A DNA stretch of 64,000 nt from Cordylochernes scorpioides (taxonomy: Eukaryota; Arthropoda; Arachnida; Pseudoscorpiones; Chernetidae): NCBI GenBank assembly GCA_030710605.1, contig CP092870.1, positions 19,444,684 to 19,508,683 of the forward strand. Reading direction: 5' to 3'. Made by a program: the position numbers and the translations under genes. The notes beneath the pieces are model-generated. The model did no database searches. It worked only from the letters and a program-made list of their open reading frames with translations, and was not told where the DNA came from. Positions 1 through 64,000 of this stretch are shown here, piece by piece (position 1 is the stretch's first letter; every line of letters starts with the position of its first letter).

Positions 1-1121
1 CGATTGACCAACGCTACCCTCCGTCCTTCCATCCGGATAGCCGGCTTATGTTCCTATTCGATCCCTTTTCTTTTAGTTCTTATGTCCCTAGACTTAAAGC
101 TGAGGGCTTTAGTTTTGGAGACATTGAACTTAAGGTCAGAGTCATGGGCCCAGTTGGAGAGGATTTGGAGAGAAGTTTCCACACACTTCTCAGCCTTCGC
201 GGCATAGAGAACCAGCCTGGCTCCCTCAGGTAGCTCCTCCTGGAAAACGGTGTTTACCAAGATATTCCGTAGAATAGGTCCGCAGCAGGAGCCTGGGGGC
301 AACCTCTAGCACAGTTTCTTCCCAACTTCAGCCCACCAAAGATGAGGATAATCCGTCTATCCCTCAGGAAGTCACGAACCAAGCTGCACAAATTATCTGG
401 ACAACCCATGTCTATCAAATTACTTATCAGCTTGTTCCAGCTCATGGAGTTGAACGCGCCATCAATGTCCAGGGCCACGAGAAGAACCCAAGCATCCTTA
501 TTTAAGCCCATCTCAACCCCCTCTAACACCTCGTTCAGAGCTGTGGTTGTGGACTTCCCTTCCCTAAAACCATGTTGGGAAGAGGAAAGGAGCTCATTAC
601 TCTCTAGCCAGTGCTTCAGTCTCTGAGCTAGTAGGCTATCCAGGACCTTACCTAGACACGCTAGTAAAGAAAGCGGACGATAATCATTAGGAGAATTACC
701 ATTTCTACCAGACTTTTCGAGAAGCACTACTAAGCACTACCTTCCATGGCTCAGGAAAAGTACTAGTGTCCAGGCACCTATTGAATAACCTGGCAAGAAG
801 CGATGGTTGCATCCTTACCAGGGCTTTTACGACCGTGTTATCGATCCCGTCGGGACCAGGAGATTTCCTGTTCCCGAACTTGAAAGCCGTCCGTTTCACC
901 TCATTCTCAGAAAAGGGTGGATCCACCAAACCACAAGTGGTCAGCGAAATCTCGTTCTCTGGTTCTTCGTTTCCGAAGTGCCGATCTAAGATGAGGTCCA
1001 GGGTCTCCTTCAGGTCCTGAGTCTTGAACCCATCTTCCCCTTCAAGTAGCCTCAAGTTAGCGGAGCTCCTTATCTTCCCAGAGACAACCCTGTAAGAGAG
1101 ACCGTATGAGTTAATCTCCAA
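1..1121 (-). pseudogene. LINE ORF2 reverse transcriptase, catalytic motif lost
   Basis: Recognisable blocks: RKSPGPDGIDN, NDYRPLSLLACLGKVLDSLL, QHGFREGKSTTTAL, motif A LVALDIDGAFNSM, and motif B split by a frameshift (RGCPQ, then GPILRNILVN). At motif C the frame reads LVLYAAKAEKC where YADD plus several residues is expected, so the catalytic Asp pair is deleted. It continues as LKFNVSKTKALSF (motif D/E). Confidence 0.8.
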
Positions 1122-1142
1122 TACGGTTTTGCACTGCTCCCT

Positions 1143-2232
1143 TCAGTGTTTCCTCTTCGCCCTCTTAGTGTGTCTCTTGTACCCTGCTAGGATCTTCCGA
1201 AAAGCTATTCCTCTCCTAACTCTCTCTTCGCCCGTACTATTCTGGAATAGCTTCCTCTTGGCCCTGACTCTCTTCCTCTCGATCTCCAGCTCCTCGGTCC
1301 ACCAAGGCTGTTTAAGCCTATTAAATGCGGTAACCTTTCCAGATCCAGGCCCCAAGGTTTTGCACGTGTTGGTTATATCCTGGTGGAGCTCATTGACCAT
1401 GCTATTAATAGCAATTATGTCAACTGCTCCAGCCAGGCTATCCCCAAGTGTGAAAGCAAACCGGCGTCTGAATCTCTCAAGGTTAGGCCCCCTGATGCTG
1501 TACCGAGGAACTCTCTCCACTGATGGCGGTTCCACTTCACAACTGGCCTCAAACCTGATGAGTTTGTGGTCGCTTACGTCCATGGGGTCCGTTTTCCACT
1601 TCAAACGCCGCATCCTGCTCGTTCTTGCCAGGGAGAAGTCTATGATACCTTCACCGTTTGCCGTGGCAAACGTCGATTCACCATAGACGTTCCAAATCTC
1701 CAGACTCTGAGCAATAACAAGATCGACCAGCGCCTTTCCTTTAGGATTTTCCTCCCTGTCCCCAAACAGCTGGGTGCGCGCGTTAAAATCCCCGCCAATC
1801 ACGATCTCGTGCCCTTCCTTCCCAACCAAAAAATAATTTAGGAATACAGCTTACCGAGGTCGTTGTCCTGAGGTGGTATGTACGTAGAGAGGCAGACCAG
1901 TTTTAGATCCACCGCCTCGATCAGTACAGCCACCGCCCCCTCCCAGGACCCACAACCCAAACAAGGAAGATCTCCCCGGACCAGTAAGGCGGCCTTGTTG
2001 AACTCGCTAGAGAAAAAAAACTGTAACGAGTATCTAAACCCATCCTCCCATCATCCTCTAGGTACATCTCCTGCACCAGGATAACATGAGGGCGATTACT
2101 TTTAATGATCCGGTCTAGCCTCTCGGAGCTCCTCCTCGAACGAGCACAATTAAGCTGCACAAACCTCCCCACCTCCTTGTTTGGCCCCTCTACCATCGCC
2201 TCCCGTTCACGTACCAGGCCTTCATCGAGCAC
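1143..2232 (-). pseudogene. LINE ORF2 endonuclease domain, frameshifted
   Basis: The N-terminal piece (2,232-1,921) has VGRFVQLNCARSRRSSERL and HVILVQEMY; the second piece (1,829-1,143) is in another frame and has IVIGGDFNARTQLFGDR, GIIDFSLA and VSDHKLIRFE. These are the Asn, Glu, GDFN, Asp and SDH positions of the exonuclease-endonuclease-phosphatase fold that nicks target DNA. The linker to the RT follows (KQPWWTEELE). Confidence 0.8.
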
Positions 2233-2253
2233 TGCGTACTCCGGGGGCGATGA

Positions 2254-3851
2254 TTAGTCATATTTCCTGCCGTACCTCTTGTTGTCGTCTAAACAGAGCC
2301 AACAACCCGGCTTCATATCGCATCTCTGTTCTTGGGAGTGCATGCCCTCGCACCTCCCACACCTCTTAGGATGTTCGCAGGTCCTTGCGATATGACCGGG
2401 CCTGAGGCACCTGAAGCAGGTTGACACTGCCTCATTCACCCTGATAGGCATTCACCATTCTGGCACCTATCTTCAACCTCTTCTTGCCCAGGAGGGATTT
2501 CATGGTGGCCTTTCGTTGCGTAGGGCCTCCTTGTACTCTTTGGATACAATCTCATGTATCCTCCCAAGAAGTCCCCACACCCTGAATTTTGGAGCACCAT
2601 CATTTCTCTTAGCATCTCCTCTTTGATGTCAGAGTTGACACCCAAGAGGATTAGCTCCCTTCTGGCCCTCTTGAGGCCTCCTAGCCTCAGTGCAGGCTCC
2701 CTCTCTATAGCCTCCACGGCCAGTTTCTTGTCCTCGGGGTTCTTCAAAATGAGGGCCACAGCTCCTCCACCCCGAATCATTTTGAGGTAATAGCGGTGCC
2801 CAGGAATGCTACCAGCAATGCTTTTCAGCACCGCGAGCATTAACCCGCATCCGCACTCCACTCAACTACCAGGGTCAGGTCCTCCTTCCATCTAGGGGGG
2901 CCCTTGACCTTTGGGGGTTCCAGCTTGGTAGTCTTGCCGCCTTGGGGGATCCTTGACATCTTTAGCCCTGATCTTCTTCGGGGGAGGAGGTTATTTCACC
3001 TCCTCTGTGGGCGTCGCTCTCGGTGGGTCTTCTTTTGATCCCGCTGTCACCTCAGTCCTACTATCTTCCTCTTTTGCTGAAGGCTTCTTAACCATTTTCT
3101 TCTTCTTTCTCTTCTTTTCCGCCATCTCGCTGTTCCTAGTGTGAACAGGTTGTTTTGGGAGAGATGGCGGAACAGCTTTATCGTCTCTAGTTGGTATTCG
3201 GATTGGGTCTCCCTCCACTTCAGGGCAGTAACTCCCGGCCCTTGCGGGCTTCTCGTTTCGGGGCGACTCTCGTCTAGGGAGGTCTGGGGAAGCGTCATTG
3301 GGAGGACATACCTCGACCTCAGCTAATTTCAGCGACTCTAAAAGAGCCGCTGCCACTACCCTCTCTATGCCATACTGCAGGGTGGTCGGATTGAGGATCT
3401 TTTCCTTCAGGTTCCGCTTCTCCACCCGCAGGAGCTCGAGCTCTTCAAGAGCCGACCTATGTTTCTTGAGGAGCTTATCGAAGCATTGCTCGAGGATGTT
3501 CGGGCGGACATTTCCGATCTTCCTCCCTCGACGTATGGTGTCTAGGGAGTCCTGGAACGCCTCGGCAAGCTCCTTAAACTCCGTGCACTTCTTCTGGGGT
3601 GTCAATGCCTGATTTAGAAATCATTCATTTCATTCAGGTCATTAAGGTACCCTGCCTTGGTGGCATCCATGGCAGCCCCCGACTCCTCGACTATTGAGCC
3701 GATTCTCGCCTCAGACAAAGGGTCAATCAACAGGAAAGGATCCACAGGGATCTCCATGTTGATGATCCTGTTGAAGCGGATATCAGGGGGGATGGACGAT
3801 CCTTCCTATCCTCTCGCTCCGGGTATCCAGATCTAGCTGTGCGGAAGGCAT
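2254..3851 (-). pseudogene. LINE ORF1 (Gag-like, zinc knuckles), broken
   Basis: The probable start is the ATG at 3,851 (MPSAQLDLDTRSERIGRI). Frames then change near 3,780 and again below 2,990. The piece 3,605-2,991 is charged, with a coiled-coil-like LEELELLRVEKRNLKEK stretch and a Lys tract (KKRKKKK). The piece 2,861-2,436 has the fold-like GHRYYLKMIRGGGAVALIL of LINE Gag RNA-binding regions. The piece 2,451-2,254 holds CFRCLRPGHIARTC and CGRCEGMHSQEQRC knuckles plus CWLC. Such proteins package LINE RNA. Confidence 0.75.
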
Positions 3852-4300
3852 CTGAGCTCAAATACTAGACCCAATATGTCGAGTTGGCCCATCAGCTCTA
3901 ACTAGGTTCACACTCCCACGGGGGGGATAAGAGGGGGGGGTGACATGTATTATAATGACACCAGAACGCCACCATGTCACGCAAGGCTGAACTGGGCATA
4001 TCCGTCTTTCCAGACTTGTCAGACGAGCTGTCAGCGTTGGCCACGTTCTTGTTAGAAACGTGCTCAGGACGCACCACGGGAAGGTGCTGATCAGCATATG
4101 TAGGTAGCCGTCAAGCCTCCCTACTTTCCGTAATCTGCAACTGGACCACTCCTGTCACAGACCCCTATTAGCATCGCTAACTCTTCCACTGAGTTCCACA
4201 ATGGTCTGTCGTGATCAGTTAGCCCCTACCACCCTCTTTCAGGCAGCCAGGTACAGACCACTACTACCCGAGAGTCGGGTGCCGAGGATGCCAGGCACAT
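3852..4300. other. Non-coding LINE 5' flank before the tandem array
   Basis: GC-balanced sequence with G and C homopolymers (3,919-3,940). No convincing gene on either strand. It would be the 5' UTR of the LINE. Confidence 0.4.
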
Positions 4301-6245
4301 AGTCCTACCCACTCTCCATGCGGTCAGAACTAGGGCCCCGGGCCCAAAAATGCACAAAACATCCTAGGAGTAATATGGCCACCCAGACCTCTCGGTCCAT
4401 AAGCCGATCCTTTTTCACTAGCCTCCATACCAAAGGAATGATGCATTCTCCATGCACCGAGCGGCCAATTGTTTGGCCCCTCGCGCCCGCCTTTATGGTC
4501 TGGCTCCATGGGGTCGACCAATCAGCCCACCGGCGTCTCCGAGAGTTCATGGCAAGGTTGCTGTCCGAGCCCTCCCGTTCGGACTTGGTTTAACCCGTCC
4601 TACGCTCCAATAGGACTCCCCCCTTTTGGCCCTCGTACCCTTTGTTCACAATACTCCCTGAATCTGCGGACGAATCAAAGACCTCTGAGGTTCTGAGGTT
4701 GACACAGGGAACCGCGCGGAGGCGGGAGGGTGGTACTACTGTGTGTACCCCTTTGTTTTCCATGACGCGTTCGGCAAGGACGCTCCTAATGGCACACACA
4801 CAGAGCGAAGACCCAAGAGTTTCGAGACTCATGGCGCCTCGCATCAGTGTTACCACTGGCGCGAGGAAAAACCATGCAGAGTCGCCTCTCCATTCCCCAA
4901 TCCCCAAGGGTGAGTGGGGGGTGGGCGTCCCTGCCTTTTTCCCAGCCAACAGGCTGGTGCCAAGACAGGGCTTCTTTCCCCGTAATGCAAAAAAACATCC
5001 CAGGGACAATGACCACCCAGACCTTTCGGTCCATAAACCGGCATGCGTAGCATGCCCTTTGCTGCTATTAGCCACCGTACCAAAGGAAGGATGCATTCTC
5101 CATGCACCGAGCGGCCATTGTTTGGCCCCTCGCGCCCGCCATTATGGTCTGGATCCATGGGGATGACCAATCAACCCACAGGCGTCTCCGAGAGTTCATG
5201 GCAAGGTTGCTGTCCGAGCCCTCCCGTTCGGACTTGGTTTAACCCGTCCTACGCTCCAATAGGACTCCCCCCCCCCTTTAGCCATCGTACCCTTTGTTCA
5301 CAGTACTCCCTGAATTTGCCGAGAAGGCACAAAAACACCCTTAAAGCAGATGGCCACCCAGACCTTTCGGTCCAAAAGCCGGCAAAAACACCCTTGAAGC
5401 AGATGGTCACCCATCTGCCAAAATACCCACAGGCGTCTCCGAGAGTTCATGGCAAGGTTGCTGTCCGAGCCCTCCCGTTCGGACTTGGTTTAACCCGTCC
5501 TACGCTCCAATAGGACCCCCCCCCCCCTTTAGCCATCGTACCCTTTGTTCACAGTACTCCCTGAATCTGCCGAGAAGGCACAAAAACACCCTTGGAGCAA
5601 TGGCCACCCAGACCTTTCGGTCCATAAACCGGCATGCGAAAGCATGCCCTCTGCTGCATTACCTAGGCCACCGTACCAAAAGGAATGATGCATTCTCCAT
5701 GCACCGAGCGGCCATTGTTTGGCCCCTCGCGCCCGCCATTATGGTCTGGCTCCATGGGGATGACCAATTAACCCACAGGCGTCTCCGAGAGTTATTGGCA
5801 AGGTTGCTGACCGAGCCCTCCCGTTCGGACTTGGCTTAACCCGTCCTACGCTCCAATAGCACCCCCCCCCCCTTTGGCCCTCGTACCCTTTGTTCACAGT
5901 ACTCCCTGAATCTGCCGACGAATCAAGGACCTCTGAGGTTCCGAGGTTTACACAGGGAACCGACGCGAAGGCGGGAGGGTGGTACTACTGTGTGCACCCC
6001 TTGGTTTTTCATGGCGCGCACGGCAAGGACGCTCCCAATGGCGCACACACAGAGCGAAGACCCAAGAGTGTCAAGACACGTGGCGCCTCGTGCCAGCCAA
6101 CCAAGGGCAGATGGCCAGCTTACAGCTTCACTGGCGATCAGCCAGTGGTACCCCGACGCGAGGACGAGACACGCAGAGTCGCCTCTCCACTCCCCTATCC
6201 TCAAGGGTGAGTGAGGGGTGGGCGTCCCTGCCCTTTTCCCAGCCT
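4300..6245 (-). repeat. GC-rich tandem repeat array, candidate LINE promoter monomers
   Basis: Landmarks recur in the same order: ggcgtctccgagagtt at about 4,532, 5,181, 5,430 and 5,778; ctttgttcaca near 4,638, 5,291, 5,542 and 5,888; ttcggtccataa/aag near 4,394, 5,025, 5,363 and 5,609; gcggccattgtttgg near 4,461, 5,110 and 5,708. The full unit is about 630-650 bp; two internal units are shortened to 250-350 bp. C-runs of 8-11 follow aataggac. Open frames here are by-products of high GC. The array sits directly upstream of the minus-strand LINE. Confidence 0.65.
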
Positions 6246-6780
6246 TAAAAAAACAAAATTTTCTTTAGCTTCAATTATATTTTGAGGTACTGTGGAGCCG
6301 AGAGACTTCCTTCCAGCCTGCTGGGATGACAGACCATGCCGTCGGCAAACATACAAGCGGGGCCTGGAAATATGAGATGACCACAGCTGTGTGGCGCGGC
6401 AGATCGGCGGAAGTCATAAGAACCCAATGGACATTCTAGGGTGTTGTCCTTTTGTCTTCCTTTATCAACTTCCTATAAAAATGTAGCTAATGTGTAATAC
6501 TAATAAATACTAACTTTGAAATACTTTTCTGGCCATCGCTGGACTTAATAAATCGACACACCACAGCACTAAATGCATTTGCGTTAAAGGTTCTTACAAC
6601 CCTCAGCTCATCCTGATCTGTAATAAAATGTGCAGAAGTAGCCTGCTCTTAGTGAAGGCCGTTCCCGAATAAACTGGTATTTAAAAATGGACCGATGGAG
6701 GGTTTGGATACCTGAGCTCTTTGGTTTGTACGCCTGCAACTAAAACTGCACCACTTCCCACCACCCTCCTCACCACACTA
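6246..6780. other. Unassigned sequence with TATA-like and AATAAA-like motifs
   Basis: No coding frame. It contains cctataaaaatg near 6,473 and taataaata about 30 bp later, the spacing expected of an LTR-type promoter and polyadenylation signal, but no paired ends were found. Confidence 0.25.
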
Positions 6781-7340
6781 AATAACTAGCCAGTAAGAGC
6801 TCATGCACGACCGCTCAAAGAACGACTCAATTGGTATGGTCTCTGACGCTCACTTTCAAGGGCTAGCTCCGCGGGAACGACTAGTCAGCCCACCGCAAGC
6901 GTCAACAGGAGTGATAGTCGGCTCGATTGCTCTCCGGGCCCTTCTGCTTGGACTTGAGTGAACCCGTCCTGAGCTCCAATAAGACTCCATCCTTCACTTT
7001 TACCTCTTCTCTACACTTCCCTCTCTGCCCTTCAATCTACCGACGAATTAAGGTGCTCTGAAGCAAGATGTTGACGCGGGAACTTCGCGGCTTCGGGAGT
7101 GTTACTGCTGTTCACGCCCCTCGGTTTCTCATGACGCGTTTTGCAAGGAAGCCACAAATTGCGTCATGGCCAAAGATTTTCACCACCCCATTGCGGACCT
7201 TCCGTTGATGAATCCATCGGCGCGAGGATCCCCACGCGGGTTCGCCCGCTCCACTCCCTCGCCCCCAAGGGTGGAGAGGTAGGCCCCCCTGCCTTTACCC
7301 AAAGAACCACCCAGTACTTAGTGCAGGATCCTCATTCCCG
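6780..7340 (-). repeat. Diverged unit of the same promoter-like repeat
   Basis: Resembles the 4.3-6.2 kb monomer at several points (agcccaccg-caagcgtc, ttggacttg-gtgaacccgtcct-gctccaataagactcc, ttactgctgttcacgccc, cccccaagggtg) but is far more diverged. It is separated from the array by about 540 bp. Confidence 0.5.
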
Positions 7341-8040
7341 GTTATAGACTACAAATCATACCTTTTGGGACGAGATGCGTGGAATGGGTTACCCCATTCC
7401 CACCGCGAAAATCTTCCGCGACGTGAAGGAATGCTGGCGAGTGGGGCAGGATACTGGGCATGCGTACTTGGTCGAGACCTTGATGAGCGCTCCGAAGAAA
7501 GGCAATGGAAGTAGATAGTGATAGCAAACGTCCCAGTCAGAGTCTTTGAAAGGGTTCCGCGTCAGCTCCAATTCTCATGTTACTTGAAGACGTCGGCAGA
7601 TTTGCGGTGTACTAGATATAAATAAATATATAGGCAAATGGAGCAGTTCTATTCGAGCCTGTAAAATAGTCAACCAATCCCAGGAATGAAGGACGAGATT
7701 TCAGTCAGTCCAAGAATGAGAAACTACCAAGACGCACGTAGGTCGGCTGGCCAAACCCGCAGTAACCAGAACATTAAAGTTAGCGTCCGAATTCACCCAC
7801 AGATTGCTGAGTGCTCTAGCGCGTATCGGTTCTCTTAGGAAGACTTTGGGAATGCTGATTAAAATAAATGTTGGTATAAACGTATAGAGATTTGATCATC
7901 TTACCTAGCTCGGGATGGGGGGTTTCCCTGAACAATTTTGTCTATTATCGCCAAGTTTTATTTATTGTCCAACAAGGCACGCTTTTGAAAGTATTTGCGT
8001 CTATTACAGAGGAAACAAATAACAGATTCACATATATCAA
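7341..8040. other. Unassigned stretch
   Basis: No gene, repeat or transposon end that I recognise. Short open frames lack domain content. Confidence 0.3.
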
Positions 8041-8049
8041 GCGACATAG

Positions 8050-8440
8050 TTCATAAAAATTGTATAAACAAAGTGGTTGGTGTAAAAGAGTTAAATCATT
8101 TACATCTGGGAACAATCGATGTCTTACTTCTGCAAAGTTTGGACAGTCGTAGATGAAGTGAGGAGCAATGTCTCCGCAAGAACAATTTGGTGTTTCTGAT
8201 AGACCTCTTTTATGTAATTAGTGCTTACATTTTTTTCGTGTGATGTGACAAAATGGGGGATAATAAAATTTAGATGGAACTGTGTAGGAATCCCGTTTGG
8301 AAAAAAGAGTGCGAATTGTACAGCTAGCATTATAAATAGATTGATACAAATGCTTTATAATAATAGCTTTTTTTCACCCAGATTTGTTGTAAATATTTGT
8401 CTTGGCATTTTTTTTTTCATTTCATATTTTATTGATATAT
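8050..8440 (-). pseudogene. LINE C-terminal fragment (CxC...H...C finger)
   Basis: Near 8,214-8,110 the minus strand reads HKRGLSETPNCSCGD then APHFIYDCPNFAEVRHRL. This is the finger-like tail downstream of reverse transcriptase in R1/Jockey/I-type LINEs. The longer open frame here is out of register with it, so a frameshift is present. Probably a separate, 5'- and 3'-truncated insertion. Confidence 0.7.
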
Positions 8441-8449
8441 ATTTGAGAT

Positions 8450-9010
8450 AGTCTTTTATGAAATCTGTATACGAAAGAAGTGGAGCATTCCTATGATATG
8501 GTTCCATGTACCACTGAGATAAGAATATTATGTTTCGGTGAATAAAGTTTTTGTAAATAACCTATGGAAACATATGGGAAAGAGTATAGTTAATCAAAGT
8601 TGCCATCTAAGTTCTAGGGCAAGTTTTTTTATATTTGAACCCCCCATCCTCTGTTCCAAAATCACTTTATTTGGTACCGCTCAAAAAGAGCAACCTGGTT
8701 TATGCTATTTGCTCTACAAGGCCGCAGTCACCGTTCGGAGAAGATTAATAGAATCGCCGAATTCCGTGGTCCATTTGGACGAGGAAAACGAAGACTAGAA
8801 CGCGGCTGATTCCACACTCGCATGTTCAGTGAAACGCTAACCGTGACGTATGCACGAAGGAACATGTGGCCATTGGACATACGTAGGACCTGGAGGCTGC
8901 TGTTGGGTGCTGCGCTGCCTGGAGTACAGGAGCTCCATCTAGGCTTCCTTTTACCTTTTATTATTCTACCATTCTCCTTTTATTCTTCTACCATCTTCAG
9001 GCCTACCTGC
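8450..9010. other. Unassigned stretch before the second LINE remnant
   Basis: No recognisable coding content or repeat. GC rises from about 8,690 onwards. Confidence 0.3.
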
Positions 9011-9011
9011 C

Positions 9012-10150
9012 CAGTGAGACTTTCATCTCAAGACTGCAGGCAAGACTGACGCGGTTTGTTTGGGGCCTTGACCGCACTGCGTGGCTTCCCGACAGCGTTC
9101 TGGCACGTCCTGTGTCCGTCGGTGGCGTGGGGTTATTAGACATCAGCACCCAACTCCAGCTCGCCTGCTTCAAGGGGGTTCAGGCTGCACGAAGAGCTGG
9201 AAGTAAGAACGCCTACTCATGGCTGGCGGACTCTGGAACCTGGATGGCCCCCTTGTCTTCGAGTTCCTGGGTGCTGCCCCGTCGTCGTCGGCTGCTGGAA
9301 CTCTAGGAACAGGCCTCCTCCATCCTGGGCCTGAACTACCAGGTGGTGCCCACTCCCACCCTACTGAACCTGCCCCTCGTCGGCGCCTGCAGGTTCCTGG
9401 CGACTCCATCGCTTCGAGCTCCCTCAAGATGGGTCGGAGTGCGAGTCCGAGACATGGCGGGCCTTGATCCGCCGCTCAATACCAGGACGACAAGGAGTGT
9501 CCACGAGGTCGCAGCTTCCCTTGGATCATTCTGCCAGCGGCTGCTGAACGAGAATGCTAGGAGCGATTACCAGGAGAGGTCCTTGGAGGAAGCCGTGGTG
9601 CTGCGCGGGATGGCTACTCCGTTCCTGTGCATATGCACACGCACGGCGCGACGCATGCTGGAGCATCCTCGCCTGGCCGCCGTTCCCACCTCACAGTATC
9701 TCCGGCGCTGTGCGCCTGTGGTCGACGTGCCCTTCTCATCTCTCCGTCGCTGCTCCTTCGGGGGCCATGTGGTAGACATCGCAATGCGACTGGCCCTGCA
9801 CGCCCTGCCCCATCCGGAGCACCTGGCGTCGAGTCAGCCTGTCTGCATCGCCTGCGGCTCCATCGACCTGTCGCTGGCCCACCGCTACTGGTCTTGCAGC
9901 GCCGTTCGCCCTGTCATCCGTTCTCCATCATCGGCCGGCCGCCGGACCTGCAGTCCTGGATCTTTCCAGTTGGACTCGAGGACCACGCCACCACTGGCGA
10001 TTCTCCACCAAACTCTGCAGCGCTGGCAGAGGCGCCATATTCATTGTACATAGTGTATATAATGCATATTATCTTTTTTAAATAGTACAGACTGTGCACT
10101 CTGCATGTATTGACAAGATGTCAATAAAATTATTTTAATTGTCAATTGAC
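9012..10150 (+). pseudogene. 5'-truncated LINE: RT C-terminal region and 3' UTR
   Basis: A single frame runs from about 9,013 to 10,053, broken only by one TAG at 9,304. It has FVWGLDRTAWLPDSVLARPVS then GGVGLLDISTQLQLACFKGVQ, the conserved region after the RT of many LINEs, and ends with a CIACGSIDLSLAHRYWSC finger. A short 3' UTR with aataaaatt follows, ending in a small inverted repeat (aattgtcaattgacaattg). Codon use is GC-rich. The family differs from the 1-3.9 kb LINE. Confidence 0.75.
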
Positions 10151-11871
10151 AATTGTCTATGCTTCCTTTCTTCCTGTGGTGAATCTGTATAAGACCGGTG
10201 GCCTTAATAAAGATTTGTGTGTGTGTTTATGATATTTGAAACAATGAATAATATGTGAAGGTTATTCACATATTAAACAAAATGTTAACGCGGGATTCGA
10301 TCCCGGTTCATGGCTGTCGGGAATCGTCCACCGACCCTGATATTTGAACAATTTTATCTAGCATTTGGGAGGTTTTATTGTGAAAAGTGGATATTTTGTT
10401 TTCTAATTAAGTTCTTTTGTAACCTTGCCGTTTTAAAATTAATATTAGTCACCATTGGGAATAGCTCATTGAGAAGAATAAATTTGTCGATGAATACAAA
10501 GTAATTTCTAATGTAAATTTAGTAATACCTTTTCAAATTTGCCTATCATTGCGTAGTTTATATTTAGAATAATGAAATAGAAAATGGTTTAAACTAAGTT
10601 TTGTGTGTAACCATAGCGAATTTTGTGATATATTTTACCTACCATTGAGTAGTTTTCACTAAATTAAATTCAACAATGAGTGTAATGTAACTTTTTGTGT
10701 AATACAGAAATATTTGATCACCCACTATTGGGAAAATTTCATTGAAAAAGGTAAAGTTGATAATCGTTGCTAAGAGACGCCTAGTGTCAATTTACCGAGA
10801 TCGATTTCACTTACCTTGTAGATTTTATTGGGAAGAATAAAGTTGACAATGTTGCTAAGCAGTTATTTTGTAACTTTAGCGATATTTGATCAATTTTACT
10901 CCACATCGGGGAGATTTCATTAAGGATAGAACGTTGACAATGGTTAAGATGGAACCTATAGTAATAATTAGCGATATCTGACCATTTTCACATCCACCAT
11001 TGCTTATTTTTCAACGAAAATAATAAAATTAAAAATGGTTGTGTTATAGATATAGGTTCTTTTGTAATTCTATTTGATAAATTTAACTTCCCATTGCTAG
11101 ATTTCATTATGGAAAAAGTTTACAATGCTTGCTTGGAATTTCTGGTGTAAATTTTGCGTTATTTTTCTATTTTACCCACCAATACATATATTTATCTATA
11201 TATTTCTTGGGGAGTTTTCCTTGAGAAGAACAAAGTTGCCAATGGCTGCTGAGTAACTTGGTGTAACATTAACGATACTTGATCAATTTAACCCATCATT
11301 GCATAGATTTAAATGAAAAGAATAAAGGTGACAATGGTTTCAATGTAACTTCTGGTGAAAATAAAGCGATATTTGAATTTTTAAACCTATAATTTGACAA
11401 TGGTTGTTGAGAAATTTTATTGTAAGTTTTACGATATTTTATCAATTTGACTCACCATTAGGCAGATTTTATTTTGAAAATTAAAGTTGAAAATGGTTTC
11501 CAAATAAGATATTGTGTAGCCTTAGTGATATATGGTAAAATTCTCCAACATTACGTAAATATAATTGTGAAATAGTAAATTTGCGAATGTTTGCCAAGTA
11601 ACTTTTGGTGTGTAAATGTAGAGATATTTTGATACAAATTCAGCCAACATTTAATAGATTTCATTGATTGTGTACAATGACGAGATTTCAACTCTTTATT
11701 ATCTGTGAAAAATAGTACAAAATTGAAATTGTACTGGTATCAGGTGGATAAATTACATGGTTAGCTTTTCTTGATCAAGAAAGGGTATTTGGACAATTTG
11801 GGAAAATCAACATTTAGTTGATTTTTATTCTTTTCTGACAGATGGCACAAGTCAGTACAACTTATTTTGTA

Positions 11872-12030
11872 CTCTGATAAGGCACAATTTGGATTATAGA
11901 TTATAGACACAAGGTAATAAGACCAAATCCAAATAAATAAATAGTGTGTGACGTTTCGGTATCAGCGTTGTTACCAAAACGTCACACACTATTTATTTAT
12001 TTGGATTTGGTCTTATTGCCTTGTGTTTAT
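11872..12030. mobile_element. Palindromic MITE (family F), near-perfect hairpin
   Basis: Arms read acacaaggtaataagaccaa then atccaaataaataaatagtg, tgtgacgtttcggta, and the reverse complement. The loop is only a few bases (cagcgttg). Other copies: 16,130-16,235 (half), 20,810-20,972, 23,865-23,985, 32,110-32,245, 49,955-50,102 and 62,682-62,787. No coding capacity. Confidence 0.7.
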
Positions 12031-12370
12031 TTTGTACTCAACAATTGAAGTAAAGTTTACACTGATAACAAAGTGAAAAAATAGTACAAAAGTTAGTTTG
12101 TACTTGGATCAGGAAGATAAATAAAGAAAAAAGGCATTTCCTGATCGTGCAATTAAAAGTTGCTGATGGCTTGCACCATCTATCGGAATAAATATCAACT
12201 AATCATTGATTTTTAATTATTCCAGAATTGGCCAAATACTCATTCTTTATTAATCAAGAAAAGCTAACCACGTACGCATTTCGGGCTGTTGGCCCTCATC
12301 AGCGTGGTATTTGGCCGATTCCTGAATAATTAAAAAATCAAAGATTAGTTGATATTTATCCATTGTACAA
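12030..12370. mobile_element. Fragment with ...gggctgttggccctcatcag... hairpin
   Basis: Contains gctgatggcttgcaccatct, wattccagaattggccaaat and a hairpin-like ggctgttggccctcatcagc. A related fragment lies at 15,810-16,020. Similar segments occur at 24.37-24.52 kb and 53.86-53.97 kb with a changed core. Non-coding; possibly the end of a Penelope-like or other retroelement, but no ORF supports a class. Confidence 0.4.
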
Positions 12371-12779
12371 GCTTGATACCCTAATATGATTGAGTGGAGA
12401 TAAGAAAGAAGAAGAAGAGATCAATTTTACCCCCCATTGAGAACAATAAAGGATACAATAGGTGCTAAGTATTTCTGATGTCATTTTAGCCATATTTGAT
12501 CAATTTTACTCATCATTGGGCAGATTTATTGAGAGAAGAGTAAAATTGGAAATGTTAGCAAAGTAATTTCTGGTGTAAATTTTGCTTTATTTTTCAATTT
12601 TACCCACAATTGGGTGGTCTTTATTGAGAAGAAAAAGTAGACAATGGCTGCTAATTTATTTCTAGTGTAATTTAAGTATTATTTACCCACAAATACACAG
12701 ATTTCCTTGAAAAAGGAAAAGTTATCAATAAGTACCTTCAGAGAAAACATAAATATTTGACCAATTGGAATTATTCAAA

Positions 12780-13010
12780 CAACAACATCAAAAAGCCTTT
12801 ATTGAGGACCTCTCGTCCTATATAGGATTCGCCAGTTTACAGAGTAATTGAAGAGAACTAAGAATACAGAGAGAAACCTATATGTAGTAGGTATAGTGTA
12901 GTATTTTCTACACTGTGACTATATACAACAGCAGCAACAAGCCTTTTACTGGAATCAAAGTTCCATACAGGATTCGTCATTCCAATCCTGACATAGATTA
13001 TTTGCATATA
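12780..13010. mobile_element. Small foldback-like repeat with ...cctttatt... ends
   Basis: Starts aacaacatcaaaaagccttt and repeats caacagcagcaacaagcctt with tcctatataggattcg and catacaggattcg motifs. Possibly related short pieces lie near 59,070 and 60,045. Non-coding. Confidence 0.3.
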
Positions 13011-13247
13011 ATTATTTACATCAATTAGATTATGTAATTAGAATTATTCATTGAGAGGACAAAGCTGGCAATGGTGGTATAGAATCTTATGGGGTAACTA
13101 ATCTATTTGATCAATTTAATTCACCTCGGGTATTGTTTTTGGGGAAGCGTTGAGCTTAAAATGGTAGATGAGTAAATTTTTTGATTCAATTTTATAATAT
13201 CTAAACAATTTTCACATCATTGGGTAGATATTTTTAAGAGAGAAAGT

Positions 13248-13524
13248 TTTTTTTGCTTATCCCTAATACATGTGGTACAGACCATGATAATCATGGTGGG
13301 TAGAAGTAGGCGACTGCTTTTACTGTAAGTGTACCACATGTCTACACATGTAGAAAGATGTTCGACTTTGCACTTACAAATGTGCCAGAGCCCCGTTTGG
13401 TTACTTGCACTCGCTGGTGGGGTTTGACTTTTGCAAGAATCGGAGGCCATTGGAGCATTTTTTAAAATCAGATAAAAGTGCCCAATGTGGGAATCAAACC
13501 CGGGTCGTAGCGGTCGAAAACCAA
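13248..13524 (-). mobile_element. tRNA-derived SINE, copy 1 (head truncated)
   Basis: Representative description of the family. Full copies are about 310-330 bp: a tRNA-like head (GGTCGGTGGAAGGATGG, then the B-box GGGTTCGAATCC/GATTCCC), a short A- or T-rich joint, and a conserved body with cagattcttgcaaaagtcca, gtgcaagtaaccaaacgggg and acatgtgtagacatgtggtg. The 3' end is ...gtactagggataagc plus a poly-A run. This copy lacks the outer part of the head and lies inside the satellite. Confidence 0.8.
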
Positions 13525-14740
13525 GGGAAAGTTAACAATGGTATAGTTAGGTATGCTTTGGTTCAAATATATAAATACAGTTAAACCTGTCTAGAGCGCC
13601 CCCTCTTGGGACTCACCAAAATAGGGTGCTATAGAGAGGTCACTTTTAATGTAAATCGCATCGTACTACGTATTTAAAATTGGGCGCTATAGAGAGGAAG
13701 TGCTATAGACAGGTTTAACTGTATTTGAATAGTTTTACTCATCATTGCAGAGTTAAATTGAAAAATGCGTCTCATAAGTAATCTTTTGTGTAATTTTGTG
13801 ATATTTGATCAATTTTACCTACAAATGTAGTTTTCATTGAGTAACTTCTGGTGTATGTATTGTTATATCATTTTTTCCCAACAATTATAAAATTTTTCTT
13901 TTATAAAATATTAAATTTAACAATGGCTGCTATGTAAGTTCCTGTGTAACATAATGATTTTTGATCCAATTTACTTACCATTTGGTAATTGAGAAGAGTA
14001 AATTTGATTACAAAATAAGTTCTTTGTAACTCAGGCAATATATAATCAATTTTACCTGACACACATTGCATAGTTTTAAATGAAAGAAGAAGAATGTTTA
14101 CAAAATTAATTGAATAATTTTTAGTGAAAATTAGTAATACACCTATCCCCCGATTTACACAGTACTTATTTTACACGGTTTTCCAAAAAATTTTTTTTGG
14201 TTTTAATCGCAATATACTAAATGCTACTGTGATTGAACACATGCGCTGTGTACACATCTCACGAGGAATCCCGAGCTTATGTGCTGACTACATATTTTAA
14301 CCTGTCAATGCATTTTATTTTTATTTCTGTGTACACCTATCCCCCGAATTACACGTTTTTCTCACGAACGTATCTACCGTGTAAAATGGGGGGATAGGTG
14401 TATTTGAATAATTTTATTTACCCTTGGGTATATTTAATCGAGATGAATAAATTTGACAATGATTGCTAAATAAGTTCTTGTGCTACTTTAGCTATATTTT
14501 ATCAAATGTAATCACCTTTCCGTAGATTTCATTGAGAAGAGTACATCTGACAATGGTTGCTAAGTTAGTTTTTAAGTAAACTTAATGATATTTGATAAAT
14601 TTTACTCATCATTGGGTATTTTTCAAAAATTGTTTCAGGCAGAGTTATTTTGCAAATTTAAAAAAATATGTTCAATTATACCCCAGCCTTCGTAGCTTTA
14701 ATTGAAAAGAGTCACAATAGTTGATAAATAGGTTCTTCGG

Positions 14741-15068
14741 GGGGGGGGGGGGGGGGTCGGTAGAAGGATGGTCTAAACCGTTGGTTTTCGACCACTATGA
14801 CCCGGGTGTTCGATTCCCGCATTGGACACTTTTTTCTGTTGAAAAAAAAAAAAAAAAGCTCCAATGGCCCCAGATTCTTGCAAAAGTCCAACCCCACCAG
14901 GGAGTGCAAGTAACCAAACGGGGCTCTGGCACATTTGTAAGTGCAAAGTCGAACTGCTTTTCATGTGTAGACATGTGGTGCACTTACAGTAAAAGCAGTC
15001 GCTAACTACCCACCATGATTATCATGACCTGTACCACGTGTACTAGGGATAAGCAAAAAAAAAAAAAA
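14741..15068 (+). mobile_element. tRNA-derived SINE, copy 2
   Basis: Complete copy between an 11-bp target duplication AGGTTCTTCGG (14,730-14,740 and 15,069-15,079). The head begins after a G-run. Inserted in the satellite array. Confidence 0.9.
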
Positions 15069-16474
15069 AGGTTCTTCGGTAACTTTCATAATTCTTGATA
15101 AATTTTACTTACCTTTGGGCAGATTTTTTTTTAGAAGAAAAACTGCTGCGATGCAAATTCAGATGTAAAGATAGCAAAATATGATCAAAAAGTTTTACTT
15201 ACCATTGAGTAGATTTTATTAAAAGGAGTAAAGTTGCCAATGGCTCTGGCCACTGGCCAATAGGTTATTTTCTAACCTTAGCAATATTCAATTAGCAATT
15301 ATCAATTGTAATTTGGATTGTGTATATTTGATTTTGAATAGTAAAGTTGGCAAAGGTTATAATGAAAGTTCTTGTGTACCTATAGCAATATATTTGACAT
15401 ATTTATTATTTTTTAATTGATATCATTGTGAAACCAGAATTTTTTTGATGTTCTACAAGTGCAGAATTTTATATTTTATCCTTTTTTTTTTTGAGTATAT
15501 TCAGGATTTTCCAGATGGCAACTTAATGGTAACTTAAAAAGAAAGAATGACAAACCATGAATATGCTCCAAAATGGGATAAAATTGTACTTGTAGAACAT
15601 AGAAAAAACACTGGTCACAATGACATTAATTAAAAAATAAAAATAAAGCTACAAGATATTATGAGGAAAATTACTTTAAAATATACAATAAAGTAGCCTT
15701 TTAATTCAAAATAAATGTGCTACAATTAAAAGAATGGAATAAAGAGGAAATATCAATGTCATTTAAAAACAGGCTACAATATTTTTCTCATTCAGAACTT
15801 TTGTCTGATGATGATTTAAGAAAAAGACATCTCCTGATTGTGCAACTAAAATTTGCTGATGGCTTGCGCCATCTGTCAGAATAAATATCAACTATTCATT
15901 GATTTTTAATTATTCCAGAATTGGCCAAATACCCATTTTTGATTAATCAAGAAAAGCTAACCACGGAGACGTTTTGGACTGTTGGCCCTAATCAGCGTGG
16001 TACAAGCTGTACCTCAACGACCAAAAAACTGGTCATTCAGACATCCTGAAAAATCATGTTAATGTCAGAAGTGAATGAAAATGCAAAACAATGTGAAAAA
16101 AAAAGTACAAATGTGAAATTGTACTGAGATCAGGTATAAGAAAAATGGTACAATGGATACAATAGATCAATTTTGTTACCATAATGTTACAAACTATTTA
16201 TTTGGATTTGGTCTTATTACCTTGTGTTTCTAATCTATAATTCAAATTGTACCTAATCAAAGTTTTGGATATTATAGAATTGAAATGTTTGCATTTACAG
16301 CACTGGAATCACTTGATAGATGGGACTATTTGCATGTAGTGTTAATGTTGACACTTGGTGTCTATTTTGTTTTCTGTTTCACCATCGGATAATTTTGTGC
16401 TTTTATCAAATAAACAATATATTGGTTTTCCAAAAGTTCAAGATAAGTGGAGAGAAGATAAAAATTCATAATAT

Positions 16475-16480
16475 TTTATT
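16475..16480 (-). terminator. MDC1 polyadenylation signal
   Basis: AATAAA on the minus strand (TTTATT on +), about 57 nt past the stop codon in AT-rich sequence. It implies a very short 3' UTR. Confidence 0.6.
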
Positions 16481-16536
16481 AAAATATATAAACTCAGTAA
16501 TATAATAATAAACATAAAATATACATATGAAAAACA

Positions 16537-16745
16537 TTAGATGAGGACAAAAGCCTGCAAATCTAGATGGTATTTAAGCAGGCCTGTTAAGAGAAATTCT
16601 GAAGAGACTACGGGCAGGCCCAGCCTGCGGGGATTCTCCCACAGCTTCCTGTCTTCCGGACAGCTGATCACCACAGTGGAGGCTGACTTCCTGGTGGGCA
16701 TCCTCTCCAAGACCTCCACACACAGAGAGTGCTTCATTCTACAGC
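16537..16745 (-). CDS. MDC1: MDC1 last exon: end of BRCT2 and stop
   Basis: 209 nt. It encodes CRMKHSLCVEVLERMPTRKS then STVVISCPED...RRLGLPVVSSEFLLTGLL...LQAFVLI and stop TAA, parallel to the human RVVITCPQD...GLPLLSPEFLLTGVLK...AFVL end. The start is set by phase: the previous exon leaves one base, and the AG at 16,747-16,746 supplies GC to complete Gly. The more obvious AG six bases further (ctgtag) would give an immediate stop. No pyrimidine tract precedes the acceptor; a SINE tail lies about 50 bp upstream. Confidence 0.8.
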
Positions 16746-19700
16746 CTTTTTACTTGACTTGTACACTTGAAGTTTAACACTGGCCTTTTTTTTGTAATTT
16801 TTTTTTTTTGCTTATCCCTAGAACATGTGGTATAAGCCATGATAATCATGATGGGTAGAAGCTGGCGACTGCTTTTACTGTAAGCGCATCACATATCTAC
16901 ACATATGAAAAGCAGTTCGACTTTGCACTTACAAATGTGCCAGAGCCTCGTTGGTTACTTGCACTTGCTGGTGGGGTTGGATTTTTGCAAGAATCGGGGC
17001 CATTGGAGCATTTTTTTTTTCTTTAAACAGAAAAAAGTGTCCAATGCGGGAATCGAACCCGGGTCCTAGTGGTCGAAAACCAAACGGTTTAACCAGCCTT
17101 CCATCGACCCCATATTGTTTACATTCTTTATGGGAGTCGGTGGATGAGTGGTCTAAACTGTTTGTTTTCAACCACTACAACCCGAGAATCTAATTTTAAA
17201 AAAAAAAATGCTCCATGGCCTCCGATTCTTGCGAAAGTTCAACTCCACCAATGAGTGCAAATAACCAAATGGGATCTCTGGCACACTTGTAAGTGCAAAA
17301 TTTGAACTGCTTTTAACAAATGTAGACATGCGGTGCACTCACAGTAAAAGCAGTTGCCAACTTTTACCCACCATGATTATCATGGGCTTTACAATATGTA
17401 CTAAGATTAATAAAAATAAAAGACACTATTTTTGCTTAAAATGGGGCTAAAATTACCATCATTACATATTTACAAACCGTTATTGGAACTATTTTATAAA
17501 CACAAGTAATGAACCAGTACTATTAGTATAATCAAAATGTGTATTTTACAAAAAGGAAGGGTGAAAAGTAACAAATATATATACAGAAAAACCCTCTATA
17601 GTGAACCCCAATGGGACAGAGCTTTTGGTTCACTATAGCCACGGTTTGGCCATTTTTTGTAAACTTTTCAAAATTTTTAGACTATAATTAAAAAACAGCC
17701 ATACAAACAGAAAAAGGCAGCCACTTAATAATGGTCACTTTGTTTTAATTCCCTAAATTGACCTATTTCTTTACAGTAATGCTGAATATCAAAAGAAGTC
17801 ATTTTTGATAATAGGTTCTTCTTTACATTAGCATACATGTTTATATGTAAACCTATGTATTATTTGAAAAGTAAGCCAAATCCCCTAAGCAAAACATTAA
17901 TAATTATATATTTAAAAGGTATATGAGCATTTTTTTCAAATAATATAATACCATATTTATTTGAAAAAATGCCTCAATACCTTGTTGTTTGAAAGTGAAA
18001 AGTGAAATTTGAAAATCAGAATTGTCTTAAAATATCGTTATTTTCAACAAAGGAATAAAGCTCCGTGTATTCTGAATCAATTGAGGATGAATCAAAAGTA
18101 TCCAATTCAGAAAAATCAGACGCGAAACATGTTGATACGATAGCGCGATCGGTAAAATTGCGAATGAAAAACGCCAATTTGTAAACACAAAATCGGTGGT
18201 AAAACGGCCGGCCTGGGGGAATATCCGCGAACCGTGAATGAGTCATATACCTAACAAGAAGAATTCCATTCTAAAAATAGAACTGCAGTGGTAGTTTTTG
18301 AGAATTTATAAGTCGATTTGTTTGTGGCTCATGAGACACGGGGGAACTTGGGGGGAACTGTTTTTTTTTTCTTCTTCTTCCAATTCCAGTTGCTACATAT
18401 TCTTCTGAAGTGTATATTAAATTTTGTTTTTTAACCTGTTATTCAAACCATTTCTGGCTTTAAAATTATTTGGAATTATGTTTTAGCCTAGGTTAAACTT
18501 GATATAGAACGCTTCTAAAAGGGCATGCTGCCACTATTTTTTTTTTAGAACGCCACTTTGTTTATTTTCTTTATTTTGGAAGCCATTTGTATTTTTCTTC
18601 TATTTCAAAATTGTCGAATGCAAAGATATTCTATTAATTAAAAGTATAATGTGTAAAAATTTATATAACATACAGCAAAAATAGAATGGAAATGAAAACA
18701 AACAATGCCACTAATTTTTTGTTTTGAAATTGCGATCCGTGAGCTGAAACATGCTCAAAATTTAGTTGTTTTAAAAATTTTTAAATCAGAATTTTAAGTT
18801 CGTTATAAGCATAGTATTTTTAATAGATTTTATCATTTTGGGACAGAAAATAGGTTCGTTATAGGGGTAGTTCGTTATTTAAAAAATTGCAAAGTTCGTT
18901 ATAACGATGGTATTTTCAATGGAATGGAATTGGGAATCGCCGTGGGTTTGTTATAAGGGAAGGTTTGCTATATCCAGGGTTCGTATTAGCGGGGTTTTAT
19001 TGTATATAGATAAATTAGAAGAGGGCTGCTCTACCCAAAGTAGTTGTAAATATAAAAGATAAAAGTGGTAAAGAACAAGAAGAATTAGCTTACCTTGCCT
19101 TTTCCACAAAGAATAACTTCTGCAACACATGAAAACATGTAAGGGGATTAAAAAATCAATATATTTTCATCTGAATGTTATACAATCTGAATATCTTATA
19201 ATCTAATATATTAAATATAGTTTTTATACACATCCTTATTTGCGGAAGAGAATTGCTCGATGCAAATATTTAAATATAAATCTACTGTCCTAAAAGCTTA
19301 GGCCCATAGTTTGATTAAATACCATTACAAAGATTCCACCCTTCAGTATACCATATATAAGCAGAATCGTCCAATACAGTATTAGAGCTCTAAATAAGCA
19401 GTCTAGTAGATTAAATTGGGGAAAACACTGAAAGGGTTCACCACTGATGAGCCAAGCCCTCCTAATATTTTTTTCATTGCAGTAAGGACAGTAGAAGTTT
19501 GATTTATTGGTGAAAAGAAACATTCACCTCTTAATGTCTTCATTCGTTACATCTTTATTTATTCACTGTTGAGACTCCAGTTCTAGGTGAAGTAGCCCTA
19601 ACAGTTTGGTATCAATAGTAAACTTGGAAATGTTAAAGTGGTTTCCTGTTTCTTTCCACATCATACAGTACTGTAAGGTGCTTCAATCATGCTTTTATGG

Positions 19701-22700
19701 TCAGAGGCCATGTCCAACTTGCCAGTACTGATAACTATCTCTGTCCCCTACTAGGGATGCTTATATCTATCACATAGCCCTATCAGAAGGAAAATACTAT
19801 TTTGAGAGATTTTTTTTGTTTCTGAAATAAATATTGGCTAAATACACACACACCTTTCTTCCTAAAAATGATAGATAGCACTTAGTTGTGGCATCTGTTT
19901 TTATAGATCAATCTCTCCTCCCAGCAAACCTTCCAAATATTTATATAAATGTACCAAAAGAGGCACCTCTCCCTTTAAATGTGCATCAGAATGATGGCAT
20001 TGTACATCACCCTAGTAAACTTTACTAATTATGAATAAGCCACAACACCAGTTTTGGAAAATTCAGACATAAAGCCAACAATCTGTATACCATGGTTTCT
20101 GGCTTTGGCCTTCATCAATACAGGGGCAGCTTTGATTTCATAACATCCTAAATAAATAAATACAGTAAACTTTACTAAAGCAAACACTAATGGACTGAAC
20201 TCTTGGTTGATTATAGCCATGGTATCACTAATATTGTGGGATTATTTTAAGTTGGTTATACGGGAAGGTAGTATGCTATATCCCAGGTTCATTTTATTGA
20301 ATTTAACTGTGAACTTCTACCCCAGTATATTATAGAGCTAGAAATATACATACAGTTAAAACTGTCTATAGCACCCCCTCTTGGGACTCACCAAAATAGG
20401 GTGTTATAGACAGGTCACTTTTAATGTAAATCGCATCGTACTATGTATTTAAAATCAGGCGCTATAGAGAGGAAGGTGCTATTTAGAGGGGGCGCTATAG
20501 ACATGTTTAACTGTATATTAAAGTCTATATATTACATATATTTGAATTTTGTTTCCATAGCATATTTCCAATGACCTATGTGTTACCTCTAAGCTGGTCA
20601 GGGGAGGGCACCACTTGAGGAGTGATGTAGAAGTTCCAGCCGGCCAGCAGCGGCTCCTGTCTGGCACTGTCCAGGGTGAGGGCAAGGTGGAATCCAAAGT
20701 TGGCCTCGGCCGCCTGGTCTTGTATCAGGTAGGGCTCAGGATCTGCACTCACACCTCTGTTTACTGGTGGCAAACTTCACATGGATTTTATAGGTGTTTT
20801 AGAACATAAACACAAGGTAATAAGACCAAATCCAAATAAATAATAGTGTGTGATGTTTCAGTAACAGCATTGTTACATTAATTACTTTTGTCTGATGATG
20901 GTAACAAAGCTGTTACTGAAATGACACACACTAATTATTTATTTCTATTTGATCTTATTACCTTGTTTTTATAATCTACTAGCCGAATGATCTGGGCAAC
21001 GCCCGGGTTTTACCCGATTAAATGTTTTTATTCAAATACTATTCGTTACAATTATAAATTGGCGCCGTGAATGTCCCTCTTGTGAAACGTCCCGCTCCAA
21101 ACTTTGTGTGTTTTAAAATATAAATATAAAAATGTAAATTTTCACAACGATATTTGAAAATTCTGCTATCTTGATATTCAAATACTATTCATTACAATTA
21201 TAAATTGGCGCTGTGGATCTCACTCTTGTGAAACGTCCTGCTCCAAACTTTGTGTCTGAGAAGAGATTTTTTTTTATAGAGAGATGATCTGGCTTTGTGT
21301 CTTCTGCTCAAATGAATGTTTTTCTGTTAGAATTTTGTGTTCCTGCATACTAAAAATGAACTGGCTTCACCCATGGTCTCTGCTTTTAGAAAATTTTCCC
21401 CGATATAATTTTGTATCTGATAATCAAACATGATACAGCAATATTGTCATCATCATTTTCTGGCTAAAAAAAAAAAACAACTATTTTTGCCCAAAACCTG
21501 TCAATTTTAATTTTTCTCTATGTCCTGTTAAAACACGTTTTACATGTACATTAGGTCAGCTGATATTACCTCCCATCTTCACCGCTAGAGGCGCTGCTTG
21601 CGAGCAAAGGCTGGCTTTCTCTAATTGTATTTGGAGTTAGGTCGGCAAATTCAGGTACATCACTGATTCCATACATTATGAAGAGTGGTGAAAATCCAAT
21701 CAGTCATTCAGAACAGCTATTCCTCATTTTGTATCATTTAATTTCTCACACAAGCCATTGTATTAAGGATACTCGAAGTATAGATCTTATACCATGACAT
21801 ATTTGTAGGACTCCTTTATATATTATTATTATCTAATATATTATTTTATATTTTTAAATATTGTCGCGTGTAAAGCCTCCAAATGACTACAACCTCCGCC
21901 AATAGATGGCGCTTTCGCCTGTTTCGCTTCTCTAACTGATGTGGGAATCGCCGACTGCTGTGGTCCTGTTTCCTGGGGAAAATACACTTTTAAGTTGGCC
22001 CCAGGATGTAACATAATATAAATACCCATTGTTTATTATCCCATTTAAATGTAAGGTTTAGTAGTGAATGACAATAAAGTCAGTGTTTGAAGTCTCCGTG
22101 CCGCCTGCTGTCGTCACTCTCGCCATCGCCATCATTGTTGCTGCTGCTCTTCTGGACGTCTTCGGGTGGCCTGCAGGGAAGAGCTACAAAGAAGAGCAAC
22201 GGGAGCCCGGGCAGGTGATCCATGGCGGAAGAAGCACATCGTCGCAGAGAACCGGAGGGGCCAAGCCGCGACAATATAATATTGATCAAATTTACAGATT
22301 TGATTATTTAATCAAGACATTGAATGAGCAGTAGTGTGGGATATGCCAGTAGATAACAAGTTGCATGGTCCACAAGCACTTGAATAAATTTATGTTTCAC
22401 ACTAGAGAGCTGCACTTAGTACAATAGTATAATTTGTAAAAGTTGGATATTGTACTTGGAGTGATCATTTCTCCTAAAGTTAGTTTATGTTTGACCTTTG
22501 GTAGTTGACAAGATTGAATTCTTGATTATCAGTTGTTATTCCTTGCCACCAATAACATTAGGTTATAAGTTTGCATGTTTTGGTTATATTTTAAAAGAAA
22601 CTTTAATCCTTGTTGGTGTTTATTATATGTTCATGGGTTACAATGACTAGTGGGTGACTTGAGACAAGTCACAAGTCCTCAAATATGAAGGTCACTATGT

Positions 22701-25700
22701 TGAAATGCTCTTCATGGCATATGAGCAGGATGATGTCTTCGGCATAAGCATGGCCATTCCCAGTGCAGAGAACTTGCTCAAAATAACCCAGGAGGATGTT
22801 GCCCAAGACATAGTAATTCGTCATAGAAGTCAAGATAGACCTACAGCCACAGAGTTCTGTGGAACTTTGGAACCAAGCTGATGTTGCTGCATCGTGTTGA
22901 TGGAGGCCAGGCAGAGTTGGGAGGCCTTATAGATAGACATGGATATCCAAACTTCTTTCATTCACCACTCCAAAGATTATATAGAGATGGAACAACAAAC
23001 TCACCCAGGAATCTGCGAGCAGCTGAACTCTCCTTCAGCCAATCCAGGGTTACTATGGGAATTCCCCTGGAAATGCAAGCCAGGGTCTTGATGGTGCGTC
23101 TGAACTGCACACAAGAGAAATTTCAACAACCAAAATGTAAATTGAAAAATAAAACAAAAGGAGAGCATATTGTCAGATACATAAAAATGTATTTATATAT
23201 TATACTCTTCCTGTCCTAAATTCTCACATGTCTATAATTCCCTTAAATACCTCAACAACAATCTTCTCTACAGTGTCAGATATATAGCCCAATATAATAG
23301 AAGAGTTTTTTTTTTGGCTTATCCCTAGTACACGTGGTACAGGCTATGATAATCATAGTGGGTAGAAGTAGGCGACTGCTTTGACTGTAAGTCACCACAT
23401 GTCTACACATGTGAAATGCAGTTCGACTTTGCACTTACAAATGTGCCTGAGCCCCGTTTGGTTATTTGCACTAGCTGGTGGGGTTTGACTTTTGCAAGAA
23501 TCGGGGGTCATTGGAGCATTTTTTTTTTTTAATCAGAAAAAAAGTGCCCAAAGCGGGAATCGAACCCGGGTCGTAGCGGTTGAAAACCAACGGTTTAGAC
23601 CATCCTTCCACTGACCCCCAATAGAAGAGTAGTAAGGTAGACTAACTCACTACTGGCGTGAGGCAAGTCCTTCCATCGCAGTAAGGACAGTAACAAGTTA
23701 TCCTATTTAGAAAAGGGGAAAAAAATATCACTAAAATGATTTCATTTCTTGTACAAAGTTGTCACAGTAATGTCATATGTTGATCATTTGTTCTATTGCT
23801 TGGCATGGGAAGGAAATACACAGCTGAACAATAGAAGTGATAAGGTACAATTTAGATCATAGATTAGAAACATAAGGTAATAAGACCAAATCTAAATTAA
23901 TAATCAGTGGACATTACAGTAATAATGCTGTTACCAAAACACATCACTCACTATTTATTAATTTGGATTTGTCCTTATTACCTTACTAGCCGAATGACCC
24001 GGGCAACGCCCGTGTTTTACCCGATTGAATGTTTTTATTCAAATACTATTTGTTACAATTATAAATTGGCGCCTTAAATGCATATATTAGTTAATAGCTA
24101 TAGCAATAGAATATTTTTGGTGGGTTTCGCATCAATCTGTATTTTGGGATGTTAACATTTGACCTTTAAAACCTTGTACAGGTTCAGATAAAATGTGAAC
24201 CAAAACAAATTTGCTTATATCGGATTGCAAGTTATACGGTTTATATATACACTTTAATGGTTTGTATAGATAATCTAAACCCCTCTCACTGAAATACCAT
24301 TACACAGTTAACAGTTTTAGCATATACTTCCAAACAGTTTTACATAAGATACTCTAAAATAAAAATGGCATATCCTGACCAGGAGCACATGTGCTTTACA
24401 GAAGGCAGAGTGCCATCTGGTGGAACAGAAATCAACTGAAAATTGATTTAACCTGTTCCCTGATATTTGGCCAACCCAATTTCTTGATAAATCAAGAAAA
24501 GCCATACACGAAGATACTCATAAAGTTAATAGCTATAGCCTATGTGCTTTATCTGTCTATGTACTGTTGGCTTCCGTAGGCGTCTCTTACTGGGAAAAAG
24601 AAAGAGAGGATTCCATTTAGTTATTAACTAATATATGCATTTATTTAAGGAGCGACCCGCTCCAACACAATAGTTACAAAAACCAAAAAGCGAGTGGGGG
24701 GGGGGGCAAAGTCAAAAACAAAGTGTCTCGCGCAGTGCCGGCGCCATCGTAGCGAACCAATAGGAGAGCGCCATTAAAAAAAAAAAGCAAATGGTGACAG
24801 AGATGATGACGCTCGTAACTGTATATAGAATATTTCAGAACAATAGAAAGAGAGCATCATTAACCCAACCAAAACAGATAGTAATAGACAAAATGAGGAA
24901 AAAAATTTACCAGCATGAGGTGTTAGCATTAACACTCTGGATAAAATGGAATCTATCAACACAAGGATAGAATTACGTTTCATAATTGCTGAATAACCAG
25001 GTTCATCAGTTGGCTGATTTGACCAGGATTCCTTAGAAGCATGAGGCCATATTAACCATTACTTGAAATTTTAGCATTCTTTTTTTGTTTTAACTAGGCA
25101 TATCAGATGCTTTTACCTTTTTAATCAGATACCAATTTTATGTTCTAAGTTTGCAAAATAACAGAAAAAAAAAAGATGTGGACAAAATAAGTACCTTGTC
25201 AGTGACCAGGTGAGTGCACTCCAAGGTGGAGGTGGCTATCACACCACCTAGAGAGGTGACCATTCTCTGGAAACACACCATGGGTAAGGCAGGCCTGCAA
25301 AGAAAACAAATGTCAACTTACCAGCTTGCTCTCATCTCCGAGGATGCCGGTGAATATTATTTTGGGATGAAGAAGTTCTTTGTTAGATTGTGGGGAGGAG
25401 GTGCTTTCTGTAGGCTGAAGTTTGGAATTATGAGCAGTTCTCCTATTTCTAGGTGAGGAACGTGGGCCTTCATTCAAACTACAAGGGCTGCGAGTGGTTT
25501 CTGAATCACCTGTCTCAGAAGTCTTCTGTTTCTTTGATGGTTTACCTTTTGAAGCAGGAAGAACATTTTCTTGGAAGTCTTTGTCATCTCCAGATAACTG
25601 AGCTTTCCTTTTTGTTGGTTCAAATTCTTTACCTTTTTTGGAATTTGTTTTGATTGGCTTAGATAATTTGCGTTTTTCTCCATCTTCTGAATTAACATCG

Positions 25701-28700
25701 GACTTGTATCTTTTTTTGGTCACCATTGGGGAGGTTGGAGATTGGGGATCATCTTTTTTCCTCTTTGCATCCAAACTTATAACCTTTGAAAGAACATTTT
25801 CTATATCATCAATTTGTATGCCTCCATTCTTTTTACGTGTCATTCTTTTAGAAATATTTTCATCATCTTTAGGAACTACTTCTCGTTTAGAATTTTTAAG
25901 ATTGTTTTTAGTTGATCTTTCTGAAGAAGCTGATTCTTTTGTAATATCATCTTGCTTGGAAAGCCGGATATTTTTAACAGGGTGTTCTTCAGAAGAATTA
26001 GTTGACTCATCTAAGGTGTTTTCTCTTTTAAAAACGGGCTTTCTTTTCCTACTTGGTCTCTCAGAGCTCTCTACATCCACAGCTACTGTATCCTTTGTTC
26101 TGACAGTTCTAGCCGAAGAACCAAGCTGTGCATCATTTTCTTGTTTAGAAGTCTTTGTTCTACTTTGTCTCTCTGTAGTGATTGGATTATTATTGCCTTC
26201 AGTTTTACCTAATTTATTGCTATGTTCTGGACTATTTAAATTTTGCTGTTTGCTATTAACTGCCATTTTTGTGGTTAATTGTTCCAAATTATCTTCCACG
26301 GAGCTCCGTTTTGTCCCCCTTGTTCTGATTTTAGAAGAATATTCAATGTCCTTTTCAATGTGTCTCTTACTTCTAGTTCCTATTGCTGAAAGAAACCCTT
26401 TATTTGTATCCAAATTTTGATCCAACTCTGTTTTTGACTCAGGTTTGTTTCTGTTAGGTTTATAGTTTTTTATATCTTCAAGTCTAACAAAGGGTTCTAA
26501 TTTAGGGTCTTTTGCTCTAGTGTTGAAAGATGTAGTAGCACTATCATTGGTATCATTACTGTGAGGATGTTTTTTGGAATTTCTTTTTTGAACAGTTCTT
26601 GAGTCATTCTTAGCCTCTATTTCAATACCAGGTACTTTTTCTGACAATTTAGATGTTTGAGCATCCCAGCTATCCTTAGAGGATGTTCCCTTCAATTTGA
26701 CCTTTCTTGTGCTTCTTCTTATCACCATTGATTCATCTGGAGTGTCTCCAGGTAAAGATTCAGCATTAAGTGAAGTTGTTTCACTTTTGTTAACATCTGT
26801 CATTTCAACAAATCTTTCTATTTGAGAGAGTGTTTCATGGCAAAGTGAGGAGGATAACTGAAGCTCTTTAGCAGAGGAAGCTGTTGACTCAGCAGCCTTT
26901 TGAGACTTTGTTGACCTTGACTTATCAGGTTTAATATTCTCCGAGGTTTCTGACATTTCTACAAATCTTTCTATCTGGGAAAGAGTTTCAGACAAACTTT
27001 CTGGACAATGTGAAGTTGCTTCCTGAAATTTTTCTCCAGAAGTAGAATCCAAAGAACTGTTTGATATTATATTAGATGGATTTCTTTTAGATCTTCTTGA
27101 TCTCAAGTTCTCTTTTAACTTGCCATTGTCTTTATTGTCAGATGGTTCTTTTGATATTTTGATGAAGTTTTCAATCTGGGAAAGGGTCTCAGGCAAACTT
27201 TCTGAATTAGGAGCTAGAGAGCCCTCAGATGGAAGGTGACTAGGGGTGGCTTGCACAGAACTCTGAGAAGAATCATTGGTTGGAAGAGTTCCATTTTTTA
27301 ATGGTTTTCTTTGAGACCGTCTTGGCAAAATATTGCTTGCTTGAGGAACTTTAAAAACATCATCTTTTTTAACATCAGCTGATGCTTTAGATTTATTTTG
27401 AGTCTGCTGCTGAGTCTTTTTGCTCCGAGTTTTTATCCCAGGGTCACGCTGAGGAAAATTTTCAAGGAAGCCAACAATTTGGGAAAGAGTTTCTGGTGGA
27501 GTGTCACTTGGAGTGCTAATAGCTGACTCTGCAGGTTTTTGGTTGTTTTCTGTTTTCTTACCTTCACTTCTTTTTGTAAATTCTTCTTTCTCAGAAACCA
27601 CGGATGAATTATCTTTTAATTTCTTAGTCAAAGAACCCTTGGTCTCTCTTTCACTACTAGATTTAGTTTTAGATTTACTTGAAGATTTTGGCCTTCCCCT
27701 TGATTTAGTTTTGATTTTCTCATTTTGGTCTAAATTATCTTTAGCTTCGCTATTGGCCATCTCTATGTTGGTAAGTTTTGTAGATTTATCTAACGCAGGC
27801 CTTGCATCTCCAGAAGAGAGTGGTAAATCTATATGGGATGGGCTAGCTTTCAATTCAACAGTTTTGTCAAAATGTTTCACGGGCAAGTTTTCTACTGTAT
27901 CAAGAACTTTTTCCTTTACTTGATTCACCCCCTTCTGTTTACCATTGGAAATGTTGGAACATTCAATACTTTCCTTCTCACTATCAGCACCAATGGGCTG
28001 AGTTGCATCTAAACTTTCAATTTCTGCATTTTTCTGCAAGTGGGAACTAAAGAGAACAGCATTTTCTGTGATTTTTGATGAATTAATGGCAACAGTCTCA
28101 ATAGATAAGCATTGAGTAGCTTCTAATAATTGGTCATTATCATCCGCTTTTTGTGGCAGGTCAGAACTATAGAGAACATTTCCAGTAGATTTTGGAGACT
28201 GAACTTTAGAAGAATCAGGTTCAACTGGCATGCACTGGGTAGCCTCTAAAGACTCATAATTGTCTTTCTGTGGCAGGTCAGAACTATAGAGAACATTTCC
28301 AGTAGATTTTGGAGACTGAACTTTAGAAGAATCAGGTTCAACTGGCATGCACTGGGTAGCCTCTAAAGACTCATAATTGTCTTTCTGTGGCAGGTCAGAA
28401 CTATAGAGGACACTTCCAGTAGATTTTGGAGACTGAACTTTAGGAGAATCAGGTTCAACTGGCATGCACTGGGTAGCCTCTAAAGATCCGTAATCATCTT
28501 TCTGTGGTAGGTCAGAACTATAGAGGACATTTCCAGTAGATTTTGGAGACTGAACTTTTGAAGAAACATGTTCAACTGGCATGCACTGGGTAGCCTCTAA
28601 AGACTCATAATTGTCTTTCTGTGGCAGGTCAGAACTATAGAGAACACTTCCAGTAGATTTTGGAGACTGAACTTTAGGAGAATCAGGTTCAGCTGGCATG

Positions 28701-31700
28701 CACTGGGTAGCCTCTAAAGATTCACAATCGTCTTTCTTTGGCAAGTCAGAACTATAGAGGACATTTCCAGTAGATTTCGGAGACTGAACTTTAGAAGAAT
28801 CTGGTTCAGCTGTCATGCACTGGGTAGCCTCTAAAGATTCACAAGCGCCTTTCTTTGGCAAGTCAGAACTATAGAGGACATTTCCAGTAGATTTTGGAGA
28901 CTGAACTTTAGAAGAATCCGGTTCAGCTGTCATGCACTGGGTAGCCTCTAAAAATTCACAATCATCTTTCTGTGGCAGGTCAGAACTATAGAGGACATTT
29001 CCTGTAGATTTTGGAGATTGGCTTTTGATGGAATTTGGATGAATAGACTGGCATTGGGTAGTTTCTAATAAGTTGCTAGCAGAACTTTCAGGTAGATTGT
29101 TACCAAATAAAGGTTGGGTGGGTTTCAAAGTTGCAGCAGGCTGCTCCTGTAGATGGCTTGAGGTAGAAGGACCAGGTACAGAAAGCTGATTTAGAGGATC
29201 TTCTTTAGATGGTTTATTTGAGGAGGTCTCTGAGCTTACAAGAGATTGATCATAAGATTCACTTTTGTTTATTTGGACGTTTGATGATCTTGAAATGCTT
29301 GGTGGAATTTGATTATTGTCCTCATGTGTGGGTAGATGATTTGAATTTTCTGAGGCAAGTGGAGTACAAGACAGTCTTTCTTCTAATTGTAAAGGTTTTT
29401 CCAATTCTTGAACATTCCCTATTTTATTGCTAAAGTCAAGTTTTACAGGGGAAATATTATCCTCTGGTTCAAAAGGAAGAGTCCTTGCTTTATTCGGAAC
29501 AGGCAGGATAGGAGAGAGGCTATCTTCAACTTGGTCAAAATTAGGTCCAGGAGAAGATGAATCATTGACTTGTGATGTGCCTTGCAAGTGTGGAGGAGTT
29601 TCTGCAATAAAATCCTCATCAAAAGAATCTGAAGACCTATCACATTGTGTACTAGGACATAAAATATCACCTGGACTTGAAGGCTGTACCTCAACTGGAG
29701 AGAGAACCCTAGAGTCTGCAATCTCCTGGTGCTCTATTTCAATAGCAACCTGCTCCTGAGGAGAGCTCTCTGGGACTCCAAAAGGCTCAGTACAAGCTAC
29801 TAGGATATCTGAAGTAGGTACCATGAAGGGTTGAGTGGGAGGAAGGTTGTCAGGTGAAGGGTAGGGCTGAGTTGGGGCCATGAAGTCCACAGTACCATAG
29901 GGCTGGGTTGGACCCAGCTCATCTATATCATAGCCCTGAGTTGAGTTGAGATCATCAGATGTAACATTAGGTGGAGCTTCTGTACCGGGAATAAACCTTG
30001 AACTAGAGTCCCTGGTGTTGTCTTCCCTCTCATCCTCTCTTTTGTCTCCTCTCAAATTTGTATCACATGGTGCATTGCTGTCATCTAAAGTTCCTTGAGG
30101 GGTCGGCTCATCCATGTCAGTATCATCATTGTCACTCAAGTTGACCTGAGAAGTTTCTGGAGCAGTGGATTCTTCTATGTCTGTAGCATCTCCACTGTCA
30201 TCATCTCCTGTAGGAACAGCAACAGGATGGGAGCAGGATTCCTCCTGGAACATAATGGCAGTCTGTAGCTGACAAAAGTCTCACACAAGTTAGTTTGTTT
30301 AAATAAAGTTTTGATTTGTTGGTGACACCTTTGATGATCTTCAATCTTTAGCTTGCATAATTATAAAAATGGAAACTGGCAAGTTTTAATGTGGTGGTGT
30401 TTACTGTTATACTTTCCCAAAAACAGAATTGGGCAGGACAGAGCCAGGAAACAATCCTTCACCTCCTCTTTTCTCTGTATTTAGAGCTCTACCAGGGATG
30501 ACTTCCCAGTCTAGGTAAATATACAAGTACAGTAAAACCCCTCTATAGAGAACCCCAATGGAATTACACTTTTGGTGGGGGTCGGTGGAAGGGTGGTCTA
30601 AACCATTGGTTTTCGACTGCTACGATCCGGGATCGAATCCCGCATTGGGCACTTTTTTCTGATAAAAAATTTTTAAAAATGCTCCAATGGCCTCAGATTC
30701 TTGCAAAAGTCCAACCCCCACCAGCGAGTGCAAGTAACCAAACAAGGTTCTGGCACATTTGTAAGTGCAAAGTCGAACTGCTTTTCACATGTGTTGACAT
30801 GTGGTGCACTTACAGTAAAAGCAGTCGCCTACTTCTACCCACCATGATTATTATGGCCTGTACCATGTGTACTAGGGATAAGAAAAAAAAAAACACTTTT
30901 GGTTCACTATAGCCACAGTTTGGCAACTTTTTTCTTTTCAAAATTTTAGAACGTATAATTATAGGACAACCATACACACAGGAAAAGGCTTCTTAATAGT
31001 GGTCACTTTTTTCAATTCTATAAAAATTGATCAATTTCCTTACATTAATGCTAAATAATAAAAGAAATAATTTGATGATAGGTTCTTCTAATCATTAGCA
31101 TACATGTACCTCTATGTTTAATTTCAAAATCAAGACAATTCCTAGGCAAAGTTTTATTAAATATATATTCAAAGATTAAAAAATATATTTTTAACATCTT
31201 TACCATGTAAAACATTGCTAGCTTAAAAATCACCATAGTTAATGGTATAAAAAATACCCTGATATGATCAAGTAAGAAAGAAGAAGACATAGATCTGCGG
31301 AAGTGCATACATATACTTGTAATAAAATGCAATGAACAATGCTTTTTTGAATATATTAATTCCTATTAATGCTAATTATAGCCATTTACAATTATAACTT
31401 CAATTGCCATCTAAGAATAAGTTTTGCAATATGTTTCTGATGATATAAACAGTAATACCCCCCCCCCCCCCACTGAAATTAACTGAGGTATAGTGAACCT
31501 TCTCTTATAACAAACCTCTCTAAGGTATAATTCCAGGGGTCGGCAACCATTTGAGTCAGAAGAGTCAAAAATTACAATTTATAAAATTTCCAAGTTTTAA
31601 AGAGCCACAACATTTTTTCTTGCCAACAATAAATAGTTTTTTTTTTTGCTTATCCCTAGTACACATGGTACAGGCCATGATAATCATGGTGGGTAGTTAG

Positions 31701-34700
31701 CGACTGCTTTTACTGTAAGCGCACCACATGTCTACACATGTGAAAAGCAGTTCGACTTTGCACTTACAAATGTGCCAGAGCCCCGTTTGGTTACTTGCAC
31801 TCGCTGGTGGGGTTGGACTTTTGCAAGAATCGGGGGCCATTGGAGCATTTTTTTTTTTTTTAAACAGAAAAAAGTGTCCAATGCGGGAATCGAACCCGGG
31901 TCGTAGTGGTCGAAAACCAGACGGTTTAACCAGCCTTTCACCGACCACCTTTTTTTTTATAGGAGTACTACACTTAGCTTCACATCCAAAGATCCGCAGG
32001 TTTCTAAACCCTGCCCTTTTCCATTCTATTAATATATTAATTGTTCAATGGCGGAAGCTGAAATATTTATTTCTTCCTTTTTTTGTGCATTTTTACTTGA
32101 ACACTTTTAATGATAAGGCACAATTTGGATTATAGATTATAAACAAAAGGTAACAAGACCAAATCTAAATAAATAAATATAGTGTGTGATGTTTCATTAT
32201 CAACGTTGTTCATCACTCACTATTTATTTATTTGGTCTTATTACTTTTTTTTAAAAAGCCTTTTAAAAAATATTTTATTATAAATAATTATTTATTTAAT
32301 TCATAGTCCTCTGAATTCTTCAAATGTACAAATTTATCATTATATTTTTAAATAAGCTTAATTTTAATTATTATAAATCACTATATATTTCTGCAAATAT
32401 CCTCCCAATTATTCATAGCACTAGTTCATACTACCGATTAATTTTTATGGAAGGCCAGTCATTCATTAATCTACAAATGGTTGCGTCTATTTTTTCATTT
32501 TTGATATATATAAATTCTATTCTATTCCAGATCATTGCGGCTACCATGGCACCATTGCACAATGCAAGTGCTTTACTGAATGAAAAATAGTTGATCCATA
32601 GTGACACATAATTTCAGTCTCATTGAGATTCACTATAAAGGGCAAGTGCTTTACTGAATGAAAATAGTTAATCCATAGTGACACATAATTTCAGTCTCAT
32701 TGAGATTCACTATAAAGGGCAAGTGCTTTATTGAATGAAAAATGTTGATCCATAGTGACACATAATTTCAGTCTCATTGAGATTCACTATAAAGGGCAAG
32801 TGCTTTATTGAATGAAAAATAGTTGATCCATAGTGACACATAATTTCAGTCTCATTGAGATTCACTATAAAGGGATTTTACAGTATTATTAAATGCAGAT
32901 TTTAGTGCAAGGATAGAGTTTGGCGAAACTGCTGAGAGGGTTCACCACTGATGAGCCAAGCACTCCTATCTTTCTATCTCTACAGTAAGGGGTCTGCAGA
33001 AATAAGTATTTTAATTATATTTTTTTTTATTTTGTATAGGACTGTTGTGTGTTTCTAAATTTTACAAATGAAAAATTCGTTATAACAATGTATTTTTCAA
33101 TGGAATGAAATTTGAGACTTTCTTTATTGTTATAAGGGAAGAGGTTCACTACATCCCTAGCTTGCTTTAGCAAGGTTTTACTGAATTCTATTTGTTTCAC
33201 TTTTTTATAATTATATGAACAGAAAGGTAATATTTTCTGGGTATTTAATGCACTCTTGTTCTGAATATGGAGATAGAACAATCAAATCTGAATATGTTAA
33301 GAAGATAAGAGGGCAATATGTAAATATGTAATCAAAGAGGATATTTATAAAATACATGGCAGTACTCACAGTAGGTTCTACATCTTCATCCTCTGTATCA
33401 GACTGTAGTGCAGGGACCTGGACATCCAGACAGGTGTTGAAATTATTAAGATCCCAAAAATATTCATGTTAACATTATAACACTTATACTTCACCCAATT
33501 AAATTTTTCTTCAATAATTTTTAGCACTCATAGAAAACACATGCTGAAATAGAAAAACAGATCAGAAGGCAAATTTTTTAGCATTCCAAACCTCAGACAA
33601 TATTGACCTAAATAGATTGAGATCTTTTTAAAAAAGTAATTAAAATGAAATAACTAAGGATGAGGATTAGGTTCCTGCCAGTATTTATCCTAATTCAGGC
33701 TAAATTTAAGAGGAATAAGACAAGGTAGAAGAACTCACTTGGGACGGCTTCTTGTGTCGTTTACTTTCTTCTGGACTTGGAGGGAGAGCCTAGACATACC
33801 ATCTTAATGTTTCTATTGCCCCCAGTGATTCCAAATGTATAAGTACTGAAAGTTATCACTTCAAGTGAAGTCTGAGTATATTTTGTTTTAAATAACATGA
33901 AACTTTGGCAGGAAGAAGGTAATGGTCCATGCTATAGAATAAAAGTACATTTTTCAATAATTATGTCAATATAGTGTTAGTGCCAGGCCATGATAATCAT
34001 AGCAGCAAGGGTCTAGTGTAAAGGTCTACTCCTGGTCTACAAGCTGTAGACTTTGCACTTACAAATGTTCACCCACTTCCACAAAACCCTTTTTTTTTTT
34101 GGTAAATAAGAGGATTTTTTAATTGAATATATTTAAAATTCCAATAATTATACTAACACAGCTAAGTGTATTCGTTACAAGAAACCTATCCCTGGAAGCC
34201 TGATGTTTCCAACTTAATATTTGATACAAGGAATTATTTTATTGAATAAATATTGTTGGGTGTCAACAAGTAGCCGACCGGATGGCACATGTGACCAGAA
34301 CTAATTATTTTTAATTTATTTACTAGCCGAATGACCCGGGCAACGTCCGGTTCATCCTTCCTCAATTTTACTTCTCAAAGTTGTCGCAGTGAGACGCTGG
34401 TTACAAGTGAAATAGGGAAAATTTGTTAATAACTTTAAGGATATTTGAGACAGAAGCCTGAAAATTTGCCTATAAGTTTTTCCAGATACAACTCTATATA
34501 TTGGTAAAACTTCAACCAGATTAGTTATGTATTGTAGACGTGTATAGCCGACAAACATACATACATACACTGACTTTTATATATATAGAGATTATTATTG
34601 TTTTTTAGATTTATCAGAGAGAGAGAGAAACAGTACCACAGAGATGACGGGTATTAATTATATTTGACCATTGAACACCGTTTTCCCTGCAATGTGTAAT

Positions 34701-37700
34701 GTGCCCGTTATCTTTAGCATTTCGATCAAAATACACAGTGACATAATTGTCTTTAACATGTCCTGTCTCAGCTAAAACCCCTCCTACAACCGGCCTAACA
34801 AGATCCAGAACTTAAGAACATTCCTAGACTGGACCACGAGCCCAGCAATGGACCAGGCCTTAGTGACCATAACCCACCAGTATAGAACACTGCCCCAAAT
34901 AAACCCACTGGGCCTTACATCCCTGCCTGTCTCATCAATATATTCTATTAATTAATAAGTACATTATAAAAAATGTAAATAACATGTGGCAAAAATGAAC
35001 ATGAATGCTAATAATGCCACCAATTTTTAAAATTATTGACGTGACAACGTCTTAAATTAGGTTGCGGCTGGGAGTCACTTATGAAAAAGTGTAACGCCCG
35101 GTAACGTTACGATGAGGCACCGAACGAGAGTGCTGCGCGCGCAGCTGCATTAGGCGCATTGAATCGGCGCATGCTTGTCTCTGTCTTTGTCTTTCTCGAA
35201 CGTTCTTGGCGTTGGAAAAACAAGAAAGCGTCATAATACAAGTTCACACGTGTGGTTAAAGTATCATCAGCTGTGTCTGTAGTGAAAATGTGGAGTGCTT
35301 AGATTCGTCATTTACAACAACTACAACAATAAAGGTAAATAATTGTACACTGATATTTCATTATCGTAAACTATGATTGATTGATTAATTGTTAGATTGA
35401 CACAAAAGTTGAGAAACTGAGTTTATAGGTTATGTCATACTATTGATAAATGTTGATAGTGTTAAGTAAATTATTAGTTTAAAATTAATTAATTAATTAA
35501 TTATTATTTTACAAATTTTAAATAGTTTCAAATTTATTTAGCAAAAATTTGAACCTTCGATCTGAATAAATGTTTTGATTTTCGAATTGATTATTTAAAA
35601 TTACAAATATTAAGAAAAAGTGGCAGATATAAGAAAACTTTATTTAAACTGTGTTGAGCAAGAATTTTAACATCTAATATAAGTAAATGTTTTAATTTTC
35701 AACTTCATCATTTACAATTACAAATTTTATTTAATTTCAAATTTATTTAGCAAAAATTTGAACCTTCGATCTGAATAAGTGTTATGATTTTCAAATTGAT
35801 TCTTTAAAATTAAAAATTCATCCATTCAATTTCAAATGTTCAACAGGAATCACCACTCTCAAAACAATGGAAACGGTGCCTTCAACTTCCAGTACTTCAA
35901 TGGTGGAAACGACTCACAGACTACTCGAGATATTCGCAATGAATACTTACGACTTCGTGGACACACTCTAGACACAATTACCAAACAAGCCGTAAAATTC
36001 TGTGATGACGCAACCGACGCTGGACAACTTATTGTAACGAACATCAACTGTCAAAGTTTAAGTGCCCATGCCGCGGACATTGAAACAGATACAGTGATAC
36101 CACGATCAGACTATTTAGTATTGACTGAAACGTGGATGCGCGACACTTGTGAACCAACTCCAATCAAGGGTTATGAGTGCGTATCCAGGGAAAATAATCG
36201 ACCTAACTCAGATACCAACGCGGCTGGTGGAGTGGCGATCTATCGTAAATTATCATCGACATCTACGGCGGAAGTGTTCCAAGTTGCGATTACAGACGTA
36301 ACTCGTGTCATTAAAACCAAGGGTGACATGTGCATGACTGAAGTTACTTGCTTCGCCGCTAATACTAGCTTCAAGTTTATACTCGGTGCTGTATATATTC
36401 ATCCAGGAGCTAGTATGCAGGATATTGGAATGTTACTATGGCAAGGACTCGGTCCGTACATTCACAACAGCCAGTACGTGCCACCGTTCGTGCAAATTGA
36501 TTCTAGTATACCGATTCTTCTGTGTGGTGATTTTAACAAAAACGTAAAGCCTGACAACTCGTTTCTTAATTTCATGAAAAATACGTATAATCTTGATTGC
36601 GTATCAAACGTTTCTAAGTCAACTACGTTAAAAGGAACAACTATCGACTTGACTTTCGCAAGACACATTACAGCAGAAACACTTCCTTTCATTTCATATT
36701 TCTCCTATCATCGTCCTATCCTCAACAAAATCACTCAAATAGGAATTAGTTAAGTTTAAGTTTACATGTACAATGTTTTAGTAAACAAAATATATTTCTA
36801 TAGTTAAAATTTGTGCAATTCTTATTTTCATTCAATTCCTTGTTCCTATTGTGCAATTTAATTATATTCATATCAATAAATATTCTACCGTTGTCACGTA
36901 AAATCTTCGCCCGTAAAACCGACTTTACAGGCAACCATTGTTTTTTTTATTAATTTTACAAGATAACACGACTGCGAAAACAATATCATAAAATACTCAT
37001 GTATCAAGCAAATGATCAATAATGCTCTATAAAAAGCATCAAGAAAATATATTTTACATTTATCATTATACAATACACTGCGGCTTGTGATTGTAAAACA
37101 ACTCTTGAAGTTACACCGCATGAGTTTCTTTTTTGAAACACATCTGTGAGCTGAACATGTTCAAAATTTGGTTTTTAAAAATCTTTTTAGTTAAAATTTT
37201 AAATTGATTAAAAGTAGAATAATTTACATATGATTTTTAATTTTAGGACTCAAAATTAGTTGTGTGCCTCAAATTTTTGTTTAATTCAAGTTTGTTATAA
37301 CAATGTTTTTTGAACGGAATAGAATCAGGGATTTCCTTTATTGTTATAAGGTAGGGTCCACTACATCCCTAGCTCACTTTAGCAAATTCCTAGTGTATAT
37401 TGATTTTGAAATTGTTACACTTTTATTTTAATTTTATGAACAGAAGGCAATATTTTCTGGGCATTTAATGCACTCTTGTTCTGAATATGGAAATAGAACA
37501 ATTTTGGTTTAAAAATGTCTAATCTGGATATATTATGAAGATTTAATATAAGAGGGCAATATGTAAATATGATATCAAAATATTTATTAACAGATTATCA
37601 ATTTTGATATTTATATTTTGCTAATCCGTACACTTTCCTCATTGCTTCCCTTGTATTTTATAAATTTTAATTTTTTTTTTTTTGTTTGCTTATCCCTAGT

Positions 37701-40700
37701 ACACGTGGTACAGGACATGATAATCATGGTGGGTAGAAGTTAGCGACTGCTTTTACTGTAAGTGCACCACATGTCTAAAAATGCGAAAAGCGATTCGACT
37801 TTGCACTTACAAATATGCCAGAGCTCTGTTTGGTTACTTGCACTCGCTGGTGGGGTTGGACTTTTACAAGAATTGGGGGCCATTGGAGCATTTTTTTAAT
37901 TAGAAAAAAAGTGCCCAATGTGGGATTCGATCCCGAGCGGTAGTGGTCGAAAACCAACGGTTTAGACCATCCTTCCACTGACCCCCTATTTAATTTGTTC
38001 TTTTCTTTAAATAAATTGCCTTGTCATTCTAAATTTTGTCTTTCCTAATTTTCTACATGACATTTTGGTGGAGAGGCTGGGTAGATTAGGGAAGACAAAC
38101 TGAAGAACGCCGAGAAGACCTTGAGGCAATGGGTGCTGTGATCTACATATTCTGAGACTGTCTCCAAGATTCCACCACAGGAGACCAAGGACATGGTGGA
38201 CACTGAAGGATGTCACATCTGTGGTGACTTACTTGGTGAATCTTCCTCAGTTACCTGACGTTACATCATTATTTAATTTGTAAATAGTTTGTTTATATAT
38301 CTCTCAGTTTGATTTTAATACCTGACAAAATTAGTAAATTCATTCCTTGGTAAAACAATGATGACCCATTCTGGTCTCACTTATAATCTTGATATAGACC
38401 AATGGAATGTGGACATCTCCCAGGACAGTGCAACAATTTGATATCACAGAGGATGCCAATTTATAAAATACATGGCAGTACTTACAGTGGGTTGTACATC
38501 TTCATCCTCTGTATCAGACTGTAGTGCTGGGACCTGGACATCCTGACAGGTGTTGAAATGAATAATATCCAAAAATATGTAGGTGTACATTATAAAACTT
38601 ATCTTTCATATCCATTTAAAATTTCTTTAATAATTTTTATTTCACATAGAGAGCACATGGAAGAGCTAAAATAGAAAGAACAGATCAGCTGGCAAAATTT
38701 TCAGCATTCCAAACCTCAGCTTCTTGACAATATTGACCTAAATTGATTGAGATCTTAAAAAAAAAAGTAAATATAATGAAACAACTATGGTTGAGGGATT
38801 AAGTGGCTGTCAGTATTTATCCAAGCTCAGGCTAAATTTAAGAGGAATAAGATAAAAGAACTTACTTGAGACGGCTTCTTGTGTCGTTCACTTTCTTCTG
38901 GACTTGGAGGGAGAGCCTAGACACACCATATTAATGTTTCTATTGCCCCCAGTGATTCCAAATGCATATGTACTGGAAATATATCACTTCAAGTGAAGTC
39001 TGCGTATATTTTGTTTTAAAATAACATGGAAAGAAATTTTGGCAGGAAGAAAGTAATGGCCCATGATTTTTTAATCAATTTTTTTATAGAGGTATATTTA
39101 AAAATAATTATATCAATATGCTTTTAGTGCCAGGCCATGATAGCTATGGTGTGTGTAAAGTTTATCTCATGTTTATTGACATGTAGACTTTGCACTTACA
39201 AAATGTTTCCCCACTTCCACGGGATTTTTAATATAAAATATTTAAAATTCCAATGAATATATTAACCCAGCTAAGTGTATTTATGGCAAAGACTAGCTTA
39301 TAAGGTATAGATAATGCTGCTAACAAAGTATAACTTTTGATTTTTGTAACTTGCTATTTTGTTTTGACTAATTTCATCCCTCAGTTTATTCTCAGTAAAT
39401 TTAAAAATATGATGTTTGTCTGTCCACAAATTTTGAAGTCAATTTCTATTATACTTCTTGAACATAAGCAAGCCTATAAATTTAAACACTTGCTCAATTC
39501 TGATGACAATTCAAATGTACAAAACTTCAAATTATTAGGCCCTTTAAAAGAATGTTGAAGAGAAAAAGATTTAGAAAAATCTGATAAAACAAAAGAGTAA
39601 AATAATTATTTTGATTAAATAAAATTAAAAGTTTATTGAAAAAAAACTTTTATCAAAGAAACAGAGAAAGAAGGAAAAGTAAAACAAATCAAATAAAAAA
39701 ATTGATAAAGAAATTAGCAAATCAAATATGTATAAAGAGTATAATAAAAAGAAAGAAAAGAATATTTTGCTCAAATAAAAATATAGAAGACAAAAAATAT
39801 ATTTTTATTTTCTTTTGCTTATCCCTAGTACACGTGGTACAGTCCATGATAATCATGGTGGGTAGTAGTTGGCGACTGCTTTTACTGTAAGTGCACCACA
39901 TGTCTACACATGTGAAAAGCAGTTCGACTTTTTTGCACTTACAAATATGCTAGAGCCCAGTTTGGTTACTTGCACTCGCTGGTGGGGTTGGACTTTTGCA
40001 AGGATCGGGGGCCATTGGGGCATGTTTTTATAAATCAGAAAAAAGTGCCCAATGAGGGAATCGAACCCGGGTCGTAGCGGTCGAAAACCAACGGTTTAGA
40101 CCACCTTCCACCGACCCCCTTTAAATTTTTTTAAAATGTAGAAAGTAGCAATAATCTATTTAAATAGATTTTGAAATAATTCCTTAGAAAGTAGAAATAA
40201 ATAGGCAGACAACTAGTGACACCTGCTCAAACTGATTCAATTTCATGAGCTGCAATGTATGAGTAAGTATAGCAAGTTGTACAAGGAACGTGACAAATCA
40301 GTTACATGTATTTGGAATCCTGTCTCAAGAATCCCTCAGAGTGATGAATACCACAATAAGGATGTACTTGATCAGGTGAAGAATTATAAAGTTTCAGTTG
40401 ATACAGAGGACAATGAATATTGTTCATTGTGAAATTTGTGTATACATCACATGCAGTATTCAAGACCAAATCAATGTAATTATGGCTCTTCATAACAGAC
40501 AAAGCAGGAAAGACATTCCTGTTGTAATTCCTCAGGAAAGTCAAGTAAACAATGGTACAGAAATCAAGGAATCCAAATAAGTACATTAACAGGTGTAACA
40601 GCTCCTTCTGTTGGAGGATCAACACCACATTCAAGTTGCCGGCTCAAAAAAAGATTATAAGCTGGTATAATCTAGAAACCTTGAGGCCATAGGGGTGCTG

Positions 40701-43700
40701 TGATCTACATATTCTGAGACTGGCTCCAAGATTCCATCACAGGAGACCAAGGGACATGGTGGAGACTGAAGGATGTCACATCTGTGGTGACCTACTCGGT
40801 GTATCTTCATCAGTCACTTGACGTTACACCATTGTTTAATTTGTAAATAGTTTGTTTATATATCTCTCAGTTTGATTTTAATATCTATAATACAATATAA
40901 TGCAGCTTATAATTGTAGAACGACATTTGACAATTTTACCGTAAATGTTTCTTCTGAATGAAAAATCGTAATTTATTTTAAGGAGAAATAACGACTATTT
41001 CTATTCTTAGGGATGAAGCATGAAAGAATGAATTGTGAAGAGTAATCCCATCCCTGGATACTTTTATTTTTCCGTTTATCATTACTCTTCACAATTCATC
41101 CTTTCATACTTCATCCCTAAGGATAGAAATAGTCGTTTATTTCTCCTTAAAATAAATTACGATTTTTCGTTCAGAAGAAACATTTGCAGTAAAATTGTCA
41201 AACGTCGTTCTACAATTTTAATATCTGATAAAATTTGTAAATACACTTTCCTTGGTAAAACAATGATTATGCATTCTGGACTAACTTATAATCTTGATAT
41301 GGACCAATAGAATCTGGACTTGAAGCCCATCTCCCAGGACAGTGCAACAATTTGATATCACAGAGGATGCCAATTTATAAAATACATGGCAGTACTTACA
41401 GTGGGTTGTACATCTTCATCCTCTGTATCAGACTGTAGTGCTGGGACCTGGACATCCTGACAGGTGTTGAAATGAATAACATCCCAAAAATATGTAGGAG
41501 AACATTATAAAACTTATCTTTCATCCATTTAAAATTTCTTTAATGATATTTATTTCACATAGAAAGCACATGGAAGAGCTGAAATTGGAAGAACAGATCA
41601 GCTAGCCAAATTTTCAGCATTGCAAACCTCAGCATCTTGACAATATTAACCTAAATAGATTGAAATCTTTAAGAAAAAAAAAAGAGTAATTATAATGAAA
41701 TAAATATGGTTGAGGGATTAAGTGCCAGCCAGTATTTATCCAAGCTGAGGCTAAATTTAAGAGGAATAAGGAAGAAGAACTTACTTGAGACGGCTTCTTG
41801 TGTCGTTCACTTTCTTCTGGACTTGGAGGGAGAGCCTAGACACACCATATTAATGTTTCTATTGCCCCCAGTGATTCCAAATGCATATGTACTGGAAATA
41901 TATCACTTCAAGTGAAGTCTGCGTATATTTTGTTTTAAAATAACATGGAAAGAAATTTTGGCAGGAAGAAAGTAATGGCCCATGATTTTTTAATCAATTT
42001 TTTTATAGAGGTATATTTAAAAATAATTATATCAATATGCTTTTAGTGCCAGGCCATGATAGCTATGGTGTGTGTAAATTTATCTCACGTTTATTGACAT
42101 GTAGACTTTGCACTTACAAAATGTTCCCCCACTTCAACAAAAGTTTTTTTTGTAAACAAGATGATTATCTTAATTAGAGATAATATATTTAAAATTCCCC
42201 TATGTAGGCTAACACACAGCTAAGTGCATTTATGGCAAAGAACCTCTAATAAGGTATAGATAATGCTGCTAATAAAGCATCACTCTTGATTTTTGTACCT
42301 TGCTATCTTGTTTTGACCTGTTATCTCTCAGTTTATTCTCAGTAAATATAAAAGTATGATGTTTGTCTGTCCACAAATTTTGAAGTCAATTTCTATTATA
42401 CTTCTTGAACATGAGGAAGCCTATAAATTTTGAACATTTTCTCAAATCTGATGCCAACGCAAGTGTACAAAATTTCAGATATTTAGGCTGTTGAAAAGGT
42501 TTTAATAGAAAAAAAAAAATGCAGTGGATCATCTCTTCTTCATCTGCTCAGCTTTCTGATAACAAAGAAATCAAATAGCCACTCTCCTATGAGTTATAAA
42601 ACTCAACCTGGAATCAATGAAAAATATCTTGGAAATAAATCTGATTGACACTACCTAATATCTTAGACTTCCGCATCATTGTAAATATAACCAAAAAGTC
42701 TTAAGTCTGACTGACAACACAAGTACTTAGAGAGATCTTTTGAAGGCCTAGGAACCTGGGTTAATTACATATATAACCTCCATGAGAGGGCATTTGCGCT
42801 AGAGGACATATCTCTACAAAAAAAAAAACAGTTTTCATTTTCAAAATTACCATTTTTACAATTTAACAACTCTCCAGTAAAAGGAAATCTCTCCCTAAAG
42901 GACACTTTGGCTCTGCAATTATGTGTCCTTTACAAGGAGGTTCTACTGTATATTTTATTTATAAAAGATTTAAATTGATTAAAAGTGTCTAGTATTTTAA
43001 TTATAATTTTTCATTTTAGGAATAAAAATTAGTTGTGTGTGTTTTTAATTCAAAGTTTGTTATAAAACAATGTATTTTTCAGAGGAATGGAATTTGGGAT
43101 TTCCTTTATTGTTATAAGGGAAGAGGTGTTCACTACATCCCTAGCTCACTTTAGCAAGGTATAATGAATTTGTAATTATTTCATTTTTTAAATTTTATGA
43201 ACAGAAGGCAAAATTTTCTGGGTATTTAATGCACTCTTGTTCTGAATATGGAGATTACACAGTTTTGGTTTGAAAATGTCTAATCTGGGTATATAAGGTG
43301 GATTTAATACAAGAGGGCAATATGTAAATATGTAATCAGAGGATACCAATTTATAAAATACATGGCAGTACTCACAGCGGGTTCTACGTCTTCATCCTCT
43401 GTATCAGACTGTAGTGCTGGGACCTGGACATCCTGACAGAAATAATTTCTATTGCCCATAGAAAGCATTTGGAATAGCTGAAATTGAAAGAACAGATTAG
43501 CTGGCCAAATATTCAGCATTCCGAACCTCAGCTTCTTGACAATATTGTGACCGTAATAGATTAAGATATTTAAAAAAAAAAGTAATTATATGAAATAAGT
43601 GAGGGATTAAATGCGAACCAGTATTTATCCTAACTCAGGCAAAATTTTGAGGAATAAGACAAGGTAGAAGAACTCACTTGGGACGGCTTCTTGTGCCGTT

Positions 43701-46700
43701 CACTTTCTTCTGACACTGGAGGGAGAGCCTAGACACAGCAGGCTGATGTTTCCCAGGGATTGCTAATGTATAAGTACTGAAAGTTATCACTTCAAGTGAA
43801 GTCTGAGTATATATTGTTTTAAATAACATGGAAAGAAACTTTGGCAGGAAGAAGGTAATAGTCCATGATATAGAAGTACATTTTTCAATAATTAAATCAA
43901 TATAGTTGCCAGGCCATGATAATCATAGCAGCAAAGGGGTGTAAAAGTCTACCCCTGGTCTACGGGGTGTAGACCTTGCACTTACAAATGTTCCTCTACT
44001 TCCACAAACCTTTTTTTTTTTGGTAAATAAAAGGATTTTAATAGAATATATTTAAAATTCTAATATGTAGGCTAACATACAGCTAAGTGCATTTATGGCA
44101 AAGAACCTCTAATAAGGTATAGATAATGCTGCTAATAAAGCATCACTCTTGATTTTTGTAACTTACTATCTTGTTTTGACCTGTTATCTCTTAGTTTATT
44201 CTCAGGGAATTTAAAAATATTATGTTTGTCTGTCTACAAATTTTGGAGTCAATTTCCATTATACTTCTTGAACATAAGCAAGCCTATAAATTTTGAACAT
44301 TTTCTCAAATCTAATGCCAACGCAAGTGTACAAAATATCAGATATTTAGGCAGTTGAAAAGAATAATTTGATGTATATAATAATTTGAATGTAATTCTAC
44401 TGTCCTATAAGCTTATGTCCATAGTTTACTTGAAAACCATTTCTAATATTCCATCTAGGGCTTCCAATCCCGGTGCATATTTTCAATCCCGGGATTCGGG
44501 ATTGCTTTTTTCTCAATCCCGGGATTGAAAAACATTTTCGACTTTCTACGCCAAGAGGTATATCGTTTCGTTCGTTATATTTTTAATTTTTTCTTTTAAA
44601 TAGTGCCAATGACGTGGCACTTACTTCGATGAAAACAACCTGAAAGCCATATATTTTGCGCCTGCTTATGAACTAAATCATTGCTTTTGGGTTACAGTTT
44701 GAAATTATCTGTCAATTACTGTACACACATCTGGAAAAAAATTACTGTTCTTGGAACTCTTAGACCACATCTCTTAATGCAGTGTTGGGCAGTAATCCAT
44801 TCAAAGTAATACATTACCTTGTAATTACGATTACTTTGCAATGCATTACTTTGCAAAAAAAAATTAATTGCATTAGAATGTAAACATAATTACTCGTAAT
44901 TCTATATATAATGATAACAATTGTGATTAAAATTACTTGTAATTGTAATTGGTGTACATGCAGCCCTTTTGTAGACCCACCGACGCATTTCAAAATCCTT
45001 TTGCACGCTATACACTGTGCATTTTGGCCAGATCCGTCTCGTAGGTAATAGCACCAGATTCCTTCTGATTTAAAAGGAATAAACTTCGCCATCACAATCA
45101 ACAAGTGATAAGCTTACCAAAAATGTCCGACGCGTTTTCTATTGAGAAATAACAAGGTCCGATAATATTGTTTTAGAGACTTTGTTTTATGTTCGTATAA
45201 GTTGAAAACTAATTTAGGCTGATGCTTGATAGTGACGAAGCATTTAATGAAATGACATTAAATAAATTTAATTTAAATTAAATGACAAAAAAGCTAGCGA
45301 GGGCTTCACAAAATGAACAGCAGAGCAGTGCGTTCATGATGACCCCATGCATACAGAGTACAGGATGGAAAGTATAAACATAGATAATATATATATATAT
45401 ATATAAAACAATTTGGAGCCCAGATAAGAGGTTAGTGGCGGGTCCATGTTACACGCAGGTCCGCCATAAAAATAAAGGGATGCCGCTACTATCTAAGAAG
45501 CCACTATTTGTATGTCAACAAAATAATTTCAAATCTCTCAGAAAAAAAAAAAGACCCGAAATGCAGCTGTATAAACAAAACGTCAAAAGTGTGCTATCTC
45601 ATCATCTGTTTGATTACCAAAATGCTAGATAAGAAAATATATTTTTGAGCTGGTTTCCATGCACAAACCAGTAATTTGGCTCCGGGATCCCGTGAAACGG
45701 GATCCCGGGATTGGAGGCCCTAATTCCATCCTTCAGTGTAGCATATAAAAGCAGAATGATCCAATACAGTATTAGAGCTCTGAGAAGCGGTCTGGTGGAT
45801 TAAATTGGCGAAACCGCTGGAAGGGTTCACCACTGATGAGCCAAGCCCTCCTAATATATTTTTTTCATCGCAGTAAGGACAGTAGAAGTTCATTTTATGT
45901 ATAAAAGAAACATTCGCGCTTTTAAATCCTTTTATTTTATATATATAGATGGCGCGTTATTGCTTTGTGTTAGTTGAAAAGAATATTTAATAGATAAAAA
46001 TATATTTAAAAATGCAGTGGATCATCTCTTCTTCATCTGCTCAGCTTTCTGATAACAAAGAATTCAAAGGCCATTATCCTATCAATTATAAATCTCAACC
46101 TGGAATCATTGAAAAATCTCCCTAGAAATAAATTGTTTGACACTACCTAATCTCTTAGACTTCCACAGTCAATAAAACGAGAAAGACTTAAGTCTGACTG
46201 ACAACACAAGTACTTAGAGAACTTTTGAAGGCCTAGGAACCTGGATTAATTACACACACATATATATATATTATTTATAAAATATATATTCTAATATCAT
46301 ATTGTGTGAATGATTTTATGTATAGATAATAATACTGGGTTTAATGTAATACAAATGAAAGCACCAGAACGCGAATGTTTGTTTTCACAAATAAATCAAA
46401 CTTCTACTGTCCTTACTGCGATGAAAAAAATATTAGGAGGACTTTGCTCATCAGTGATGAACCCTCCCGGCGGTTTCGCCAGTTTAATCTACCAGACCGC
46501 TTCTTTAGAGCTCTAATACTGTATTGGATCATTGTGCTTTTATATGCTACATTGAATGGTGGAATTTTAGAAATGGTTTGCATATTAAGCAATATGCATA
46601 TTATATATATGCATATTAATGGGCATATATAAATATTTTAGTGAGATTTCGCAAAATTTCAACTTTTGTAAATTCATGATTAAAAACTAACTAAAAAATT

Positions 46701-49700
46701 GATAAAAATGAAAAATACATAAAAAAAAAAAGCTTTTATATAAATGCACTAAAAAGGAAGAAATAAAATATTGTATCTTCTGTCATTGAGCAATTAGATG
46801 TATCTGAGTGAAAATAAAAGTGGCGGGGACCATCATATAGAGAAGAGGTAAAAATATAGCAAACACTTATAAAAATCGCTAATCAGTTGCTACATATTAA
46901 ATCACATAGGTTCGAAATTCATTATGATCGTTCCCCGCCGCTTTTATTTTCACTCAGATACATCTAATTACTCAATGACAGAAGATACAATATTTTATTT
47001 TCTCCTTTATAGTGCATTTAAATAAAAGCTTTTAAAAAATGTTTTTCATTTATTAATTATTAAAAATAATTTTAGTTAAAATTTTTAATTGATTAAAAGT
47101 GTCTAGTATTTTAATTATAATTTTTAATTTTAGAAATAAAAATTAGTTGTACATTTTTTATTTTATTTTTAATTCAAAGTTTGTTATAACAATGTATTTT
47201 TTGAATGAATAGAATTGGGAATTTTCTTTATTGTTATAGGGAAGGTTCACTACATCCCTAGCTCACTTTAGCAAGGTATAATGAATTTGTGATTATTTCA
47301 TTTTTTAAATTTTATGAACAGAAGGCAAAATTTTCTGGGTATTTAATGCACTCTTGTTCTGAATATGGAGATTACACAGTTTTGGTTTGAAAATGTCTAA
47401 TCTGGGTATATAAGGTGGATTTAATACAAGAGGGCAATATGTAAATATGTAATCAGAGGATACCAATTTATAAAATACATGGCAGTACTCACAGCGGGTT
47501 CTACATCTTCATCCTCTGTATCAGACTGTAGTGCAGGGACCTGGACATCCTGACAGAAATATTTTTTATTGTGCATAGAAAGCATATGGAATAGCTGAAA
47601 TTGAAAGAAAAGATCAGCTGGCCGAATATTCACCATTCCAAACCTCAGCTTCTTGACAATATTGTGACTGTAATAGATTAAGATATTGAAAAAAAAAAAA
47701 GTAATTATAAGAAATAACTAAGGGGGGTCGGTGGAAGGCTGGTTAAACTGTTTAGTTTTCGACCACTACGACCCGGGTTCGAATCCCTCATTGGACACTT
47801 TTTTCTGTTTAAAAAAAAAAAAATTAAAAAATGCTCCAATGGCCCCCCGATTCTTGCAAAAGTCCAACCCCACCAGCGAGTGCAAGTAACCAAACGGGGC
47901 TCTGGCACATTTGTAAGTGCAAAGTCGAACTGCTTTTCACATGTGTAGACATGTGGTGTGCTTACAGTAAAAAAGCAGTCGCTAACTACCCACCATGATT
48001 ATCATGGCCTGTACCACGTGTACTAGGGATAAGCAAAAAAAAAAAAAAACTAAGGATGAGGGATTAAGTGCCAGTCAGTATTTATCCCAACTCAGGCAAA
48101 ATGCATGAGGAATAAGACAAGATAGAAGAACTCACTTGGGACATTATAGGGTAATGATGGATGTTAAAGGGTTAACCAATCTGTGCTAAATGAATCGTAC
48201 ACCTTTTAACAAAAGAGCAGAAAGAACAGGGCAAGGAAACATGCAAAAGCATGTTCAAAATGTTTAATTCTGATCCCCATTGATTCAAATATGTCATCAC
48301 AGGAGGTGAAACGCAGATGTGAAATTTGACCTGTGTGGATAAGACAATATTAAACCAATGGTTAGATCCTGGAGAACCAAGATTACAAGAAAGTAAGGAT
48401 GATCAATTGAAGTGCCATCCTTCTTTTGGTGTAATGAGTTGGCACACTTGGGGAATTCACATGTCCCAGATAATTAAACAACATCAATGGTACCAGAAGT
48501 TCTCACAGTTCTTGGTATCAGAAGTTCTTGCACATGGCAACTATTGGCCACATAAGGCCGTCGGGGGTCAGTGGAAGGGTGGTCTAAATGGTTGGTTTTC
48601 GACCGCTACAACCCAGGATTGAATACTGCATTAGACACTTTTTTCTAATTAGAAAAATGCTCCAATGGCCCCCGATTCTTGCAAAAGTCCAACCCTACCA
48701 GCGAGTGCAAGTAGCCAAAAGAGGCTGTGGCACACTTGTAAGTGCAAAAGTCAAACTGCTTTTCACATGTGTAGACATGTGGTGCGCTTACAGTAAAAGC
48801 AGTCGCCAACTTCTTACCCAACATGATTATCATGGCCTGTACCACGTGGTACTAGGGATAATAATAATATTAAAAAGAAAAAACATAAGGCTGTCACTGT
48901 CCAACTCTATTTAGCTAAACACAGAATTCCTTTACTACTTCAGCCATCCTAATCTCCTGATATTGCTTCCATGAAGTTTTCCTTTACCCTATAATCAAGA
49001 ATTTTTAAAAGGAAGTCAATTTCATTCAATAACTCAAGGAGATTGAGAATAATATTTGGAGAAGCCATAAAAATAAGTGGATTTACTGAAGTGTTTTGAT
49101 GTCTGGAGATAAAATGATTGAACAAGTGGATAGATGACGATTATTTTGAGAAATTTCAAATGAAATATTATATTCTACTTTCATAATTCTTTAAATATTT
49201 ACCCCCATATCTAAATTATTTATTACCCACTGCATGTATATTTGCAGAAATGTGGGAGAATTTTCAAACAACATTTCATATTTATACACAGTAAAACTCC
49301 GCTAAAACGAACCTGGGATATAATGAACCTTTCCTTAAAACAAAAAAATTAACATTTTTATTATATAATTACAGTAAACTATGACAATAACAAAGCTTGG
49401 CTATAGTAAACCACAGGTTCAGTCCCTTTGAGGTTCATTATAGAGGGGTTTTACTGTAAATATTTCTAATACAGTAGAACCTCCCTGTAAAGGACAGCAG
49501 AGCCAAAGTGTCCTTTAGGGAGAGGTGTCCTCTTACTGGAGAGTTGCTAAATTGTAAAAATGGTATTTTGCAAATGAAAACTGTCCTTTGTAGAGAGGCA
49601 TCCTCTAGCGTTGAGTATCCTCTCATGGAGGTTCAACTGTAGTACACTAACTAGCCCCTATAGGTACTCATTATTTAGTTCAGATTAACAAGTGATTTTG

Positions 49701-52700
49701 ACAAATGGAATTTTAGTGATATTGCAAAACATCTTCCCTATGAATTCCCATTTATATAATGCAAACAATTAAAAGGTGAACGCTGTATATACAATAGATT
49801 GATTAAAAGTGAAAAGCCTAGTGTGCACATCTTACCTTTTCTTCATGTGGGGGAGGCACAGTGTGGCAATCTGCCTTCTGAAACAACATATACAAATTCC
49901 GGTAAGGCACAATATGGATTATAGTTTAGAAACACAAAGTAATAGAAGTAATAATAAACACAAGGTAATAAGACCAAATCCAAATAAATAAATAGTGTGT
50001 GACATTTCGGTAACGGTGTTGTTACCATCTTCAGACAAAAGTGTTGACAACGCTATTACCAAAACATCACAAACTATTTGATTTGGTCTTATTACCTCGT
50101 GTTTAAACTCCGCCTTTGCCGGTCCCAAGCCCCGATGAAAAAGGAGGAGGGGGAGCAGTAACAAGCTCACTAAAAAACCTGGGTTCAGTTGCCCGGCTTT
50201 TACTGAAAGTGCACCACATGTCTACACATGTGAAAAGCAGTTTGACTTTTGCACTTACAAAAGAGAAGCAATAAAAACATCATATGTAAGATTCAAATAA
50301 AAAATGCTGGACAAATGAAACGAAACAAAAAGCGTTCTGATAACACAAACCGCCTTTGCCGGTCCCAAGCCCGGATGAAAAAGGAGGAGAGGGAGCAGTA
50401 ACAAGCTCACTAAAAAACCTGGGCACAGCTGGCCCGGCTGATAGTACCCTGTAAGGGCTCCTAATCCAGGGATACAGGATGAGCAGCGTTTGTACTCCAT
50501 GTTAGGAGCGGCTGCACATGGTTTCTGTTCCTCATGTCAGAGGCGACCATTTCTTTTGGAGCTAAGTCGGCCTGCCACTGAATGGTGCTCCCAGTCTTAA
50601 TGATAAGGCAGACGCATTCTACTTCACTCAGTCATTATGGTTGTCAAACAGACACCATCAAGGGTCACAACTTGACACCCTAATATGATTGAGTGGAGAT
50701 AAGAAAGAAGAAGGTCTTCTACAAGGGGACAAACTTCCCCATCTCCCATCTCTTCATAAAAGTTCTAGACTACAGAGTTGCGACAGCTTGTTCCAAGTTT
50801 GACAGCGATCCAAGTTTTCCAGATGACATTGAATCCAAAACACACAGATTCAAAATCTCAAGAAAAATTCAAAAAACTTTATCAAAAACAGCATTGACAT
50901 TCAGTCAACATGTTAATCCCCTCAAGACTTAGGTTATTTAGGTTTGCTCCCGGGGGTTGGTGGAAGGATGGTCTAAACCATTGGTTTTCGACCCTTACAA
51001 CCCGGGTTCGATTCCCACATTGGGCACTATTTTTCTGATAAAAAAAAAAAAAAAAGAAAAGGCTCCAATGGCCCCCGATTCTTGAAAAAGTCCAACCCCA
51101 CCAGCGAGTGCAAGTAACCAAACGGGGCTCTGGCACATTTGTAAGTGCAAAGTCGAACTGCTTTTCACATGTGTAGACATGTGGTGCACTTAGAGTAAAA
51201 GCAGTCGCCTACTTCTACCCACCATAATTATCATGGCCTGTACCACGTGTAGTAGGGATAAGCAAAAAAAAAAAAAGGTTTGTCCCCCCATCTACCAATC
51301 AATTGATAACATTAACAAGAGAAAACAAATAGAACTTCAACAACAGAACAATTTAAACAAAAATCTCAATATCCCATTTTGCACCACAATATAAGACTAT
51401 AAATTAGAATGAGTATAAAAACTCTACTTTTATACTATTCTCAAATCTGGAACCTTGCAACAATTAAGTATTGCTTCCAACTAGAGTGGTTTCATTTAAG
51501 TGTTTCTGTTAAATACATAGAGCCAAGTGCTGTTCTTAAAGTGGTTGTGTGGAAACTGTATATACAGTAGAACCTCCCTGTAAAGGACACCTAATTGCAG
51601 AGCCAAAGTGTCCTTTAGGAAGAGGTGTCCTCTCTTCTTTCTTATCTCCACTCAATCATATTAAAGTGCCAAGCTTGTAGAGCTTGAGACTTTTGATGGT
51701 GTTTGTCGGGGATGAGTAGAGCATATCAATGGATAAGTCAATACAGTCAATGATAAGTTTTGGGGTTGCAAGTTGAGAATTGCACTTGGTACATGGTAGG
51801 AAAACCTTGCAACCATTCTGGAAAGTCATTGTCCGTAGATGACCAGACTTAAGTCTGGAAATCGAAGACGGTTGTTCTCTTGGGATGACAGAACTGGTGC
51901 TTGTCCCTCCTGCTCTGTACCATTCATGTGCAGCATTAGATTTCAAGAGGTGTCCTCTTACCAGAGAGTTGCTAAATGGCAAAAATGGTAATTTTGCAAA
52001 TGAAAACTGTCCTTTGTGGAGAGGTGTCCGCTAAAGGGAGGTTCTACTGTACAGTATATACTTTAAGAACAGCACTTGGCCATGTTTAACAGAATTCTGG
52101 ATTTAACAGAAGCACATAAATGAAACCACCCTGGTTGGAAGCCATATTTATTTGCTGAGAGCTACAATCAGTGGTTTGTGCGGACTCTCCTTAGACACCA
52201 TCCTTTACCTTACATCACCATATCACAACAGTGGGCAATACCAGATAGATTTACAATCCACAGGATTGTGCAAGGACTGAGAAAGTTGGGGGGATGCATG
52301 CCGTCTAGAGAGATTTGTAGAATTTTATAGAGTTTCCCTGTTTTATACAAATTTGTAAAATAAAATTTGATAATGATGAACTACTACAGTTATTTAATGA
52401 CGTTTCTCACTGTCCCTATGTCTATTAGTAAGTGGCATAACACACTATAGTAATACCATATGTTTATCTTTCTTTTTAATATAGCATGGATTTCTCAGAG
52501 GTTTCACCTGGGGATCTGGAATGAGCACAAACTGGAAGTGGAGATTGCCCAGGTAGATATGATCTCCGTCTGTGAGGCTGTAGCGGACCTGGGGCTTGAG
52601 AAGTAGCTTGCCTTTGCGAGTCTTGTTGAGACTGCCCCGGTCGTAGAGCAGGCAGTCTCCATCCTGGTCCACCTCAATCACCGCATGCTCTTTGGACAGG

Positions 52701-55700
52701 CTCTGCCACAGACCCACACTGGTGCACATGGATACCAACTTGGACAATGATTGAGATAAAGTGAAAAGCTTTCTTCAAGTTTTTTAGATAAAAAAATATT
52801 TGTAAAGGTTTAATAAAAGCTAATTTTGTGAATAATATTTTATTTTTATTATTTTCAATTACCATCTATTATTAAAATTTGGAATAACAATTTTTTTATT
52901 GGTAATATATTTCTTATGATAAATACAGTAAAACCCCTCTATAGCAAACTCCAATAGGACTGAACCTGGTGTTCACTATAGCCATGGTTCATTATAGCCA
53001 TAGTTCACTGTATTATAAAATAAAAATAGAGATTATGTTAGGTTTGTTATAAGGTAAGGTTCGCTATATCCCAGGTTTGTTTCAGCGGGGTTTTACTGTA
53101 TTATCAAACAATATCTTGACAGACCTTACTGCAATGATTAAAGTCATTGACTGATGATCCAAACCCTCTCATTTAATAACATTGCAGTAAAGTCGTTAGA
53201 GATATTGTTTGATAATACATTAAGACCTCACTAAAACAAATCTAGGATATAGCGAACCTTCCTTTATAACAAACCTGACATAATCCCCATTTTATTTTAT
53301 AATATAGTGAACTATGGTTATAGTGAACCACGACTATAATGAACCAAATGTTCAGTCCCATTGGAGTTCGCAATAGAGGGATTTTACTGTATTTATCATA
53401 AGAAACACATTACCAATAAAAATATACAGTTAAACCTCTCTATAGCACCTGATTTTAAATACATAGTACGATGCGATTTACATTAAAAGTCACCTGTCTA
53501 TAGCACCCCCTTTCTATAGCACCCTATTTTGATGAGTCCCAAGAGGGGGCACTATAGACAGGTTTAACTGTATTACACGTAATTTAGTGAAAATCTCTAC
53601 AAAACAAATTAACAAAGTTTAGAAATTTTTTGAAGCTCTGTACTCTCTAATTACAGGGTTCCTGCAAGACAGTCTGTAAACTCTATAGACCAAATATGCA
53701 CCTAAATATATGTTTGTAGAAACAATTTTATTGATTCTTCTAATCAATTGATATATGTTTGTATATATTATTAATTTGAAGATACACATATTTCAAAATG
53801 TGAAAAAACAATAAAAAATATAAAAAAGGTCAGGTGTTGATGTTAAAAACAAATTGGGTTGGCCAAATATCATAGAGCAAATTAAATAAACGTTTAGTTT
53901 ATTTTTGCTTCACTAGATGGCGCTCTGCCATCTAGAAATGCTCATGTGAGCCTGGTCAGGATATGCTTCTTTTATTTTTAATATAGTAAAACCCCTCTAT
54001 AGTGAACCCCAATGGGACAGAGCTTTTGATTCACTATAGCCACGGTTCACTATAGCCACGGTTTGGCTATCTTTGTAACAATTTTTAATAACTTTATATT
54101 TTATATTTTATAATAGAAAAGTTATATTCTCTTATTTTAATATGCTCTTAACATTTTGCCTTGTTGTTTCACTTTGAAAAGTTCTGAAAATGGCCTTTTT
54201 TTTTTAAAGAAATAACGTTTTTATTTTTAAAATGCCTTTGTTTTCTTCATTTTGGAAGCCATTTGCATTTTTTATATTTCAAATTTAATGGATGCAAAGA
54301 TATTCTATTTAATAAAAATTATCATGTATAAAAATTTATACAACATACAGCAAAAATAAAGTGCAAAAATCAAAACAAACAATGCCGCTAAATTTATTGT
54401 TTTGAAATCGCGATCCGCGAGCTGAAACATGCTAAAAATGTTGTTGTTCTAATTTTTTTTTTTTAAATTACAATTCTAAGTTCGTTATAAGCATAGTATT
54501 TTTAATAGATTTTATCATTTTGGGACCCGAAATAGGTTTGTTATAGGGGTAGTTCGTTATTCTAAAAATCGCAAAGTTCGTTATAACTATGGTATTTTCA
54601 ATGGAATGGAATTTGGGAATCGCCGTGGGTTCGTTATAAGGGAAGGTTCGCTATATCCAGGGTTCGTATTAGCGGGGTTTTACTGTATTTCAAAATAAAA
54701 CCAAATTCTTACTTTGATTCCTAAAAATGCTTTAATACATGCTTAGAAAGGAGAAAAGTGTTAATGTTTATTTCTATTCTTCAAATTTATGAGATTTGAG
54801 GAAACATTCAGTATAAATGTGATAAGTATAACCTTACTGAGTACCAAGTCATGACTGTTGGGTAATTTATATGTGTGGATAATAGATAGTTATTCAGTGA
54901 GTTATCAATTTATATTGTGTGTTGCAACAAACAAGGTGTGATGCTAATCCCAGTGTTATGTTTTAGGATGACTGACAAGCCTCATGTAAGCTGAGGGCCT
55001 CCTGAAGACTTGAGTGGAAGATTGCCATGTTTGGGGCAAATAGTTTTTTAGGAGAAGAGTAGTGTCACGACAAGAAAGTTCGGCAACACCGTGGTGACAA
55101 GTAGTGTCAGTTTGATCACAAGTAATCAACCTCAAGAACAGCTATGGGCGAAGGTGAATGGACCAGTCAAGAGGAAGAAGCCAATCTTTTTTGTTTTTTG
55201 CTTATCCTTAGTACACGTGGTACAGGACATGATAATCATGGTGGGTAGAAGTAGGCAACTGCTTTTACTGTAAGTGCACCACATGTTTACACATGTGAAA
55301 AGCAGTTCGACTTTGCACTTACAGAAGCCAATCTGGTGGCCAGGCCCTCCCTGTTGTTGATAATGGCTGTTAATGTTGCTCCCTGTATGTTACTTGCTTT
55401 GTTTTCCATGAATACAGGAAGGTAAATAAAGAAGAGTCTAATAGAGATCCCCTTACTATGATCCAGCAATAATATTAATAACAAATTCAAGGAGGTTTTT
55501 GCTCAATGTAATGGTTTTTCAAGAGGTGGCCATTCATGGGAGATTTTGGTAATGTTTTAAATCAAACCGATAAGTAGTGGCCAGGATAGAGTTGGCACTG
55601 TGGGATGTGTCATCAATGCCCTTTATCAATACAAGCAAAGCATTCAAAGTTAAATTCTATACAGTACCAAATCTTAATTAGGTGCATTCATGCTTACAAA

Positions 55701-58700
55701 AGTTCATCTTCTTACATTACTCATATTCTGGCGAAAACTCCTATGCTGACCGACTACCTTGAATTATCACTAATTAGATACAATATGAAGAATTCTCTGA
55801 CAGACCAAACAATAAATAAGCCCCTTTCAAATGAGTTGAATAAATTATATATCAATACAAAATTTTGATTTTATCTTTCTCAAACTAATCCAACGTTCAA
55901 GAATTTTTTTCTGAGAGAAGTACCAAGCTTCATTACTCCTGATAAATTCACTACTTTGTTCTTCACAGGCAAAGGACCCTTTTTAAGTTTTCTCTTGAGA
56001 GTTATAAATGATCCAACTTGTGAATGCTGTTTAGATGTTGAAACACCAGAGTGTTGGCTTGCCCTCTGACTAACCAAATTGTACTTGCTTACTTTGACAT
56101 AATGCCATTTTTCTGCATATACTCAATCTTATGAACACTTTGGCAAGTTTAAAGCAATTTGTACACAAATTTATAAATCACTACATCGTGTATATAATTA
56201 AAGATGTAAATAATTCTAATATAGCACAATAGTCTGATAGACTTTGTGCTTCTGTAATAATAAAATAAAAATGTGTCATTCTACGAGGGGTGTCCCATAA
56301 GTTTGTGGCCCGACATATAAAGAAAATAACTAATAAAATGATTATGGTTTATTTTTCAACATAATCCCCTTCAAGGTCTATAAACTTTTTCCAGCGATGT
56401 TCTAATGCTTTTATGCCCTCCAAAAAGAACGATGTTTCAAGTGACTCAAAAAATGAGGTTACAGCATCAATGACCTCTTCATCTGACCTAAAATGAATGC
56501 CAGAAAGTGATTTTTTCAAATGAGGAAATAGGTGGAAGTCAGACGGAGCTAGATCTGGTGAATAGGGTGCATGTGGTAAAAGTTCAAAGCCAGAATCATA
56601 AATAGCAGCCATGGCTTGCAGCGACCGATGACTCGGAGCATTGTCTTGATGGTAAACAATCTTCCTGAACAACATTCCTCTTCTCTTTTCCTTGATAGCT
56701 TCTCGTAGTTGATTCACAAGATTTGCATAATAATTGTCAGTGATGGTTTGACCCTTATTCAGAAAGTCTAGAAGAAGTACACCCTCGGAATCCCAAAAGA
56801 CAGATACCATAACCATCCCTGCTGATGGAACTGTTTTGGCTTTCTTGGGGGGAGGGGAACCGGAGTGTCTCCATTGCATGGATTGTTGCTTGGACTCTGG
56901 TGTAAAGTGATGGGCCCAAGTCTCATCCATGGTAACAAATCTATTAACAAATTCCTCTGGATTGGCTTCAAATAACGCAAGATTGTCTGAAGATAACTTT
57001 CACCTTACAGCCTTTTGATCGGGTGTCAAAAGTTTGGGAACCCAACGGGCAGAAAGCTTCCTGAGGCCCAAGTGTTTTCTCATAATCCGATCCACTGTTG
57101 TTTTTAGAATACCCAAGGTCTCTTCTATCCGACGAACTGTCATTTTTCTGTCCAACATAACTAAAACATGTATCTTGTCGATGTTTTCTTGAGTAACTGA
57201 CTCAACAGGTCTTACTGGTCGATGTTCGTCTTCGGTGCTGATCCTCCCTAATTTAAACGCAGCTACCCGTTTTTTTACTGTGCTATAGGAAGGAGCATTT
57301 TCCCTTAATGTATCCACCATACCCTCATAGATTTTCTTCGGCGACATTCCTTTCTTACAAAGATATTTTATTACAGCACGAATCTCGTTTGTCTCCATTT
57401 TAGATGATTCCTGTTTCTTGTCCTCTTTCAGAACCCATAACAAAAAAACGGTTAGTTGTAGAAACTTAAAAATTTACATATCTTTATACAAGACTTTAAG
57501 GTATATATGGTAAAATTTATTAGCTTCAAATATTTCGTTCTCATGGTTGGGCCACGGACTTATGGGACACCCCTCGTACTTGTACATAGCGACTTAAATT
57601 TATAAATAAACACAAGAGTAGAGATTATAAAACTTTCAAAATAAATACTTATATATAGGTATATTGAAATTTTTTTTTTATATATAGGTAGTCCTGTGGT
57701 GATTTGTGAAGCAGTCGTGGTAATGGTGAGTGGTAAGGACACACAGGAGACAGAATCCAGAGGCGAAAACCAGTGGGGAGTAGATCGAGAGGGAAGAGTG
57801 AAGGTACAAGGACCACCTTAGGAGTAACTAGTGTCGAGACCACCTCGGTGCAAACTGTCCTCTGATCATCACATCAGCTGTTTTTAAGCTGCTTTGAGTA
57901 AGATAAATTACCTGCAGGGGGAGAGAAGGCTTGATATTTGTTGACCAAAGGAATTGTTTTAACCCGGCTATCTCCTTTTTTCCTCATACTCCCACACAAG
58001 CCATTTTATTTATATATTTACAAATATTATGACATATGTGTCAACAAGTAGCCCACCGAAGGTACATGTGACCGTTAAAATTTATTTTAATTTTCGTTTA
58101 TTTTTTCATTAATTATTCTTATCAGAGAAACAGCACAACAGAGATGACGGGGATAAATTGTATTTGACCATTGATCACTGTTTCGTGGCAATGTGTTAAA
58201 TACAATGGCAATGTGTTAAATTCAACGTGCCTGTAATAAATTAATCTTTGTCCTGTTTGGATTTCAACCCAGTGATTTAGAAATGTCCAGCTACAGCTCC
58301 AACCCCTCCTACAACTGTGAGACCCAGAACATCATGACCTTCCTGGACTGGACTACGAGCCCACCATGCACCAAATAAACCATCTGAGTAGTATATCCCC
58401 GCCTTTGTCTCATCTATATATATATACCATCTCGCTTCATATAACAATTAGTATTTTCTATAAAACAGCAGCCATCTAGAAGAGCACGTTTTCAACTTTT
58501 TCCAGGTGGGTCTTTATATGGAGAATTTTTATTGAGTAAACAGTAGAACCTCCCTGTAAAGGACACCTAATTGCAGAGCCAAAGTGTCCTTTAGGGAGAG
58601 GTGTCCTCTTACTGGAGAGTTGCTAAATAGTAAAAATGGTAATTTTGCAAATGAAAACTGTCCTTTGTAGAGAGGTGTCCGTTAGTGGGGTGTCCGCTAA

Positions 58701-58963
58701 AGGGAGGTTCTACTGTATTGCATTTAGTTCAAAATGATGTGCTGGATCCTTAGTATGTTCATGCAAATGTAAAATCAAAGGTCAATTAGAGAGAGGTTCA
58801 ATTAAAATAAAACAATCTCCAATGTGGAGTAAATAGCAGAAATTACAGGATGGTTAATGAAGATCTGGCATGTCTCCTGCCGTCCAATGCAGTTGTCTCC
58901 TTGGTGCAAAGCAAAGATCATCTCTTCTGGAAAGTCTTCTTGAGGAAGGATTTTGAGGTAGGG
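16537..58963 (-). CDS. MDC1: MDC1-like DNA-damage checkpoint mediator, spliced gene model (5' end missing)
   Basis: Joined model on the minus strand: 58963-58847, 52702-52508, 49877-49836, 47549-47493, 43728-43678, 43432-43376, 41835-41785, 41456-41400, 38916-38866, 38542-38486, 33789-33739, 33426-33370, 30268-25322, 25266-25195, 23104-23005, 20742-20587, 16745-16537. Every intron is GT-AG except the acceptor at 33427-33428. Phases agree throughout (phase 0 until the last two introns, which are phase 1). The product of about 2,100 residues has an N-terminal FHA domain, SDT-type acidic motifs, TQ/SQ clusters and a C-terminal tandem BRCT, the order and size of vertebrate MDC1. That family acts in the nucleus: it binds gamma-H2AX and recruits NBS1 and ubiquitin ligases. 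The first coding exon, which in vertebrates precedes the FHA domain, was not found in 59-64 kb. Which mini-exons are spliced in is inference. Confidence 0.85.
16798..17111 (-). mobile_element. tRNA-derived SINE, copy 3, upstream of the MDC1 last exon
   Basis: Complete head and body. It lies in sense orientation to MDC1, with its A-tail about 50 bp upstream of the last splice acceptor. Confidence 0.85.
17132..17421 (+). mobile_element. tRNA-derived SINE, copy 4 (head to head with copy 3)
   Basis: Diverged copy in opposite orientation; the heads of copies 3 and 4 are 20 bp apart. The B-box region is damaged (cccgagaatctaat). Confidence 0.8.
17582..19005. mobile_element. Pogo/Tigger-like element, deletion derivative (1.4 kb)
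   Basis: Ends are acagaaaaaccctctatagt and its counterpart gcggggttttattgta; the body has many gttcgttataac motifs. A minus-strand open frame at 18,016-18,246 (76 aa, acidic, ...SEYTELYSFVENNDILRQF) may be a transposase tail, but this is unproven. TIR sequence and TA flanks resemble pogo/Tigger ends. Confidence 0.5.
19275..19530. mobile_element. Foldback MITE (family G: ctactgtccttactgc ends)
   Basis: Carries ctactgtcctaaaagctt at one side and cattgcagtaaggacagtag at the other, with ttcaccactgatgagccaag inside. Relatives: 45,731-45,895 plus 44,396-44,455 (one copy split by hAT), 46,360-46,590, 32,925-33,000, 23,640-23,700 and the perfect palindrome at 63,499-63,604. Confidence 0.55.
20161..20312. 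mobile_element. Degenerate pogo-like MITE (family P1)
   Basis: acagtaaactttactaaagc start, ...gctatatcccaggttca interior end, matched to better copies at 52.9 and 53.2 kb. Confidence 0.45.
20350..20515. mobile_element. MITE family P3 (acagttaaac...gtttaactgta)
   Basis: About 165 bp with inverted ends and internal gggactcaccaaaatagggt and ttaatgtaaatcgcatcgta. Other copies: 13,575-13,728 and 53,424-53,574 (inverted). It lies 70 bp past the donor of an MDC1 BRCT exon. Confidence 0.65.
20587..20742 (-). CDS. MDC1: MDC1 exon: inter-BRCT linker and start of BRCT2
   Basis: 156 nt, phase 1 to 1, acceptor gtgagtgcag, donor AGAG|GTAACA. It encodes DPEPYLIQDQAAEANFGF then a helix and LLAGWNFYITPQVVPSP, matching the human DPEQEKNFGFSLQDAL...LLEGYEIYVTPGVQPPP. 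The leading G of the Asp codon comes from the previous exon, which confirms the phase. Confidence 0.9.
20980..21290 (+). mobile_element. Retroelement fragment (ctagccgaatgaycygggca)
   Basis: Begins ctagccgaatgatctgggca then acgcccgggttttacccgat. The same start occurs at 23,986 and 34,323. A ttcaaatactattcgttaca-ttataaattggcgc piece is repeated twice inside. Non-coding; class unknown. Confidence 0.4.
21862..22273 (+). mobile_element. Solo LTR (TGTCGCG...CGCGACA)
   Basis: 412 bp with 7-bp inverted ends TGTCGCG/CGCGACA and a 4-bp flank duplication ATAT. TATA-like aatataaatac near 22,015 and the polyadenylation signal aataaa near 22,073 are in U3-R-U5 order. The terminal motif and layout fit a Ty3/gypsy-type LTR. 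It lies in an MDC1 intron. Small open frames inside are not genes. Confidence 0.7.
22672..22857 (+). pseudogene. Possible serpin-like exon remnant
   Basis: A 61-codon open stretch reads QVLKYEGHYVEMLF then ISMAIPSAENLLKITQEDVA, followed by TGA. The beginning recalls serpin sequences around QVLxLPYxG, but the resemblance is weak and short. It lies in an MDC1 intron on the opposite strand, and no neighbouring serpin exons were seen. Alternatively a chance frame. Confidence 0.2.
23005..23104 (-). CDS. MDC1: MDC1 exon: BRCT1, third part
   Basis: 100 nt, phase 0 to 1, acceptor ttgtgtgcag, donor CTGG|GTGAGT. It encodes FRRTIKTLACISRGIPIVTL then DWLKESSAARRFL. Arg and Lys in RRTIK match the residues that contact the phospho-Ser and C-terminal Tyr of H2AX in human MDC1 (RRTVK). 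GIP-TLDWL is the BRCT signature Trp region. Confidence 0.9.
23307..23619 (-). mobile_element. tRNA-derived SINE, copy 5
   Basis: Complete, with an 11-bp target duplication AATAGAAGAGT (23,296-23,306 and 23,620-23,630). Confidence 0.9.
23986..25190. other. MDC1 intron of fragmented repeats
   Basis: Starts with the ctagccgaatgacccgggca fragment, then a piece related to 53.9 kb (aggagcacatgtgctt, gccatctggtgg) and a GC-richer segment near 24,650-24,780 with a G-run. No exon found. Confidence 0.35.
25195..25266 (-). CDS. MDC1: MDC1 exon: BRCT1, second part
   Basis: 24 codons, phase 0/0, acceptor gtttccag, donor AAG|GTACTT. It encodes RMVTSLGGVIATSTLECTHL then VTDK. LGG and THLVTD are classic BRCT1 positions (human LGGSLAG...SHLVTDR). 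An upstream AG at about 25,296 would put the exon in a frame with a stop, so it is rejected. Confidence 0.85.
25322..30268 (-). CDS. MDC1: MDC1 giant central exon (TQ/SQ-rich, 1,649 codons)
   Basis: One open frame of 4.9 kb, phase 0/0, entered at a gtcag acceptor (30,269) or a ctacag acceptor six bases later, ending CTG|GTAAGT. Taking Met at 30,253 as residue 1: acidic SDT-like patches at about 19-28 (DSGDATDIEE) and 40-48 (SDNDDTDMD); TQ cluster at 105-142 with TQPYG, TQPYP and TQPFM, like the ATM-phosphorylated TQXF sites that bind RNF8; then nine or so ATQC units in a 117-bp minisatellite; an AT-hook-like SRGRPK; four copies of ETLSQI with RRSxR basic motifs; and a very Lys/Ser-rich tail ending HPKIIFTGILG, the first strand of BRCT1. 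The Thr in FTG matches the phosphoserine-binding Thr of human MDC1. Low complexity and disorder are typical of this region. Confidence 0.9.
28120..29065 (-). repeat. MDC1: Coding minisatellite in MDC1, 117-bp (39-aa) units
   Basis: About eight tandem units with period 117 bp; for example the start of the ATQC codons recurs at 28,231, 28,348, 28,465 and 28,582. Each unit encodes ATQCM(P/T)xE..., then VQSPKSTG(N/S)VLYSSDLP and a variable acidic end. A diverged unit flanks each side (ATQCL, TTQCQ). Each unit brings one TQ, one SP and several acidic Ser sites. Human MDC1 has a single related ATQCF site. Differences between units are few, so the array is young or homogenised. Confidence 0.9.
30531..31540. 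mobile_element. Pogo-like element split by a SINE
   Basis: Starts acagtaaaacccctctatag; after the SINE it resumes cacttttggttcactatagc and continues with AT-rich body sequence shared with 17.6 and 62.4 kb (attagcatacatgta, gtggtcactt). The far end is unclear (C-run at 31,460). Confidence 0.5.
30577..30892 (+). mobile_element. tRNA-derived SINE, copy 6
   Basis: Nested in the pogo-like element with an 11-bp target duplication ACACTTTTGGT (30,566-30,576 and 30,893-30,903), so it is younger than its host element. Confidence 0.9.
31637..31948 (-). mobile_element. tRNA-derived SINE, copy 7
   Basis: Complete copy with an intact B-box (GGTTCGATTCCCGC on the minus strand). Confidence 0.85.
32110..32245. 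mobile_element. Palindromic MITE, family F copy
   Basis: ggtaacaagaccaaatctaa arm and tatttggtcttattac return arm; the core is shortened. Confidence 0.55.
32564..32874 (+). repeat. Tandem repeat, about 78 bp x 4
   Basis: Four nearly identical units of gcaagtgctttactgaatga-aaatagttgatccatagtga-cacataatttcagtctcatt-gagattcactataaagg. The last unit runs into ttttacagta, so the unit includes the end of a pogo-like MITE. It looks like slippage or unequal exchange at a transposon edge. Confidence 0.8.
33370..33426 (-). CDS. MDC1: MDC1 mini-exon A, copy 1, with a mutated acceptor
   Basis: The coding sequence is intact (DVQVPALQSDTEDEDVEPT, donor GTGAGT), but the expected acceptor reads CTGTCTG instead of CTGTCAG, so the AG is lost. 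The next AG is in frame inside the exon (after GATGTCCAG). Using it would delete only DVQ and keep SDTEDE; otherwise the exon is skipped, which is also frame-neutral. Confidence 0.6.
33427..33428 (-). promoter_or_regulatory. Lost splice acceptor (AG to TG) before mini-exon A1
   Basis: On the minus strand the dinucleotide before GATGTC is TG, while the other four A copies have AG in the same context (ctgtcAG|GATGTC). This is the only non-canonical splice site in the gene model. Confidence 0.7.
33739..33789 (-). CDS. MDC1: MDC1 mini-exon B, copy 1
   Basis: ALPPSPEESKRHKKPSQ, phase 0/0, acceptor gtctag, donor GTGAGT. Lys replaces the Glu of copies 2-4, giving a stronger basic cluster (KRHKK). 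The intron between it and A2 is 4.7 kb because an antisense endonuclease element, an LTR and a SINE have inserted. Confidence 0.75.
34254..34937. mobile_element. Probable solo LTR interrupted by a repeat insertion
   Basis: Starts TGTTGGGTGTCAACAAG and ends GTCTCATCA, with a 4-bp flank duplication ATAT. The stretch at about 34,322-34,590 (ctagccgaatgacccgggca to an at-repeat) is an insertion. A related copy lies at 58,030-58,418 (TGACATATGTGTCAACAAG...CTCATC). The shared parts include cagagatgacggg and tggac-acgagccca. Confidence 0.5.
35040..35835 (+). promoter_or_regulatory. GC-rich leader then AT-rich repeats upstream of the antisense endonuclease ORF
   Basis: 35,085-35,240 is locally GC-rich (aacgcccggtaacgttacg, gctgcgcgcgcagctgc palindrome). 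A potential donor aataaag|gtaaat lies near 35,333. A diverged repeat follows: cgatctgaataaatgttttgatttt at about 35,558 and again at 35,768. It may be the promoter and first non-coding exon of the element that carries the ORF. Confidence 0.3.
35836..36753 (+). CDS. Stand-alone endonuclease/exonuclease/phosphatase-fold protein, probably transposon-derived
   Basis: 305-aa intact frame, antisense in an MDC1 intron. After a Gln/Asn-rich start (residues 1-30), the fold's motifs follow in order: VTNINCQSLSAH (Asn71), DYLVLTETW (Glu99), AGGVAIY (130-136), ILGAVYIHP (182-190), ILLCGDFNKN (Asp232, Asn234), GTTIDLTFA (Asp271) and SYFSYHRPI (His292). The last motif has Tyr where SDH enzymes have Asp. 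No reverse transcriptase or helicase is adjacent. The sequence style fits the endonuclease module at the end of Helentron-type Rep/helicase proteins better than LINE nucleases; this is inference. It uses AT-balanced codons and has no stop, so it is recent or maintained. Confidence 0.7.
   Translation: MFNRNHHSQNNGNGAFNFQYFNGGNDSQTTRDIRNEYLRLRGHTLDTITKQAVKFCDDATDAGQLIVTNINCQSLSAHAADIETDTVIPRSDYLVLTETWMRDTCEPTPIKGYECVSRENNRPNSDTNAAGGVAIYRKLSSTSTAEVFQVAITDVTRVIKTKGDMCMTEVTCFAANTSFKFILGAVYIHPGASMQDIGMLLWQGLGPYIHNSQYVPPFVQIDSSIPILLCGDFNKNVKPDNSFLNFMKNTYNLDCVSNVSKSTTLKGTTIDLTFARHITAETLPFISYFSYHRPILNKITQIGIS
36754..37670. other. AT-rich intron, pogo-like remnant
   Basis: The part from about 37,140 repeats sequence found below each older mini-exon unit (33.0, 43.0, 47.1 kb): gtttgttataacaatg, actacatccctagctcactt, ctgggcatttaatgcactct. 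No coding content. Confidence 0.5.
37674..37985 (-). mobile_element. tRNA-derived SINE, copy 8
   Basis: Complete but with several changes in the head (gattcgatcccgagcggtag). Confidence 0.85.
38486..38542 (-). CDS. MDC1: MDC1 mini-exon A, copy 2 (SDTEDE)
   Basis: DVQVPALQSDTEDEDVQPT, phase 0/0, acceptor cacctgtcag, donor GTAAGT. The SDTEDE core is intact. Confidence 0.75.
38866..38916 (-). CDS. MDC1: MDC1 mini-exon B, copy 2
   Basis: ALPPSPEESERHKKPSQ, phase 0/0, acceptor gtctag, donor GTAAGT. It sits 2.9 kb from its twin B3. Confidence 0.75.
39809..40120 (-). mobile_element. tRNA-derived SINE, copy 9
   Basis: Complete copy present in the unit 2-3 interval but not at the matching site of other units, so it came after duplication. 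Confidence 0.85.
40121..40675. other. Unassigned stretch between units 2 and 3
   Basis: Contains open frames of 60 and 110 aa without recognisable domains. It may be an unrelated inserted fragment. Confidence 0.3.
40911..41217. mobile_element. Long inverted-repeat (foldback) element
   Basis: Arms of about 130 bp (aattgtagaacgacatttga...gggatgaagcatgaaagaat-gaattgtgaagagtaat) with a 40-bp loop. It is absent from the equivalent place in unit 2, so it inserted after the duplication. Confidence 0.7.
41400..41456 (-). CDS. MDC1: MDC1 mini-exon A, copy 3 (SDTEDE)
   Basis: DVQVPALQSDTEDEDVQPT, phase 0/0, acceptor cacctgtcag, donor GTAAGT. It shares the VQPT ending only with copy 2. Confidence 0.75.
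41785..41835 (-). CDS. MDC1: MDC1 mini-exon B, copy 3
   Basis: ALPPSPEESERHKKPSQ, phase 0/0, acceptor gtctag, donor GTAAGT. Identical to B2, and the intron sequence on both sides is nearly identical as well, so units 2 and 3 are the youngest duplication. Confidence 0.75.
42768..42951. mobile_element. Pogo-like MITE, family P2 (old copy)
   Basis: Inverted relative of the copies at 49.5 and 58.5 kb, ending tccctaaaggacactttggc...ggaggttctactgta. Confidence 0.6.
43376..43432 (-). CDS. MDC1: MDC1 mini-exon A, copy 4 (SDTEDE)
   Basis: DVQVPALQSDTEDEDVEPA, identical in protein to copy 5 with one silent change. Acceptor tttctgtcag, donor GTGAGT, phase 0/0. It lies about 245 bp downstream of B4 on the minus strand, whereas the other A/B pairs are about 310-330 bp apart. 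Confidence 0.75.
43678..43728 (-). CDS. MDC1: MDC1 mini-exon B, copy 4
   Basis: 17 codons, phase 0/0, ALPPVSEESERHKKPSQ, acceptor tctag, donor GTGAGT. It is the most divergent B copy (PVS in place of PSP). The Arg-His-Lys-Lys cluster could serve as a short nuclear-localisation or interaction patch; this is inference. Confidence 0.7.
44456..45722. mobile_element. hAT-superfamily relic with BED zinc finger
   Basis: 1,267 bp bounded by TAGGGCTTCCAATCCCGG and its inverted partner CCGGGATTGGAGGCCCTA, with a perfect 8-bp target duplication ATTCCATC (44,448-44,455 and 45,723-45,730), the hAT hallmark. Inside, on the minus strand (45,104-44,814), GIWCYYLRDGSGQNAQCIAC then KRILK...STKGLHVHQ is a BED-type finger, the DNA-binding N-terminus of hAT transposases. 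No catalytic domain remains. It sits inside an older foldback MITE, cutting it in two. Confidence 0.85.
46360..46590. mobile_element. Foldback MITE, family G copy (opposite orientation)
   Basis: ttctactgtccttactgcga to ...atgctacattgaatggtgga, the mirror of the 45.73-45.90 kb copy 0.5 kb away. Confidence 0.6.
46731..47034. mobile_element. Long inverted-repeat element
   Basis: Arms of about 125 bp: agcttttatataaatgcact ... gtatcttctgtcattgagca ... tgaaaataaaagtggcgggg, then the reverse complement. No coding content. Confidence 0.7.
47493..47549 (-). CDS. MDC1: MDC1 mini-exon A, copy 5 (SDTEDE)
   Basis: 19 codons, phase 0/0, DVQVPALQSDTEDEDVEPA, acceptor ttctgtcag, donor GTGAGT. The SDTEDE core is an acidic Ser-Asp-Thr site of the kind CK2 doubly phosphorylates in MDC1 (SDTD repeats) to bind the NBS1 FHA/BRCT module. 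This is the first A exon in transcript order. Like copy 4, it lacks the spacer seen before the acceptor in copies 1-3. Confidence 0.75.
47724..48047 (+). mobile_element. tRNA-derived SINE, copy 10
   Basis: Complete; target duplication AACTAAGG on both sides (47,716-47,723 and 48,048-48,055). It inserted into the intron between A5 and the B5 stump. Confidence 0.9.
48136..48142 (-). pseudogene. MDC1: Stump of a fifth B mini-exon
   Basis: Only the last codons (TCCCAA) and the GTGAGT donor of the repeated B exon remain, together with its usual downstream intron sequence (48,050-48,135). Upstream of 48,142 on + the sequence is unrelated, so the 5' part of the exon and its acceptor are gone. This marks the upstream breakpoint of the duplicated array. 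Confidence 0.7.
48143..48558. other. Unassigned stretch beyond the array breakpoint
   Basis: 98-aa plus-strand frame without recognisable domains. The sequence is not seen in the other units. Confidence 0.3.
48560..48882 (+). mobile_element. tRNA-derived SINE, copy 11
   Basis: Diverged copy; flanking ACATAAGGC on both sides (48,550-48,558 and 48,883-48,891). Confidence 0.85.
49290..49457. mobile_element. Pogo-like MITE, family P1
   Basis: acagtaaaactccgctaaaa ... ttcattatagaggggtttta-ctgta inverted ends, TA-rich flanks. Confidence 0.65.
49471..49641. mobile_element. Pogo-like MITE, family P2
   Basis: tacagtagaacctccctgta ... catggaggttcaactgta, 14 bp from a P1 copy. The interior has gccaaagtgtcctttaggga. 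Confidence 0.7.
49836..49877 (-). CDS. MDC1: MDC1 small linker exon (KADCHTVPPPHEEK)
   Basis: A 42-nt phase 0/0 exon candidate after the FHA domain. It is flanked by a strong acceptor (tgttgtttcag) and a strong donor (AAAAG|GTAAGA). The peptide is proline-rich then acidic, as expected of linker just after the FHA fold. There is no similarity evidence for it: the call rests on splice signals, phase and position. Confidence 0.5.
50106..50711 (+). mobile_element. Non-LTR retrotransposon fragments (cgcctttgccggtcccaagc)
   Basis: The segment cgcctttgccggtcccaagc ... gagcagtaacaagctcacta occurs at 50,108 and again at 50,350. The second copy continues to ...ccctaatatgattgagtgga-gataagaaagaagaag, a GAA-rich 3' end also seen at 12,372 and 51,634 (reverse). 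A 67-bp SINE body fragment lies at 50,196-50,262 between the copies. No ORF remains. Confidence 0.5.
50949..51274 (+). mobile_element. tRNA-derived SINE, copy 12
   Basis: Complete copy; AGGTTTG flanks at 50,940 and 51,275. Confidence 0.88.
51564..52050. mobile_element. Pogo-like MITE, family P2, split by a LINE fragment
   Basis: The left part ends at ...aagaggtgtcctct and the right part resumes there; together they match the copies at 49.5 and 58.5 kb. Confidence 0.75.
51634..51944 (-). mobile_element. LINE 3' fragment inserted in the MITE
   Basis: 311 bp with its GAA-rich 3' end at 51,634 (minus strand), flanked by a perfect 14-bp duplication AAGAGGTGTCCTCT (51,620-51,633 and 51,945-51,958). 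The duplication proves target-primed insertion of a 5'-truncated copy. Confidence 0.8.
52508..52702 (-). CDS. MDC1: MDC1 exon: FHA domain, second half
   Basis: 65 codons, phase 0/0; acceptor gtctgtggcag at 52703, donor CAG|GTGAAA. It begins SLSKEHAVIEV and contains DRGSLNKT and LTDGDHIYLGNLHFQFVL. The Ser and His of the S-x-S-K-x-H motif and the Asn of GSLNKT are the standard FHA phosphopeptide-binding residues. An alternative start farther upstream (Met at 52,747) would add residues that do not fit the FHA fold, so it is not used. The upstream intron is 6.1 kb and holds a mariner element, a solo LTR and a large palindrome. Confidence 0.85.
52897..53420. repeat. 524-bp palindrome of two inverted P1 MITEs
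   Basis: Two P1 MITEs (52,924-53,101 and 53,218-53,391) lie in opposite orientation around a smaller hairpin (tatcaaacaatatctt ... ttgtttgataata). The outer flanks (ttattggtaat, tttcttatgataaatacagt) are also inverted copies. It begins 195 bp upstream of the second FHA exon, in the MDC1 intron. Confidence 0.8.
53424..53574. mobile_element. MITE family P3 copy
   Basis: acagttaaacctctctatag ... agacaggtttaactgta, directly abutting the 524-bp palindrome. Confidence 0.7.
53984..54688. mobile_element. Pogo/Tigger-like element (0.7 kb)
   Basis: tagtaaaacccctctatagt to agcggggttttactgta, with an internal body shared with 17.6 and 61.4 kb (gctgaaacatgct, ttgtaacaattttta). No transposase left. Confidence 0.65.
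55188..55322 (-). mobile_element. tRNA-derived SINE, copy 13, 5'-truncated
   Basis: Only the 3' body and tail are present, yet a 12-bp duplication AGAAGCCAATCT flanks it exactly (55,176-55,187 and 55,323-55,334). The copy was therefore truncated at insertion. Confidence 0.9.
55335..56280. other. Unassigned stretch
   Basis: Short frames on both strands (up to 87 aa) with no recognisable domain. Possibly an old retroelement piece. Confidence 0.3.
56284..57576 (-). mobile_element. Mariner transposon, full length
   Basis: 1,293 bp bounded by TIRs of about 28 bp (CGAGGGGTGTCCCATAAGT..GTGGCCC) and the TA duplication expected of Tc1/mariner. One transposase gene fills it. Inserted in the intron between the two FHA exons. 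Confidence 0.92.
56349..57443 (-). pseudogene. Mariner transposase, DD34D, one nonsense codon
   Basis: One continuous frame with a single internal stop (TGA, 57,002-57,000). The likely start is METNEIRAVIKYLCKKGM at residue 16, giving about 349 aa, the usual mariner size. The N-terminal half has paired helix-turn-helix regions and KLSARWVPKLLTPDQK. The catalytic half has MDETW (first Asp), YHQDNAPSH (second Asp) and YSPDLAPSDFHLFP (third Asp, 34 residues after the second). The stop falls between the DNA-binding and catalytic halves, so no full transposase can be made. Otherwise well preserved, hence a fairly recent arrival. Confidence 0.9.
58030..58418. mobile_element. Probable solo LTR, second copy
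   Basis: Same family as 34,254-34,937, without the internal insertion. Its terminal bases are eroded and no clear flank duplication is seen. Confidence 0.45.
58540..58718. mobile_element. Pogo-like MITE, family P2
   Basis: Best-preserved copy: acagtagaacctccctgtaa-aggacacc ... aaagggaggttctactgta, with gccaaagtgtcctttaggga inside. It lies 130 bp from the FHA exon donor. Confidence 0.75.
58847..58963 (-). CDS. MDC1: MDC1 exon: FHA domain, first half
   Basis: 39 codons, phase 0 at both ends, between a gtttcag acceptor and a GTAATT donor after ...IFINHP. It carries the first FHA strands and the motif DNCIGRQETC, whose Arg matches the phosphothreonine-contacting Arg of the MDC1 FHA domain (GRMPDC in human). 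Joining it to the next exon gives ETCQIFINHP-SLSKEHAVIE, which lines up without gaps with the vertebrate DCSVALPFP-SISKQHAEIE region. No long open frame reveals it; it was found by reading the strand for FHA content. Confidence 0.85.
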
Positions 58964-58999
58964 CTGAAACACACAGGGCAAAATTGAGGGAGCTTTAAT

Positions 59000-59650
59000 T
59001 CATAGGAAAATTTCATATAAAGGGTGTGTCCCAAAAAATCTATATTGATACATTTTAGATTTTTATAACAACAGAAATCTTTATTAAGACCTTTTAGTCT
59101 TATACAGATTCTCCAAGCAGAAATGTAGGATACATGCAGGAAAAACAGTAATAGTACCTTAATGGTAATATGATATTTATATACAGGAAAAATTATATAA
59201 AGACAATCAAGCTAATAAATAGATTAGTCTGGGTAAATTGGAGGAAAATAAATTTATTATATATGGTTTGCCTCAGATTCTCTGCAAATTAAGATAAAAA
59301 AAAAAGTAAAAGCTATTCACAATCAATATTGAGATAATGAAATTTATACACAATAAAACCTAATTAAGACAATTGAGCTCATAAACAGATTTGTAAGGGT
59401 GAATCCGAGGAAAAGAAAAAAATAGATACAAAATAAAGGAATGAAAAAAAAAAAAAAAAACACTGGAATTTACATATGATACATGCACTAAGATTTTTTG
59501 TCTTAATAAAAAAATTCCTCAGCTGATAAATGAAGGCTATAAGAATTTTAAGCGTAACTTTTTTACATTATTTTCATTCATAGAAAGCGAAATATAAAAA
59601 AAATAAAGGCAAGGAAAGAAGAAATATTTCAATCATGTCAGGTCTTGTTG
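59000..59650. other. AT-rich repeats upstream of the first recognised MDC1 exon
   Basis: MITE-like ctttattaagaccttttagt-cttatacagattctcc and A-runs. No exon found. Confidence 0.3.
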
Positions 59651-59652
59651 AA

Positions 59653-59868
59653 TTATTTGGTAGCAGCTCTGAGACAATCGAACAATCTCTTTACACCATG
59701 GGGTTCGCTCTTATCTCGCCGACACCGACAGATGTCAGATAACAGTTGTAGGATTTTCCAAGAGAATTTCCCTTCTGTAAGAGATTGACAGTCGAGATAA
59801 TGAGACAACTCTGTTAGTGCATTTTGTTTATACACAGATAACATTCCTGGCCTTCTTTTCTGAAAAAC
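59653..59868 (-). CDS. Unexplained open exon-like frame
   Basis: After a good acceptor (gtttttcag near 59,862) the frame reads KRRPGMLSVYKQNALTELSH, ...SWKILQLLSDICRCRRDKSE, ...VKRLFDCLRAATK and a TAA stop at about 59,653. Composition is protein-like (amphipathic helices, few low-complexity runs). It could be the last exon of another minus-strand gene or a transposon exon. I do not recognise the family, and its end in a stop makes it unlikely to belong to MDC1. Confidence 0.25.
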   Translation of the reverse strand, partial: VFQKRRPGMLSVYKQNALTELSHYLDCQSLTEGKFSWKILQLLSDICRCRRDKSEPHGVKRLFDCLRAATK

Positions 59869-60177
59869 AAATAAAAATTCTGGGAAGATTCGAGTTGAAC
59901 TACCTAGAGATGAGAAATTTAATTAAAGAAAACGTATCAAAGAGATGTAGAAAGTGAGAAAAGTAAAAAGAAAAAAAAAAGAAGGCAATAAATTGGAAAA
60001 ATATAAAAATAACACACTGGTCTTGTACACACTCACAAAGCCTTTATTAAGTCCCCAGTCTTATACTATATATCTCATTGCTGGGTTGCAATGATATCCC
60101 CACGATGATCATTTTAGATTTTTAATTAAAAAACAAAATAGAAAAATAATAGTTTGAGTCAAAAGACATCAATTAAG

Positions 60178-60386
60178 TTTATATAAAAGGGCGTACCTGG
60201 ATCTGTAAAGAAAAAAAAAAAGATTTTTTTTCTCAAAATATTTCGAGAGATTGCTCTCTCTTTACCTATTTATTGTACAGTGACATACAAAGCATAAATT
60301 GATAAAGAGGGTGAGCAATCTCTCGAAATATTTTGAGAAAAAAATTGTTTTTTCTTTACACATCCAGGTACACCCTTTTATATAAA
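60178..60386. mobile_element. Inverted-repeat element
   Basis: Arms tatataaaagggcgtacctg ... caaaatatttcgagagattg and the reverse complement, about 85 bp each. Non-coding. Confidence 0.65.
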
Positions 60387-60696
60387 GAAAAATAATAGTT
60401 ATCTTCTTATTACCAATATTTCTGCTTTTCTGAAGTTCAATAAAATAGCCAAAAAATTACTTTCCCTTGTTGGATATCATTAAATTTCAGTTTAGGGAAT
60501 AGAAAGAGAAGTAACACTAGGGGATAATAGATATGGGGAATAAGGTGTATGGGTATCCTCTATGATGGTAAAATAAATGGTATGAAAGATTTGTGTGGCC
60601 TAGCATGGTCATAGAGAAGAAACCAATCACCTGTTCCATATATCTGAGAGGCCTTTTTCAACCAATTTCATAAATTGACACAAGAACAATCTAATA

Positions 60697-60868
60697 CAGT
60701 ACAACCTCCCTGTAAAGGACACCTACTTGTAGAGTCAAAGTGTCCTTTAGGGAGAGGTGTCCTCTTACTGGAGAGCTACTAAATATTAAAAATTGTAATT
60801 TTGCAAATGAAAACTGTCCTTTGTAGAGAGGTGTCCTCTAGCACGAGTCTCATGGAGGTTTTACTGTA
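60697..60868. mobile_element. Pogo-like MITE, family P2
   Basis: acagtacaacctccctgtaa ... tcatggaggttttactgta. Confidence 0.7.
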
Positions 60869-61352
60869 ATATTATTGATTAAACATTTGTCGATGAGGTA
60901 AAAATTTATGATAAAATAGGCCGCTTTAATAAAAATATATCGGCAACATCATTTTGGATTTGGAAGCACTTTTTTTTTTTTGAAGGTAAAGCAGGGCCCC
61001 TCCATTCCATACTTTACCATTTTGTTAGCAGATCATATTTGTAGAATAATTTCCCTCACAAGCAATGATTATTTTTTCAAAAAAATTTCATCATTTTCAA
61101 AAGATTTTGACATGTTGATTGACTCTCTAAGGTTTTTTTTTTTTGGTACCACAACTTTGAACACATTTTTTTCTTGTGCAAAACTTCAGTCGAAATGTGT
61201 GACAACTTAATTTTAATTATTGGTCTCTTCAGATAGCTTTTTTTGTGTCAAATTGCATTATGAAAATTTATTGGTAATTTTTATTTATACAAGAAATAAA
61301 ATTGTCTCTTGATATTTTTGGACACATCTTGCTTTTAATTAGCTTTTTAAAT

Positions 61353-62890
61353 ATACAGTAGCACCCCTCTATAGCGAACTCCAAAGGAACTAAATATGTG
61401 GTTCACTATAGCCATATACAGTAAAACCCCGCTATAACGAACCCTGGATATAACGAACCTTCCCTTATAACGAACCCACGCCGATTCCCAATTCCATTCC
61501 ATTGAAAATACCATCGTTATAACGAACTTTGCGATTTTTAGAATAACGAACTACCCCTATAACGAACCTATTTCGGGTCCCAAATTGATAAAATCTATTG
61601 AAAATACTATGCTTATAACGAACTTAGAATTGTAATTAAAAAAAAAATTAAAAAACTAAATTTTGAGCATGTTTAAAGCTCGCGGATCGCGATTTCAAAA
61701 CAATAAATTTAGCGGCATTGTTTGTTTGATTTTTGCACTTTATTTTTGCTGTATGTTGTATAAATTTTTACACATTATACTTTTTATTAATTAGAATATC
61801 TTTGCATCCATTAAATTTGAAATATAAAAAATGCAAATGGCTTCCAAAATGAAGAAAACAAAGGCATTTTAAAAACAAAAGCATTATTTCATTAAAAAAA
61901 AAGGCCATTTTCAGAACTTTTCAAAGTGAAACAACATAGGCAAAATGTTAAGAACATATTAAAATAAGAGAATATAACTTTTCTATTATAAAAGATAAAA
62001 TATAAAGTTATTAAAAATTGTTACAAAGAGGGATCAACTTCAACTTTTGCCGCGATCGCGATCGTACGTTTTAGGGCTAAAAAAAAAAAAGTCCAAATAA
62101 ACGGTCCCGTGATGAAACAAAAATTATTTTTATGCCATTAACTATGGTGATTTTAAAGTCAGCAATGTTTTGCATGGCAGGTTAGAAAAAAAAACGAAAT
62201 CTAGACCCTAGAAGAATATGGGGAAACATGAAATGGAAGAAAAACACTAACTTTATTTGAATGGTGCAATGCTTGGAAGAATGCTTTGAAACAACAAGGT
62301 ATTAGAGCCATTTTTTCAAGTAAAAATTGTATTATATAATGTGATAATGATGTTTTAAAATCATTTCATATCTTTGAATATATATTTAATAAAACTTTGC
62401 CTAGGATTTGTCTTGATTTTTAACTTAGACATAGAGGTACATGTATGTTAATCATAAGAAGAACCTATTATCTAATGATTTCTATTATTATTCAGTATTA
62501 ATATAAGCAAATTAGTCAATTAAGGGAATTAAAATAAAGTGACCACTATTAAGAGGCAGCCTCTTCTTGTGTGTATGGCTGTTTTTTAATTATACGGTCT
62601 AAAATTTTTGAAAAGTAAAAAAAAATAGCCAAACCGTGGCTATAGTGAACCGTGGCTATAGTGAACCAAAAGCTCTGTCACACAATTTGGATTATAGATT
62701 ATAAATACAAGGTAATAAGACCAAATCCAAATAAATAAATAGTATGTACACACTATTTATTTATTTGGATTTGGTCTTATTACCTTGTGACTATACCCAT
62801 AGTTCACTGTATTATAAAATAAAAATGGGGATTATTTCAGGTTTGTTATAAGAGAAGGTTTGCTATTTTAGCAGGTTTTTTTTTAATCGT
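61353..62890. mobile_element. Nested pogo-like elements with a palindromic MITE inside
   Basis: The outer P1-type element starts acagtagcacccctctatag (61,354) and its other end is near 62,880. A longer pogo-like body starting acagtaaaaccccgctataa (61,418) is inserted into it. A family F palindrome (62,682-62,787) interrupts the far end of that body. The body matches the elements at 17.6 and 54.0 kb in opposite orientation. Confidence 0.6.
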
Positions 62891-63087
62891 ATAAATAATT
62901 TAATAGAGAAACATGCTGTCCTAGCAGGGATTCGTTTGTTCAGCTCTAGCATCAATTACCAGTCCTGCAATGAATGTTTCAACATATTTCAAGAATATTC
63001 TAACACTCCAGAATAACTTCTTTGATTCCACTGACTTCAACATTTATCTTCTAATCCAACTGCCTATAATTCAATACTTAGTATAGT

Positions 63088-63399
63088 TTTTTTCAAATTA
63101 TCCCTAATACACGTGGTACAGGCCATGATAATCATGGTGGGTAGTTAGCGACTGCTTTTACTGTAAGCGCACCGCATGTCTACACATGTGAAAAGCATTC
63201 GACTTTGCACTTACAAATGTGCCAGAGCCCAGTTTGGTTACTTGCACTCGCTGGTGGGATTGGACTTTTGCAAGAATCGAGGGCCATTGGAGCATTTCTT
63301 TTTTTAAATCAGAAAAAAGTGTTCAATGCGGGAATCGAACCCGGGTCGTAGTGGTCGAAAACCAAACAGTTTAACCAGCCTTCCACTGACCCCCCCCCC
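63088..63399 (-). mobile_element. tRNA-derived SINE, copy 14
   Basis: Complete; 11-bp target duplication CTTAGTATAGT (63,077-63,087 and 63,400-63,410). Confidence 0.9.
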
Positions 63400-63498
63400 C
63401 TTAGTATAGTCAACCATTCAAATCTCCACCAAATTAATATTAATTAACATTCGAAACTATTAAAGACGCATATGATTCTTTTTAAAAATAACCAATTT

Positions 63499-63604
63499 CT
63501 ACTGTCCTTACTGCAATGGAAAAATTAATGGGAGGGCCTGGCTCATCAGTGGTGAACCATTTAGCCCTCCCATTAACTTTTCCATTGCAGTAAGGACAGT
63601 AGAA
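63499..63604. mobile_element. Near-perfect palindrome, family G
   Basis: ctactgtccttactgcaatg-gaaaaattaatgggaggg, a short loop, then the reverse complement ending cattgcagtaaggacagtag. It is the minimal form of the foldback family. Confidence 0.75.
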
Positions 63605-64000
63605 ATTATATATGCGTCTATAATAGTTTCAAATTTTGATAACAGATGGGGCACATCATAATATTAATTAATTAGTAACATTAACATCAGTAGCAAGTAA
63701 ATTTTTAAAATTCTTGATGCACAATTCTTTCCATTGTCAGTTAACTTGGATTTCAAGAACTGTTTTGATATTTCTGTCTAAAGATTGAATTAGTGCTGTA
63801 GACCTATTTGCTACTGTAGGGAAAGTCCAAATTCTACTTGGATGTATTTGTCTTTATTTAATTTGCAGATGAACCTAGCACAATTTATTTATTTATTTAT
63901 TATCATTTACAAAGCACGCGATATCCGTCTTGGATATTTGCATGCATACACAAGTTTGGGAGCTTATTTACAGTAATTATTAATATGAAATTAGTTATTA
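63605..64000. other. AT-rich tail of the window
   Basis: No gene or classified repeat seen. Confidence 0.3.

Follow-up and report, generated by a model that had tools for sequence, protein, structure and literature searches.

In vertebrates, the MRN complex is believed to be retained at breaks by several weak phospho-motifs. In human MDC1, the SDT repeats bind NBS1 in phosphorylated form, at its FHA and BRCT1 pockets (PMC8079451), and in a survey of 119 metazoan MDC1 proteins TQxF motifs together with SDTD repeats were assigned to non-mammalian vertebrates and TQxF motifs only to invertebrates (PMC11014961). In Drosophila, MU2 is reported to bind MRN through its FHA domain (PMC2672170). Tandem similar exons that grew by repeated duplication within one gene are described for the zinc-finger exons of teleost Piccolo (PMC3484663). 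All four sources were available as partial texts, and the statements taken from them here and below are limited accordingly.

The gene analysed here, from the pseudoscorpion Cordylochernes scorpioides, resembles vertebrate MDC1 in its FHA domain followed by several CK2-type S-D-T sites, in its TQxF motif and C-terminal BRCT pair, and in the conserved pocket residues of NBS1. It differs from vertebrate MDC1 in the arthropod host, in the motif itself, which is SDTE, and apparently in that each copy is a mini-exon of its own, duplicated together with its intron. The arthropod host raises the interest of the array, because SDTD repeats are reported to be absent from invertebrate MDC1 (PMC11014961, partial text). 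With Drosophila MU2 the gene shares an arthropod MDC1 architecture with FHA domain, TQ dipeptides and BRCT pair; SDTD repeats are reported to be absent from MU2 (PMC11014961, partial text) and MRN is reported to be bound by the FHA domain (PMC2672170), which possibly leaves a different partner for SDTEDE. Piccolo is similar in its tandem exons, but these are zinc-finger exons of 702-1350 bp (PMC3484663), whereas the exons found here comprise 48-57 bases, encode a linear phospho-motif and alternate between two types. An account of SDT repeats in the MDC1 of an arthropod was not noticed in the partly available literature that was searched. The survey may have missed such sites through its SDTD pattern or through the loss of 48-57 base exons from the gene models; alternatively, this lineage is perhaps exceptional.

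The window, i.e. the whole analysed stretch of 64,000 nucleotides, lies on one of the 24 contigs of a 2.62 Gb assembly, and its minus strand carries most of an MDC1 gene, with the stop codon at 16537 (Table 1). The joined model from the FHA to the BRCT domains has 2103 residues and ends in a stop, and the frame is kept at every exon join. At the N-terminus, the first two exons, when joined, match the Pfam FHA family (2.6e-13), and the four top PDB matches of this domain are all MDC1 (best E 8.6e-10). At the C-terminus, both BRCT_2 and BRCT of Pfam were matched, and the best PDB match of the BRCT pair is the MDC1 chain 2ado (E 6.8e-50). The alignment with MDC1 shows that FTG is retained and that DRIRRTVK stands opposite DKFRRTIK; the phosphate-binding residues, which we take to be the Thr of FTG and the Arg and Lys of RxxK, are thus present. 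One TQPF and two TQPY motifs occur in the model. The first exon or exons upstream of the FHA exons were not found. Searches of a protein collection which may hold few animal proteins gave no match, neither with the large exon (0 among 7975 scored candidates) nor with the FHA, A/B and beginning of the large exon (0 among 7996). The gene is the MDC1 orthologue of an arthropod; this identity, proposed earlier, was borne out by the match of the BRCT pair to 2ado, by MDC1 as first match of the FHA domain and by the frame-consistent joined model.

Table 1. Position of the MDC1 exons and of the A/B array in the window, in transcript order.
Feature	Sequence	Position	Strand	Basis or remark
MDC1 FHA first half, exon		58847..58963	minus	acceptor ttcag, donor gtaatt; FHA when joined to next exon
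MDC1 FHA second half, exon, phase 0 end		52508..52702	minus	FHA match
Predicted exon K, 14 residues, phase 0/0	KADCHTVPPPHEEK	49836..49877	minus	splice scores and frame only
B5 remnant, last seven exon bases and donor		48136..48142	minus	unit alignment
A5 exon	DVQVPALQSDTEDEDVEPA	47493..47549	minus	exon scan, splice scores, joined model
B4 exon	ALPPVSEESERHKKPSQ	43678..43728	minus	exon scan, splice scores, joined model
A4 exon	DVQVPALQSDTEDEDVEPA	43376..43432	minus	exon scan, splice scores, joined model
B3 exon	ALPPSPEESERHKKPSQ	41785..41835	minus	exon scan, splice scores, joined model
A3 exon	DVQVPALQSDTEDEDVQPT	41400..41456	minus	exon scan, splice scores, joined model
B2 exon	ALPPSPEESERHKKPSQ	38866..38916	minus	exon scan, splice scores, joined model
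A2 exon	DVQVPALQSDTEDEDVQPT	38486..38542	minus	exon scan, splice scores, joined model
B1 exon	ALPPSPEESKRHKKPSQ	33739..33789	minus	exon scan, splice scores, joined model
A1 exon	VPALQSDTEDEDVEPT	33370..33417	minus	upstream AG is TG; in-frame AG nine bases down remains
Large central exon, 4947 bases		25322..30268	minus	TQPF/TQPY, 39-residue ATQC repeats, beginning of first BRCT
BRCT exons (five; joined, they match MDC1)		within 16537..25266	minus	25195-25266, 23005-23104, 20587-20742, 19094-19119, 16537-16713 with stop

The arthropod host, which the earlier description had not recognised, is evident from the cuticle family PF00379, whose abundance is a mark of arthropods: it has at least 150 matches over the cut-off in the genome (all 150 that were scored, out of 333 candidates). 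A nuclear copy of COX1, of mitochondrial origin and decayed, reads AGA-TGA where Ser-Trp is presumably expected in COX1, in agreement with the mitochondrial code of invertebrates but not with that of vertebrates. Searches for RAG1, for the spider silk family Spidroin_N and for the insect family OS-D gave no match; as the controls of these searches were silent, too, the negative results are weak.

A six-frame search of the window detected SDTEDE five times, always on the minus strand (33402, 38518, 41432, 43408 and 47525), and no SDTD or SDTE besides these; window and joined model alike hold five SDTE and zero SDTD, and all five SDT[DE] sites of the model fall in A exons. The array follows the FHA exons and precedes the large central exon, in the transcript order FHA - K - A5 - B4 - A4 - B3 - A3 - B2 - A2 - B1 - A1 - central exon. 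Each B exon encodes 17 residues and each A exon 16 or 19 residues including SDTEDE; all lengths are multiples of 3 and all introns among the array exons are in phase 0. If every exon is spliced in, the motifs start at residues 127, 163, 199, 235 and 268 of the joined protein, i.e. at distances of 36, 36, 36 and 33 residues. The earlier note had described five A exons with SDTEDE and four intact B exons alternating in one orientation, and the exon scans and the six-frame search agree with this. Its statements that all are in phase 0/0, so that any number can be included without harm to the frame, and that exon pairs were duplicated together with their introns hold as well: the model keeps the frame, and the alignment contains repeated, frame-neutral units of exons and introns on the same strand, as is characteristic of tandem exon duplication.

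At the upstream end of the array, the 5' part of B5 was not found in the region 48.13-52.5 kb. Beyond the cut lies a dispersed repeat which occurs in at least 39 other places (40 scored of 1030 candidates); these matches begin 29-60 bases past the cut, and none of them reaches it. This repeat may have caused the truncation of B5. A candidate sixth unit at 37172-37590 proved to be a tail fragment that lacks an A exon and is similar to the tails in units 1, 4 and 5. Exon K was likewise considered as an ancestral B exon, but its likeness was not above that of shuffled sequences (reached by 86 of 500).

The splice signals of the predicted mini-exons were scored with simple matrices from general splice-site frequencies, which were not trained on this species. 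In each of A2-A5, a second in-frame acceptor lies nine bases from the first, and in A1 only the shorter form remains, because the upstream AG reads TG there. The long-form acceptors of A4 and A5 are weak (top 11% and top 21% of the scores, respectively) and the short-form acceptors are better (top 1.7%); A4 and A5 have a further in-frame acceptor upstream, which would give a 102-base exon. Three of the four B acceptors reach only the top 14-22% of the AGs in the window, and within each B there is a higher-scoring AG, use of which would yield a 32-base exon and break the frame. By these matrix scores, the weak A/B signals weigh against a docking region in which all exons are spliced.

The units differ pairwise in 7-24% of aligned columns, and unit 5 has an insertion which is absent from the others; with these differences an assembly artefact is unlikely. 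The introns of units 2 and 3, like those of units 4 and 5, are about 7-10% apart; between other units they differ by about 10-23%. In the intron tree, units 2 and 3 group together, as do units 4 and 5 (support 0.99), and unit 1 stands beside 4-5 (support 0.82). Behind A, units 2 and 3 have a segment in common that differs from the rest by about 40% and is probably unrelated to it in sequence; units 4 and 5 likewise have a common gap before A. Units 2 and 3 had been called nearly identical, which is correct locally, where one run of 313 columns over B is identical, and incorrect overall, as 103 of 1249 aligned columns differ. Units 4 and 5 have an identical run of 213 columns. Neither run length was reached in 500 shuffles (0/500 each), in a test that ignores rate differences along the sequence. 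Conversion tracts are usually <300 bp (PMC3484663, partial text). The identical patches look like gene conversion, and the units were probably homogenised in part later. The earlier description of the process as recent is not supported for the whole array, with its introns about 7-23% apart, and fits only the patchy near-identity; duplication was not all recent, and it is the homogenisation that may be.

The exons of the units vary much less than their introns. In units 1-4, variable columns numbered 5 of 57 in A and 7 of 51 in B, together 12 of 108, compared to 217 of 666 in the introns (Fisher p 2.2e-6), and in all five units 5 of 57 in A compared to 145 of 356 in the introns (p 9.9e-7); gapped columns and 35 splice-flank columns, 9 of which vary in units 1-4, were left out, and the first nine A columns were assigned to the exon despite being probably intronic in A1. 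The pN/pS values were 0.26 for A and 0.46 for B, with small counts of changes. In simulations with tree lengths set by eye from the intron distances, none of 4000 runs at the intron rate kept the 13-residue core in all five A exons, compared to 0.1% of runs at half and 4.9% at a quarter of this rate; local homogenisation therefore weakens the test of core survival, because the quarter-rate simulation keeps the core in 4.9%. In all five units, 26 of the first 27 intron columns after A are invariant, and the low variation near A may be due in part to splicing signals or conversion. The comparison of columns suggests that selection, rather than conversion alone, is behind the low variation of the exons.

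It is rather unlikely that most of the A/B units are genomic leftovers, of which one pair or none is spliced, and that the copies resemble each other due to gene conversion and not selection. Such leftovers would account for the weak B acceptors, the lost AG of A1 and the truncated B5, the identical runs point to conversion, and directly behind A the intron shows as little variation as the exon does; yet exon columns vary far less than intron columns of the same alignment, none of the five A exons has lost the core though the flanks of A differ by up to 28%, and all four B exons keep the frame. The exons might also be alternative ones, with varying numbers of A/B pairs per transcript and splicing that would tune the docking dose. 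This fits the phase 0/0 of all A and B exons, by which any subset is frame-safe, but symmetrical phase is expected from duplication alone, and we consider this variant improbable.

Other considerations concern the reader of the motif. The CK2 pattern is an acid at +3, and the Ser and the Thr of SDTEDE each have one. The genome has an NBS1 orthologue on C4, detected through a pair of matches on the same strand and about 4 kb apart (E 6.2e-10 and 0.0044); a search with Pfam PF16508 for NBS1 gave no match, and the controls of this search were silent, too. All ten checked residues (R28, K29, S42, R43, H45, K73, S118, C119, K125 and K160) are identical to those we take to be present in human NBS1, and on these residues the FHA and BRCT1 phosphopeptide pockets are intact. 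With the exception of H45, they are named as phosphopeptide contacts (PMC8079451, partial text). NBS1 docking, as had been suggested earlier, is plausible because the pocket residues of NBS1 are conserved in the same genome. That the motif is SDTE and not SDTD weighs against NBS1 as its reader; rodent XRCC1 SDTE sequences are called consistent with NBS1 binding (PMC8079451, partial text). Phosphorylated SDT also binds the FHA domains of APTX and PNKP (PMC8079451), and the FHA domain of MU2 pulls down MRN (PMC2672170), so far as the available texts go. The exons could accordingly be real and SDTEDE have another reader (a PNKP/APTX-type FHA domain or TopBP1) or none, as an acidic linker, with MRN on the FHA domain of MDC1 as in MU2; the position after the FHA domain and the conserved NBS1 pockets, however, match the vertebrate arrangement (PMC11014961, partial text), and this explanation seems unlikely to us.

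A multivalent, CK2-dependent NBS1 dock, built by duplication of an exon pair with its introns and with units homogenised later, is fairly probable from the sequence data. A two-exon unit of B and A behind the FHA exons was copied in tandem together with its introns, and splicing of all A exons would produce five CK2-type S-D-T-E-D-E sites. CK2 would phosphorylate the Ser and Thr of SDTEDE, NBS1 would engage the motif, once doubly phosphorylated, with its FHA and BRCT1 pockets, and repetition of the motif would raise the avidity. In this way, MRN would be held at gamma-H2A-marked chromatin, which itself would be gripped by the BRCT pair of MDC1. Afterwards the units were partly homogenised, probably by gene conversion. 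Under the best reading, the NBS1 dock either arose in convergence with that of vertebrates or goes back to an ancestral motif that mini-exons conceal.

An arthropod array that was built separately would, if true, offer a natural experiment on the number of copies required, and it would call into question the published absence of SDT docking from invertebrate MDC1. Such an array can gain or lose copies of a linear motif through duplication of exons, through conversion or through splicing, while the frame is unharmed. Tentatively, it is proposed that an arthropod lineage built, or kept and hid, a multivalent NBS1 dock in MDC1 by duplication of phase-0 exon pairs, in parallel to the SDT repeats of vertebrates and with concerted evolution by conversion; small exons of this kind may have been missed by gene predictions in invertebrates, and 'vertebrate-only' SDT docking may be wrong.

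The 117-base array within the large MDC1 exon encodes 39-residue repeats bearing the motif ATQC, and a motif count in the joined MDC1 protein gave eight ATQC and 18 TQ. From the sequence, these repeats may constitute a cluster of ATM targets. In the later part of the same exon (window 25322-30268, minus strand), the motif ETLSQI occurs four times (model residues 1204, 1305, 1372 and 1423); each copy contains SQ, and the contexts are alike.

Copies of the ~320-base dispersed repeat are numerous in the introns and lie in both orientations. By eye this element appears SINE-like; within the 64-kb window no Rfam matches were found. Frames adjoining the reverse transcriptase frame, up to about position 2861, appear on visual inspection to belong to one element with that frame. 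In the decayed nuclear COX1 copy, which lies outside the window, an AGA codon occupies a position at which we take serine to be the expected residue.

Repeats and element remnants in the window and at locus L009, elsewhere in the genome
Feature	Position	Location
Dispersed repeat, ~320 bases	30577-30893, and similar copies	
117-base tandem array, 7.4 copies	28147-29017	large MDC1 exon
77-base tandem copies, four	32564-32874	intron from mini-exon A1 to large MDC1 exon
Mariner-type transposase remnant (Transposase_1)	56352-56999	intron separating the two FHA exons
Reverse transcriptase frame (RVT_1)	257-736	
Decayed nuclear copy of mitochondrial COX1	L009 ~1501-1836 (G000:C3:89667005-89667340)	

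It is possible that the putative ATM target cluster in the large exon has likewise grown by repetition.
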